Below the pieces are notes generated by a model. That model saw nothing but the letters and a program-made list of their open reading frames with translations, did not search any database and had not been told where the DNA came from. Below are positions 1 through 64,000 of a stretch of 64,000 nucleotides of DNA, in pieces (position 1 is the first letter of the stretch; each line of letters begins with the position of its first letter). The position numbers were made by a program, and so were the translations under genes. Source of the DNA: Styela clava (Eukaryota; Chordata; Ascidiacea; Stolidobranchia; Styelidae); NCBI RefSeq assembly GCF_964204865.1, contig NC_135259.1, forward strand, positions 17,370,974 to 17,434,973, written 5' to 3'.

Positions 1-443
1 TATAATACAGTAGTGAACTATAGTATTATTTATGAATGTTAACAGACAGTTTGTAGTATTACGTGTACAAAGCTCAGCGAAACGCCCAAATTAAGCATGG
101 TGAATGCAAGTGGGCAGCAATCAACACAAGAGACGCCGATATACGGAGAATGGAGTTTAATATCTGATATACAAAGTTGATCCTCAAAAATGGTTATTTC
201 AGCAGTGACTTACAGAATAAGGAATGCATATTATTATTAACTCGCTGCAAATAAACGATTCGAAGTGAAATTTATTCACGAGACAAAATTTCAGTATATC
301 GAATTCTTGGAATACCCATTTTCAGTCTAATATCAAATCGCCAATTATATCAAAGGCACAAGCATTTAACAATCAACGTATGTACAGTGAAACTCAAAAT
401 ATGTAACAACGAAAACGAAAATTTAACAATAAATTGAAATCGT

Positions 444-2931
444 TTAGTGTTTCTCTAGCTTTTTCAGACTCCCTTTGTGTCTTTCGACTTTTTCGCGCAA
501 TCGCTTTATTTCCGCCTCTGCCTGTTCGATTTCATCATCGTGATGATCTCGCAGTTCTTTCAGTTGTTGGGCTTGAACTCTCCTGAGAAAAATGGTGAAA
601 TATGGCTGTTTACTTTGAACAATGTTTCCCGACCGGAGAGGCAATGATCCCTGGTCGGAATTTTGTCGCTCTTGGGGAGAAATTCTGCTTTGGCCTTGTA
701 TGATTCAGCTCTTTATTATTACTATAATACATATTTATGCATACATTATAAACTACACTTGAACTATACAAAAGCGGGGGCGCTGAAGAAGTGTGTGTGT
801 TGTGTACCAATATGGAAATAACTAATTTTTAATAACTTTATATCAAGTTCTGTAAAGGAACGGAAACCTATGTGCAGGGGGTATATTCACTTGGTTAACA
901 CAGACAGTTCCCGAACTCGTAGAACTAAAATAATGAAAATCGGAATGGAATTATGCCCTAACCCTAACCTGATACACAAACTACGGGAATGCCAAACCGG
1001 GAATGCAACTTGCGCATAACAATAAGCATTCGTTAAAAAATAAACAAATGAAGTGAAGTATTTTCATGCCTAGTGGGGGAGCAATGTGAAGTCCCAAAAT
1101 AGGCGAAGAGAGGAATTTAACCAACGGTTGGGAAATACTGATTTATTACTATTTTGCTTCACTTTTAGGCCTGAGCTTTGCCATTTTGCAAGTGTTTATT
1201 CCGACAGAAGTTTATATTAGTACAGTTGAAAATCAACTATTCCTAGTGTATTTAGTGTTTATCATATATACACCTGGGTTGTGCAACCTGCGGCGCGTGT
1301 GCCAAATGCGGCCCACAAGAAAAAATTGTGCGGCCCGCAGATAAGTGGCGTTCGCCGCGAAATGAGTTTTTAATTCAGTTCAATCAGGTACGTGCGAATA
1401 ATTCCAATCCCTTTGCGTTGCAAAGTCTATACCCGAGTCCAATTTATTATCTATGCCTATGGCGTTACAACGCCCAAAGAGCTAGCTTGTGCGAACGTGG
1501 GAACAACGCATGTCATAAGATCAATAACCGAAATTGTTGGTCCTGTAACTACGAGCATCTATTAAATTAAGTTGTGACCCGTGACCCGCGATTTCTCGAA
1601 GGTATTTGTATCTGGCCTTCCTGTATTAAAGGTTGCAAACCCCCAGCATACACCTTCTACTGGGCATATGAATCTTATTATATATAGTAGGTAGTACTAT
1701 GTATTACTCCTACACCCCCGTACGTTCATGCGCTCCTCCAGATATATCAGAATCCTTTAGCCAATTTTAGCGGAAGAACTAATTTGATGGTAGCACTGTC
1801 CGAGGATAGCGTATATCTGATAGCACTTGACTTATTGAAACTTTGAATTGAAACAGCTAACTGTGATTCACAATTCCAAGGAGCGTAAAAACGATTAGGA
1901 AATCTAATGAAAGATTGCTTGATTAATATATTTAGGTGTTGGATGTTCGGCCAAGCTTCGCTTTAGTCTTTTTTACTTCCGAGTGAAATATCATGAAAAT
2001 AATGATTAGCAGGTAAGCAGGTGGCCTTACTTACCTGAAATACCGATTTTCTTCGGCCTGTTCACGCTCAGCGAATTTTCCTCCTGCTTCTCGGATATGA
2101 CCTTCACCTGACATTGCTGAATCGAAAAGCAAGGAAATGAAATATACATAATATTATATGGTTAATTGAACTGGCGTAGAATAAAAATACACATATTTTT
2201 GTATAAAAATAATTATAGTGGTTTATATCCCAGTTAAAATTCTGCCAACTACTAAATATGGGTAAGCGAAAGCCATCGGATCGAGCAATAAAATATTTCA
2301 CTCGGGTGCATATGTATATACCATAACTTGTAATAGAACTGAAATGAAGAAAATCGGGATAAATTTATGGCCTAACCCTAACCTGGAACACAACACTACG
2401 GAGAACCTTCAATTTTGATAGCATTAAATTGTTTCGGTTCTAATCATATATCGGTACGCTAATTGTACTTGGTCCAAGATGCCAAATTTTGTCGCTACCT
2501 AAATAAAATTGGTTGGAATTTTTATCTACGCCCTATTCCACAAAGTCAGACTTATATTTTAGCACTTTTGATCGTAATTGAAGCCGTAGGTTATTGGCTG
2601 TGCAAATGCGATTTAGGAATTATCTTTCTACCTGACAACAACTGGTAATGATATAATGCATTCATAACATACTACAAGCTGTTGCATCCATTACAGTAAC
2701 TGAAATGACGAACAATCACAAGTTGGTTTTGTGTTGCGAACAAAGAAAACAAAATCCCAGTTGAAAAGATAACATGTACTGCCGTTATGGACTATTGTGT
2801 ACTTCAATGTATTTGAATACGAATGTTCTTTATATCTAAACACCAATTTTAGATGAAATCAAATAATTACCTCTCACAAAGCACATGGGCGCAAATTTTC
2901 GTGCGGCAACAATTCTGATGACGCTTGCCAT
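444..2931 (-). CDS. ATP5IF1: ATP synthase inhibitor factor 1 (IF1), mitochondrial, complete
   Basis: IF1 is the mitochondrial matrix protein that blocks ATP hydrolysis by F1-ATPase when the membrane potential falls. Three coding exons join in phase with GT-AG introns: 2871-2931, 2035-2116 and 444-582, giving 93 aa. Exon 1 encodes a basic presequence (MASVIRIVAARKF...) typical of matrix import. Exon 2 carries the family's inhibitory segment (GEGHIREAGGKFAER, then EENRYF). Exon 3 is the charged antiparallel coiled coil (KELRDHHDDEIEQAEAEI, ending KKLEKH), which contains the histidine pair associated with pH sensing in IF1. Length and domain order match the family (about 100 aa). The start is the first ATG of exon 1. 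The sequence TTTATT at 271-276 could be the polyadenylation signal read on the minus strand. Splice junctions are inferred from sequence only. Confidence 0.93.
778..990 (+). mobile_element. Non-autonomous inverted-repeat element, family A, in ATP5IF1 intron 2
   Basis: This 0.2-kb element starts near CGCTGAAGAAGTGTG, ends near ACACAAACTACGGGA, and contains the internal block CCTAACCCTAACCT. It is the same family as copies at 20452-20665, 38812-38998, 43779-43989, 45051-45215, 48315-48518 and 50050-50214. A fragment of the 3' part lies at 2325-2406. Imperfect terminal inverted repeats of about 20 bp are seen in the better copies. Confidence 0.7.
2325..2406 (+). mobile_element. Family A element, 3' fragment
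   Basis: This fragment matches only the right part of family A: the block around AATAGAACTGAAATGAAGAA, then CCTAACCCTAACCT and the terminal ACTACGGAG. It sits in ATP5IF1 intron 1. The left terminus is missing. Confidence 0.6.
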
Positions 2932-3903
2932 GACTTTTTCCTTCACTCAATCAATCAACTCTAACTGGACAAAATAATACAGGTAGCAAGTAGCATACGC
3001 TGAAAAATATATCAATGTATTATTATTGCTAATATCACTTTGATAGCTACACTATAGTTGCAAGATTAAACGGTGACCCAAGGTGGCTTCAATTTGAATA
3101 AACTCGCTTATGTTAGTCGCTGCTAACAACAAACTATACAGACACTGCACTGAAGTCCATTCGACACAATCATCGAAGCAACTGACTATCGGAGATGATT
3201 ACTAATATGTGTTCGCGAACGCCGACAGCCTGCACGTAGCCCAGTCGAAGTAAACACATCAAGTATTTTGTAATTTGAAGCTCCCGTCAAAACATGTTGT
3301 TATCATCTGAGCGGGACAGGGCTCAAAATAAAATTTCAACCTTTGAGTTCTGATGATAGCTGTTTATTTCGTCACAAACTCATTGTAAATGTAGAGACAT
3401 AATAAGAGTATTGCACCACTATTGCCAAAAACGTCACGCTTTCTCCCGGTCAGGGGCTCTTTTAACATAAACAAATAAGTAAATAAACGAGAGCAAGCCT
3501 AAACGTGATCGGCGATACCAGAATAATTGATATTGATGGGTAAAATCACTATAGTAAAATTTTTGCATTATTGACACCGTCATTTTTACATCAACTCGAA
3601 GCCAGGACTACCATTTTGGTTTTTTTAACGCCAAATTTAACAATTTTGGCATTTTTGAAACACGTTTGGTGTCATAATTTCCTTTTGTCGTTTTGGCTTT
3701 TTTGATGTTTATTCTTGTGTATATTATTAAAATCATATAAAATAAAATACACTATCGTCATGATAGCAACTGAAAATACAACTTTCAATGGGAAAAACAT
3801 TTGTGTGACTCATTAAATCAACTGATGGCTAACAAATTTACTTGATGGCTTTTGTACTTGGTAAAATAGTTGGATTTTTTTGCGTGTTGATCTGGGTTTT
3901 TAT
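2932..3903. other. Intergenic region upstream of ATP5IF1
   Basis: No open reading frame or RNA gene is recognisable. The promoter of ATP5IF1 should lie just above 2931, but I see no clear TATA box. The rest is AT-rich sequence up to the LINE 3' end. Confidence 0.5.
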
Positions 3904-4847
3904 GATTCAGATTCAGATTCAGATATTTATTTTTCGTCGTGCAAAAACATTGTACATTTAAACAAATGGTAAAAATTAAATAAATACATTGAAAGAAAGA
4001 GGTACAATATTTGGACTGCAATAGACGAGGGATCGCGAAAAGACTATCAAAAGTCATCATGTCAGCGACACCATTATAGAAGCAGATTAAGTCAAACAAT
4101 ACAGAAATAAATCAGCAAAAATAAATGAAACAATTTGGGAACTAAAATGTACGTGAGAACAGAAGATTCGATTAAATAGAAAAAAGCATTGGCGAATTTA
4201 AACAACTCAACGCCATGCTCCACCGAGCACGCCAACAACAAAGAAATTGCTGACGTGCGTGACGCAGCATAATGTTGTTGACTACTTGGGGAATTCCCTG
4301 CAGCAGCAGCAGTGGAACTACTAATATAACCAATGAATTATGATTAAGAAAAAGACATATTCAATTTATTTTGGATTGCAAAGAGCACATATATATTGGA
4401 AAATATTAAACGACATATGTGAACTACAATGGATGAAAGCATATTAAAGAAGCAATGACTATTAGAGGTAACTAAAGTTTTTGAATTTTGTCTTTGTTAT
4501 AAGAGTTCATAATACAGTTATTTTGTGAAGTGACTTTCATAAGGAGCACATGCTATTAAATAATAAAATAGCAGTAATGGAAATCAATAAGGTGAAAGGA
4601 TACCTAGCTTATTATAGAATCTTGAGCAAATAAAGGTAAGAAACACAAGTGCTTTGTGAGAGAAAGTCATGCTCTGTGAGCAGCACATACTATTGGAGTA
4701 TACCACAGTATTGAAGAGCAAATAAAATAATAATAATACAAGGATAGTGATAGCATATCATGAGAATAATGACAAGATGAAGGTAACACCCATAATTTGA
4801 AAAAAGTGAGTTTCAAACAGTCTGAGATACATTTCAACTCTGCCAGC

Positions 4848-7844
4848 CTACTGACAGATATAAGAATCTAAGTAAAGAAATTTTAGTGCTTTTTTGAATG
4901 AATTATAAGTCTTAGAGCGAAGTGTGTCTTGGAGCGTATTCCAGAGTTTCACACCGATGAATTTAATAGAGCTTTGTGAACGATTGGTAGAAAAGCGAGG
5001 CACATGGTATGAGCTATTGGCAGCGGAACGAGTTGAATGAGAGTGAACACTCATCTGTTTGACAAAATAGTATTTAAAAGCCATAGGCAGTTTATTGTTT
5101 AGGTGTTGGTGCATGAGTTTCAGTATCTCGATTTTATAAATGTCTGACATTTTGATTATTTGATTCTTATGGTAAAGAGGATCTAATCTTGACATTGGTC
5201 CAGCATGGGTCAAAGCACGGATAGCCCTGTTCTGTAATACTTCAATCCGGTGTAACAAAGTTTTATTAGCTGATCCCCAAGCTATAATACCATATTGCAA
5301 ATGAGATTGAAACAGAGCGAAGTATATCATGCGTAACGTAGACAAAGAAGTATAACGCCTAAGCCGATAAAGCATTCCTACCGCCTTGGCTAATTTAACA
5401 GCAGTGTTGGTTATTTGAATGTCCCATTGCAGTTTGTTATCAATGTGGATGCCAAGATATTTGAATGAGCTAACGTTGTCAAGAATAGTTCCTTCAATCT
5501 CAATTTTCACAGATGTCTGTGATTTGGATTTACTTGGAGCAAACAACATAGTTTTTGATTTATTTACATTTAATGTTAATTTGTTTTGTTTCATCCAATT
5601 TGCTACTTTTCTTATTTCAGTGTTCACTCTGGACTGAAGCACATCCGGAGACTTGTCGCTATCTAGAAGATTGGAATCATCAGCAAATAATTTTGTAAAT
5701 AATGAGGAGCTGTGTGCAAGATCGTTGATGAAAATAAGGAATAATGTCGGGGCCAAGCATGATCCTTGTGGGACTCCATGAGTCACATGTAAGGTGGGGG
5801 AACAGTATGAACCCATTTGAACAAATTGTGTTCTATTTGTCAGGTAATTTGCCAGGAGTTGGCTCGCTACTCCTCTAATTCCATAATGCCACAGCTTATA
5901 GACTAAGATTTGGTGATTAACAGTGTCAAAAGCTTTCTTAAGATCTAAGAAAGTTGCACTAATATATTCTTTTTTCTCTAATTTATCGTATATATGGGAT
6001 ATAGTGTCTAGAATTGCATGCGAAGTGGAATGTTTGGCTTGAAAACCAAACTGTGATTTATTAAGTACACTATGTTTTGTGAAAAAATCCATTAGCCTCC
6101 TATTAATTAAGCGTTCGAATACCTTGTTAATAGCAGATAGAATAGATATGGGTCTATAATTTGATACATGTTTTGTATTACCAGATTTAAAGATCGGAAT
6201 GACTCTGGCGATTTTCAATGAAGATGGGAAAATGCCTAATCGAAGCGAGCTGTTAAAGAACTCTGTCAGACATGGTGATAATATATCTGCAACATATCTG
6301 AGAAAGCGACTGGGAATGCCGTCTGCCCCAATTGCCTTCCCGACCCGCAGGGTAGCTAATTCTATAGTTAGTTCGTTCATCGTTGCTGGACTCAAGAATA
6401 TGGATTGGTTTACTCGTTTGCCAAGGTAAATTTTGAAGCCATCCATGTCATTACCGAACTTTTCAGAAAGAGCGGAACCAACAGTAGAAAAATACTTATT
6501 AAATTCTTGCGCGATCAAATGATTATCATTTATAGTAATGCCATTTTCCAGATGAATTACATCAATATTTTGCCTAGATTTATTTTTTGTGGATGCAATT
6601 TCATTAACAATTCGCCATGTTGATTTCGGGTTTCCTTTATAGAAAGCAATACGGTTTTGATAATAGATTTGTTTAGCATTATCAATAGTGTGTTTCAGTA
6701 CGTTGCGATACTTTTTAAAATAAGAGCATTGGGAACTATTGCCATTTAGATAATGTGACTTGAACATCTTATTTCTTATGCGAATACTATTGAGTATTCC
6801 TTTCGTAATCCATGGCTTTAGCTTTATTCTTTTTTTACGGCGCGACAAGGGTCGAAATGGGGCGTGATTATTGATTAGACCAACAAAAGATTGGGTGAAT
6901 TCATCAAATATTGCGTTATAGTTTTGAGAATTCAAATATAATGAACGAAAGCGATTGTTTATCAAGTTTTGCGTATCTGAGCGAAACTCTTCAATGCAAA
7001 AAGCAGACATATCTCTCGTTATGATGAGATCATTTCTACTAAGTGGTTTGATGCCACTTATACAGCACATGATGGGATAATGATCTGTAATGTCTGATCT
7101 AATAACATAAGAATCTAATTTTTTATTTGTTATATTGGAATAAAAATGATCAATAAGTGTGGATGATGTTTGTGTGACTCTAGTTGGTTTGGTAATTAGT
7201 GAGATTGAATTGTGAGCAATTAGCATGTTAGAGTAGTTTGTAATTTGAGTGCTACTCGATGTTGCGAATAAATTTATATTAAAGTCGCCCATTATTATAA
7301 AGGGTTTACTTGTTAATTTTGTGAGACAGTTTTCAAATATGCTTGTAAAAGCAGGGATATCATTTTTAGGGTGTTTGTATATTATGCCAATACTCAAATT
7401 TTTATCCATATTAGCCAAGCTAATTTCTAACCAGAGATCTTCACAATTAGGATAATTTAAATGATATTCTGGGGACTCTGTAGATTTAACATCATCTCTG
7501 ATGAAAACACCAACACCGCCAGATTTCGAGGCAGAAGTGACATGAAAAAATTTATACCCGTCGAGGATTATAATTGCAGAATTTTTATGCAATTTCGTTT
7601 CGCTAATGGCTATAACATGGGGAGAAATAGAGAATTTGGACAATAGTATAGTAAGTTGGTCAATATTTTTTTGAATAGAGCGAATATTTACATGGATAAT
7701 CGTTAAATCGGAATCAGATGAAATGTTACTCAAATCTGAAACTTCAATATTGCTACACAGGCAACTATTAAATTGTTCACAGTGTTTCAAACTGTTTTCA
7801 CAAGTAGGATTATTTACTAATACATTATTACAATAACTCGACAT
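4848..7844 (-). CDS. LINE ORF2: endonuclease-reverse transcriptase
   Basis: This 998-aa uninterrupted frame encodes the enzyme that nicks DNA and copies the element's RNA by target-primed reverse transcription. The N-terminal third is an apurinic-type endonuclease (exonuclease-endonuclease-phosphatase fold): HVNIRS near residue 50, SETKL near 82, MGDFNIN near 190, and the catalytic SDITDHYPI near 255. The reverse transcriptase follows: NYRPISILS, then LDLKKAFDTVNH, then GVPQGSCLAPTLF, then the catalytic FADDSNL near residue 720 (the usual YXDD box with F in the first position). The C-terminal LQYGIIAWG block resembles that of Jockey/CR1-type proteins. No stop or frameshift is visible, so the copy may be young. 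The start codon is the first ATG, 68 bp after the ORF1 stop. Confidence 0.93.
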   Translation of the reverse strand: MSSYCNNVLVNNPTCENSLKHCEQFNSCLCSNIEVSDLSNISSDSDLTIIHVNIRSIQKNIDQLTILLSKFSISPHVIAISETKLHKNSAIIILDGYKFFHVTSASKSGGVGVFIRDDVKSTESPEYHLNYPNCEDLWLEISLANMDKNLSIGIIYKHPKNDIPAFTSIFENCLTKLTSKPFIIMGDFNINLFATSSSTQITNYSNMLIAHNSISLITKPTRVTQTSSTLIDHFYSNITNKKLDSYVIRSDITDHYPIMCCISGIKPLSRNDLIITRDMSAFCIEEFRSDTQNLINNRFRSLYLNSQNYNAIFDEFTQSFVGLINNHAPFRPLSRRKKRIKLKPWITKGILNSIRIRNKMFKSHYLNGNSSQCSYFKKYRNVLKHTIDNAKQIYYQNRIAFYKGNPKSTWRIVNEIASTKNKSRQNIDVIHLENGITINDNHLIAQEFNKYFSTVGSALSEKFGNDMDGFKIYLGKRVNQSIFLSPATMNELTIELATLRVGKAIGADGIPSRFLRYVADILSPCLTEFFNSSLRLGIFPSSLKIARVIPIFKSGNTKHVSNYRPISILSAINKVFERLINRRLMDFFTKHSVLNKSQFGFQAKHSTSHAILDTISHIYDKLEKKEYISATFLDLKKAFDTVNHQILVYKLWHYGIRGVASQLLANYLTNRTQFVQMGSYCSPTLHVTHGVPQGSCLAPTLFLIFINDLAHSSSLFTKLFADDSNLLDSDKSPDVLQSRVNTEIRKVANWMKQNKLTLNVNKSKTMLFAPSKSKSQTSVKIEIEGTILDNVSSFKYLGIHIDNKLQWDIQITNTAVKLAKAVGMLYRLRRYTSLSTLRMIYFALFQSHLQYGIIAWGSANKTLLHRIEVLQNRAIRALTHAGPMSRLDPLYHKNQIIKMSDIYKIEILKLMHQHLNNKLPMAFKYYFVKQMSVHSHSTRSAANSSYHVPRFSTNRSQSSIKFIGVKLWNTLQDTLRSKTYNSFKKALKFLYLDSYICQ

Positions 7845-7912
7845 TTACCTATTGAGAGTAAAATAGTAGTAATGGAAAAGGAAAAATTTACCATTAAGTA
7901 TGAATTGATAAC

Positions 7913-8893
7913 CTACTTTATCAAGAGTAGATCATCTTCAGTGATGATTGGAATCGTAGCTGTATCAGAGTTCTTTTTTATCAGAACTTTCCCATTGTTA
8001 GTCCAGAGAAACTTGTAGCCACAAGATTGTTTACGCTCTTTGGCCTTGAAAAACAAGTCTTTGTTGGAGTCAGACAGATTCTCAACAATGAAAAGTTTTG
8101 TTGCTCTGGGAAATTTTGGGAAGATGGTAGAAATATCCAGGGATTTTAGCTTGCGACGATTCGTTAGGATCTTATTTCTTGTTTTCCTGTTAATGAACTT
8201 AGCAATAATAGGTGATGGTTTCCTTGTGTTATATTTTGAAAGTCTGTGGCAATTTGATATGTCAATAGATTGTAGGGGGACATCCAATTTGCTACAAATT
8301 TTAGATATTAAATTTTCACAGTTTTCGCCAACTGTGTAAGGGATGTTATGGAACTCTAGATTGTCTAGTCTGGAACGACGTTCTTGATCTTGTTGTCGTT
8401 CAGTTAATATATCGTTTTCTTCTTCGAGGTCTTGCACAAGATGTTCTAATTCTGCAACTCTTTTTCGAGTTTTGGTAGCCAACTTGTTGAGCTCATTTTG
8501 GTTAGAATTGAGTTCGTCGAATTTTTTTGAGACAAAATCTTGGCTCTTCTTGATTTCGTGGATTTCCTTTTTGATCTCACTGATGAATGTTACCTCGGAT
8601 CTAATCTCATCAATTGACACTTTCAGTGATGTTAACGATTCTTCCACAGCGTTGTTATAGGTAAAAGACTGGGGAGTGTCAAGTGTAAATTTTTCAAGAT
8701 GTTGCTCTATAATAGCTGGTATCTCAAGACGCAGAGTTTTGAGAATCGTACTTTCGAGTATAGAAACAAGGTTGCTGACATCATCAATCTCAATGGTGTT
8801 GGTCATTGTGGCGGTTGTGCATGTTTGTTTGTTGGTCGGACTTTTACGCCTGGGCGGCGCAGAAGGAACACTGCTGTTGTTTGGGGTGTCCAT
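7913..8893 (-). CDS. LINE ORF1: coiled-coil nucleic-acid-binding protein
   Basis: This 326-aa frame lies directly upstream of ORF2 on the same strand. It has a Pro/Ser-rich N-terminus, then a long heptad-like coiled coil over about residues 80-170 (segments such as LEHLVQDLEEENDILTERQ). A C-terminal part follows with LEFHNIPYTVGENCENLI, ISNCHRLSK and PSPIIAKFINRKTRNKIL. That layout is an L1-ORF1/transposase-22-like RNA-binding region, as also found in ORF1 of some CR1/L2-type elements. The product is expected to coat element RNA. The frame is intact. The family assignment is by pattern only. Confidence 0.85.
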   Translation of the reverse strand: MDTPNNSSVPSAPPRRKSPTNKQTCTTATMTNTIEIDDVSNLVSILESTILKTLRLEIPAIIEQHLEKFTLDTPQSFTYNNAVEESLTSLKVSIDEIRSEVTFISEIKKEIHEIKKSQDFVSKKFDELNSNQNELNKLATKTRKRVAELEHLVQDLEEENDILTERQQDQERRSRLDNLEFHNIPYTVGENCENLISKICSKLDVPLQSIDISNCHRLSKYNTRKPSPIIAKFINRKTRNKILTNRRKLKSLDISTIFPKFPRATKLFIVENLSDSNKDLFFKAKERKQSCGYKFLWTNNGKVLIKKNSDTATIPIITEDDLLLIK

Positions 8894-8960
8894 CCTCCTT
8901 TTCTTCCGTCACAATGCACAAATGAAGATATCAGTGAACATTGACAGGTGGATTACATCC

Positions 8961-9674
8961 AGTACAGTTTAGTTATGAATATTAAATTATGTTATGAAGT
9001 TCTATATTAATTCAACTTAATCAAATAGCGAATAATGACCACTGGGATTTGGCAACCCTGCTCCAGGCTCACAAAGAACTGAGAACTGACTGACTTCAAA
9101 CATGGTGTTGTTGACCAATTATTGACGAGTGCCACGAATCGCACGGATTTACTCGCTAGCTATAAAATTCGCCACGGGATCTTTATGTTATCTCAAACGC
9201 ATATCAACTGCGTTAAATAAATGGCAGCCTGGTGGGCTCAAACATTTGGTTGAGGAGAACACCTTTTTGCTACCGTACTAGGCTATTCACAGTCTGATGA
9301 TCTCAGTATAGCTATAGGCATCGTGCTATCTGTAACCGTAAAAACTAGTTTACTGATTAATTGGGTCAATTTACGCGCGATAATTATGTCAGTTACCTTG
9401 CAAGCAATAATATAATTCAAATCCTTGTGAGAAGGACATCAAATTTCGGGCATCGTTTATAGACAAACAGCTAGCCTATTACTGTATTAAGCCATTGTAG
9501 CCTAGTTGACAATGTGGTAGCCTAGGCCAGTGTTGTAAGATCGAATTAAGAATACTTTTTTCGTGCGTGGTAATAAATTAGCTTGGAAAATGTTCTTGAA
9601 GTCTTTTATAAATTTAATGGGACGTTTAAAATGCGGGAAATCTTATTGTAATAAATTGAAATAGGTAAAAACTG
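8961..9674. other. Intergenic, no gene seen
   Basis: The stretch between the LINE 5' end and the tRNA gene is AT-rich. No convincing open frame or known repeat was recognised. Confidence 0.5.
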
Positions 9675-9746
9675 TTCCCAGTCCGGGAATCGAACCCGGG
9701 CCGCCTGGGTGAAAGCCAGGAATCCTGACCACTAGACCAACTGGGA
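9675..9746 (-). tRNA. tRNA-Glu (anticodon UUC)
   Basis: This 72-nt cloverleaf is read on the minus strand. The acceptor stem is TCCCAGT pairing with ACTGGGA. The A box lies in the D arm (TGGTCTAGTGGTCAGGATT), the anticodon arm is CCTGGCTTTCACCCAGG with anticodon TTC, and the B box is GGTTCGATTCC. A run of five T on the minus strand (plus 9667-9671) directly downstream is a suitable RNA polymerase III terminator. CCA is not encoded. The sequence is very close to animal tRNA-Glu genes. It shows no mutation in the internal promoters and is likely functional. Confidence 0.95.
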
Positions 9747-9956
9747 AGACACCGATCGCTGTCGAGTCGCATAACATAACGGAGAGAATTCTCTCCCTCT
9801 CTCTCTCGTATGAAGCAATGCCGATTTAGAATTGTGATGTCTGGAGTCCTTAGGTTGTTTAAGTTGCGTCTGCACTTTACTGCTACGCGACAAACGTTTG
9901 CTAATTATATGTAGGACACATACAATAATAATCTGTCATGCAGTGTCTACACTTAT

Positions 9957-10350
9957 TACTTATCGATCTTAAGATCGGTAAGTATATTGATAGGTATTTG
10001 TCTGTATGTATGTCTGTCTGTCTGTGTGTCTGTTAGATGCACGCGATATCTCACGAAAGCGAGATTGAATCTGCTCCAGATTTTGCATGTGCATTCATCT
10101 TATCTCGGACCAGAAGCCTATTGATTTTGGGCGAATTATGTCGTATAATTAGCGAGTTATCAATCAATTATTGATATAGTGATCTAGATTTTTGTAAAGC
10201 GAGAGAATTTTGAAACCCGCCGAGTGTGTGTGTGCAATGCGCACTGCGCAAGTTACAAGAGCGGATGAATCGAAACTGCAGTTTCTGTTTTGGGGGATCC
10301 CCTAACTATCGATCGATAAGTCTTCGGTTTCCAACCGATATTCTCGTTTT
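9957..10350 (+). repeat. Dispersed ~300-bp repeat, family B, forward copy
   Basis: The repeat begins near TATCGATCTTAAGATCGGTA and contains the conserved blocks GATAGGTATTTGTCTG, GCACGCGATATCTCACGAAA, GCCTATTGATTTTGGGCGAA and GGGGATCCCCTAAC. It ends near AACCGATATTCTCGTTTTGA. Related copies lie at 42427-42748 (same orientation) and at 10935-11212 and 44457-44712 (inverted). It encodes no protein. Confidence 0.75.
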
Positions 10351-10576
10351 GACGCATTGATGTGATTTCGATGATTTCTGATCTAAACCATTCAGTTTGT
10401 GCTGATTCTCTAGCTGAGACAGGCATGAATTGATTCCGTATGTCATAGTCCGAATGAGAGTTAGCCTATTAGTCAAAGAGTAATTAAATATCTGAAAGTG
10501 TTGCTGAAATCAAATGTCTTTCAAATGAACCAAACCGAACCGAACCAAGGTGAGACACTGTTAGTGATCTCCTATC

Positions 10577-10911
10577 GTGTTTCCCCGAAAATAAGACCTA
10601 GACTGAATTTCAAAAATGATTTTAATATAAGCCCTTCCCTTAAAATAAGACCTAGGTCCTAGTCAATAACGCAAATTTTATTTTTTTTTGACCTAGTCGA
10701 TAGCAAGAAATCTCTCCTACACGTTTTAAATGATTGAATTTATGTTTCGCAGTTGTTTTGAATAAAACGCGTTACTTATAAGTAATTGAATATCTTTTTT
10801 TCATATTTTGTATATTTGAACGTCTCGTAATTCTCTACTTTGTAATTTTGTTTTTGAAAAAAAAAAACATCCCCCAAAAATAAGCCCTAGTGTTATTTTT
10901 TGGAAGAAAAA
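10577..10911. mobile_element. Short DNA-transposon-like element (CCCCGAAAATAAGACC family)
   Basis: The left end is GTGTTTCCCCGAAAATAAGA and the right part carries CATCCCCCAAAAATAAGCCCTAGTG. A second, partial copy lies near 42255-42370 (ATCCCTCCCAAATAAGACC). The copy is placed between the two inverted arms of family B. No coding capacity is seen. Confidence 0.55.
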
Positions 10912-10934
10912 ACCGAACACAAAAACTGATTAAT

Positions 10935-11212
10935 CGAAGACATTCCAACTAGATAGCGATCGGAGTCCGCCGACTTATCGATCTTCCGTATGATCCCTTT
11001 GCTCTGACTCAATAGCGACACCGCGTGTTCCTTCACTAATTAATTACGAACTCGCTAATTATATGGTCCGCTTTATGATGAATGCACATTCAAAATTTGG
11101 AGTAGATTCAACCTCGCTTTCGTGAGATATCGCGTAACATACGAAAGTGTCTAACAGACAAACAAACAGACAAATACCTATCAACATACTTACCGTATGT
11201 AATCCGTTATTA
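10935..11212 (-). repeat. Family B repeat, inverted copy
   Basis: Reverse complement of the 9957-10350 repeat: TATATGGTCCGC, CGTGAGATATCGCGT, CAGACAAATACCTATCAA and CATACTTACCG are all recognisable. With the forward copy it makes an inverted pair separated by about 0.6 kb. The pair could also be one foldback element with an insertion at its centre. Confidence 0.7.
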
Positions 11213-11398
11213 CAAGTAATAACGGATTCCCGCGAGCCCTCTTTAACCCCACCACTTGTCAGGCCGCATATTGTAAATCGGGAATTGAATAGCACCTGAC
11301 GTTAATTTTATATGCATGGTAATGCTCACATAAGCGCCTGCAAGTTGCAATTACTTTCTTGGCCCTGTGAAATACGGTCAAAGTATGATGTATTTCCA

Positions 11399-11852
11399 GG
11401 CTTGTCCACGGGAATGGGATTCCCATGGGAAACGTCCCATAGGATGGGACAGCACACATTTGTATTTCCCATGGGACACGTGGGACACAAAAACCGTATG
11501 ATTTTCAGGGAAAGGATGGTAAAACATTTCGTTATGAACTCCGTGTCCATATATTTGAGCATAGCTCTCTTGTTAGTTATTAAGATCAAAATATATTCAG
11601 CCTTAACAATATACTTCGTGAAGGGACTGATGGACACATGCATCCTAGTTATGAATATAAAGTTAACAAAGTCCGTTAATTTTGTTGTGTTACATGTCTC
11701 TTCGTACATGTAGTCCTATTCAGTAGAAGCTAAACCCAAATTTAACAATTTTTATTGAATTTTATTCCAATGGGAATCCCATGGGATGGGACAGGCATAA
11801 TTGCTATGGGATGGGAATGGGACAAAAAAGTATGTCCCATGGACAAGTCTGT
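11399..11852. repeat. Element with inverted ends rich in CCCATGGGA
   Basis: The left side (CTTGTCCACGGGAATGGGAT, then TTCCCATGGGA and GTCCCATAGGATGGGAC) is mirrored on the right (CCAATGGGAATCCCATGGGA, then GTCCCATGGACAAG). The interior is not recognised. Open frames inside it on both strands show no family resemblance. Confidence 0.4.
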
Positions 11853-12195
11853 GTATTTCACATCAATTAGTAGTGTATTATTAAATGTGGATAGAATAAG
11901 AGGCCAGACGAATTAGCCCATATAGGCCTACCTGATATTATTTTTGAAAAATTATATTGGTTGTAACGGTACGGCATTTGAAGTTTTGTTTGCAAATATA
12001 TTGTCTGAAATGACCGGAATGACCTCAGTTCTGTGTACGTATCTTTTGCGAAAGTAGCTGACTAGACCTGGTGTATACCATATTGTTGTGCGATTCACTT
12101 ATTTTGTACCCACTCTAACAAGGCTGGCGATCTCACTAATTCTGAAGTTTGTTCAGTTTAAACTTTACCTACAAGAAAATACTTGCTAATTTCAG
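11853..12195. other. Intergenic, no gene seen
   Basis: No feature is recognised between the inverted-repeat element and the end of the first IGFBP-like gene. Confidence 0.4.
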
Positions 12196-12269
12196 TTTAT
12201 TTCCATATTTCTACATAGTGATATTCAAAAATAATTACAAACAGACAGAAAGTAAATTTCATGAAACAT

Positions 12270-14626
12270 TCATTCAGTCTTTTTGCTGCGAAGTTTTTTC
12301 AATAGATCGATGATTTTCTGCCAGTAACTGCAGTAGAACTCAATGATTTTCTGAAAAGTCGAATGGGTAAGAAAAATCAAGAAATATGAAATTACAATAA
12401 ATGAGCCAAATGTTAAACAAGAGTACGTTCTTGTATGTGGACAATTGACACTATGTGTTAGTGCTCTCTCGCTGATATTTGATTTACACGTTGTTTAACC
12501 GTGGCTGATGATTATGTGCAATTAGAGAGTCGGGCCAATCATCGCCTGAGGATGGGTTGTGACTTCTCTGCCATCAAAATACGTACTTTTGAAACGAGGG
12601 TAAATTACGTGTACATCTTCACATGCCCGATATGTTTTGATAACTGAATAAGAGGGCGTGGAACTTTAAAACAATGTTAAATGCGAAATTTTCATAGCAC
12701 ACAGTCAGTGATTCGCATATAAGGCAAAATATGGGCTATGGCTGTTGCGCAACACGTATTTGCCATTGGAACTATGCTCTTAAGTCGTGTTAAATGCGAA
12801 ATCTTTAAGAACTTAACTTTCACAACCCATAACCCAACATAAAGCAAAATATGGTCTATGGTTGTTGTGTGACCCGAATCTCACTTCATACCCTTTCGTT
12901 TCAGACAACAAATTTTGTGCATTGAAGACAAAAAACTATTAAGTCATTCTAGTTGACAATATGGTAGATGATCATGACACGACTTGCCATTTAAAACTGC
13001 TACTTAAAATATATTAGTTTGGGCACTTCAGAAATATGTGCACTAAGATGGCGCAACACATGATAACCCTAACATGGTGGACATACTTCTGGAGCACCTT
13101 AGTTTGTAATTTGAGTTTATAAGTAAAAATATAAGATTCATTATCAAGCACATACAATAAATAGTGGATTCTGGCATTTTCCATATGGCGACGGTTCAGG
13201 TCCAGGCACTGGCTCTAGGTTGAAATCCAGGTCACAGGTAGGTTCGTCCATGGTACATACGAGTGATTTATTCGGGTCGCAAACTCCGAAAACGTCAGAA
13301 CTGCCTCCACATTTTTCACCTCTCTGTTTTGAACATACATCACAGCACCTACGAGTATAATAATTTTTTTTATAATTTTAACAGCGATAAAATGAAAATT
13401 TGAGTATGGTCTATCTATTACTATATTTTTAAGGAGTAATCATAACGTTACGTATGGCTAAAGTGTCAGTTCCGATATTTTTGTTTTCTTGGTTAGATTA
13501 CCATCAAACAGTGTTGCCAACTTGGATTATTTTAATCTAGATTCAGATTATTTTGGTATGATTTAGATGTAAGAAATACCGTTAGATTACTTTGTAGATT
13601 ATTTCAGCATTCATTTAGATATATATAGATTATTTTGACAAATGTTATTTTGCATTGTTATCTAGTGGCAAAGAAGTGAAGTGCTGTTCACCAGTACCTA
13701 GCAGTGGCTATCATTTGTAGATATAGAATAAAAAACAGAAAAGTTTTCCAATCGAAGGTACGGTAATAGTGCTCAAAACAACAAGCTGACAAGGGAGGTT
13801 TGCCAAAATATTGGTATTAATATTATTACTCTGAAAGTTTTAAAGTAGGCCTAGCGTGAACTGAAAGATTTTGTTATGCTAAAATCTGAGGTCAGGAAAT
13901 ACTGTTGTTCACTAATTTTACCCATATAAGAATGTTCAAAGAAACAAGTGGCAAACGATATGACCAGAAATTTCGAAAACAGTGGATAATAAAGGATGAT
14001 TTGCTGAAAGACAGAAAGAGTGGAAAGCGCCCATGGCTGCTAATGCATCTAAGGCATTCTGCAAGTTCTGTGAATGTGAAGTCAAAGCAAAATATCAAGA
14101 TTTGAAATAGCAATAATTCAAAACCCAGTCGTGTGTACTGTGTATATATATTATGTATATATATATACATATATTTGCAGCCGTAAGGTGCACCAAAGAC
14201 ATTTGTAGTAGCATGCATGAAAGTAACCGAATTTTAATAAAAACCTACAATTTGTAAGCGATTCAGTATGTACATATATGTATATATAACTATATGTCGC
14301 ATATAATTTTTCTGCATAAAATTGACAATTTTCTAATAGTAATGCAATATCTAAAAATATATGCAGCATCACCAATACCCTGTAATAGGACTAAATGAAT
14401 ATATCTGTTTGCCGTTCTCAAGTATTTAAATGTAACTATAATAGATTCAAAACAGCTTATCCTGAACAAAAAATACATACCCACACTCATCCTTCACCAC
14501 CGTGACACCTTTTGGGCATGGAACATCGGGACATTCGTTGTCCCCGCATGGAATACAAGACAGTGAATTTGCTGTTGCGGCAAGGAGGCAGAGCAAATAC
14601 AAAGTAGCTAGTGTTACCGGCGCCAT
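12270..14626 (-). CDS. Secreted IGFBP-domain-like protein 1 (three exons)
   Basis: Coding exons 14481-14626, 13156-13348 and 12270-12350 join in phase with GT-AG introns to give about 139 aa. Exon 1 encodes a signal peptide (MAPVTLATLYLLCLLAATA) and the first cysteines (LSCIPCGDNECPD, then VVKDECG). Exon 2 continues with CGCCDVCSKQRGEKCGG, which carries the GCGCCxxC-type signature of the N-terminal insulin-like growth factor binding protein domain, then further Cys pairs ending YGKCQNP. Exon 3 encodes a basic amphipathic tail (KIIEFYCSYWQKIIDLL, then KKLRSKKTE). The protein resembles single-IGFBP-domain proteins of invertebrates. Ligand binding is not shown. A minus-strand polyadenylation signal is likely at 12196-12201. 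A close paralogue follows at 16818-20839. Confidence 0.85.
12673..12880. repeat. Two diverged direct repeats in intergenic DNA
   Basis: Blocks TTAAATGCGAAAT and GCAAAATATGG(G/T)CTATGG appear twice in the same order about 110-120 bp apart, within intron 2 of the first IGFBP-like gene. No coding capacity is seen. Confidence 0.45.
13020..13106. mobile_element. Short inverted-repeat element, family A-related
   Basis: The left end is CACTTCAGAAATATGTGCAC and the right end is GGACATACTTCTGGAGCACC, imperfectly inverted. The interior holds GATGGCGCAACA and ATAACCCTAAC. It is related to the copies at 21067-21193, 37265-37352 and 52893-53003. Confidence 0.55.
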
Positions 14627-16013
14627 GATGCGTTTAAATTAGGATAGAGTAAAACTCGAAATAAAATTACTGCCCTTAGACGAAAATAAAATACGATAAC
14701 AAAATTGTGCTAACGGAATGACTTTGGTAGAAGTGATGAATAACATGGACATGATAGAATCTGGTATTAAATTTGTTTTGTCAACGGGCAGAAATATTTA
14801 GAATTAATTACTTATTATAACTGATTTATTTGTAAATATTGTATAAATGTTTCTTCAAAATTTTTAATTCGAACTGATTAATGGCGCAAAAGATTAAGTC
14901 TCCGGATTTGAGTGCTTTATTACTAGGCCTGACACTAACCTATAAGTCAGAACTTCTAAGACGAGAAAAAAATCGAGATACGGTTTGCTACAATAAAGAG
15001 TCACATTACCGACTTCCTGGGCTCTAGCTGTTTGCTTTTCGTAAATTAAGACATGACTTTCAGTCCAGTTGTGATAAAACTAACCGTTGTGAATTTTTTG
15101 AAGTCTAGAAAATTTGTACGTCAAGGATAAAATTTTATTTCTAGATGTTTCCTCACACAAATTATAAAAACACTGCGACGCAGTTGTGAACGATCTTTAA
15201 AAATTTACTAAAAATTATACATCCTGAACAATTATTCTTTCCAAAACCGCAGGTATACTTTTCACATACTTCCTTTACTTCATACTGATTATATGTTAAG
15301 ATATATCTCAGTGCCGTTTCATTTACGATAATTATTTCTTAAATTAAACAATCCGCGACTAACGCAGGGTGGTAGCAAGAGGTACAGGAACGTATCTCAT
15401 GTTGCCACGGGCAATGGAAATGTGTCGTGTTCTATTTTTGAATTAATTTAAACTATCTTTTTGCCGAGTTCACACTTTTTTGTCGCGCATGAATGATGGA
15501 GGGTCTTCGCGTCTTTTTACCAGTTTAAATTTTCATACCGGATACCAAAATAATCTTTAAAAATCTAATATGTATATAAACAGTGGCGTATCTACGTAAC
15601 ATTACGCCCTTGGCAAAGTTAAAAATCTCCTTTACATTTCAGTAAACCATCGCGAACTCACAGCACTATACCCCACTACAATTTGACTAATGTATGTCAC
15701 TAGTCACTACGTGAGCTACATTAGCATTGCGCCATTTAGATATCGTTATAGCATAACTTCCAAAACGACAATTATAACTCTTGTCGTCAGCTCAGGCTCA
15801 ATACCACCACTGGGTGTACCATATCTACATTGCTCTCCGTTTTTCTTGCTATCGCATGTAATTTCAACTTCACAAAAAAAGAAATTGATGGGACCCCGTG
15901 CCGTCGCAGTGTCTCAGAAACAACTATCTACAAAGTTGCAAATTGCAAAAGTGTCGAATCCACATACGGATTTTATTGGATCTCAGCTCTAGGAGACAGC
16001 TAGACCCTCTAGT
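14627..16013. other. Intergenic, between the IGFBP-like paralogues
   Basis: This should contain the promoter of IGFBP-like gene 1, just above 14626. An open frame at 15690-15992 has no recognisable domain and I do not call it a gene. Confidence 0.4.
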
Positions 16014-16312
16014 CACAGTGATTCTCAAAGAGTTGGGCGCGCTCTACAAGAGGGCGTAAACAATTTTTTGAGGAAGCGTGAAGCCAATTCAAAATAAAAA
16101 TATTTGTTAGATTTGATCTTGCCCCTTATTTTGAATAATTACTTTTTTTTTATTTTGGATCTTTACGTTCCATCCTCGTGTTTTTAACGTGTTTTTGAAT
16201 AAAACATACTTTCGCCTTACTACCTGTTGTTTGCAGCTTACTGTTAGTTATAGTTACTTTGGGGTGTGACGTGAGACTTGCGGTTTAAAAAGTTTGATAA
16301 CCACTGTTCTAG
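16014..16312. mobile_element. hAT-like non-autonomous element
   Basis: The ends resemble the imperfect inverted repeats common in hAT MITEs: GTGATTCTCAAAGAGTTGG at the left and GATAACCACTG at the right. Internal blocks (GAGGGCGTAAACAATTTTTTG, GTTCCATCC) are shared with copies at 26036-26343 and 42989-43293. Confidence 0.6.
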
Positions 16313-16817
16313 TCAGTTCTATAACCCGCTTGCCTAATCACGCACGCTGCCGTTATAGATCCACAAGTTTCTGTGGATGGTCATGAGTTGCTTGAGTAGG
16401 GGCCTCAACCATCATCCTCGGAGATCCGGGACGCCTATCGGCATGTTTAATTTTAATTCCGACTGCGGAACAGCAAAATATCGATTACAAAATCCGTTAT
16501 GTTATTTCACGTCATTCTGTTTCATATTATGTATGTTTCAATTCTCATTTATAGGTGAGATATCCAACTCAAAACGTTTAAAATATAAACATTTGGCGTA
16601 TACTTCTAGACCAAAGAAACGTCAACCGCAATACTATAAATTTACGGCCACGGTGGTAAAGATAGTGATCGGCACGAACTATACATACCCAGCCCGACAA
16701 AACCATCAAAAATGTACGCTTCTACAACTATACTTTATTTTTACTGTAATTCAGAATTCTAAGGACGAAATATATGATCCACAAACAATACAAAATATTT
16801 GAGAGCAGATGTTGTAA

Positions 16818-19800
16818 TCAATCTCGAAGTCCTTTCAGTAGTGCGAGAAGTTTCCTCCAGTAATTGCAGTAAAACTCGATGATTTTCTGAAACAAATACA
16901 TTTTTATAAATAAACAAAGTCATGACTCGAACACAAACGTGTCCATGTAGCGATCATATGCGTTGATACGAGGAAGGAATACAGTTACACAAATTTGGGC
17001 TTTTACTAAAACACAGCAGCTATCAGCATCAGTAGTGTATATACATATGTATCTATGTATGTAATTGGAAAAAATATTTTGAAGCAATTAAATTACTTTT
17101 GAATCCCGTTCTAAATACAAGGTGTCCAAAAAGTTTCGCCCGATCACGAAGTCTTTAAAACCGAATGATAATTTTTTTTAATTGCAAAAAGATTTATAGT
17201 CAACCTGTATTGAATAGGATGATATAGATGTTGGATGTTGCAGTTCTCATTCATCATACAATAAAATTTATTTAAATTTACATTTGTTATTTCCATAAAA
17301 TCGGGCGAAACTTTTTGGACACCTTGTATTTGTAACGCATGCATGCAACATCGTAGCTTCAGAAAATAATATAAAGAACAGAACTGTACTAAAAGCTTCA
17401 GTTAATACTAGCAATGAATGTTTAAATGCCATGTTCAGGTCAACTATCTCGCGTTACACCCATTATCGCGTTACCTATAAGGAGACTAGCGGTTTTATAT
17501 CCAATGTCAAGTTTATATGAAGTGCTTTGGCACTGTATTTAATATCTAAGGAAAGAAGACATTTTTTAGCGCATCCCATGATAAAGATGGCATTGTTAAT
17601 GGGATGATATTATCATGAAACGCCACTTACCACAATAAGCGAGTTCTGGCATGTACCGTCGGCGTTTACGTCATCGATAGGTGGGTTTTCATCGTCGTCG
17701 TCGTAACTGAGATCGCAGATTGGATCTTTCTTTTGGCAAACAAGATTTTTATTTGTGTCGCACTTGCCTTTTGTTCCGAAGGGACCCCCGCATTTCTCGC
17801 CTCTCTGTTTCGAGCATACGTAACAGCATCTAAACGATACAGCAGTGTTGGATTGAAAATTGTACATTACGTCGTAGCTAAGTATGCGTGTAGAAAGGGC
17901 AGGTGGCCTATCTGGTAGTGCTATATACATCGAGTCTAATCATTGTAACGAAAAATTGATTTTGATTGTTAACAGGAGCATGTAAATGAAAAAAAAAACG
18001 AAGCAGAGAAGATGTGTGGTGGCTCCTTGTTTTCGTATTGTTTGCTAGGAAGCACAATTTATAGGAAATTGATTTTTACTTGTGCCCGAGTATCCAAATG
18101 CCAACTTCTCCTAGATTTCTGTTGTAGAAGTGAACAAACGAAAGACTGGTTATAAATTTGAATTTTTGCATTTACCAGGCAGTGTAAACCCATCCGAATT
18201 ATATGGCGATATGCTATAAGTAAAGTTCTAAACTTTATCTCAAATAAATTGCTAAAGGGCAGAGTCCTCATATGAAGAACAGTAACATACCACGTACCAA
18301 CCGCTGAAATCCTCAACCGCAAATACCTCGCAATTTTTATTATCTTTCTGATAAACTATTATGGTAAAGTAAAACCACATCCCGGGTAGCATGAGATACA
18401 TCTCAACCTTCAATCGCCTGTGGCAACGTTAAGTAAACTATACTTTAACAGTATGATTTTCACGGAGAAATTGCCTTTAAGTTGCTTTCACCGAAGAGAA
18501 TTTATAACCTCGAATACGAAAGTACTTAGAAGGCTTATGTCGATATATGTCGAAAATTTAAAACATATAATACTCGATATATAAAAAATTTCTGTTTAGA
18601 TTTGTTTGTTGATCTGAAACTTTAATGGATTGAAAAATCAAGTTACTTTAAACAACTAAGTTTTAAGGCTCAAAGCCATCTTCATTATACTCATATGTCC
18701 GTATGAATTCATGTCGAGATTGGGGTATGACTGCTTGCTTGCTTGTTCGCCTCTATTTATCAATTAAACAAAAATATATTTAATCGCGGCGAACGAACCT
18801 TGAGCATTGACGATTAACGTATCGAGCCTTCGTGGCCGAAAAGTCCGTCTGAGAACGTCTGTGCGCCGAAACCGTCTAGAAGCCCACCAACCTGGTTAAT
18901 AATGAGCTGGTTGATTGCAACTGGATGTTAGAAGAACATACTAAACTTTCCATAGAGCGTCTTTATCAAAATCATAACTACGTGTTATTTCAAATAACTA
19001 CGTTTTAATTACAGTATTAATTGAAATATTACATTATGAGCCTCATCATTTAACTTGAGCTAATCCCTCCGGGCAGCGCAGTTTAATATAAACGAATAGA
19101 GTCTTACGTTATTAAAATATCTTTGATCGCTTTATCGTAATCTTGTTGACAATGTTGTTTTATGGTGGGGTCATCAATAAGTAGGTCTCTCGTTTTTCGA
19201 GTATTTCAACGATTTTCTCTCTATTTAGCCCAGCCTATAAATTACCTTTAGTAAAAATACAGGAGAGCTATGCTCAAATATATGGACACGTTTGAAGTAA
19301 ATGAAAGTAATAGCCTTCTAAAACAATTTTCATCTTCAAGCACTGAAAATTTCAGAGCAATTGGTCCATTAATTAAAAGAAAAGCGATTTTTAAGGATTA
19401 GTTAACTTCACGCCGACGTTCGATGGCACGTGATCATGCGTCTGCAGAACGTTCGGTGACGTCATAGCAAACAAAAACAAATCTCACAGAGCCAACAGAA
19501 ATATTTGAAATAAATAAAAGTAATAGCCTTCTGGAGAAAATTTGTATCTGTAACCACTGAAAATTTTAGAGCAATTCGTTCAGCAATCAAAGAGAAAAGC
19601 GACTTTTCAGATTTTCCACTAGGTGTCCAAAAAGTGCCAAATAACAACAACAACATAATATTGAAACGATCGCTATGTCCACTACGTGTCCAATAAAAAT
19701 ACGACTTCATAACGGAAGCATTTACTTCGGGTTCGACGTTGAAAAATAAATGCCCATTAAAACGCAAGTCCTCCGCCTAAACTACTAGGTCCCAGTTAGT

Positions 19801-20839
19801 TACTATTTGAGTGTATATCGCAAATTTTTTCAATCGTGTCGTTACCACTATTTTTTGTCAGGACGTTCTATAATCTATATAACCGAAGGTTGCGATATTA
19901 GAGCATTTATCGGTTATTAATAGTTTCAAAATTTATTTCCGTTTTATAAACACCTAACGTAAACAACATAAGCTTCTTTTGTACAAAGCCCCCCCCCCCC
20001 CCCCCCCCCCCAAAAAAAGAAAAAACACGCCTGTCCATGTATCTAAAACAGATGCCTAGCCAACTAATTCCGTACCCGACATGGACTGGTAATCGGGCGA
20101 GAGGCGGTGCTTTGCCATATGATTAAGCCGTTTTATCGACTTTCCTCTCTCCTGTGATAAATATGAAAATCCTATCCTATGTAAAAAAAACTTGATTATT
20201 CCATGATTTTTATTTCGTTCCCTAAATCTAAACAACAACAAAAATGCAATACCTTAATTATCGAAGCAAGGTGATGCATGCGCATTTTAAGTTAAATTTG
20301 AGATCTGTAAATGCGGTTTTTAATGAGAGATTTTTCAACGACAAAAATTATGTTGATATTAAGTATATATTCAGAAATCGATGTTTGGCTTTAAATTTCT
20401 CTATCTGCATTGAGTTTTTGGGAGATTAGGTAATAAAATATTAATACAATACGGGGCGCTTCAGTAGTATGTGTACTAATATGAAGGCAACTCTTTTTTT
20501 TTCACCTTCTCTACATCAAGTTGTGTAAAGGCACTGAAGCTTATGGTCAGAGGGTATAATCACTTGGCTAACACAAACAGTCCCCGAACTCGTAATAGAA
20601 CTAAAATAAGGAAAATCGGAATAAAATTATGGCCTAACCCTAACCTGGTACACATACTACGGGATTAACCCAATACTGAACGGTACTTACGCACAAGCGT
20701 CTTTAACTAGAGTAACACCTTTACCGCAATCCAGCTCTTCTTCCGTTTGGCATTCGACCTGGCCGCAAGGCAGGCAACTCAACGCGTTGGCCGTAGAAAA
20801 GAAGACGCCGATAATAAGTACTATGAAGCACAACTTCAT
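16818..20839 (-). CDS. Secreted IGFBP-domain-like protein 2 (three exons), paralogue of the gene at 12270-14626
   Basis: Coding exons 20691-20839, 17631-17829 and 16818-16886 join in phase, about 138 aa. Exon 1 encodes a signal peptide (MKLCFIVLIIGVFFSTANA) then LSCLPCGQVECQTEEE. Exon 2 gives CCYVCSKQRGEKCGG and an acidic DDDDENPPIDDV stretch ending DGTCQNS. Exon 3 gives the amphipathic tail KIIEFYCNYWRKLLALL, then KGLRD. The family's CGCC motif reads CACC here. Exon structure, intron phases (2 and 0) and the tail exon are identical in plan to the upstream paralogue, so the pair arose by tandem duplication. Intron 1 is about 2.9 kb and carries transposon remnants. A minus-strand polyadenylation signal is likely at 16734-16739. 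Confidence 0.84.
17118..17326. mobile_element. Tc1/mariner-type MITE with perfect 27-bp inverted ends
   Basis: The 209-bp element begins CAAGGTGTCCAAAAAGTTTC and ends with the exact inverse. The perfect terminal repeat is 27 bp (17118-17144 and 17300-17326). It is flanked by TA on both sides (17116-17117 and 17327-17328), the target duplication expected for Tc1/mariner elements. It sits in intron 2 of IGFBP-like gene 2, and perfect ends suggest recent activity. Confidence 0.85.
19255..19650. repeat. Dispersed repeat with two internal copies
   Basis: The blocks AAGTAATAGCCTTCT, CACTGAAAATTT(C/T)AGAGCAATT and GAAAAGCGA occur twice in order here. They occur again in diverged form at about 22430-22560. 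It lies inside intron 1 of IGFBP-like gene 2. The class is not known. Confidence 0.45.
19989..20011. repeat. Poly(C) tract of about 23 bases
   Basis: An uninterrupted C run is followed by an A-rich run. The minus strand is an equally long G run that could form a quadruplex. Its exact length is likely to be unreliable in an assembly. Confidence 0.8.
20452..20665 (+). mobile_element. Family A element next to exon 1 of IGFBP-like gene 2
   Basis: It begins GGGGCGCTTCAGTAGTATGT and ends CCTGGTACACATACTACGGG. It contains TAACACAAACAGTCCCCGAA and the CCTAACCCTAACCT block. It lies in intron 1, about 25 bp downstream of the exon 1 splice donor. Confidence 0.75.
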
Positions 20840-21003
20840 CTCGTTCGTTCGGTTCACTTGAGGGTTCAGTATAGTAATAAGATCCCTAGAAGAAAATATA
20901 TATTACGATTATGGATAAGAATCTGTGTACTTTGAATCTACGGGGAACAGAGAGTACGAAACTAAAATGGAGCCTAGAAAAAATTTGGAAACTTATTTAT
21001 ATA

Positions 21004-21285
21004 CAGGGTGTTCATATACACCTCTTACAATTTCAGTTCGACAAGGAAGTCAGTTCTCCATATATCTTTACCAGAAGTGTGCTCCGGAAGTATTCGTACT
21101 AAAATGAAACACAACCCGAACAACCCTAACCTGGTACACATACTATGTTCAGGTTGTGCGCCATCTTGGTACGAATACTTCGGGAGCACCAATTTTAAAT
21201 TCATTTATTACGCACGTATGGTTGATTCAAAAACTATAAATTTTATTTAAAATTTAAATATTTTAAGACTTTTATAAACACCTCG
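21004..21285. mobile_element. Mariner-like MITE (family C) interrupted by another element
   Basis: The left end is CAGGGTGTTCATATACACCT and the right end is AGACTTTTATAAACACCTCG, as in copies at 24386-24594, 32919-33121 and 41134-41345. The centre is occupied by a family A-related palindromic element at 21067-21193. Confidence 0.6.
21067..21193. mobile_element. Palindromic family A-related element nested in a family C MITE
   Basis: The ends are GTGCTCCGGAAGTATTCGTAC and GTACGAATACTTCGGGAGCA, an inverted pair of about 20 bp. The interior contains CCCTAACCTGGTACACATAC and GTTGTGCGCCATCTTGG. Close relatives are at 37265-37352 and 52893-53003. Confidence 0.65.
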
Positions 21286-23551
21286 TATTTTATAATGCTA
21301 TGTACCCTCCTTTACAAAATACAAATTTTTCAAAATATCGCTGTTTTTGAATTTTAAACTCAAGTCACACCTAATTACGACTACATATGAAATGCTAAAC
21401 AACCTAATTCATAATACAATAACGTTCGAGTCTATCTGTTTTAACGGTGTCCCGCCAGTCTGCATTGAGCTTGTTATATAAAGCTAGTATCAACTGAAGT
21501 GTTCAGTACAGTTCTATTCTTTATATTGCTTTCTGAAGCTACGCTCTTGTATATAAATACATGCGTTGCAAATCTTTAGAACGACATTTAATATTTAAAT
21601 TGAGTGCTTACAGATATATTTATTAATTCCTTACATATATATGATTCTTTTTATATTTTTCGATATTAACATTTTATATAACATATTTTAATGTCAAGTG
21701 AATTAATTTTCAAATTATTAAACTCCCGATATGTTGATGAAGTAATTACTTCATCCATCTCCATTTTAGAAACTACAAAGTCCACGGAATGTTCAAATCT
21801 CCTCTACGGCGACGTGGCTTGACTAAAACTGAGATGTTAATGATGATCTGAATCTCTATTACAATATTTCAAAAATCGCCTACGGCCGTTCAATATTTTT
21901 TAACAAGTACCAGTCACCATCACCCACAGTCAATCTTTCAATACAAAAACATAGTCTTCGGCCTTAATGTTGTTTGGAATATCATCCTTCAAACCTCATT
22001 ATCCGATCTTTTACAGTTCATATGATCTTTGCTATTACAAAACTAGTTGAAATTACCATGAAATCTTGTTTAGTAACAAAGCGACAACTAAATAAAAAAC
22101 TAAGTATGTTTTCAAATTTTGTTCTAGGATTTTATTTCTTGTAAAATGCCATTTTTCATAAAAATCAAAGGCCTATGAATTGGAATTGCTATGCTTAATT
22201 AAATTAATAAATTAGTCGTGTATATACAAAATTGAAAGCATGAAAAGGGTCGAATGGACACGAAAGGCAAAACAAAGTAGTATTAAATCATTTACAGTCA
22301 CGATTTCTCTGATTCCGTTCTCGCTGATCACCTGATCGCTAAAATACCATTGCGGAACTGCCACACGGTGCGCAAATTTTAATTCCGATGATGTCATCAT
22401 GAAAAAATTGATTGGGAAAATAGAATACCACAGAGCCGACAGATATTTGTGAAATGAATAAAATCATTAGCCTTGTAAGCACAATACAATCTTTAATACC
22501 TGAAAATTGTAATTGGTCTACTTGTTAAAGAGAAAAGCGATTTCTTTTTCACATCAACATGAAGAAGAAAATCGAGAATAACAACAACATATTTACCGAA
22601 TGAACCAAAGATCCATTTTGTGTCCAACAATGCTACACTAAGAAAAACATGACAAATTATATTTAAAAGGTTATCAGGCATGAATGAGTTGAACTATCGC
22701 GTCATAGTAGGATGACATTGCTTCCTGAAGAAATGAAATCATCACCAAATCGTTAACGCAATTGTGACGCTTTAAATAACAAACGGATATGATTATTAGG
22801 ACACAAAGGCAGATTCGACAGGCATGTACATACAAAATAGCTAAGGATAGAAATCGGGAAACCAATATTAGCAGAATATACGTAGTTTACAGCTACTCTT
22901 CAAATATTCGCACTTGAAAGCCAATGGGGTCCTAAAGGATCGACGAAATGTATTTACCGTAGTTTTAGTTGAATATACAATTACGGGCATGTACTGATGA
23001 CCCTTCTCGGTTATGTCGACGTATTACACGTTTAGTTGAAAAGTTTTGAAGCCTAATACCTAAATCGTCGATCTGCCACTGTGATAATCGCTATCCAGGG
23101 TAACTGAAACATTTAATTTAAATTGCAAAGTGAGGTCGGACCGATTTAGATGAACTAATTCACTGCCCATTAACGGTTAGAATGGAAACTACGAAATACC
23201 AGAAACAAGTAATATCTCGCACTAATTTTCTTGTCTCATTGCCCCGCCGTTACGACAAGGTCAGAATGCCATTTTCAAACGTTTTGAAGCTTCAAGGTAT
23301 TCAAAAATAAACATCCCAATCATTCATGTATATATGTGTGTATAGGCTTCATAAAATTTCATGTTCTTTTATTTTTTTCATACTATACATCTTTAAAATC
23401 ACTACAGCAGTAAAACTTTCCAGTGATTTTCAAGGCGCATTATCTTTGTGTGTATGTGGATAAAGTAACATGACAAAAACCAAACAAAAAAAAAATTGAG
23501 CATATTTCATATATAATAAAAAAATGATATGGATATATTACGTCATCACTT

Positions 23552-23573
23552 ACATGACGTCACATATAAATGC
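23552..23573 (+). promoter_or_regulatory. CRE-like site and TATA-like box
   Basis: A palindromic TGACGTCA (the cAMP-response-element consensus) is followed closely by CATATAAAT. They lie just upstream of the first recognised exon of the receptor gene. They could mark a promoter, but that exon's reading frame has no ATG downstream of them, so the signal may be fortuitous or drive an alternative transcript. Confidence 0.3.
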
Positions 23574-23594
23574 ACAAAAGGAGTATCATGTCAG

Positions 23595-26500
23595 TTACAG
23601 CTACCCCGTAAAAAACTGTGAAGATGGCAATTGGTACAAATGTGACGTCATTAGAAACAGGTAATACAAGAACAATTAGAACAGTTTGTTAATTTCGATA
23701 TTTCGAAGTGAATTTTGGAACAAATGTCCCGAAACATTTTGGATTTTATTAATTAGGCTGACTTCGTATTAGCGTCTTCGAATTGTTGATAAGCAAAATT
23801 TAGATATGCGTTTCATATTAACCCTAGAAAAAGAAAGACTATATAAAAATGCATAATTCTAAAAATAATAAGTAAAAGCATCTCGTTTGCTAAGCTTATG
23901 TGGATCAAGCCGACAGTTAGTTGAGCGTCGCAGATATGTGGGGTGAGAGAAACTGTAAGCACTATAAGTTACGCTAGAAATGAAGCGGCATCAAATATGC
24001 GTTGACTCAAGCTTTGTATGACTCAAGCTTTAGGTCTACTTCACAATCGCAAACTTGAAACAGTTTTTCACCATTGATTTATCGTATTTTCCTGTGCTAC
24101 GAAAATTATAGTCACGTACCGCATTAACACAACGTATATTGAGGCCGAACAAAGCACAAATATTTGTTCTTTCAGTCAAACACGTACAGTGTGCGAGCCC
24201 ATTTACAGTAAAAAGTTATTGTTAGTCTTTAATGAGTGGAATAAAAAAGGATTTGCATTAAATAAATTCTATTGAATGGCAGTTTTGTTGTTGCGTTTTC
24301 ATCGATCTACGTCTATGGTGCCGACGAAAAGCGATTAAAACATTGTTTTAGGTTGTAATATAAACATTATTAGAGAATAGAATATATAAGGTGTCCATAG
24401 AGTCTTACAATTTTTATAAAAAAGGCAAGGGAATTTCTCGATACCATAATTGTTTTGGTCCTCACAAATGTACTAAATGAAGTAAAAATACTAACAATTA
24501 CTGATTAAAAAACAACAAACCGGGTTAGGATTTATTGAGAACTGACTTCATAACAAAATTAAAATTGTAAAAGGGACTTTATGGAGACCCTGTATTATGA
24601 CATGCCTATAGACTCAATGTGACAGTTTCCTGTATTAATTACTACTTTTTCAGATTATGCGTCAAGTTCGATAACAACCAACAAAGCGCTCAATTTCTCT
24701 GCAAGACCGGAGTTTTCAAAGAAGAATTCAAAGTTTGTTCAAATTTCCAAAAAAATCAAGACTTTTGTTGTGGAGAGTATGAATTCGTCCGGGTTTTGAA
24801 AAGTTGTGGAAGTTCTTGTAATGAAAACACCGAGCAAGTAATATGTGTTTGCTTTACTATATATATCCTAGTTGTTTTTTTTTGCGACGAAGTTGCAACA
24901 TTCTTCTATATGTTGGTTTAAAATTTTAAATAGTTTTTATTACATCAAATTTTTACAACATTTTAGAATTCATTCCTTGAAAATTTAAAACGCATTTACG
25001 TTATGCCGGTGATTCCGTGATTCCCATAACCAAATTATGCTAACCTATTCGACTTTAGTGAATGTCTTTACTGCTATTCCACTTTATCCATCTTACAGTA
25101 TAGTCGATTTTAAATGTAATTGCAGATGAGTCCGCAACTTTACAGGTTTCTTGTGGGCATTTTTCGATTATATTCCGGCTTTAGTTTGAAAATGTGTTCA
25201 GAATACAAATCAACAACAAGTCTTTTGGGGATTTTTGGGATCTATATTCAAGACATGGTATAAATCACATGCTCCTATGAATACGGGGGGCCGATTTTTG
25301 ACGACTTTTGTTTCATCTTATCGGAGTAAACAAGGCACTACAGGGTATTATAGCGAACGCGATGTTGTTCTCAAATCGGGGATTATTCGCTTACTTGGTT
25401 GAACTCCTTTGTTGCTTTGGCGAGTGTTTGAAGCTTTTCAGGTTTTATGCCTTTATATGGCTGTTATTTGAGTCAGATTCGGGTATTTACATCCGGGTTC
25501 GAAGCCAAACTGTAATTTGGTTCCGTCCTAAAAAATTTAAAACGCAATTAGGTTTGAAAATGTGTACACATAATAAACGAATAGTAAACTAATTATTTTT
25601 AAGATATGACGAAAGTTGCATGCTTTTATATATACTAAATATCGCTCCTAAACTAATGTTTAATTCAACTCATCGAAATAAACTGACCTTATACTTCCGG
25701 GTTCAAAGGTAAACTGTCATTTGATTGAATTTTTTATCGTTTTGAAGGTCGAGTACAAGTGTAAATGTAGATCAGATTCTCCTTGCACGAAAACCTCTCA
25801 TCGATATTGTCAATGCAAAGGTGTTGTAAATGATTGGACAGAGTGGGGAGAATATGGACCATGTAGTGCGACATGCAACGGTGGAACAAAAGAAAGATCA
25901 AGATAGTAAGTGGAATTTAGGGGGTCGCGAACCCGTTCTTGGTATATCACGTTGGTCAGCGAATCCGTTCTTGTTTTGTTTGTGTCCACAGCTGCAGCTG
26001 CAGTTCAATGATATATTTGGCGTTATGTATTAGAGCCGTGGTTCTCAAACGTTTTATGCTGCGCCTCTTTAAGAATTTTTCAAGTCTCACGTTCAAAAGT
26101 AACTAACTAACAATAAGAGACAAATAACAGATAAAAAGGCGAAAGCATGTTTGATTTAAAAAAAAAAACTCGTTGAAAATATGTGGATGGAATATAAATA
26201 TTGAAATAAATGAAAAGTTTTGAAATGTAAATATCCAAAGTAAGGCGAGTAGGATAAAATCTAACAAATATTTATATTTTCAATTAGCTTCGAGCCTCCT
26301 GACGAAATTGTCTACCCCCCTTGTGCGATGCGACCCACCGTTTGTATTAGATTTATGTAAAGCGTGTCACGCTAATCTAGCTTACGTAGTTCGTGAGGAA
26401 ACCTGTTGTTAGTGATTTCGACACAAACGAGAACCCGTTCCTAAACGTTTGAATCCCACTACTGATTGTAGGTTTATCGAGGTCTCCGAATTGTGGGGAG

Positions 26501-29500
26501 GTGTGTTAGTGTCTGATTTTACCTTTATGTCTATTGGATTCATAAAGAAAATGAGGACAAAAGTAAAGCTAAGCTAAGCGTGTCTCTTTCTCTTATCGAC
26601 ACACAATATACAATACTAAATATATATAAGTAAAAACACGATCATGCGCTTTCTCATCGTACTCAAATGTGGGCATGATGTATTTGTAATGTAACTTCAA
26701 CTGGCGAATGCACAGCTAAGGGCCACGCGCAGCTACCGGCATATCACTGACTCGTCAGGATTTAGAATATGTTAATCTTCTGATTAAAGTAAACATGAAT
26801 ATTTTGTTTTCAGTCGTTGCTACACGAGCGATACAAATATAAGTAAAAACACGATCATGCGCTTTCTCATCGTACTCAAATGTGGGCATGATGTATTTGT
26901 AATGTAACTTTAACTGGCGAATGCACAGCTAAGGGCCACGCGCAGCTACCGGCATATCACTGACTCGTCAGGATTTAGAATATGTTAATCTTCTGATTAA
27001 AGTGAACATGAATATTTTGTTTTCAGTCGTTGCTACACGAGCGATACAAATGAAATAACTACAGACTGCGCAGCAGAACAGTATGAAGAAACGTCTACAG
27101 CTTATTGTAACACCTTTCCCTGTGACTGGTTGGAACCGTAAGTGAAAAAAAAAACAGAATATATAGCGCCTTGGTATATCATTGTCTAGAATTCCGAAAT
27201 AATCAAGTACTCGAAAATACCCGTCCATAGTGGTCATTGATTTGATAAAAACAAAAGTACTGGCAACGTAGGGTCACTTCTTTTCCAATAAATAGTATGT
27301 TTGCGTATTACTATGTGTGATTTACGCCACCTCCCTCATGAAAGATTTTCTATGAAAGTTTACCCAAATCAAAGCGCAGGTACTCATTCAAAATTGAATG
27401 AATTCACTTATTTCCGAATTTGACATAAAATATATGTATCTTCATAATAAGACATATAGAGAGTACTAATAAACCATCACCAATAGGCAACAAGTATTAC
27501 GAAAAAGTCACGAGAACAAATCTGACCCACTTTTGCGTTGGATATAGTGTGTGGCATTTATGTGGGCATGAACTCGGACTTGTGTAGTTTGCCTTCACTT
27601 TTTTTTTTTTCAATTCGGATCAGAACGACATCACTGGAATCCAGCCTAATGCCTTCATGCCCAGTGATGACGACGGAAGTTAAGTTCATTACCCTTAACA
27701 GGGGTTCTCCATTTACAACATGCTGTGGAAATACTTCCATTCATCATTTTCGTTTTAGATGGCATTACGTGTTTTATGATAAAATATAGTGGACACTTAC
27801 ACTCGCACCGGCCCTGCAAGCAATAGTGACTAAATAGTATTCGAATAATGACCAAATAGTATTTTATCTAGCCATATTCTCGGCGAGTCATAGTGGTCTA
27901 CACTAATGGCCGATATCTTTGAACACAAGGCCAGATGGTGCTACCCGGTAAAGCAGTTCATTTTTGGCATATTATAAGCCCAGAGCTCTTTTTCTCTCAT
28001 TTATTGTGGGTCGAGTTACCAACAGGATTTTTTTACTATGGTGTTTTTGCTTTCAGATTAAGCTTTTACCTAGATATTGATACGCAAAATGTGTTCCTGT
28101 TTTTACCCTGCACATATAATATGTTGTTAGAAGTTATAAATGTCATATTTTATGAAACTCATATTCATTTCTATCAGCTATGCTACTGTATTTTCTCTGT
28201 GATTCTTGTGTGAATATATGTAACAAATGCAACGTGCGTTATTTCGTTCCAGGACAGAAACGACTGCGCCTCAAATACTATCAACTACTACATTGGATAT
28301 TCCATTGGGGGGTAAAAGCTTTATATTACCAGAAAAGGATTGCAACTTGCTTTGCTCTATGAGTCCCGATGTTTCAACGCTGAATCTTGTTAAAAACTGC
28401 GGCGCCTCCTCTGAACCCGGAAAATGTAGCAGGTAAAGTCATGTGTTTGGGAATAGAATAGATTTATTTTTTGCTTACCAAAAAAAATTGATAAAACTGA
28501 ATTTAAGGCGAAATATGAAACGTTCAACAAACTACATATTATATCGGACGGTGTGCCTTGGAATTACCCAAGCTGTAAATATTATTCAGTTTGATTAAAC
28601 ACTACTAAATAGTCATGGATAAACATTGGGCTAGCCAAAGGTTCTAAATCATTGTTGTCTATATTTATGCTGGACTTACGTTTTCCGTGATCGTGTTGAT
28701 TATTACAATATTCAAAATCAGAAAAGACCTTTAATTTTCATTGTGCGAGCTTTGCGCTCAAGTTTTAGTCAAACTTGTCAAATCTGAGCGAAGCAAACGT
28801 ATCGCTCTGACCGACCACAATGAGCGGTTTCGAGAGGGTAAATTCAAAAACAATACCTGTGAGTGCCTCTTGGTACGCGACGAAGAATCGTTCAATTGAC
28901 ATGAAACATTTAAAATTTGTTTAGCTAACTCCTCGTTGCTTTCTTGTTTTTAATGATTGTCATATTGTTTACCTCATGTACTTAAAAAAACGCTAAAATA
29001 TTTTTTATATACAGTTCAGAAGTAAAATTTGCCGTGACATGCGATAAAGCTCACAAATGCTTGGAACTTGACAAATACCAATGTACTGTATACGGAGACT
29101 GGTTGATTTGGACAGAATGGCAAAGTGACGGAGCCGGTTTGTTGGTAAGAGAAACTTATAGAGACAAATAGAATGTATATACCTTATCCTGCTGCCATTG
29201 CTGCGGTAATACCAAATTTATATCTGAGTGTAATAATAGATGTAGAAATATTTATTGAATGTTTTAACAGCGCAAATTCATATTCAATTAGATAACAGAA
29301 AGACCATAACTAAAGGCAAACTCATTTTGAGTTTTTCAAATTTACTGACGTAATGGTTAGTTAGACTGGTACCTGAAATTGGTATTTTATGAATAAATAT
29401 TTATTTAATGTTTTAACAGCGCAAGTTTATAATCTATTCTAAATCAATCTTACTTCAGTTTAAATAGAGAAAGTAATTAAAGGCAGCAAGTTTAAATTTC

Positions 29501-32500
29501 CAAAATGTTCAATATACCAGCATAGATATCGCCATCGCTTATGTGACGTTGCCGTTAGTCATCTGAAGGAAGAAATCAAAGAATGTCAACGAGAAGTTCT
29601 TATTGAGACAGAATGCAAAGATCACGTGTCAGAAGGAACTGAGTCGACCACGCGCGGAGTTGACAGTAAGACTATTTTTATTGGCCATCAGCGGACTAAT
29701 TGGCATATATCTAATACATTTTTTAATCGTATCACATCTCTCCAGTCGTTGCAATTTGCTGGGAAACTTATATGTGTGAACCACTAATGGTACCATGAAT
29801 CGTTCCTATTAGGCGTACTTTAGCTGAAATTTTACATGAATTGACATTTTTTACTTTAACCTTTTAAGCATACAGTTATTGCAAAGTATCAGCTGACAAG
29901 TATATATTGTGACCAAATGCCCGAATGTTTTTTTTTTTATTTCCTGCATTTTTATTTTATTTGGCGAACCAATGCTTAATAAAATACTTGAGCCCACTCT
30001 AAATAAATTTAGATGAGCGTGTTTCATTATAAAATGTTTTTCATTCTCGTTGGGAAATTATCAGATAATTTTCAGATCAATATTCATAAGATTTGAACTT
30101 CACTTTTTAGCCGAACCTACATCGATGAACAGTTCATGGATTATTCCTCTTATAATTGCTGTCGTTTGTTTCATCTTACTGATGTGTTGCTGTGGAACAT
30201 GGTTCTGCTGCATGCGCCGTAGACGCAAAGAGCGGAAGACTGGCGTCGGTCAGAATCAGCAAACAGGAGCCAATGGAAACGGCGATGACGTATTTATAAA
30301 TGGACAAGGGAATGTAACAACCGGTAGGAAATAGTGCAGAAAAATTCAAATAGCGTAAAATGGTTAGCTAGTAGCCTTGTATTGCTGGAATTGTACGTAA
30401 TTAAGTCTATCTTCCACTTGTGGTCAATGAAAGTTAAAAAGTTGAATAAGTCGTTCCGAAATAGAACGATTCCAATCCTTTCAATCCCCCAAATACGCAA
30501 GTATAATTGGAGGAGGACCATTCATAAAAAGCCAAAACATGAATTAACGTGACAAGGCATCTGACCGCTTTCGTGAACAATTGAAATTATATTTGAGAAT
30601 TTCTCCAAGAGCGATATTATAAGTATATAACAATAGCGGTTAGTTGGCGGTCTGTTATTCTTGGATTAGTCGCTACTTATTTATGGCAATTCTTCTCACC
30701 TGGCTCACTACCTTACCCAGGATGTTATAAATTAGATAAGTCAGACCAAAATAGTAAAGATTCCAATAGGTGCGGGTATGAGCTAAGGCTCAGGAATACC
30801 GCTGACATTGCACTTCTGATCACCCTGCGTTGGTTAGCAGGTTCGCATCCCGTGGGGTATTTTTATATGTGAGAGGATTGCTGGACTCCTCGCCGGTTGG
30901 TTCACGTTATGATATCTTATCCATTGAAAGTTTAAAGTACCAAATGTATTTGTGAGTGAATATTTTGTACAAAAGCCAAATCATTAGTTTTATTTATACA
31001 ATTTCATTTGCAGGTAATGCCAGAACTGGAACAACGAATGGCCTGAACGTGATGCATCGAATTGAACGAATATCGGAGCATTTGTATGAGGCAATATCAA
31101 TGAGAGGTTCAAGGTTATTCTCAAGGTCATCGACTTCAAACGACGGAATGAATTCACAATGTAAGTTGTTACTATATCAAGAAATACTATTTCATCCCTA
31201 GTGTTCTTGTGGCTACGGCCACATACAGATAATATTACTTTGTTTTATTATCGAAATTGACAATCGAAATTCTTGGTATAAAGACATTGACTATGGAGTT
31301 GACAGTGTTAGAGTATTTTATTCGTACCTCATAGTACGAATAACAAGAGTGGAGTCTCCAGAACTTTCGATGAGTAGCGTATCGTCAAAGCAGCAAATTT
31401 TAGAATATTGCCGTCATTCAATAAATGTTGTAGACATTTCGCTGTTAAACTAAAACACTCCATTCAGGGTATACAAATGGTCAGGACACGACGACGAAGA
31501 CAAGTCAATTATTCGGGCCGGTCAGTGACAAGGTTGAGAATGAATATGTGAGCGACGAAGATGGAAGTAATGTGAGTGATTGTTGTTGTTGTTGTAAAAA
31601 CATCGATTCTCTCGGCAACTAATGAACCGACCAATCAATTGGTTGAAGCCGCTAAATGGCTATCACCTATTTTTTCTGTGGCCCTGCGCCAAACACAATC
31701 GAAAGTACAATGTTCTATATTAGAGTTAGACCATAGTCGTCCCACAATGCTCACAATGGTGTCGCTGCTCGACAACCAACTTTGGTTTCCCACGGCTCCC
31801 CTAACTCTGAAATGCTTTTTACACTATTGTTTTGTACACTAAATGTATTTGTAGTGTGATTTCAGTATGGTAAAAATACACTACTGATTAATTATTTTCA
31901 AATTTCCTCTTAGCCCCATCAGATTCGATTTACAACTGCTGTTTTATTGCTTTATTTAAATCAATATTGAACAATTTCTTCCAGCGCAATTTTTTAGGTC
32001 TTTTTCAGCAAACTCGGTGCTAAGTGTTACCGGACCGCTACCGATATAAGACTTTCGTGCCCATATATATGATCTCTGTAATGCCCTCTTAGTTTTTTTT
32101 TGTGAATTTTTACTTTTATTTAGCACTTCCTAACTTTGATTTTGTTAAACTTATATAAACACGTGACTTAATATCTTTGCGATAACATCTGAAATATTTT
32201 ATTGCCTAATTGCAGAGATTTCCAACAACTTTACTTTCAACTGACATACCGATGCGAAATACTGGCAACCTTCACGTATCAGAAAGAGATAACGTTCTCC
32301 GAATATCTGTGATGGTGACGGATCCAGACGGAAAAGAAGTCTTAACTGACGATGAATTGAAAGACGTAAGTTTGCCAATGGAATCGATTTCGATCATTTT
32401 TATTTTTGCCATTGGTCTTATGCTCTTAGAATTCCATAACAGTTTCAATCATGTCCATGTTACTAAGCTATCTTCCAACGTCAGTTCCCAGTATTTATCA

Positions 32501-35500
32501 TTGCCCATTTCAATCGAAATATTATTGGCAAATCTAGAACATACGATCTTTTTTCAAAAGGGTTTTATCAGTCCACATCCACAAAAGTAAATACTATGCA
32601 AAAGTGCGAATGCTAAAAATGATTTATTTCAACCACCCACGCAGGATAAAAGCCAATCATCAAAGTCGGTTTTGAAGAAGACACGTAATACAAGTGAAGA
32701 TTATGTAGCGATGGAGAATGATCAAACGCGGAACACAGCAATGGTAGTTAATACAAGATTATCAGAAATCTAAGATCAATTTGGGCCTATCGTTGAGTTT
32801 CATTTTCTATAAGATTCAGAGAGTGGTAGGTTTGTCACCGCACCTCAGGTTACCCGGCGTGGCTTCGCTTCCCTTGGAAATAGGGGATATATATATATAT
32901 GAGATCACTCGGGATACACAGGGTGTCAATAACGTCCTTTTACAATTTCAATTTTGTTACGAAGTCAGTTATATTTTAATATATCTTAACCGGGTTTGTT
33001 CTTTTTTAATCAGTAAGTGTTTAAGTATTTTTTCTTCCCTAAATACAAACAATACAATATATGATATAGAAAAATTTCCGTTGCAATCTTGAAAAAATTT
33101 AAGACTTTATGGACACCCTATGTAGCAAGAGTGAACAAAACTATCCTAAGTGATTCAAGAGTCTTGCTGCACACTAACACAAACTATTGATGGTTGAACT
33201 TTGTATGTCTGAAGAAGTCTAACCTTGGTCAGACGAAACGTTACAGAAATATATTTGTGTTAGTGTGCAGCAAGACTCTTGAATCACTTAATCTAGTCAG
33301 TGTTTATCTTTCAAAAAAAATGTAGTTTTCGTTCTATCTGAGAATGAGTCTGTCCTTACCACGTAGTTCGTCCTTTGCGCATTTTAGTGAATCTTTCCAA
33401 ATTATTCATTTTTTGCTTATTGTTAAATTTTCATGCAGATGCCAACTCTCACCCAAAGAAAGAAGCAATGGGATAGAGTTCCTTCCCCCCCACCACCAAC
33501 TTCGCGAAGTCCAAAAATTTTCAATGCAAACAAGACTGATGACGTAATGAACAAACCTTCAAGTAAGACGAACACCTTTGCTGCGATTAAACTAGGTATT
33601 GAAAATGAACGTGAAAAATATTGATAATAAACTATGTATAGATCTCCCCCCTCCCCCGCCCATAGGCTTCCGTCCCTTTGCGCAGCTTTAGGTAAAGTAG
33701 GCGAACAAAATTAGTTACCTCAGTATTGGTACACATAGTTTTGGATCTCGAGAAAACTAAAATTTCAGTCACACACATTGGAATTAGAATATGAATTAGC
33801 GCTAAGTAAGCCTACTTTCGATCAATTAATCCAAGGAATACTAACTTTAATTATTGAGGGTGTTTTTCACGTTCTTTTCCGAAATATTTCAGTAAACCTA
33901 TAGCTAAACATAAGATATAGTATTCTGTATATTTCTGAGAGCTTTGGGAACAGACAACTTGTAACTTGGTCTCTTATTCAGTAAAGCCGGGATCGATATG
34001 ATTAGACTCGTCAACTTTTATTTATATATATATATATATATAGTATTCATCGACCCGGCGCGGTTGCTTTAGTGACTGTGAAGTGACTTTAGTGAAATAC
34101 CAAAATTATATCACTATTGGAAGGCTACGTTTATAAATCGTATTCGACAAAAAGACTTCCAATTGGGCGTTAATCATTTCGTAAAATATATTTTTTCGAT
34201 TTCGCAACATTATGGATTCGGAATTTCCAGGTTCAAATTAAAACCATTGCCATCGTTAGAAGTTGTATAAATGTAAACATCATTGCTTGCTCCTTTGTTG
34301 ATTGTAGTTCCGCTCTCTCTCACGCTTTCTGTTTTTCAATAGATCTCAGGCAAGTTGGAACGTTTAAAGCAGGAATCATGAACATGCTTCAACATGTGAG
34401 AAAAGGACCAGAAGATGGAAATAACCAACTGACGCCTAAATATGACGATGTGTCTCCCGGTCAGTTCTAGAAATTTTCTAACTTATTGGTAAAATTAAAC
34501 AAATTTTGGTACTCCCGTATAGCGTAGTGTATGCACACTTCTGGAGCGCCCAAATTTGAGTATAACAGCGAGTTGCGTCCAAGCATGTCACTTCTAGTTG
34601 AATTAGCCGATCGTCTTGGTTTGCAGCCTTCCAACGAAATAAATTTTTTAAAGATTTTATTCGAAACTGCATTTATTCGATGGATAACTCAATAATAGTT
34701 TCAATTTTCACAGACATGTCAATGGGAGACGACTTGGATGGTCAAGTTTATATTCCTTCAGCTCCGGGTTCGGTTTGCGACAATATCTCTATGTGGTCTG
34801 ATAGCACGTTTGATAGCGTCAACTATTCAGGTAAGAGCGCGTTTTTAATGTCAATCTTTGGCAACCATTGTAAGCTAAATAACGAAATCGTTAAGTCCGA
34901 TTCCGAAGTTTACAGTGTTCCCCCAAAAATGAGACAGTGTCTTATTTCAATTTTCTTTGGAAATGTAACACTCTGGCTTTTTTTGGGAGATGTCTTTTAT
35001 TTATATTCATCAGAAACAAAATTAAAAGTAGAGGAGATATTTTTTTAAATTCAGGCTAGGTTCGATTTTCGGGAAAACACGGTAGGCCTAATCACATTGC
35101 GGCAATTGACTTAACAGTATATATAAGCCATCTGCTCGAAGACAAAGCCGGGGCGAAGCTTGCTGACTTGAACCTATTAATTAGTCCTCCTTGTACAAAC
35201 ATTTACAATTTTTAAAAAAGGTAGGAGATCACATCGTTCATCAGTTTTCCTATGTATAAGTGTACATACGTAATTCTTCACAGGTTCCATTACATTTGAA
35301 CCCACGTACATTTGAACCCATGGCAATTGCACCTGTATGCTATTGCACCTATGGAATTTTTTTTGTTTTTCGGATAGTTGAACCCACACTAACCCTAACC
35401 CATGGGTTTTAGCACCCGCATATAGATTGAACCCGTGGATATACACATGGGTTCAAATGTACGTGGGTTCAAATGTACGGTCACCCCCTTCACAATATAT

Positions 35501-36313
35501 GTACTCTGAATCACGTTATTTTGTCCCATTGAATAACGAACACGATTGTTCAAATTACCAGATTGTGAAAGCCCAGAGTCTCCACCCGAAGATATTCAAA
35601 TTGTCAGCAACAGTAAGAAGAATAAGCGAGCGAAACGAAAACCAGAGAGAAAGTCGAAAACTTCACAAATAGACAAAGACGCAACGACAGCACCTCTGCT
35701 AACACCTAGCAACACCTTAGCGCCACAAGTGTCGACAGCAACCGAATATCTAACGCCTAACAGCCGACGAATCGCTTCTGTACAATATTTGTCTCCTAGA
35801 CCGGGTAATCCCGTGAACAGTGGCAAAACATCGAAAATATCGGGTCAAAGTTCGCCAACATCGGGTCAAAATCACCTCACTCCAACGCTGATGCCATTGA
35901 ACAACGAAAACGAAACTTATTTGCACATGAATGAGGGTAGATCAACGGTAAAAAGTTGGCTGAACCTTGGACCTGCTCCAGATCCGAATAGCGACGATCT
36001 TATTTATGGACCAAATCGTGTGGATTCGATAAGCAGTTCCAACGACTACTGCACCGTTAATGACGTCAGTCAAAGTCAGCTTGACCATATGAAACAATTG
36101 CACCGACAGCAAAGTTTAGATGTCAAATACACAACCTCGCCTTCACACGAGTATCCACAGACTGCAAGTCCGAGCGTTCTGCCTCTTGATGCAGGCGGGT
36201 ATTTTAACGTGCACTTTCCTGGGCCCCCATCTCAACGAATTAACACAATTGAAGCTCAAAAGGCCGCCAAAAATGTCATCAGAGCACCGCTGATGCCAAA
36301 GCATAAAAAGTGA
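23595..36313 (+). CDS. Type I membrane protein with Cys-rich and TSP1-like ectodomain and long Tyr/Pro-rich tail (5' incomplete)
   Basis: Sixteen exons join in phase: 23595-23660, 24654-24837, 25748-25905, 27027-27137, 28253-28432, 29015-29144, 29521-29665, 30111-30323, 31014-31160, 31468-31571, 32216-32365, 32645-32743, 33439-33595, 34343-34459, 34714-34830 and 35562-36313 (about 940 aa). The ectodomain has a Cys-rich N-terminus (NCEDGNWYKC, then DFCCGEYEFV), a thrombospondin type 1 repeat (NDWTEWGEYGPCSATCNGGT) split over exons 3-4, and a second TSP1-like part (GDWLIWTEWQS) over exons 6-7. Exon 8 holds one membrane helix (WIIPLIIAVVCFILLM) and the stop-transfer CCMRRRRKERK. The tail of about 570 aa carries YXXM motifs (YVAM at 32702-32713, YLHM at 35918-35929), other tyrosines (YEAI, YDDV, YLTP, YLSP) and a PSPPPP stretch. 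No signal-peptide exon was found. A receptor role is inferred. The polyadenylation signal is likely AATAAA at 36939-36944. Confidence 0.8.
24386..24594. mobile_element. Mariner-like MITE, family C
   Basis: It begins AAGGTGTCCATAGAGTCTTA and ends AGGGACTTTATGGAGACCCT, imperfectly inverted. It lies about 60 bp before exon 2 of the receptor gene. No coding capacity is seen. Confidence 0.65.
26036..26343. mobile_element. hAT-like non-autonomous element in receptor intron 3
   Basis: It starts GCCGTGGTTCTCAAACGTTT and ends GCGACCCACCGTTTG. The interior is shared with the elements at 16014-16312 and 42989-43293 (here inverted). Confidence 0.6.
26628..27053 (+). repeat. 213-bp direct tandem duplication copying a splice acceptor
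   Basis: Unit 1 (26628-26840) and unit 2 (26841-27053) are nearly identical; I see only a few base differences. Each unit contains intron 3' sequence, the acceptor TTTTGTTTTCAG and the first 25 or so bases of receptor exon 4. Only the second acceptor (exon starts 27027) keeps the frame open. Use of the first (exon would start 26814) runs into a stop. Confidence 0.9.
30770..30910. repeat. Possible tRNA-derived SINE fragment
   Basis: The sequence GGTTAGCAGGTTCGCATCCCG resembles a tRNA B box, with TGAGCTAAGGCTCAGG further up. The evidence is weak: no second copy of this exact version is seen in the window. Confidence 0.3.
32919..33121. mobile_element. Mariner-like MITE, family C
   Basis: It starts CAGGGTGTCAATAACGTCCT and ends AAGACTTTATGGACACCCTA. 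The interior matches the copy at 41134-41345 (AATCAGTA then TGTTTAAGTATT). It lies in receptor intron 12. Confidence 0.75.
33148..33289. mobile_element. MITE with long perfect inverted ends and a hammerhead-like core
   Basis: The ends AAGTGATTCAAGAGTCTTGC and GCAAGACTCTTGAATCACTT are exact inverses; the repeat extends to about 36 bp. The centre, 33209-33239, reads CTGAAGA, a small hairpin, then GAAAC. Diverged copies of the same core and ends lie near 46490-46600 (inverted) and 47255-47435. Confidence 0.7.
35286..35481. mobile_element. MITE with repeated inverted ends (TACATTTGAACCCA)
   Basis: The left end has two direct copies of ACATTTGAACCCA. The right end has two inverse copies of TGGGTTCAAATGTACG. 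The interior contains ACTAACCCTAACCCATGGG. It lies in receptor intron 15. Confidence 0.7.
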
Positions 36314-36710
36314 CGTAAACAATAGCATTTTTAGTAGATATACTCCACTGTGACAGTCCTATTTGCGATTTAAGAACAGTATTTTCCAAAACTTGGTGAC
36401 ATAGGCTACTATTTTAATGCAAAACGAAACCTGTCGCAATCCTCCGACTGAAAGAAAGGTTGTGAAAGTCTATCTACCGAGCATTTTGCTATTCTGACAC
36501 ATATACGAGCGGGTATGAGAACAGGATTTTCCAAAACGTGGTGACATACTATTTTAATGCATGACAAAACTTGTCACAATCCGCCGTCAGAAAGAAAAGT
36601 CTTAGAAATCGATCTGCCCTTCTAGGACTATCAACACAATCTGTAGGGGAACAGCGAACGTGCTTCTTATCCACCAGCGTGTTTTTATTTCAAATCTACC
36701 TGGTCACAGT

Positions 36711-36867
36711 CAGTGGTGGGACTCAGCCGGTTCTATAGAACCGTCTCACGGAATTTTATGAGATCAGCGAATCGGTTAGCATTATTAGAAAAACATTAAC
36801 TGAACCGGCCGAAAAATATGACTTTTGTGATGGAACAGGCTGACAAAAAATTTGAATCCCACCACTG
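36711..36867. mobile_element. hAT-type MITE with near-perfect 8-bp target duplication
   Basis: It begins CAGTGGTGGGACTCAGCCGG and ends TTGAATCCCACCACTG. Flanks are GTCACAGT (36703-36710) and GCCACAGT (36868-36875), an 8-bp duplication with one difference, as expected for hAT elements. It sits in the 3' UTR of the receptor gene, before the AATAAA. Confidence 0.75.
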
Positions 36868-36944
36868 GCCACAGTACTAAGTCAAAACTAGTGTTCTAAA
36901 ATTGTGTTGCTTTTAATTAAAATTTTGAATTATGCAGCAATAAA

Positions 36945-38034
36945 TGTAAGAAGCATATCTTGGCTAGAATCGTACTTTGTTGCAATTTCTTTAGGTAACA
37001 GTGCTGCGTCAGTCGCCCCTGGCCCTAAATACTTGGCAATTTAAAGGATTCAAATTCACCGCCTTTTCGAAAAACAAATGCGAACAACTCTTCTCTGTCG
37101 AAATGAAGCAAAGAGCGGCAGAGGCAGGTTACCAGACTCCACAGAGTGTCGAAAATACTCGCTCAATTTAACCTTGTAAAAGTAATTATAGTAATTACGC
37201 AATGTCACCAGATGTTGAAATTACAGGGATATCTGTGAATGCATTGACCCTCTTCCGGTACCCTTGCTGAAGTATGCGCACCAAGATGTCGCATAACCTG
37301 AACCCTAACCTATTACACGATCTGCGTTCAGGTTGTGCGCATACTTCAGGAGGTTCCATCTTCCTCCTATCATAATTGAGATAAGCCATAAAAATGGTTT
37401 CATATTTATTCACATCAATCGAAATAAAAATAAGAAAAAAAGAAAATCAAATTATGCGTCCTGCAACTAAGATAAAATCATAAGGAAACAATTTTGCCGG
37501 AGTCTTGCCTTGGAATCAATAAAATAACTAAAAGCAGCTTGGACACAAGAGAGACGATCCACAGGTGCCGCTATTGAGTAGGAAGGAATCCACTGAAATT
37601 AAGCTCGTTCTGGGCACACTGATCATTTTATAAAATCTGTCTTGAATCATTAATAGCCTACGCCATAACAGACGCAATAAAGATCAGGAAGCTACACCGA
37701 GTTAAGTCTGTAATAACGGGATCGCTGGTGCATTTTTTTCATGGTCGCAGGCACCGTTACCCGCTATCGTCGTTATACTTTGGAAAGCTTTTAAGTGATT
37801 GACATCGCTGTGGCGTGAATGTTGAAGGACGTAGTCCGATGGGGGCCAAAATTGTTATTCCACGCTCACTAGAAGTAACGGTAATACCAAACTACAGTAA
37901 AATGTAATTGTCATAAGGGTTGCAGGATAAATTATAGCACGGATCAGGGCGCAGCAGGTAGAATTTAGTTACTTGGCGTTCAACTTATTATGATTATTAT
38001 TGAAACATCACGATAATTCTAAACTTTGAAACAA
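36945..38034. other. Convergent intergenic region and SAFB 3' UTR
   Basis: The receptor gene (plus) and SAFB homologue (minus) end tail to tail here. TTTATT at 37405-37410 would serve as a minus-strand AATAAA for SAFB, giving a 3' UTR of about 0.6 kb. A palindromic family A-related element lies at 37265-37352. Confidence 0.4.
37265..37352. mobile_element. Palindromic family A-related element
   Basis: The left end is CTGAAGTATGCGCACCAAGA and the right end is GTTGTGCGCATACTTCAGGA, inverted. The interior holds CCTGAACCCTAACC. It would lie beyond, or overlap the end of, the SAFB transcript. Confidence 0.6.
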
Positions 38035-41000
38035 TCAATATCTCCTTTGTATGGGTTTATAATTGGCGGGAAACGATGATCTTGATTGTCTTGTGTCAGA
38101 TGATGGAATGTAGCCTTGTGTTGCAGGTATCATAGATTGTGGTGGTGCTATCAATGCAGTGGGAGATGGTGCAACTGTACCGTAACCTGCTGCTGCAAGC
38201 CTGAAAATAAAAGATTACATTAGGTTTCATATCGCCCTCAACCTCTCTTGAGCCGAGGTTTCCCACCTTTTTTAAAGCAAACCAGGTTTTTAAACAAAAT
38301 AAAATTTTGTAAAACCTCGCTTTCCAAGAATATGCCCAAATACGAAAAGCATTGTAATGCTCTTATAGTAGATGGTGCTAAATCTTACACTTTGACACTT
38401 CCAAATGATGTAATTACTAAAGAGCAACACGTCAACGCAAAATATAAGATAAACAATAAAATTTGGTGATAGTAACAGAAAAGCATTTAATGTTCCAAAT
38501 CTCATCCTGTGTGATTCAGTATTACAGCTCAAATCAATGTTAAAACTGATGGGTTGAAACCCCAGAAGACAAACCTAAATTAGAAATAAATGTATATTCT
38601 CACATTTGTCTAGAAATGGCAGATGTGGCCGAAGCAGGCATTGATGAACCTGGCCAAGCTCTAACGTTCTGTGTTGCACTTGGCCACTGTTGTACATGAC
38701 CCCATGCTGCACTTCCTGTATTACGTCCTGTTGTAGGAATGGAGCTGCCCCTGTGAAATCAAGAACCCTTATTGTTTTCATGTAATACAAAACCATGCAT
38801 TTTGAGTTACTCACGTAGTATGTGTACCAGGTTCGAGTCAGGCCATAATTTTATTCCGATTTTCCTTGTCTAAGTTCGGGGACTGTAGGTGTCGAGTAAA
38901 TATACCCTTCAGCCCCTTTATTAAACAACTTGATGTAAAGTAGACGAACAAAATTAGTAACCTCCATATTGGTACACACACACTTCCAGAGCGTCGAAAT
39001 TAGTCGAGAATGAGATTAATTAGAAAATGATAAACATATCATTGTACGCAATGACCTTTGTTTCAAACATTTCTCAAACTAAAAAGAGTATCCAGCATTG
39101 GTATACCTCACAAATATCAAAGCAGCTGACAGAGGTCACTCCAATGGCGATTTGAGCCATATATTTATCCTTATGTACAAGACAAATTATGTGAAGAACA
39201 GAACTATTTCCTAATTTGAATGGCCCTTCAGAACATTTCCCAACCATCTCATCTCCTTATTGAAATCATGTGAGGAACAGGGCTATCTCCCAACAATGTA
39301 ATGGTCCTTCAGTACATTTCCTTTCCCAAACATCCAATCTCCTATCCATGCCAAATAACTATACACGTATCCAAGTGAAACACCACTTACTCAGATCCAA
39401 CAGAATAAATCTGAGAAGAACTGGATTCTGTGCTATCAGGCCATCGTCCTTGATATTGTCCGCTGGATCTTCCTGGTGGAGATGGAGAGTGACTGCTGTC
39501 ATGACTTCCTCCACCTCCTCTTCTCTGGCTTCCTCTTTCTCTACTTTGTTCAGAATATGAATCCTACAATAAGAATAAGATAGGGTTTCATATTTATTCA
39601 ATGGGGCAGAAAAGACGATAGGACGATCTACACGGCGTACCATTTCACAATTTTCCAAACTGAAAATGAAATTCTTTCATCATTCTAAAACATGCCTGTC
39701 AATAGAATTGTCGGAAATTTAGAGTCCCAGTACATTTCAAACTTTCTTAAATCAGTGGTTCCCAAAGTTGATTGACCTTGACCGGGAGCCAAAATTAGAA
39801 GCGGGAGGATATTCACGAGCTTGGAGATGGGAGCGGCGAAAGGGCGTGACTTGTATTTAATCCATTTCGTATAATTAAGAATCATAGAATTATTACGAAT
39901 ATACACATGCTTAAAACTGATAATGACATAACAATTGGCGATACCTAGAACGCAAAACTAAAAACAAAGTGTTAAAAAGTTCGGCATGGCGTTTGGTGTT
40001 AAATCACTACGCAGGCTGTAATAGGCCTGCGGGCCCGTGTAACTGGCTTGGTTCACTGTCCTAAAGTTACAAACACACGTATACAGTATAACATATGAAT
40101 TCATTTATTCCCACCTGTCTGCCACCTCTGATCTGTTCTCTCAAATCTCTATCATCAACTCCTCTTCGTGACGTCTCACGTCCAGTCGTCTTTCCAGTAT
40201 CTCGCCAAGCACCCCCTCTTGATCCACTAGATGGTGCCCTTGCATTACCAGAAGGTGAACTATCCCTTCTGGCACGTCGGACTGGAGGCGACTGCTCTCT
40301 TGTGATTTCTATTCTAGCTCCAGATCCACTGCGAGCACCGGGACGTCTGAATTCCTGGCTTGTGGCACTGGAACTGTGAATACAAAGGAGAGAAATTGAA
40401 CTTAGTCCTGCAAATACTAAAATTATTTTGATGCTGGATTTTTGAGGTGTGGTCTATCAAAGATTATACTAAGGGGTTTCAGAGGAAATTCTATATTGCA
40501 ATGCGTTGGAAATTTAATGATTTAAATTTAATGTTTAAACAACAAAAAGTCCCACAAATTAGGGTTACTTGTCAATTCAAGTTAAAATATTGAGAGTTAC
40601 ACGGTTACACCCTCGGTTATCTGATATGAATTTTATATTGCATCTGGGGCTATAATGAAAAATTTAATATTGTAATAAATGGAAACTCACAACAGAATCA
40701 ACGTACAACAGACTCAAAAATAGTCAAAAAAAAAATGAAACACCAATCCTACCCTGTCTGTCTCTCCCTGACCACTTTTCTTCCACTCTGGTCCCTGCCT
40801 GATGCAGCAGTAGGTCGCCTACGACCCTGTGAATCTGCTGTTTCACGATCTGTAAAAAAATTAGGATGTCTGAGTGAAAATAAATAATAATATTGCCAAA
40901 AGCTTGTAATTAGAATTGCATTCAATTATATACACCCCGCTCTGAAAAGGGGCATTGTACAATGTGTCAACTGATATGTGAGCTTACAGATTTTGGCAAA

Positions 41001-44000
41001 AATCCCATCTGAGTTAAAAACATGCTATTTACAATGCTTTTGCATATAAACCAATATCAAATGATTACCGTAAATCATAAATTAGATGTCAATTGGATGG
41101 AAAACTATACAGTATAAACAAAATCTAGATATGCAGGGTGTCCATAAAGAACCTTTATATTTTTCATTTTGTTATGTAGTCAGTTCTCAATATATCTCAA
41201 CCATTTTTTTTTTAATCAGTACCTAATTGTTTAAGTATTCTGTCTTCATTTATTACATCTGTGACTGTGAGGGCCAAAACAATATACAGTATCGATAAAT
41301 TCCCTTTGCAATTTGAATTTTTTTTAGGACTTTATGAACACCCTATATAACACGAACAAGTTGCCAACAAATTGGGATATGGTAACTCTGCACTCCAGAT
41401 AAAAACTAAATCTTACCATAACCATGAGCATATTCCACAGATCTTCCACCAGCAGTATCTCTTGATCCAGGTCTTCTGTCATATTTTTCAACTGTTCTAC
41501 CAGCAGTTGCTGCTGTGCTTCCACCATATCTAAATATAGAATTCCAAGTTGACTTGAGCTTAAACAAAATGGATTATGAGAAATTCGACCACATCTGAAT
41601 AATGTAGGACTAAAATATAATAGAGCAGATATTATTTGCCCAAAAAGCTCGGATAGACAAAAAAATTGGGACAGTCTTACACAGCTTCAGTGTTTCACAA
41701 CAGGAACTCGTTTTGGAGGAGGAATAATACTTGTAAAACATATATGCAACACTTCAAACAACATATACGCAAACAAATTAAACTGCGCAAAAACCGGGGT
41801 GTTGGGAGTTCATAACACTACTTACACTAGCTAATAATTCATAATTAAAGGTTAAATAGAAAATAGCACAATAAAGGAGCATGAAGAGTTTCGAAGAAGT
41901 CAAAAGGAGAGATATAGTCAAAAAGGTTTGTTCAACATACCTGGCATCTCCATCAGGCCCTCGTCTACCATCACGATATTGTCCAGCAGCACTGTTACCA
42001 GATTTTCCACGACTGTCTGTTGGACCACTTCCTGATCCATGGTAAGAAGCCTGCAACAGGAATATATTTTGAATATTTGAACCATTTCATATGCATAAGA
42101 CTTCAATAAGAGGACACTTGGAAAATTGTAACGCAGCTTAGGGTGAGATATCATACCGACAAGATAGGTTAATAAAATTTGGAACTTTTGGAACTATAAG
42201 TAAATTGGTATAGGTTTTCATATTTTGTAATTGTATATTTGAAAATCTTGTAATGCTCTACTTTGTAATTTTTGTTTTCGATTGATAAAAATAAAAGACA
42301 TCCCTCCCAAATAAGACCTAGTGTCTTTTCAGAAAAAAATTGAAATAAGACTTTTCGTGGAAAAACTGTATGGTGGGTTTAGTCAGACAATTGTTACAAT
42401 GAATGTGGCCGGCTAATGTTATTGTTACTTATCTATCTTGATCGGTAAGTATGTTGATAGGTATTTGTCTGTTTGTTTGTTTGTCTGTTTGATGCACGCG
42501 ATATCTCACGAAAACAAGGTTGAATCTGCTACAAAGTTTGCATGTGCATTCATCATATCTCGAACCAGAAGCCTATTGATTTTGGATGAATTATGTCGTA
42601 TAATTAGCGAGGTATTGATTAATTAGTGATGGGACACAAGGTGTCACTATAGAGTCAGAGCGAATGAATCGAAACTGCAGTTTATGTTTTTGGGGATCCC
42701 CTAACTTTCGATCGGTGATTCTCCGGTCTCCGACCGATATTTTCGTTGGAAAGTTGCTTGATCAAATCTCAGTTCAGATAGGGGCGAAATTACTTCTACA
42801 CTATACTAGCTAGTAGAACTATTCAAGAAACTTCAATCATCATTACTGAGACCATGATCAATGTCCAAACCCCCTAATTTAAAATAATAAGGCAGACAGA
42901 TTAATTACAGAATCAAATTAGTTTGAAATAATTTGGGAATCAGAAATTTCTTATAATAAATGTTTGACTAAAGCTCTAGTCTAAAACAATGGTTCTTAAA
43001 CAGTGGGCCCGCTCCACGAGAGGGGGGGTAGACAATTTTTTGAGAGGGCGTGGGGCTGATTAAAAATAAATATTTGATCTTGTCTGCCTAATTTTGGATA
43101 TTTACATTTCTTCATACTGGATAGTTGCGTTCCATCCACGTATTTTCATAGTGTCTTTTGAATAAAAATCACTTTTACCTTACTATCTGTTATTCCTAGC
43201 TAGTTTTTTTTTAAGGTGAGGGGCGAGATTTGACGAATTCTAAAAAGGTAGCGCGGGCGCGAGGCTGAAAAAAAAAATTGAAAACCACTGCTCTGATAGG
43301 TACATTAACAAGTCTGTGTGTAATATGATGCCGGCGATAATGATATTCTAGGACCAACATGTCCTCAACTCTCAGGACGATTTGCTAAGCTATTCAATGA
43401 CTAATCCACGCCTTTATGTATGACAAATAAGCATGAGAGAATGGTAATTCCAGGGCAAATTATTTACCTGACTTGATCTGTAGGTTGTAGTACCAGGTGG
43501 AGGAGGTTCAGAAGAATCGTTTCGTGACAAAGGTCCGTTTCTTGATGGTCCACCACGCTGATTGTAGCCATCATAGCCTCTGTGAATTAAAATTAAAGAA
43601 TGACTTGATTTCCAAGGGCAGTATAGTGTAATTTGTAAGGATTGGAATTGTTAGATAAAAAGGGTACTCCCGTAGTATGTGTACCAGGTTACGGCTCTGT
43701 TAATTAGAATAAAAAATGACATGATTTCTAAGGCAGTACATTGTAATTTGCAAGGGTTGGAATCCTTTGATTAAATGGGTACTCCCGCAGTGTATGTACC
43801 AGTTTAGGGTTTAGACCATAATTTTATCTAGATTTTCCTTATTTTAATTCTATTACGAGTTCGGGGACTGTGTTATCCAAATGCACATCCCCCTGCCCAT
43901 AGGATTCAGTCTCTTTACACAACTTGATGTGAAGTTCGCGAGCAAAATTAGTTACCTCCATATTGGTACACATACTTCTGGAGCGCCAAAAAAAAAAGAC

Positions 44001-47000
44001 TTTGCAATTAACATTAACACTGAATGCTTTTACCAAAGTTTGTGCCAGAGTTGTATGTAGACTCATCAGAAACATTGTAAACTATCAAATTTTGGAGTCG
44101 CCTATCTAAATAGAATACCAGATTTCACAAAGGTCTATGCTGAATGATTGATACTTGCAATAATGATTCTAGTATTATTTTTTAAATTCCAACTCTCCTA
44201 TGATAGGAATAGGATACGATATTATTAATCAAATGTGATAATGTCTCAGTTCAGATAGGGGCGAAATTACTTCTACACTATACTAGTTAGTAGAACTATT
44301 CAAGAAACTTCAATCATCATTACTGAGACCACATCACAGCTGAACCATAATTAAAAATAAGGCAGACAAAAAAATTACACAATTAATATTAAATTAGTTT
44401 AAAATAATTTGGGAATTTTCAGATCAATTTTAAGGTAATGCATTAACTTAGAAAACGAGAATATTGGTCAGAGACCGAAGACTTATGGATCGAAAGTTAG
44501 GGGATCCCCCAAAACAGTGCTTTTACTCTATAGTAACACCTTGTGTCCAATCACTAATTAATTAATAACTCGCTAATTATACGACATAATTCATCCAAAA
44601 TCTGGAGCAGATTCAATCTCGTTTTCGTGAGATATCGCGTGCATCTAACAGACCGACAAACAGACAAATACCTATCAACATACTTACCGATTAAAATCAA
44701 TAAGTAACAATGGTCGAACACTATTCTATATAGAAAACTATAGGCTAACCACTTCACATATTCGGTTGGTGATTAACGCAGTGTGGGGTATAAGTTCCTA
44801 AATCCAGAGGCGAGTCAAGTCAAATATCGATTCAAGTCGCACTAGGCATCAGTTGATGACGAGTCCGAGTCAATACATTCAGGTGAGTCAAGTCACTTCA
44901 AGTCTTTTTAAAGAGTGACTTGGGTCGATGAAGCCCCCCTCAATACACTGATTATTAATTATACATCTCCATTATGTCAAAACCAGTGATTGATTGAGGC
45001 ATTTTCGCAAATGATTGAAGCAACTGCCATATTGATTCACCACAATTTTTGGCACTCCAGAAGTCTGTGTACCAATATGGCGGTAACTAATTTTGTTCGC
45101 CTACTTTACATCAAGTTGTATAAAGGGACTGCAACCTATGGGCAGGGGTATATTCACTAGGCTTACACATACAGTATCTGAACTCGTGAAATAGAACTAA
45201 AAGAATGAAAATTGGAAACACATACAATGAGGGTACCCAATTTTTTCAAGTCTGTTACCTTCTGTCATCTCGTTCTCGTCTTGAATCGCTTCTTCCAATT
45301 TCTCTGTCAGAAACCATCGGACGTTTCGAGTCATATATATCACGGTTGGATGAACGGTTGCCACGGTGACTAGTTGAATCATCGTCGTATGTTCGCTTGA
45401 TTGCACGTTGTCGTTGTTCCACTTCGTACCTGGATTCAAAAATGCAATTTTCTTTATTAATCTGCACAACTTTAGTCAGAAATCAAGATGCTTGCATCAA
45501 GTCCACAACCTTATTTTATTAAATAAATCCTTATGGAATTATATTTATAAATGATATATTGCGCCATATTCATCATTTGTTATGGGTCTAGCTCACTGGT
45601 TTTCAACAGAAACATTTTCAAGTGGGCCACAAAGCTTCCATAAATTGCTGGAGAAAAATCGAATAAACTTGGATTGTAGTATCAATGACGAATGATGCTA
45701 TTTCTGCCACTGAGTGGAAATTTTTCTTTCAAATATTTAAGTGGAAATTAAATCTTTACAAAAAAATTTTTTTGTAGTTTTTCCCTTGCATGAGTAAGGA
45801 ACTAGGCCACAGCATTTGTTTGTGCAAAAAGGTGGGCCACTAAAGAAAAAAGGTCGAGAACCAAAGGTCTAGCTTCTACTTATTATTTCAAAACTAACCA
45901 TAGAACTAATTATCCTTCATAAACATATCGAGCAGAAACATAAACAGACAAATACGCAGCTTCAATCCAGGGTTAGTTGGTTGGCAATGTCACCCAATCG
46001 ATGCAATATTTGATTCATCTCAAAATACCTGTTTCACATGTATGACTCACGGACAAACGACTTGATACATCATTGGAATATATAGAACATAAGATCACAA
46101 CGAACAAAAATCAACAAAGCGATACAAAACATACCTGGTGATTTCTTGCAATCTTCTCATTTCAGCTTTTTCTCTTTCAATTCTTTCTAATTCTCTTTTT
46201 CTTTCAGCTTCAAGACGAAGTCTCTCTGCTTCGAGTCTGTGGTTAGAAACAAGTAATATAGTGAGATAGAGAAATCCTATGGGAAGAAAACACATTTGCT
46301 ATCAGGCTTTGTGAAGCAATCGGTTAAGAGATTGGTAAAATCTAACAAAGTTCCAATTCCAAAGTTACATATAATCTATAGCAATATGTCCAAGTTGTCC
46401 AAACCACTGAATTTAAAATTATAGAATGTTTACCCATAATGAGAGTTTGCATATAACTTTACTATATTCTAATAGTTTCAATCCTTTTATGTTTCCTAAG
46501 TGTTTCAATCCTTTTATGTTTCCTAAGTGAGAGTCTTGCTGGTCATAAATATATTTCTGTGATGTTTAATCTGAAGGTCAGACTTCCTCAGACACACATT
46601 ATCCAACTACCCACCCAAATAGCACAGAAGAAGGGATGACTAGTTAGTCCCACATAAGCCAAATCGATAGCATCTGTTAAGTTTTGAAGAAGTTAGACAA
46701 GGATCTAACTAAAGCATACAAATATACTTGCTATTTCTTGAAAAGACATTGTTCTTTTTTATAAATTATCCGAATATTATTCAAAATAAGTATTCTCACC
46801 TCTCTCTTTCTTGTCTATCTTTCTCCAATTGTCTTCTTTCTCTTTCCAATCTCTCTCGTTCCTGTCTCAGTTTATCTCTCTCTTCTCTTTCCCGCCTCAA
46901 TCGTTCTCGATCAGCGTGAAGATCGGCTCGTGATGCACCTCCTCGACCCAATCTAGCCCCACGTTCAGCAATACGCGCTCGATCACGTTCCCGTTGCTGA

Positions 47001-50000
47001 GCTCTTGAAATTATCAAAAAACATGTTACATAGTTGTTGGACAATGAGAGTAGATTGATTGTGAAATTGATCGCGCAAATATCATCCTACAACGTAGAAC
47101 ATTGTAATTATCAGCACCCGTAATTAGGAATTGCTGGTCCATGGGAAAAAAAGATTAAATGCAGTAATTTCGGAAAATCATTGGATGGCAAGTTACATAG
47201 TGGGCATATAAATTGTCACTTTAAAATCTTTATTCAATATTCATTGAAAGGACAATTCTACTGATTCAAGAGTCTTGCTTGAATCAACCAAAACCCATTC
47301 CTCAGACAAACATAATTCCATTCTATGAGTTTAATTCTCAAATAATTTTGGTGAGGAATAGAGTTTAGTAACATGAAACATTCCAAAAATTATATTCGTT
47401 CCAGAGCGCAACAAGGCTGTTGAATCACTTTATTAAGTATCTAACTTGCCACAGCATCCTTGGTACTATGCGCCAAGCATGACAGATGAACCAGCACAAA
47501 AGGTTAATAAAAAGATAGTCCTGTAAAAATCTGAATTATTAATAAAATGAAGAAAGCAAAGAGTTGTTCAAAAATATTCATTAACTGCGAGTTTTTTTCC
47601 CCAAGAAGATCAACATAGAGGGGTAGGCAAACTTGAAAGCTGCCATATCCTACAAACACTACATTCTCTACTACAAAATAGAATTTAAATTAAATAAATT
47701 CTCCGCAATTCTTACCTTATTTGATTGAATGACAGGATTCCTCCCCTGCCAGTGTTTCTGGATTGCGCACCCCTTCTATCTTCATAAGTACCTGATTGTC
47801 TCGACAACATACCTCCTCTGCCTCCCATCCGGCCACCTCGCCCTCTGTCAATAGAAAAAGATATTGATTTTTGATGTGTCCCCAAAGCCTTTCAATTTAA
47901 AATAGTCTAATCTATTAATACTCCAGAAACAAGGGCTGAGCATTTTGGAAGGTCCAAACGAAAACTTCGAATCGCCGCCATCTTGTTTTTTTGTCTGCCA
48001 AATCCCTGAATTTTTTTTATTGAAGCCACATTTCTAAACTACAATTCTGTCGCGAGACCCTTTTATTCTGAATTTTCACTCATACATGTTACGTAAAGCT
48101 CATATAATTACGTAAAGTACTCGCTGAACTGACTGAGCGATGGATGCTATGTTCACGAAAAATTCATGTGTCTGGAGGACCATTACATAGAAGTTACATA
48201 CAATTACATATCTCATAAGTCACAAGTATTCGATTCAAGATTTATCAGGTATGTGAAAACGTCCAGCCTTAGAAGTAACCCTACATATGACAAGAAGCTA
48301 TATACAAGTCAATAGGGCGCTCCAGAAGTGTGTGTACCAATATGGAGATAACTAATTTTGTTCGTCTACTTAACATCAAGTTATGTGAAGTGACAGAAAC
48401 CGATGGGCAGGGGTATATTCACTTGGCTAACACAGACAGTCCCGAACTCATAAAAGAACTAAAATAAGGAAAATCAGAATAAAATTATGGCCTAACCCTA
48501 ACCTGGTACACACACGAAGAGTACCATCATTAGTGCAATAGTGATCCTGGCTTTATGGCAACCACAGAGTTATATCATAAAACTTCAGAGCAATAATTAG
48601 AAACAAAAACTCCACCCACCTTCCAGTTCTAGATAGAACTGATCCTCTCATAGGTGATAAAGGTCTTCTTCTCATTGGAGAAGCGCTTCTTCTCCTCGAC
48701 AAGAGTGGTTTAGGCTTCTGATCATTGCCTTGCCATCTGAAAGAAAGACTGAGAACTAAACTGTCATGCTATGAAGCTAATAAAAGGAAATGGAGGTGTG
48801 CAAGAAGACTTCCTTAGAGAAATGTCAAACAAAACAAACACTCATTATACATAAGTAATAGAAACCCTGCTACATGGAAGTGAATGTCCTTCAATAATAT
48901 AGAATTGGATTTGCATACTTTTACCAAGACAAGCCGCTAACATGGCTTTATCTTATGGCATACCAAAGCCTCTCACGTGTTTACCAGTCCATGGTGCGTA
49001 TAGGATTAGTTTATTCTTTATTTCTCAAGTTATCTTCTTTATTTCAGACCTTTGGTTAGTTCAGACTTGAGGAGGCTGTAAGCGACAAGCGGTTACATGG
49101 ACCACCACCACTAATCTCGCACATAATTATCCCCACACAGGATTCGAACCCCTGCAGGGTAATCAGAGGTGCGGCTAAAAGCATAATTATAGCGCTTAGC
49201 ACGATGTGCTAACCACCATAGGAAACACCATATTTCTACCTGGCAGCCCTTTCACTGTTTCTGCTGACGTTCACTCTGAGTTCACCTTTATTAGAATCAA
49301 TGACAACTTTTCTGTCAGCTGAAAACAAAACAAAATATTCAATAAGGGTTTTTTGTAAAAACTGCAACCTCAAATGTGCAAGGGATTCATAAAATGAGCT
49401 GCTTGAGCTGCAATTTGCAGATTACAGAATCAATGCTTTATAATAGAGTAATTTTTTTAACAAATTCATGTCTCTCAGTTCAGATAGGGGCGAAATAACT
49501 TCTACACTATACTAGCTAGTAGAACTATTCAAGAAAGTTCAATCATCATTACTGAGAGAACGCAAGTCAAGCATGCGGGCTGTACAATAATGTTAATAAA
49601 GTACATTCTTTTACCAAAATTCTATGTTCAGCGCAACTCGAAACTAGACTAATGTATGTAACTTAGAATAGTTTTATTCGAAAATTATATTTTGATCAAT
49701 TGAAAATTTGCAATATCAACAACAAACAGCCTAAACAAGATTTCTAATTTATGTGAAAATAAATCATCTTTTTTTACAACTTTTCAATTAAAAACTCTTT
49801 AAAAAGGCTCTTTCTTACACATGAACCCTTTAACAAGAATATATTCAATATTCCATTTTCGAAAATATTATTCCAGAATGTTATCAAAATCCCCGGCTCA
49901 CAGTTCTAATTCAAATCTAAGTCATCGACAATCTAATGTGAAAAAGATTATTTTACTCTACATATGCATTGACATGAATCAGTCATTTCCTTGTTCTCAA

Positions 50001-53000
50001 TAATACCCACCAGCTTTGATTTTGAAAAACTTTCTTTTTCCATTACGTGTGGGTGATATCCCAAGTTGGTCATAATTTTTTTCTGATTTTCCTTATTTTA
50101 GTTCTATTACGAGTTCGAGGATGGTCTGTCTGTCTTAGCCAAGTGAATGTACCCCCTGCCCATAAGCAAACAAAATAAGTTACCTCAATATTGGTATACA
50201 CACTTCTGGCACACCAGGAAGTTATAAAAACATGTATCATCCTAATTGGCTTTACAAGTGAAACACTAGTTGAAGAGAAAAACACAAACCTGCATCAGGC
50301 TGTCTCGCTCTTTTTCTCTCCGGTTCATCTTTACCTCCAGAAGCTCCAGTACTGCTACGTGATGAAGCATTTCTATTATGTGGTGGAGATCTGTTGTGTC
50401 GTTTCTCTCCACGAGGTCCACTAGAGATGGAAGTAAGTGTTATATAGATACTTATGATGATAGACTATACACAAAAATGCACAATGCAACCTAATTTAGA
50501 TGCTTTTCCTTTTGCTTAGAAATTCAGCAAGCTTTGAAAAAAAGGTAAACTACACTTTTAATTATTAAACTTGTGATGAAATTGAATTAGCGCCACCCAA
50601 TGTGGCCAATGTGGACCATTGTTAATAGTCTCGTGGGAATGCGAAGGTTTTATTTGGTTAGCGTGCGTCAGGATTGCTACATCTTATAACTTGCTCTTTT
50701 TCTTGTAATCTTTTTTGTAGTAATCTTCAAGTTAATAAAAGCCTAGAAAACAGTCTAAATGAGTACTCCTCGAATGGTTTCACTACAAAACTTTTTGATC
50801 TTTCGTTACTATGGACCAGTGGCCATCTTTTGGTCTGGGTTACAATACTGTACCTGTTTTAGTTTTTATTTTAAATGGTGCCTTATGTATATTTTTAGGT
50901 TTGGCTGTTAGAACCAAACTATTATAAAAATGCGATTTTTTTGAAAGCTTAAAATGCGACATCAGCTTAATTGATTATACTCCGTGAAGTCTGTGATATT
51001 CATTAATAAAAAGAGCTCTTGAATCTATTCTATGGAAAGATTGCCAGACATTGATTTTCAATAATTTACCAAATTCATCAAATTTCATAATCCAAGAGTT
51101 ACTGTTTAAACAATGAACTAATGTTGTTCTGAAAGATTTTCAATTCTTGCAGAATTTAGGAATTGCAATATTATGTCTCAGTTCAGATAGGGGCGAAATT
51201 TCTTCTACACTATACTAGTTAGTAGAACTATTCAAGAAACTTCAATCATCATTACTGAGATAAAATTATAATAATCCATCACTAATAACAACATCACACG
51301 GAAGCCCAGAGTTGTAACTCACCTGGCGGAAGTTCTCTCAGCACGAGATCTATCACGAGCAGGAGATTTGGATTTTCTAGTGTTCTTAATGTCATCTAGA
51401 AACATTTTAATTTTTATAATTAGTATAAGTATGTCAGCACGATGAAAACTCTACGGCTATGAGGCCGAAAACTCGAAAAACGTGTGTAGACATATTTGCA
51501 TTTTTTATATTAATTTAACGCAGTGTTTTTATTGACTTTTTTTTAAGTTAGTCAAAGCAATGGATTTTTCGTAGAGTTTCTCTTGTCATTAAACAAATTC
51601 ATTTAATCCTAAACTTATGCTAATCACCATTATCATCCAAAATGATTTTACACATTTATATTTTGCATACAAATATGTAGAATATGGACTTTGCAGAATA
51701 TAACTTTGCAATATTTTTGAATCGACGCCTAAGGCATACTGGCATTCAGTGTGAGCTGAGTTGTCATCAGATATAATATGACAAATATTATCATCATCAT
51801 GCCATATGCCACTGTGAAAGATAAATCCAAAAAATATGTGAGATTAGACGTGAGCTATTTGTGGTATAGTCCAGCGGGGGCCACAGAGCAGTTGGAGCGG
51901 GACCACCATGTTAGGCAGAAATATCATTTTATTTTTCACTTCACAAGAAAACTCCTTGTTCTTCCTAGTTTCATTGCTGATAATGTTATTTCACAGGGTG
52001 TTTTCACTTTGGTAAGCATGAATTGTTTAAACATTATGGGATTTGGATTCTACCAATCAAAATAACACTATAATTACCACTGGAATTTTAATCAGATGGT
52101 ATGAGAGCTAAAAGTATCAGGAAGACGAGTCATTCAAGGTTGGGAACTACTGCTATAGTCCTTCCCTGGTGATCGTGATATCACTTTTGTGTGGATATTT
52201 CTTGTCAAAGTGAGCAAACAATAACTAAAAAGTCTTAAAAAGAATAAGAATATGTTACTAGTTTGTTAAATACAGATATCCAAATTTAGTAGCTCATAAG
52301 ATAGCAACCTACCAGTACTTTTTCTTGCAGCTGAACCATCTTTACTTTTAGCATCCGATGAAGCAGGTTTTTTGTCACTGCAAAATATATAAAATATAGA
52401 ATATTATGGTGAAGAATAGTCTCTGAATGGTCAATGTTTTTTCAAATATCTGCAAGTCATGAAGGGCCTAATATTTTACGACAAATACATATTTACATAT
52501 TTTTTGTGGGGAATTTGGCTTGATTTTTATTATTGACAGCCAACAGGAACACCTTGTATCATTCTGATCAATTTCTTTCACATATGACCTGCAATTTGAC
52601 ACTGAGCAATATTGATCATCATTTGACAGTCATGAATATTGCTCTCTTGCATAATATGATTGCACGGTGATATTATAAGCTCAACGGAGTCACAATAAGC
52701 TAAGTAATTGATTACACATCATTACAGGTACTCATCGTTACTTCCTGGTGATCAGTCATTTCAAAATGATTGGCATTCAGTGTGAGCTGAGTTGTCATCA
52801 GACAAACATATGACCAGGAATATCATCATCATGCCAATGCTATTTTAAGCTAGACCAGGAGTGTGCAATCTTTAATACACAATACAAATGATGGTTCTCC
52901 GTAGTCTGTGTACCAAGATGGCGCACAACCTGAACATAGTATGTGTACTAAAGTTAGGATTATCAGGTTGTGCGCCATCTTGGTACACGCACTACGGGAG

Positions 53001-56000
53001 CACATAAATGACACATAAGCACGAAAATTTTGATTATTGACCTTGTGACACGCGTTGTTCGCTTTGCACAAGCTCAGATACCTATTAGTCTGCAAGTTGA
53101 CACGGCTACATTGCTAGAAATGGCCAAAGCGCTATGTTATAGTGGCGAAGTCCCTCAATCAATGACACGCATTGTACAGCTACTAACTACAAACCTGTCT
53201 ATTTTATCTTTATCTCCACTTGCATCCTTAGTGGATGACGATGTAGCAGCTCCAGACTGGCGTCTAGTTGATGTAGAACCAGGTTTGGAATCAGATTCCT
53301 TAGATTTCGATGAAGCGTCTTTCGATTCAGACTCTTTTTTGGCAGAACTGCTTGAAGCTGGTTTCTTTGAAGAGGCAGACGGATCACCTTTCGCCTTTAG
53401 AAAATAAAATTGCAATTTTTCAGGTAGTAAAATTAGTTTAAACGAGTTATCACCTGCACCGAACAGTTTATTATTCGCACTAATTAATACTTCCCCAATT
53501 GGACTTTATTCGAGAGAACACTGAACAAAATAGCATGTCTATATCTATGTGAAGGGTGTCTCAAAATTGTCGTGTCCCACTCGACCCATGTGTCACACGT
53601 GTTTCACTTGTCCCACATGTTTTACTTGACCCATGTGTCCCCGCATTTTCGAAACACCACTATGTGAACACCAGCTTTTTAAAAAGCAGAAACGTGAAAT
53701 AAAAGATTCCTATTTTAGGTGATTTCCAATTCCCATTTATCAGAAATCCACCTAAACCTAGATTTTGGCCAGATTATACATACAGAATTCTCTGCCGACG
53801 ACAATTTTCCAAATTTTCATTATTAAAATACCAGGTTTAAACATGGCAGGAAATTATTTCTGCTTAATTTCAGACCCAGAAAACCAATGTCTCAGTTCAG
53901 ATAGGGGCGAAATTACTTCTACACTATACTAGTTAGTAGAACTATTCAAGAAACTTCAATCATCATTACTGAGGCATTGGTTTTTACGCATCTCATCTTC
54001 CGAGTTTTAGAATAGGTTGCCACTATACAGCAGGGTTGCTCAGTGCAGAGCAAATCACCATTCACCATGACTAAATTTAATTTAAAATTGACCAAGACTT
54101 GAGCTAATCAATTGGTTTCTGTGGAACTAACTACTCTAACTACAGCACAATTTTGGAAGTCTCTGTAAGGGGGACCCAAGTGTTGAAGTCTGTAAAAGGG
54201 GGCCCACAAATGCTGAAGTCTATGAAAGAGGGGCCACCACTGAGGTTTGGCATATATTTCAGATGTAATAAAATTATTATTTCAGTCTCCAGCATTTGTG
54301 AGTCTATTCTGGATGGAGTCACTTACAATTTCGACAGTGATCATTCGTCCATGCATCTCGGTATTATTCAGATGAAGAATACATTTACTAGCAGCTTCTG
54401 CAGTTGCCATAGTGACGTAGCCATAACAACGAGAACCAGGACTTTTTACATTTGTCACAACTTTGGCTCCGATTACCTGGGAAAAATTTTAGCATTGATT
54501 AGTTACTTCATAATTAAATTTGTTAAGCTGTGGGAACAATTTATTATAAGTGAATAGCAAACATAATATGCTAGGTTGGGCCTTAGTGAAATAGATGTGG
54601 AAATTAGAGTCTGATTGAGGGCTGCTCATGATAAGCCTTGAACGAGGTCTCTTCATAGAGGCGAGGATAAATTAAGCACAACCGGTGTCAGCAAAATAAA
54701 ATGATTAGATTTTCCAAACGTCAGAAGATTACATCAACTTGACTATACGTGGTGGCAATTATGCGCAGTCTTTTCATCATTTCAGTAAACCTATGGTATA
54801 TATACATGGAATATACGAGAAATGCGAGAAAATAGAACATCAATTTGGCACTGGTATAAATTCTCATTCAGATTATTCAGACTTTATATTTACCAAAAAT
54901 TTATAATTTAGCGATACTAAACTACAGGACTTATTATTGAATAAGAATACTCACTTTGCCATATCTGCTGAAAGCACTTTTCAATTCGCTCGCACGAGTT
55001 GTTGATGATAGACCACTGACCCATAAGTTCTTATTCGTTGAATCGTCTTTCTTTGATGCAGAACCACTTTTACCACTAGAGGGTGTCTTATTTCCATCCT
55101 TAGTTGCCGAGGTTGAACTGCTCATTATGATAAAAGAATTATGTTAGATACAAAAAATAGCCATTTTTTTTTCTAAAGTCCTACTCTAACAATGTTTAAA
55201 ATATAAGTAAAACAATATCACAAAGGCTAGGAGCGACGGACTTTAATAAATATTCATGCACAGAAAATTGCTTTTTTCTGATGTGAAATATAACGAGGCC
55301 AATTTTGTGTTAGTGTCCAAATCACCGTAGTTGATTTTGAGTATGATGCTGACACCAGAGCACGCTTATCCATAGGTCGGATAGTGGCATATCGGTAGCA
55401 CGAGGGTGTAAAATTGCTCCATTGGCTTGTAACAACATTTACCACTCACGAACCTCTTTGATGATTGCCCTCCGGATTTTGATTGGTCGGCTGATGGCCT
55501 TTTTAGGGAGTCTGAGCTTTGCCTTGTTTTGCGTTGTTGTGAGGGGGACATGGTTTTGTCATTGGTTGATTTCCCGGTATTTGTAGTACCCTCGCTTTCT
55601 GAAGTTTTTGTCTGCTGGTCCTCTGGGTTTATGTTATTTTGATCGCTAGTAATCTCAAGATCATAATCCAACATGTCGAGGAAGTCTTCTTCAGCTGCAA
55701 CTTCATCTTTCCCAGTCTCTGATTTCTCTTTCTCATCAACTAAATCTTGCTTAATGACTTTTTCGTCCTTTATATTTTCCACATTCATTTTGACATCTTG
55801 AATTGTACTTTCACTAATGTTATTGTCCATAGTATCAATTTTAATTAAAGTATGACCCGTTTCCGTTTGTGCTACATCAGCCTCTTCAATAGTCTTGTCA
55901 GGGAGATAGACTTCAGAGACTACCACCTCCTCTGTTAAGTTCTCTTGCGCAATGTCCCCTTCATTTTTAACGAGACTCCCAGCTGCAGGTTCCTCAATGG

Positions 56001-58863
56001 TTTCCTCCATATTGACATTGCTTTCAGACTCCCTAAATGCGGCCACTACTTGTTCACCCTCTCCAGTCACATCCACTGAAGCTTCTTCCTCAATTTGGCC
56101 CTCGTCCTCAGGATATTCACCAACATCCTCGTGTTCCGACCTGAAATCATTACCTTCCATATTAACCTCCTCTGATTCGATAACTTCCTCATCACACACT
56201 TGTTGAGTGTCTTCCTCATATGTAGAACCCTCATCATCTTCCTCATCTCTCGTTGGAGTGGCATCGTTGTCGTCAGCCGGTACCTCTTCAGTGTCTTGAG
56301 TGCGAACTTCCTCGGTAATTTCTTCCTCTATTACGACGTTTTGTTGCTCGATTTGAGATGGATTGACCGAGTGAAATGATGCCTCATCAATTGTATTGGA
56401 GCCATTGATTTCTTCTGCCCTTTCTACATAGGATTAGTAAAACGTTTGGCGAATAAATTACAATAATAATTTTAAGCATAACTAATAAAAGTTATTTGTT
56501 CCCCCCTAGATATTTACATAATGAATATATTATTCCCATTCCCTTATTTTTCAATTTAAATTTGAAATCAAGACTCCATACTTTTGTAGATTGAATTTCA
56601 AAACAAGGCTTGAAGGCTGCCATGCAATGAACAGATGACTGAAAAAAATTGAAACGCTCGAAACTCCAATCTTCGAGTTAACTTTCTTTTTGAAGAAAAT
56701 ATACTTTGAATGAATTTGAATAAGAAATCTGGCTGCAAATTAGTCCATAATGATGTGGCATAAGCTTCCTAGTATGGGTTATTAACCGGTTGAACAAGAC
56801 TGGAAATTTCCAAATTTAAGTAAGAATAAAACTTGTTGTGGTTGTTTGAAAACTTCAAGACCTTTTAACTTTAAAATATAAACTTTAAAAAAAAAATCCT
56901 CGACTTGGTGAATGAATAACTTGTTGTTTCCATCCTGCTGCTTCCATCCTTTTTCTATTTTTGTTGGACTATATGAGAATACACGGTAGGTGATTGAGAA
57001 TACACGATTTTGGTAGTTGTCCGATTTCATCACTTTTATCGATTTGCTGGCTTGCATGTATGGTGCTTGCATTACAATAAACTCTCACGACCTTGCTCAA
57101 CTTTGAGCGAAATATAAAAATCTATAAATATAAAAGTAAACTTTCTTACCAGTTACTTCCACAGTGTCAGGCTCTCCAGTCTCCACTTTTTCCTCCTGTA
57201 GATAAATTTACATTTAATTTGACAATTCAACTGCAGGCTATGAGGTTATATTTGTGGATAATTGTGATTTTGAATATGCCATCTTGGGCATTATTTCAAA
57301 AACCTCAATTAATAACCTGCTGTTTTATGCCCTAGTGCTATAATTTTAAATCTGAATTGGCCCATATATCTTACAATACACACATATTTGTATATTATTA
57401 ATTGTAAGCAACTCCCAAGGTGAAAATCAAAAGTCTCATGGCCAGAAAAGTATGTATACAAAAGCACAGAATTGCTACTAGTCTTCCAAAATGATGCTTA
57501 GTTTGCCAACTTGGACCAATTTCCCCAGACTGGATTCAATGGCATGTGCACGCCCGAGGGCGCTAGCGGATGTACTCAACAGTATTTAGAGTCAAAGTCA
57601 GTTGCACGCGGGCACAGTCGTTTTGCACACAGTGATCTCTGATTGCACGCCGAGCATTCTGATTTACACGTGGGAATTCCTGATTGCACACCAGATTTCT
57701 CGTTGGAAAAGGCCATGAAATCTATACTGGGCCTTTCCCACACAATTCAGCAATTGGTTTTGTTTTGCAGACTGATGACGATTTACTTGGTATTCAACAA
57801 AAAAATACAGACTAGAACGTGAATCAAATAATTAGAATTCTTTCTGAATAATAGTCATCAATAAACAAACCTGAGATGACTCTTCTTCACTTTCAACAGT
57901 GCGCTTCAATCGCCCGACAGACCTTCGAGAAGCTTTTGGTGAAGCAGTTTCTGATGCAGAGAATTCAATTTCACTGGCATTACCACCTTCTTCCTCGATG
58001 GCCTAAGAACAAAAATACATCGAAAATTCAAGCCTGTTTTCAGGTTTTTGATAGAATAATTGGAATGCAGTTGTAACTTTTTTGTCAGAGTTTCATTCTT
58101 TTCAAAGACAAAATCTATGATTATTGAAAATAATTTGAAAACTTGAATACGAAATTCATTGGTACAATTCATTTACCATATGATAAAATACTGAAACGAG
58201 TCTTGATTTATTTTATGTCTGTACCGGTATGTTAAATCAATACAGCAATAAGTTGAAACAGTAAAACAGTTTGATATAAAGTGAAGTCTGAACATTAATA
58301 GAATAATAGGTCAGTGAATGGATGCATTGACAGCTTCTCTTCAGACTTCAATTTTATTCTAGTGCAGAAGTCAAACAGTACCGTAACCCAGACATTTTTT
58401 TTATGCTCCAAAATACAGCTGCAATCCGGAATGTATTACAGTATTCAAGCTGAGAAGTAGACTAGCCTATAACCGGAATGATAAGAAAATATTCAACAAA
58501 TTCCAATAATCTGTAACAAACCTTTTGCAGTCGCTGAACAAGAACACCTTTCAGTCCTTTGCTTTCCAAGCCACGTTTTTCGAGCTCTACTTTCAGCTCA
58601 GCAACTCTCAGATCGCTGACCTTGCGCTTCATTATAAGCAACAAAAAATGAATTCAGATTCCAAGAATCAAGTCGTCAATGTTAACAAGGCTGTTGGAAA
58701 ATTCCTATCCCGATTCTACAAAAGTTTCTGAGTCAAATGCAAAGACCAGAATTTACAAACGTGCAGTCCACGCAGCTGCGACGTTTCACACATAATGCCA
58801 CGGCTTCCACGAGACTAACCCTTCTTATTTTAACTGCGCTAATACCTGCGCAGTAACCGCCAT
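38035..58863 (-). CDS. SAFB: SAFB/SLTM homologue (scaffold attachment factor B), 25 coding exons, snoRNA host
   Basis: SAFB-type proteins bind scaffold-attachment DNA and RNA in the nucleus and act in transcription and splicing. The exons, all in phase, are 58846-58863, 58522-58626, 57871-58002, 57150-57195, 55454-56423, 54955-55120, 54327-54476, 53195-53394, 52313-52377, 51323-51395, 50290-50420, 49240-49318, 48620-48736, 47716-47844, 46800-47003, 46135-46236, 45259-45429, 43468-43579, 41941-42050, 41417-41529, 40753-40849, 40115-40373, 39391-39563, 38604-38750 and 38035-38200 (about 1,344 aa). Domains: SAP ([19 protein letters not shown]), Glu-rich region, RRM near 453-531 ([20 protein letters not shown]1 [14 protein letters not shown]-like MHGRM), Lys/Ser linker, Arg/Glu coiled coil near 794-953, Gly/Arg/Ser tail ending RRY. 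The RRM closely matches SAFB. It is longer than vertebrate SAFB (about 900-1,030 aa). The exon 5 donor (GTTCGT) and exon 6 acceptor are the least certain junctions. Confidence 0.93.
38812..38998 (-). mobile_element. Family A element in SAFB intron 23
   Basis: Minus-orientation copy: ACGTAGTATGTGTACCAGG on the left and ATATTGGTACACACACTTCC on the right. The usual telomere-like block is disrupted here. Confidence 0.65.
41134..41345. mobile_element. Mariner-like MITE, family C, in SAFB intron 20
   Basis: It starts CAGGGTGTCCATAAAGAACC and ends AGGACTTTATGAACACCCTA. It is the best family C copy here and lies about 70 bp below the end of SAFB exon 20, immediately after its splice donor side. Confidence 0.75.
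42427..42748 (+). repeat. Family B ~300-bp repeat, forward copy, SAFB intron 18
   Basis: It begins TTACTTATCTATCTTGATCG and contains GATAGGTATTTGTCTG, GCACGCGATATCTCACGAAA, TATGTCGTATAATTAGCGAG and GGGGATCCCCTAAC. It ends near CGACCGATATTTTCG. Together with 44457-44712 it forms an inverted pair around exon 18. Confidence 0.8.
42767..42851 (-). ncRNA. SNORD80: Box C/D snoRNA, SNORD80-like, copy 1 (SAFB intron 18)
   Basis: Read on the SAFB sense strand this is TCTCAGT, then the C box ATGATGA, and at the 3' end the D box CTGA followed by ACTGAGA. The outer segments pair perfectly as the terminal stem. Directly before the D box is TTTCGCCCCTAT, an exact 12-nt complement of the 28S rRNA motif ATAGGGGCGAAA. 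By the D+5 rule the methylated base is the second G of the GGGG run, the site I recall as human 28S G1612 (yeast 25S G908), guided by SNORD80/snR60. A weak internal D' (CTAG) preceded by ATAGTTC would select the SNORD80 second site (A1521). The element lies on the host sense strand within the intron. Confidence 0.9.
42989..43293. mobile_element. hAT-like non-autonomous element in SAFB intron 18
   Basis: It begins CAATGGTTCTTAAACAGTGG and ends GAAAACCACTGCTC. The interior (GTAGACAATTTTTTGAGAGG, GTTCCATCC) matches 16014-16312. Confidence 0.65.
43779..43989 (-). mobile_element. Family A element in SAFB intron 17
   Basis: Minus-orientation copy running from ACTCCCGCAGTGTATGTACC to CACATACTTCTGGAGCGCC. 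A separate truncated end (GTACTCCCGTAGTATGTGTA) lies just before it at about 43665-43695. Confidence 0.7.
44243..44329 (-). ncRNA. SNORD80: Box C/D snoRNA, SNORD80-like, copy 2 (SAFB intron 17)
   Basis: The design matches copy 1: terminal stem GTCTCAGT with ACTGAGAC, C box ATGATGA, D box CTGA and the same 12-nt 28S guide. It differs from copy 1 at one internal base (CTAGTTAG on the plus strand instead of CTAGCTAG). About 100 bp beside it (for example AAGGCAGACA then AATAATTTGGGAAT) is also shared with copy 1. The two therefore arose by duplication of an intron segment. Confidence 0.9.
44457..44712 (-). repeat. Family B repeat, inverted copy, SAFB intron 17
   Basis: Reverse complement of 42427-42748: CGAAAGTTAGGGGATCCCC, ACACCTTGTGTCC, CGTGAGATATCGCGTGCAT and CAGACAAATACCTATCAACA are clear. 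It flanks exon 18 on its upstream side. Confidence 0.8.
45051..45215 (+). mobile_element. Family A element, 3' truncated, SAFB intron 17
   Basis: It begins GGCACTCCAGAAGTCTGTGT and runs to AGAACTAAAAGAATGAAAAT. The telomere-like block and right end are missing. It stops about 45 bp before exon 17. Confidence 0.65.
48315..48518 (+). mobile_element. Family A element in SAFB intron 13
   Basis: Well-preserved copy: GGGCGCTCCAGAAGTGTGTG at the left, CCTAACCCTAACCTGGTACA near the right end. The inverted ends pair over about 20 bp with a few mismatches. Confidence 0.75.
49090..49218 (-). mobile_element. tRNA-derived SINE in SAFB intron 12
   Basis: Read on the minus strand it starts TGGTGGTTAGCACATCGTGC (A-box-like), carries the B box GGTTCGAATCC about 50 bases on, then GTGTGGGGATAATTATGTGC. 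The same tail block occurs at 59290-59372. No functional cloverleaf is formed. Confidence 0.6.
49472..49558 (-). ncRNA. SNORD80: Box C/D snoRNA, SNORD80-like, copy 3 (SAFB intron 11)
   Basis: Terminal stem CTCTCAGT with ACTGAGAG, where the outermost pair has changed but still pairs. C box ATGATGA, D box CTGA and the 12-nt guide TTTCGCCCCTAT are intact. It differs from the other copies at two bases (one C-to-G change between the C box and the D' region, one T/A change outside the 12-nt match), neither in a functional box. The 3' splice site is about 150 nt downstream, the shortest distance of the seven. Confidence 0.9.
50050..50214 (-). mobile_element. Family A element, partial, SAFB intron 11
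   Basis: Minus-orientation copy from GGTCATAATTTTTTTCTGAT to TATTGGTATACACACTTCTG. The left terminus is degraded. Confidence 0.6.
51175..51261 (-). ncRNA. SNORD80: Box C/D snoRNA, SNORD80-like, copy 4 (SAFB intron 10)
   Basis: Terminal stem TCTCAGT with ACTGAGA, C box ATGATGA, D box CTGA and the guide TTTCGCCCCTAT are all intact. It differs from copy 2 by two bases just outside the 12-nt match. Flanks are unrelated to those of copies 1-2. It is a single copy in this intron, on the host sense strand. Confidence 0.9.
51733..51810 (-). ncRNA. SNORD29: Box C/D snoRNA, SNORD29-like guide, copy 1 (SAFB intron 9)
   Basis: Sense strand: GGCATATGGCAT, C box ATGATGA, a variable middle, then the guide ACAACTCAGCTCACA, D box CTGA and ATGCCAGTATGCC. 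The ends pair over about 12 bp. The guide can form about 12 pairs (one G-U) with the conserved 28S motif GTGAGCTGGGTTT. By the D+5 rule this selects the A of GTGAGC, the site I recall as human 28S A4493 (yeast A2946), guided by SNORD29/snR71. In vertebrates that guide sits next to D' rather than D, so homology to SNORD29 itself is uncertain. The target call is firmer than the name. Confidence 0.85.
52769..52838 (-). ncRNA. SNORD29: Box C/D snoRNA, SNORD29-like guide, copy 2 (SAFB intron 8)
   Basis: Sense strand: ATTGGCAT, C box ATGATGA, then TATTCCTGGTCATATG, the guide ACAACTCAGCTCACA, D box CTGA and ATGCCAAT. The 8-bp terminal stem is perfect. The guide, boxes and proximal stem are identical to copy 1. 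The middle of the RNA and the distal stem differ while pairing is kept, the pattern expected of a constrained RNA rather than a transposon. Confidence 0.87.
52893..53003. mobile_element. Palindromic family A-related element in SAFB intron 8
   Basis: The left end is CTCCGTAGTCTGTGTACCAA and the right end is TTGGTACACGCACTACGGGA, inverted. GATGGCGCACAACCTGA and its inverse lie inside. Confidence 0.7.
53883..53981 (-). ncRNA. SNORD80: Box C/D snoRNA, SNORD80-like, copy 5 with extended stem (SAFB intron 7)
   Basis: The core at 53891-53973 matches the other copies: CTCAGT, C box ATGATGA, guide TTTCGCCCCTAT, D box CTGA, ACTGAG. Outside it the intron continues to pair, CCAATGCCTCAG with CTGAGACATTGG, one mismatch in at least 12 bp. 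Such external intron stems can help bring the C and D boxes together when the snoRNA is far from the branch point. Here the next exon is about 490 nt away. Confidence 0.91.
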
Positions 58864-59289
58864 TTTCTTGCGTGAGAAGTGTACATTTGGATTGAGATCC
58901 TGAGACTGATTGACATTTTTACGACAACTTGTGAACAAATGTGATAAAACAATGTTACAATGTCATTGCTCGAAGCAGGGCCACACTCACATATTTAGAA
59001 GTGAAGGATACCTACGGCTCAGCAAAGTTACGCAAACCACTAAAATACCAGGAGCTACTGAAACTTACAGGGTAGCGTAAAGATTATGGTGGCGCATGAC
59101 ACACTAGCAAATGGCGATTGACTTGAGGCTTGTAGCATTCCAGGTCAATATGATCATAAAACGGTTAAGAGGTAGTGAATTTCCCGTAACTAAAACTTTC
59201 GACTTAAAAACTATTTGTCTACATTAGAGATCAGTAAACGGGCTCATCGCGAACAGAGCACAGCGACAAGCTCCGAAAGCAGTCCAGCA
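58864..59289. promoter_or_regulatory. Upstream region of the SAFB homologue
   Basis: The start ATGGCGG at 58863-58857 is preceded on the minus strand by CACGCAAGAAA, a favourable context. A pyrimidine-rich start and no TATA box are seen. The promoter is inferred from position only. Confidence 0.35.
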
Positions 59290-59372
59290 ATCCTCTCGCA
59301 CATAATTATCCCACACGGGTTTCGAATCCGCAAATTAACCGGGTTCCTGATGCTCAGCACGATGCGCCACAC
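59290..59372 (-). mobile_element. tRNA-derived SINE fragment
   Basis: On the minus strand it reads GTGGCGCATCGTGCTGAGCA (A-box-like), then GGATTCGAAACCC (B-box-like) and GTGTGGGATAATTATGTGCG. It shares the tail block with the SINE at 49090-49218. Confidence 0.5.
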
Positions 59373-60274
59373 CGCACGTTCGAAGTGTTTTCGTCGCGCC
59401 ATCACTGATATTGCATTCGGGAAAAACTGGTGTGGCGCGCATGGGGTAGCCTACATTTTGTGCTATTGAGAGCACAATGTATGAAAATGTAAACAAAACA
59501 AAGAGAAAAAACGGTGAAGGGCAGTGATTTTTTTTTTCTCAAACGCACCGTGTTCTTGTGAGCTCGGCGCAAATCGCACGCATCCTTTCATATTTGTATT
59601 TAACTTCTATATGCACATTGCATTATGTTTGTATTTTAGTGATGAAGTAATGCGGTCACACATGCATAAGGTTGCGTTTTTACAGACCTTTATCAAAAAT
59701 ATCACTAACTGATTATGTGGGTTACTATTCGACTGCATTGACATGTGTAGACTGCACTAAAGAATATAACTTTCTTAAATATACGAAGACAATATTAATT
59801 TAATTAGGATAAGATTTACATATTTATTCCGGGGAGATGAAAAACGCTAAGTCAGATTAATCCCATAATCTCATATGGCGGCGAACCACCATCTGTCAGA
59901 GTCTAAGACTTATACGACACAATTTCTAATAACCTAACGCCGATTTCATTATTTAAAATAGGGCAACGAAATCTTTAGTACTTGGTGCCTCTAAAATGCA
60001 TGATCTGGCCCTGGAACTACCGACGCACGAGCCACACCATTCTTCAAACAGAAACATGAGTCCGATTAGTTCTAGTATTGATTAGGATTTTTCCGATCTT
60101 GTCGAATCGTAAAATTTGATCAGTTCTCGCCACACTGATTCCGCTCTATTGCAGTCGATCACTTATTTTCAAGATCATTCATCATTATCATCATCATTCA
60201 TTATCATCAAGATCAAGAATCCCAAGGAATGCATTCATTTTTTTGGAATAGAAAATTGATTGACCATGCTTTAC
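59373..60274. other. Intergenic, no gene seen
   Basis: AT-rich sequence. Short open frames here have no recognisable domain, and an ATCATT-rich tract lies near 60180-60215. Confidence 0.4.
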
Positions 60275-62095
60275 TATGGTGGCCCATCGTTATCACGCGT
60301 AAAATTGAAAAAAATAAAATAAAAAACTTAAAATAAAAGTAAAATAAAAAAAATAGTTGTGAAAAAACATAAAAAAATGTAAAAAAAAATCGAATAAAAA
60401 AAATTAAAAATAAAAACGAAAATAAAATAAAAACAGGATAAAAAAAGCAAAAAAAAAAATTGAAAAAAAAAACCTAAATAAAAAGAAAAGGTTGACAACG
60501 ATGGGCCGCCTCGTGGCCCATCGTTGTCACGCGTTTTTATTTTGAGAAAATTTGGTTCTGCTTGGGATCAACGTTGTCATGCATAATCTTACGCGCACAA
60601 ACGGTGTTCCCTGGGTTTCTAACTCACTACAGATTTTTTTGAGCAATATTCAATAAATTCAAAACGAAAATGTTCTATAAATTCTTCGTGATACAAGTTC
60701 AACCAGAAGTAATATATTTATAATAATGATAAGAGATTATGAAATTGAGTACGAAAATTCGGGAAATTTGTTTTTACGTGTAGAAGGTAATTGAATTGGA
60801 GAATGCTGCTCAACTGCTCAGTTGTCCGGACACTCTTGCGATACCGGTACCGTCTGACCGTACCTGTACCCGTGCAATCACTCATGAAACGAACGGGAGA
60901 TACGGACGAATGATACATTGCGCGGGCTCAACCATTTATTTCAATCCATCCCTCGATTCACCATATTCTACTAGAGTCCAGGGGTTCCCAACCTGGGTTT
61001 CACGAACCCCCAGGGGTTCACGAGAAGATTTCCAGGGATACTTGAATGGCAGTTGAGTTTTTTTTTTTTTACAATATCCTTCGTTGTTTTATTTACAATA
61101 TCCTTCAACAAAGAAAAACTGAGTAACTACCAGATGAAAATGCATGCCAATTGAAACTCAGCTAGATTTTCCCTGATCTAGCGTTGTTGTGATTGTGACA
61201 CAACAATGTGAAATGCACGGCTTTTCAGCCAAACTGTGAAATCTCAAAAAACAATGTACTGCGAGCATTGCATTTAAGAGTGATCTGCTAAATTGAAACT
61301 TAAGAGGGGTTTCAAGAATTCGTTAGTAAGGTGGAGGAGAAAACCAAAAACATTAACATGAAGACTTAATTTAGTTACAGCAATTGGTCAATAAATTGTC
61401 GTTGCACCAAATTGTCAGTCAATATATCACAACTTTGTTTGGTGTCTGATTACTGTGGGTTCGCGTTGATTGTTTCATGACTCGAGGGGTACTAAACAGA
61501 AAAAAGGTTGAAAACCCCTGTTAATTAACTAGACTATTCGTATCTTTCACTCGTTTCATGAGTGACTGTATGCTGGGTACTGGGTACGATCAGACGGTAT
61601 CGGTATCGCACGAGTGTCCAGACAACTGAGCATTTAAGCAGCATACTCCAATTCAATTACCTTCTATATATACGTAAAAACAAATTCCTCGAATTTTCGT
61701 ATTCAATTCTATATTCTCTTATAATTATTTTAAATATATATATATTACTTCTAGTTGAACTTGTATCATGGAGAATTTATAGAACATTTGCATATTGAAT
61801 TTATTGAATATTGCTCAAGAAAATCAGTAATGAGTTAGAAACCCAGGGAACACCGTATGTGCGCGTAGTATTATGCATGACAACGTTGGTCCCAAGTCGG
61901 AGCAAATTTTCTCAAAATAAAAACGCGTGGCAACGATGGGCCATGAGGCGGCCCCTCATTGTCAACCTTTTTATTCACGTTTTTTTTTCTATGTTTTTTC
62001 ACAACTATTTTTTTATTTTACTTTTATTTTGAGTTTTTTTATTTTTTTTTTAATTTTTATTTCAATTTTACGCGTGACAACGATGGGCCACCATA
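60275..62095. mobile_element. 1.8-kb foldback element with ~550-640-bp inverted arms
   Basis: The element starts TATGGTGGCCCATCGTTATC and ends with the near-inverse GACAACGATGGGCCACCATA. The left arm (to about 60912) and right arm (from about 61542) are imperfect inverses over most of their length: low-complexity A/T tracts, CCCTGGGTTTCTAACTCA, GTTCAACCAGAAGTAATAT and AATTGAATTGGAGAATGCTG. The site is flanked by CTTTAC on both sides (60269-60274 and 62096-62101), a likely 6-bp target duplication. No protein-coding frame is recognised inside. Confidence 0.75.
60974..61521. mobile_element. Probable hAT-like element in the loop of the foldback
   Basis: It begins CCAGGGGTTCCCAACCTGGG and ends GGTTGAAAACCCCTG, the typical imperfect inverted ends of hAT MITEs (CAGGGGTT and its inverse). 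It occupies most of the spacer between the two arms. No transposase is seen. Confidence 0.55.
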
Positions 62096-62101
62096 CTTTA
62101 C

Positions 62102-64000
62102 ATTGGTTAGCTTATATATATATATATTCCATCAAATTTCGGAAAAGATGTTGTGTGGCCTCGATATAGTTTCAAATGTAATGGATCGTCAGTATGTGTG
62201 ATATCGTTTCAATCTGTAAAAGAGCATAACGCCTCGCCAATTTCGACATTTTTTGTGAGATGTTTTATAAATTTAAAAAGAGTAAACCAGAGATAAGAGA
62301 ATCATGAGAGTGGCACAATCAGACAGGAAGGATCAAAATGATGAACCGTTTTCCAGTCTTAGTATTCCTTCACTGACAGCCAAAAATTTGGTTTGCGGAT
62401 TCACTCCTTAAATTATTTTGTGCACCTTGTCGGTTATCGCTGATGATTGCATATCAACGCATTTTTCTTGTAAAAAGGAAACTAATATGAACCATGCATA
62501 AAACGGGATGTTGTATTATCTACACAAATATTCACACATTCAATAGTTAAAGTAGTGCACACGATAGTCCCAGATGAACGCCATTCATTTATGTATGATT
62601 CAGGTGTTTCGAATCAACGCAGTACTGTACGTTTAATGTATTTTGGGGGTAATTAGCCTCGTCGCGGGCTGCCAAGCGAGGCGTTGTTATTAATTAAGTA
62701 AGATTCTAACCTGCTCGATCCTCGTCAGTAGCGATAGTTCTGGGGAAGCGTAGAGACGTGGTCAGTTATCAGGCCAGGCACGAGGGTGGGTTCGAATCCC
62801 CACACAGGCTAAGCTGGGAGTTGTAAGAAAGACAGGTAGGGATAGGGATGGTGAGGAGGGGTCCGGCGGGCAAAAGAACAAGCAAGAACAAGTGGAAATA
62901 GAAACCAGAAGCAGGTAAGACCGTCAACGAAGAAGCCGCCGCTGCTGCAGGTCAGTCACGAGGAATAGAAACCAGCGAGGCACACCTCCAAGGCGCATCA
63001 GGACGAGAAATAAAGAGATGGCGCGGGATAGCAAATTTTAGCTGAAATAAGGCAAGCTGAAAAGAAAGCAAACAAGCAGTCAGGAAAATAAATAATGAAA
63101 CCAAAAATTATCGACCAAAAGATTAAGATTAGAAAAAGCAGTTGCAGCAGTAGTCAATGAAAATGAGAGAGATAGACCCCGCAAGCAAGAAAGAAAGGTG
63201 GAGGCCAGCAGCATTAAACATTGATTATATCATTCGAACAGGCCGGCCGGGAAAGTTTCAGATGGGGAAGGGAAAAGAGTTCAAAACAAATATTCCAAAT
63301 CCGCGTGGAGTGGAATAGTAATAACGAGGTAAGAAAAATTAATAAGGGATTGAAAAATAGCAAAAAATCAGCGATGTTCTGAGGCAGCCAGTCAGTAAGC
63401 AAAATGGAGTACTAAAGACGGAGTTGAAAATAGAAAATCCTAGTATGAGATGAAATTATGATAAGTGAGCCCTTCCGAAGCAGTCAAGGAAAAATAGAGA
63501 TGAGAGCAGACCCGGCAAGCTGACAAGAAAAATGGGCACAAAGGCTTCATCACGCCGACGCACCAATTGAAATGTAAAGTGTGGCGTGTTTGTTTGTGTC
63601 GCGGACAATACTGTCTGCGTTTATATTGTGTGTGTATATATATTTTCATGTTTATAGACTGTAATGTTGACCCTTATTTACGGCTGTTCTGTCGGATTTG
63701 GACTCCGACCACTCACTACATGCGAGGCAAAAACTGTCTTCCGGTGTCTCTTTCTCTGGCTGCCGCGCTGGCGGTCGGGTGTGTTTTCGGTTCTCTAGTT
63801 ATTTTTTTGTTTAATCTGTTTGAGTTATATCACCTGTTTGGCTGGTATTTGCTTTGGAGTTGCCGTACAATAAACAACCAATCCGGAACCTTTGAGTCTT
63901 TTGATTCTTTCAACAAACAGAATAAAAAAAATCTATCTGTGAAATTTGCAAGTGCAGTTTCAAGTATTTTGTGGCGTCAAGAGCTGCCGCAAAACCATAA
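62102..64000. other. Purine-rich region with a SINE-like head and a possible LTR
   Basis: A tRNA-like B box (GGGTTCGAATCCCC) lies near 62792-62805 and is followed by about 0.8 kb of unusually purine-rich, less AT-rich DNA without open frames. From about 63660 (TGTAATGTTGACCC) to 63915 (TTTCAACA) the sequence has TG...CA-like ends and an AATAAA at 63869-63874, as an LTR would. No primer-binding site or second copy is visible, so this is only a suggestion. Confidence 0.25.

Follow-up and report, generated by a model that had tools for sequence, protein, structure and literature searches.

The question raised by this locus is whether five near-identical short elements in the introns of one Styela clava gene are genuine snoRNA genes or copies of a mobile element and, if the former, what they guide. 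Judged from their sequence, we give a probability of about 0.9 to the reading that they belong to the snR60/U80 lineage of box C/D snoRNA genes and would be released from the introns of an SAFB-like pre-mRNA.

Five copies of one box C/D core

Within the window (i.e., the whole 64-kb stretch of DNA analyzed), a 12-nt guide occurred five times, always on the minus strand, compared with a mean of 0.00 in 100 shuffles. Each occurrence belongs to an 83-nt core, as follows:

42768..42850, minus strand: copy 1, box C/D snoRNA core, located by guide match, Rfam alignment and core alignment (C box 42837-42843; D' relic guide 42816-42822; D' box CTAG 42810-42813; guide 42778-42789; D box 42774-42777)
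44245..44327, minus strand: copy 2, box C/D snoRNA core, its 83 nt the same as those of copy 5
49474..49556, minus strand: copy 3, box C/D snoRNA core with a 9-bp terminal stem and a marginal outer stem
51177..51259, minus strand: copy 4, box C/D snoRNA core with a 7-bp stem
53891..53973, minus strand: copy 5, box C/D snoRNA core with a 9-bp outer stem

The five cores aligned without gaps over 83 columns, 79 of which were invariant (95-100% identity). All copies carried the same C box (ATGATGA), D box (CTGA), guide, and 6-bp terminal stem (CTCAGT/ACTGAG), i.e., an RUGAUGA C box and a CUGA D box joined by a terminal stem, a defining feature of box C/D snoRNAs. An initial annotation of this DNA had described five near-identical C/D elements with a common perfect stem and these same two boxes, and both descriptions were borne out. 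Its statement that differences between copies avoid the boxes and guide or preserve stem pairing holds for the terminal stem, C box, D box and guide, but not for the degenerate D' box, since one of the only four variable columns (20, 41, 59, and 60), column 41, is the final base of that box. Together, the four columns distinguish four cores, one of which is common to copies 2 and 5. The interval previously given for the fifth element (53883-53981) contains the core, together with part of the outer stem of copy 5. Flanks were mostly unrelated between copies, although copies 1 and 2 still have an upstream flank in common; the copies appear to have arisen inside the host gene.

Near-identical cores in mostly unrelated flanks, inverted terminal sequences, and the presence of dispersed repeats in the host introns would also fit a MITE, i.e., a dispersed transposable element with termini that resemble C/D boxes by chance. 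However, searching the genome for the element gave only six matches, five of them in the host gene and the sixth a single decayed relative outside it (C4, locus L007), as against at least 44 and at least 40 genome matches for two dispersed repeats in the same copy-bearing introns (from the best 40 of 1450 and the best 40 of 3375 candidates, respectively). Moreover, the guide plus D box occurred five times in the 376.6-Mb genome, exclusively in the host gene (reversed control, 0), what stays invariant next to the D box is an exact 28S guide, and all five copies lie in the host sense. Given the low genome copy number relative to the intron repeats and the confinement of guide plus D box to one gene, we rejected a MITE origin as extremely improbable, in agreement with the initial annotation.

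Host gene and predicted intron positions

The host gene and the predicted introns were modeled as follows:

38038..58632, minus strand: SAFB-like host gene, modeled coding span with 22 exon cores, some junctions unsettled
58522..58632, minus strand: SAP-domain exon (Pfam SAP, E 4.2e-10), exon start not fixed
54955..55117, minus strand: first RRM exon (RRM_1, E 4.8e-14 with the second RRM exon joined)
54327..54476, minus strand: second RRM exon, part of the joined RRM_1 match
42051..43467, minus strand: predicted intron of copy 1, splice phases 0/0 fit
43580..45258, minus strand: predicted intron of copy 2, phases fit
48737..50289, minus strand: predicted intronic stretch of copy 3, with incompatible phases at the best-scoring sites
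50421..51322, minus strand: predicted intron of copy 4, phases fit
53395..54326, minus strand: predicted intron of copy 5, straight after the second RRM exon, phases 0/0 fit

The gene thus combines an N-terminal SAP domain with an RRM, as expected of SAFB, and on this layout we presume it to be SAFB-like. The five copies lie in five separate predicted introns in host sense orientation, as had been proposed for an SAFB-type gene. Because of the phase mismatch, a small exon may be missing from the copy 3 stretch, or a boundary may be off.

Copy 4 lies ~63 nt after its predicted 5' splice site, and all five copies end ~496-756 nt upstream of the predicted 3' splice sites. The vertebrate-type placement of intronic C/D snoRNAs, described as ~50 nt before the branch point (PMC8162545), was not found for these copies. 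With such distances in the gene model, the copies are unlikely to be assembled close to the branch point in a splicing-coupled manner.

Private outer stems

Beyond the core, private outer stems were clear in copies 1, 2, and 5 and marginal in copy 3. That of copy 1 is TTGATCA/TGATCAA, and copy 5 has a 9-bp outer stem, AAACCAATG/CATTGGTTT, past one mismatch. The true pairing of flanks was the sole best of 120 permutations at flank lengths of 10, 12, 15, and 20 nt; with 8-nt flanks, the observed energy was attained by 2 of 120, and with flanks 30-105 nt further out by 63-114 of 120. A 15-nt shift of the flanks again yielded 1 of 120, with copy 4 strongest, for which we offer no explanation. Stability equal to that of the outer stem was reached by 0.0525 of pseudo-sites for copy 3 and by 0.641 for copy 4, i.e., no better than chance for the latter; likewise, the folding of the whole of copy 3 was no better than that of shuffles (z -1.24, 24/200).

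We propose that each 83-nt core, through its terminal stem, would form a C/D kink-turn and bind the C/D proteins, and that in most copies the private outer stem probably keeps C and D together in place of splicing-coupled assembly. With its core repeated naturally five times amid mostly unrelated intron sequence, the locus offers a ready test of outer-stem importance for snoRNA release at a distance from splice sites.

It is also conceivable, though rather doubtful, that only one or two copies of true snoRNA ancestry are expressed, the others being passengers whose similarity is maintained by gene conversion. Copy 4 has no outer stem, and one study reports that expression of snoRNAs from the same host often varies from none to abundant, stem stability being a main determinant (PMC10234308). 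In contrast, all five copies retain intact boxes, guide, and inner stem, and the copies' own outer stems (three clear, a fourth marginal) would not be a product of gene conversion of the core. This possibility overlaps with the best explanation, so the likelihoods we assign to the two are not to be summed to one. Far less credible is a role mainly in regulating splicing of the SAFB-like host through snoRNA-intron structure, with rRNA guiding incidental: snoRNA-intron pairing can regulate host splicing, as another study reports (PMC10324135), the outer stems pair intron with intron, and copy 4 lies close to a predicted 5' splice site, but such a role would not require the exact 12-nt rRNA guide present in every copy.

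Predicted target of the D-side guide

The exact 12-nt complement of the guide is present in the 28S rRNA of the same genome (locus L036, inside an Rfam LSU_rRNA_eukarya match), in accordance with the annotated match to the SNORD80/snR60 site. The guide lies directly upstream of the D box, exceeds the ~10 nt expected of such guides, and defines a fifth paired base (N+5), which is G (GGGTATAG[G]GGCGAAAG, L036 position 6160). This site lies 91 nt from an A site (GATGGTGA[A]CTATGCCT) in the same 28S. We take the G to be equivalent to yeast G908/human G1612, the D-side target of snR60/U80, and the second site to be A817/A1521. Beside the D box, TTTCGCCCCTAT would pair with AUAGGGGCGAAA of 28S rRNA, and fibrillarin would methylate the G as the fifth paired base.

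An rRNA-guided C/D scan of both window strands covered 18S, 5.8S, and part of 28S; the L036 28S spans model positions 24-664 and 667-1453 of 3401, and the L043 match comprises 1851 bases over 3401 model positions, in a locus that contains 2500 N. Matches of ≥10 nt fell only within the five elements (reversed-rDNA control, 0), and further rRNA-guided C/D snoRNAs in the window were rejected at the stringency of the scan, which required a stem, a D box of exactly CTGA, and RTGATGH as the C box, such that degenerate snoRNAs would escape it. Two plus-strand matches of 9 nt (14733-14824 and 62338-62443), whose D' boxes are poor, were taken as chance.

The second guide and likeness to SNORD80

On the D' side, the guide for the A817/A1521 site has only 7 contiguous pairs, in correct register, and the D' box is CTAA or CTAG rather than CTGA in the five copies. 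The D'-side guide and D' box of snR60/U80 are thus incomplete, and the guide for the second site appears to have decayed. The Rfam family RF00309 was the best match for all five copies in an 11.5-kb scan (E 0.009-0.2), with scores of 29.1-34.9 bits; in this covariance check, which the initial annotation had suggested, no copy reached the gathering score of 41 bits. Its label "SNORD80-like" stands for the D-side target and C/D layout, but not for the 7-nt relic of a second guide, the D' box, or the sub-gathering scores. The lowest E of the scan belonged to a sub-threshold match to MIR2599 (E 0.0025, 33.7 versus 120 bits). Matches to snoZ105, SNORD65, and others in the gene were likewise under their gathering scores.

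Genome-wide, among the best 61 of 90530 candidates, no RF00309 match exceeded the cut-off (best E 0.07), and three of the 11 sub-threshold matches listed were window copies; sub-cut-off matches also occurred in 8 of 14 control genomes. Four guide words were looked for in the eight other loci (L017 and L019-L025) and in the C4 relative, and reading of L017 (33 bits) revealed no G908-type guide.

A pattern search for A817 guides gave 23 matches versus 13 in the control and is largely noise; 10 of the 23 were read, and one was retained because it combines a CTGA D' box with a match of 12 nt. This candidate snoRNA, C6, carries a perfect 12-nt guide for the A817-type site in a helicase gene and may serve the second site separately. 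Tentatively, and with odds somewhat against it, the ancestral two-site snR60/U80 guide could have split in S. clava, with the G908-type guide amplified to five doses in the SAFB-like gene, where most copies would have evolved outer stems independently in place of splicing-coupled processing, and the A817-type guide now on a single snoRNA in the domino/SRCAP-like helicase gene.

Comparison with known systems

The initial annotation considered five doses of one guide in a single protein-coding host unusual, yet several copies in such a host have a precedent: a Drosophila study describes four highly similar copies, DmSnR60 a-d, one per intron of mfl/Nop60b, which target Me28S-G1083, with methylation mapped at the predicted site (PMC1821038). 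Both systems have the same type of 28S site and place highly similar copies in separate introns of a single protein-coding gene, whereas Drosophila has four copies in a pseudouridine synthase gene and S. clava has five in an SAFB-like host, with a decayed D' guide. The present case is a new example of a known arrangement rather than a new kind, extending amplification of the same rRNA-methylation guide within a single protein-coding gene to another species and another host. Known snoRNA function is unchanged by the finding; the five copies were probably retained for dose.

Yeast snR60 and RF00309 (snosnR60_Z15) share with the copies the layout of a C/D snoRNA, the D guide, and the register on the D side, whereas the copies score under the gathering threshold, have a D' box other than CTGA, and keep only 7 nt of the D' guide. 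Among vertebrates, one report describes two U80 copies in a chicken gas5-like host and A1469 and G1560 sites 91 nt apart (PMC2653536). The D-side target type of U80/SNORD80 with U77 in gas5 and the 91-nt site spacing are the same here, whereas gas5 is a non-coding host with fewer copies, and the chicken second guide still has 9 nt versus 7 nt here; the same report suggests that U77 evolved from U80 (PMC2653536).

Five predicted box C/D snoRNAs share a guide to 28S rRNA

To judge from their boxes, stem and guide, five elements on the minus strand are almost certainly box C/D snoRNA genes. They share an 83-nt core with a CTCAGT/ACTGAG terminal stem, C box ATGATGA and D box CTGA, and in every copy the guide TTTCGCCCCTAT stands immediately 5' of the D box; the window contains it five times, vs a mean of 0.00 across 100 shuffles. 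The near-identity of these elements on the host sense strand, reported in the initial annotation, proved real: the gap-free core alignment has 79 invariant columns out of 83, and identity is 95-100% (copies 2 and 5 are the same; the remaining pairs differ at 1-4 bases). The variable columns are 20, 41, 59, and 60; the D' box, which is degenerate (CTAA or CTAG), ends on column 41.

A 27-base 28S motif containing the target matched the animal's own genome (376.6 Mb, 379 contigs) 48 times and its reversed control 0 times, and one locus with the motif sits within an Rfam LSU_rRNA_eukarya match. The claimed complementarity to 28S rRNA held exactly over 12 bases in this genome; counting from the D box, guide base 5 lies opposite the second G of GGGG, which we take to be yeast G908/human G1612. 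The A expected for a second snR60 guide is 91 nt upstream of the target G (positions 6069 and 6160 of the rDNA locus L036). Yeast A817 and G908 have this spacing too. It likewise separates the chicken U80 sites A1469 and G1560 (PMC2653536). The 48 motif matches are scattered across many contigs; in L036, on contig C1, the 28S model match ends at position 1453 of 3401, and the rDNA locus on contig C2 holds a broken 28S match and 2500 N.

At gathering thresholds, Rfam returned nothing in the whole window but one tRNA, a tRNA-Glu (TTC) at 9674-9746 on the minus strand. The suggested covariance search gave no significant support: in an 11.5-kb scan RF00309 (snosnR60_Z15) matched all five copies at 29.1-34.9 bits (E 0.009-0.2), all under its gathering score of 41 bits, and the lowest E-value belonged to an unrelated sub-threshold microRNA match. 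Genome-wide, the best RF00309 E-value was 0.07, not significant, with 0 matches over the cut-off; at least three of the five copies were among the matches listed (61 of 90530 candidates scored), and below-cut-off matches also occurred in 8 of 14 control genomes. Boxes, stem, guide and register, rather than the Rfam score, thus carry the assignment.

The elements are not a dispersed repeat

Were the five elements a MITE, many genomic matches would be expected, as for two dispersed repeats of the same introns:

42421-42747 and 44454-44711: inverted copies of a repeat beside copies 1 and 2; at least 44 genome matches (40 of 1450 first-look candidates scored)
43808-44002, 45046-45175, 48316-48515, 50068-50203, 38818-38981, 33653-33765: second repeat family, in host introns and nearby; at least 40 genome matches (40 of 3375 first-look candidates scored)

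Since these repeats were found so readily, the same search would have revealed a MITE. The core gave just 6 matches, and none further when BLAST was relaxed to E up to 10: five lie in the window, and the sixth, of 86-87% identity, is on contig C4. We therefore rejected the MITE reading, as the initial annotation had done; outside the host gene, its proposed genome-wide BLAST found only the diverged C4 match, which looks decayed because its guide carries a mismatch and a matching terminal stem is missing. The guide plus D box (two ambiguous positions permitted) occurred five times genome-wide, always in the window (control, 0).

A single SAFB-like host gene

The host model, assembled from minus-strand open frames, encodes a SAP domain at the N-terminal end (Pfam E 4.2e-10) and a single RRM (E 4.8e-14 with its two exons joined), followed by R/E-rich and R/G-rich stretches; its final coding codon is at 38038. 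We call it SAFB-like from this domain layout. Splice sites were picked by a simple score and phases compared:

42768-42850, minus strand: copy 1; predicted intron 43467-42051, phases fit
44245-44327, minus strand: copy 2; predicted intron 45258-43580, phases fit
49474-49556, minus strand: copy 3; predicted intronic stretch 50289-48737, phases do not fit
51177-51259, minus strand: copy 4; predicted intron 51322-50421, phases fit
53891-53973, minus strand: copy 5; predicted intron 54326-53395, phases fit

Phases agree in 4 of 5 cases, and the disagreement around copy 3 suggests that the model may lack a small exon. Neighbouring copies always have one or more modelled exons between them, so that the model upholds a single SAFB-type (SAP plus RRM) host with five separate predicted introns. 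From core end to predicted 3' splice site the distances are ~717, 665, 737, 756, and 496 nt (copies 1-5), far from the placement described in PMC8162545, ~50 nt 5' of the branch point.

Private outer stems

Outside the core, the 300-nt flanks of the five copies are mostly unrelated; copies 1 and 2 alone share an upstream flank (64 nt, 80%) and an inversely oriented repeat. Private stem extensions occur in copies 1, 2, and 5 (9 bp in copy 5), and copy 3 has a few pairs. Across all 120 permutations of 5' against 3' flanks, the observed pairing energy was reached by the true pairing alone (1/120) with flanks of 10, 12, 15 or 20 nt, by 2/120 with 8-nt flanks, and by 63-114 of 120 with flanks shifted outward 30 to 105 nt. 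At a 15-nt shift (16-27 nt outside the cores) the true combination was again 1/120, copy 4 being strongest, which is unexplained. Ranks for copies 1-5 were 0.0055, 0.0015, 0.0525, 0.641, and 0.002 against 2000 same-intron pseudo-sites, and 0.035, 0.003, 0.078, 0.509, and 0.0014 against 5000 random pairs of 20-nt flanks, which indicates nothing special in the outer stem of copy 4 and a marginal case in copy 3. With flanks included in the fold, copy 3 did not exceed shuffles in stability (z -1.24), but the other four did (z -3.4 to -5.5). PMC10234308 finds terminal-stem stability to be one of the main determinants of snoRNA expression, and new copies are proposed there to persist where flanks permit a stable stem; the pattern here largely fits that model.

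A separate candidate for the second 28S site

The SNORD80 likeness originally proposed stood for boxes, stem, D guide and register; it failed for the RF00309 gathering score and the D' guide, of which all five copies retain only ATAGTTC, in the correct register. A pattern search for an intact second-site guide gave 23 matches vs 13 in the control; among 10 of the 23 inspected, one has a CTGA D' box with a 12-nt exact guide.

C6:3265691-3265766 (~6992-7067 of locus L044): single-copy candidate C/D snoRNA for the A817-type site, from the pattern search
L044 (C6:3258700-3268699) ~2464-2528 and ~4284-4350, plus strand: two candidate box C/D elements among exons of the helicase gene named below

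In the first, the guide AGGCATAGTTCA ends one base before the D' box and its N+5 base is the expected A; it is also a weak RF00309 match (27.9 bits). Because its terminal stem spans just 3-4 bp (rRNA-guided scan), we grade it a candidate only. The surrounding exons belong to a helicase gene, with Pfam Helicase_C matched in 2 of the 3 stretches scanned and a sequence that is domino/SRCAP-like. The other two candidates have one D' guide in common, the 13-nt GACAAGCATATCA, directed at 18S A28.

Relation to known snoRNA hosts

Drosophila mfl/Nop60b holds four DmSnR60 copies in introns 6-9, one per intron (PMC1821038). They are expressed, localize to the nucleolus, and have had methylation mapped where predicted in 28S, G1083 included; Me28S-G1083c has been renamed CD28c (PMC13228274). 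A chicken gas5-like host has two U80 copies (PMC2653536). A search of the open-access literature for SAFB/Saf-B as a snoRNA host turned up no paper judged on topic; an earlier report may exist elsewhere. Mildly new here are the host gene, the copy count of five, the decay of the second guide together with a separate candidate for its site, and the statistical indication of private outer stems. Drosophila dom, too, is listed among snoRNA host clusters (PMC13228274).
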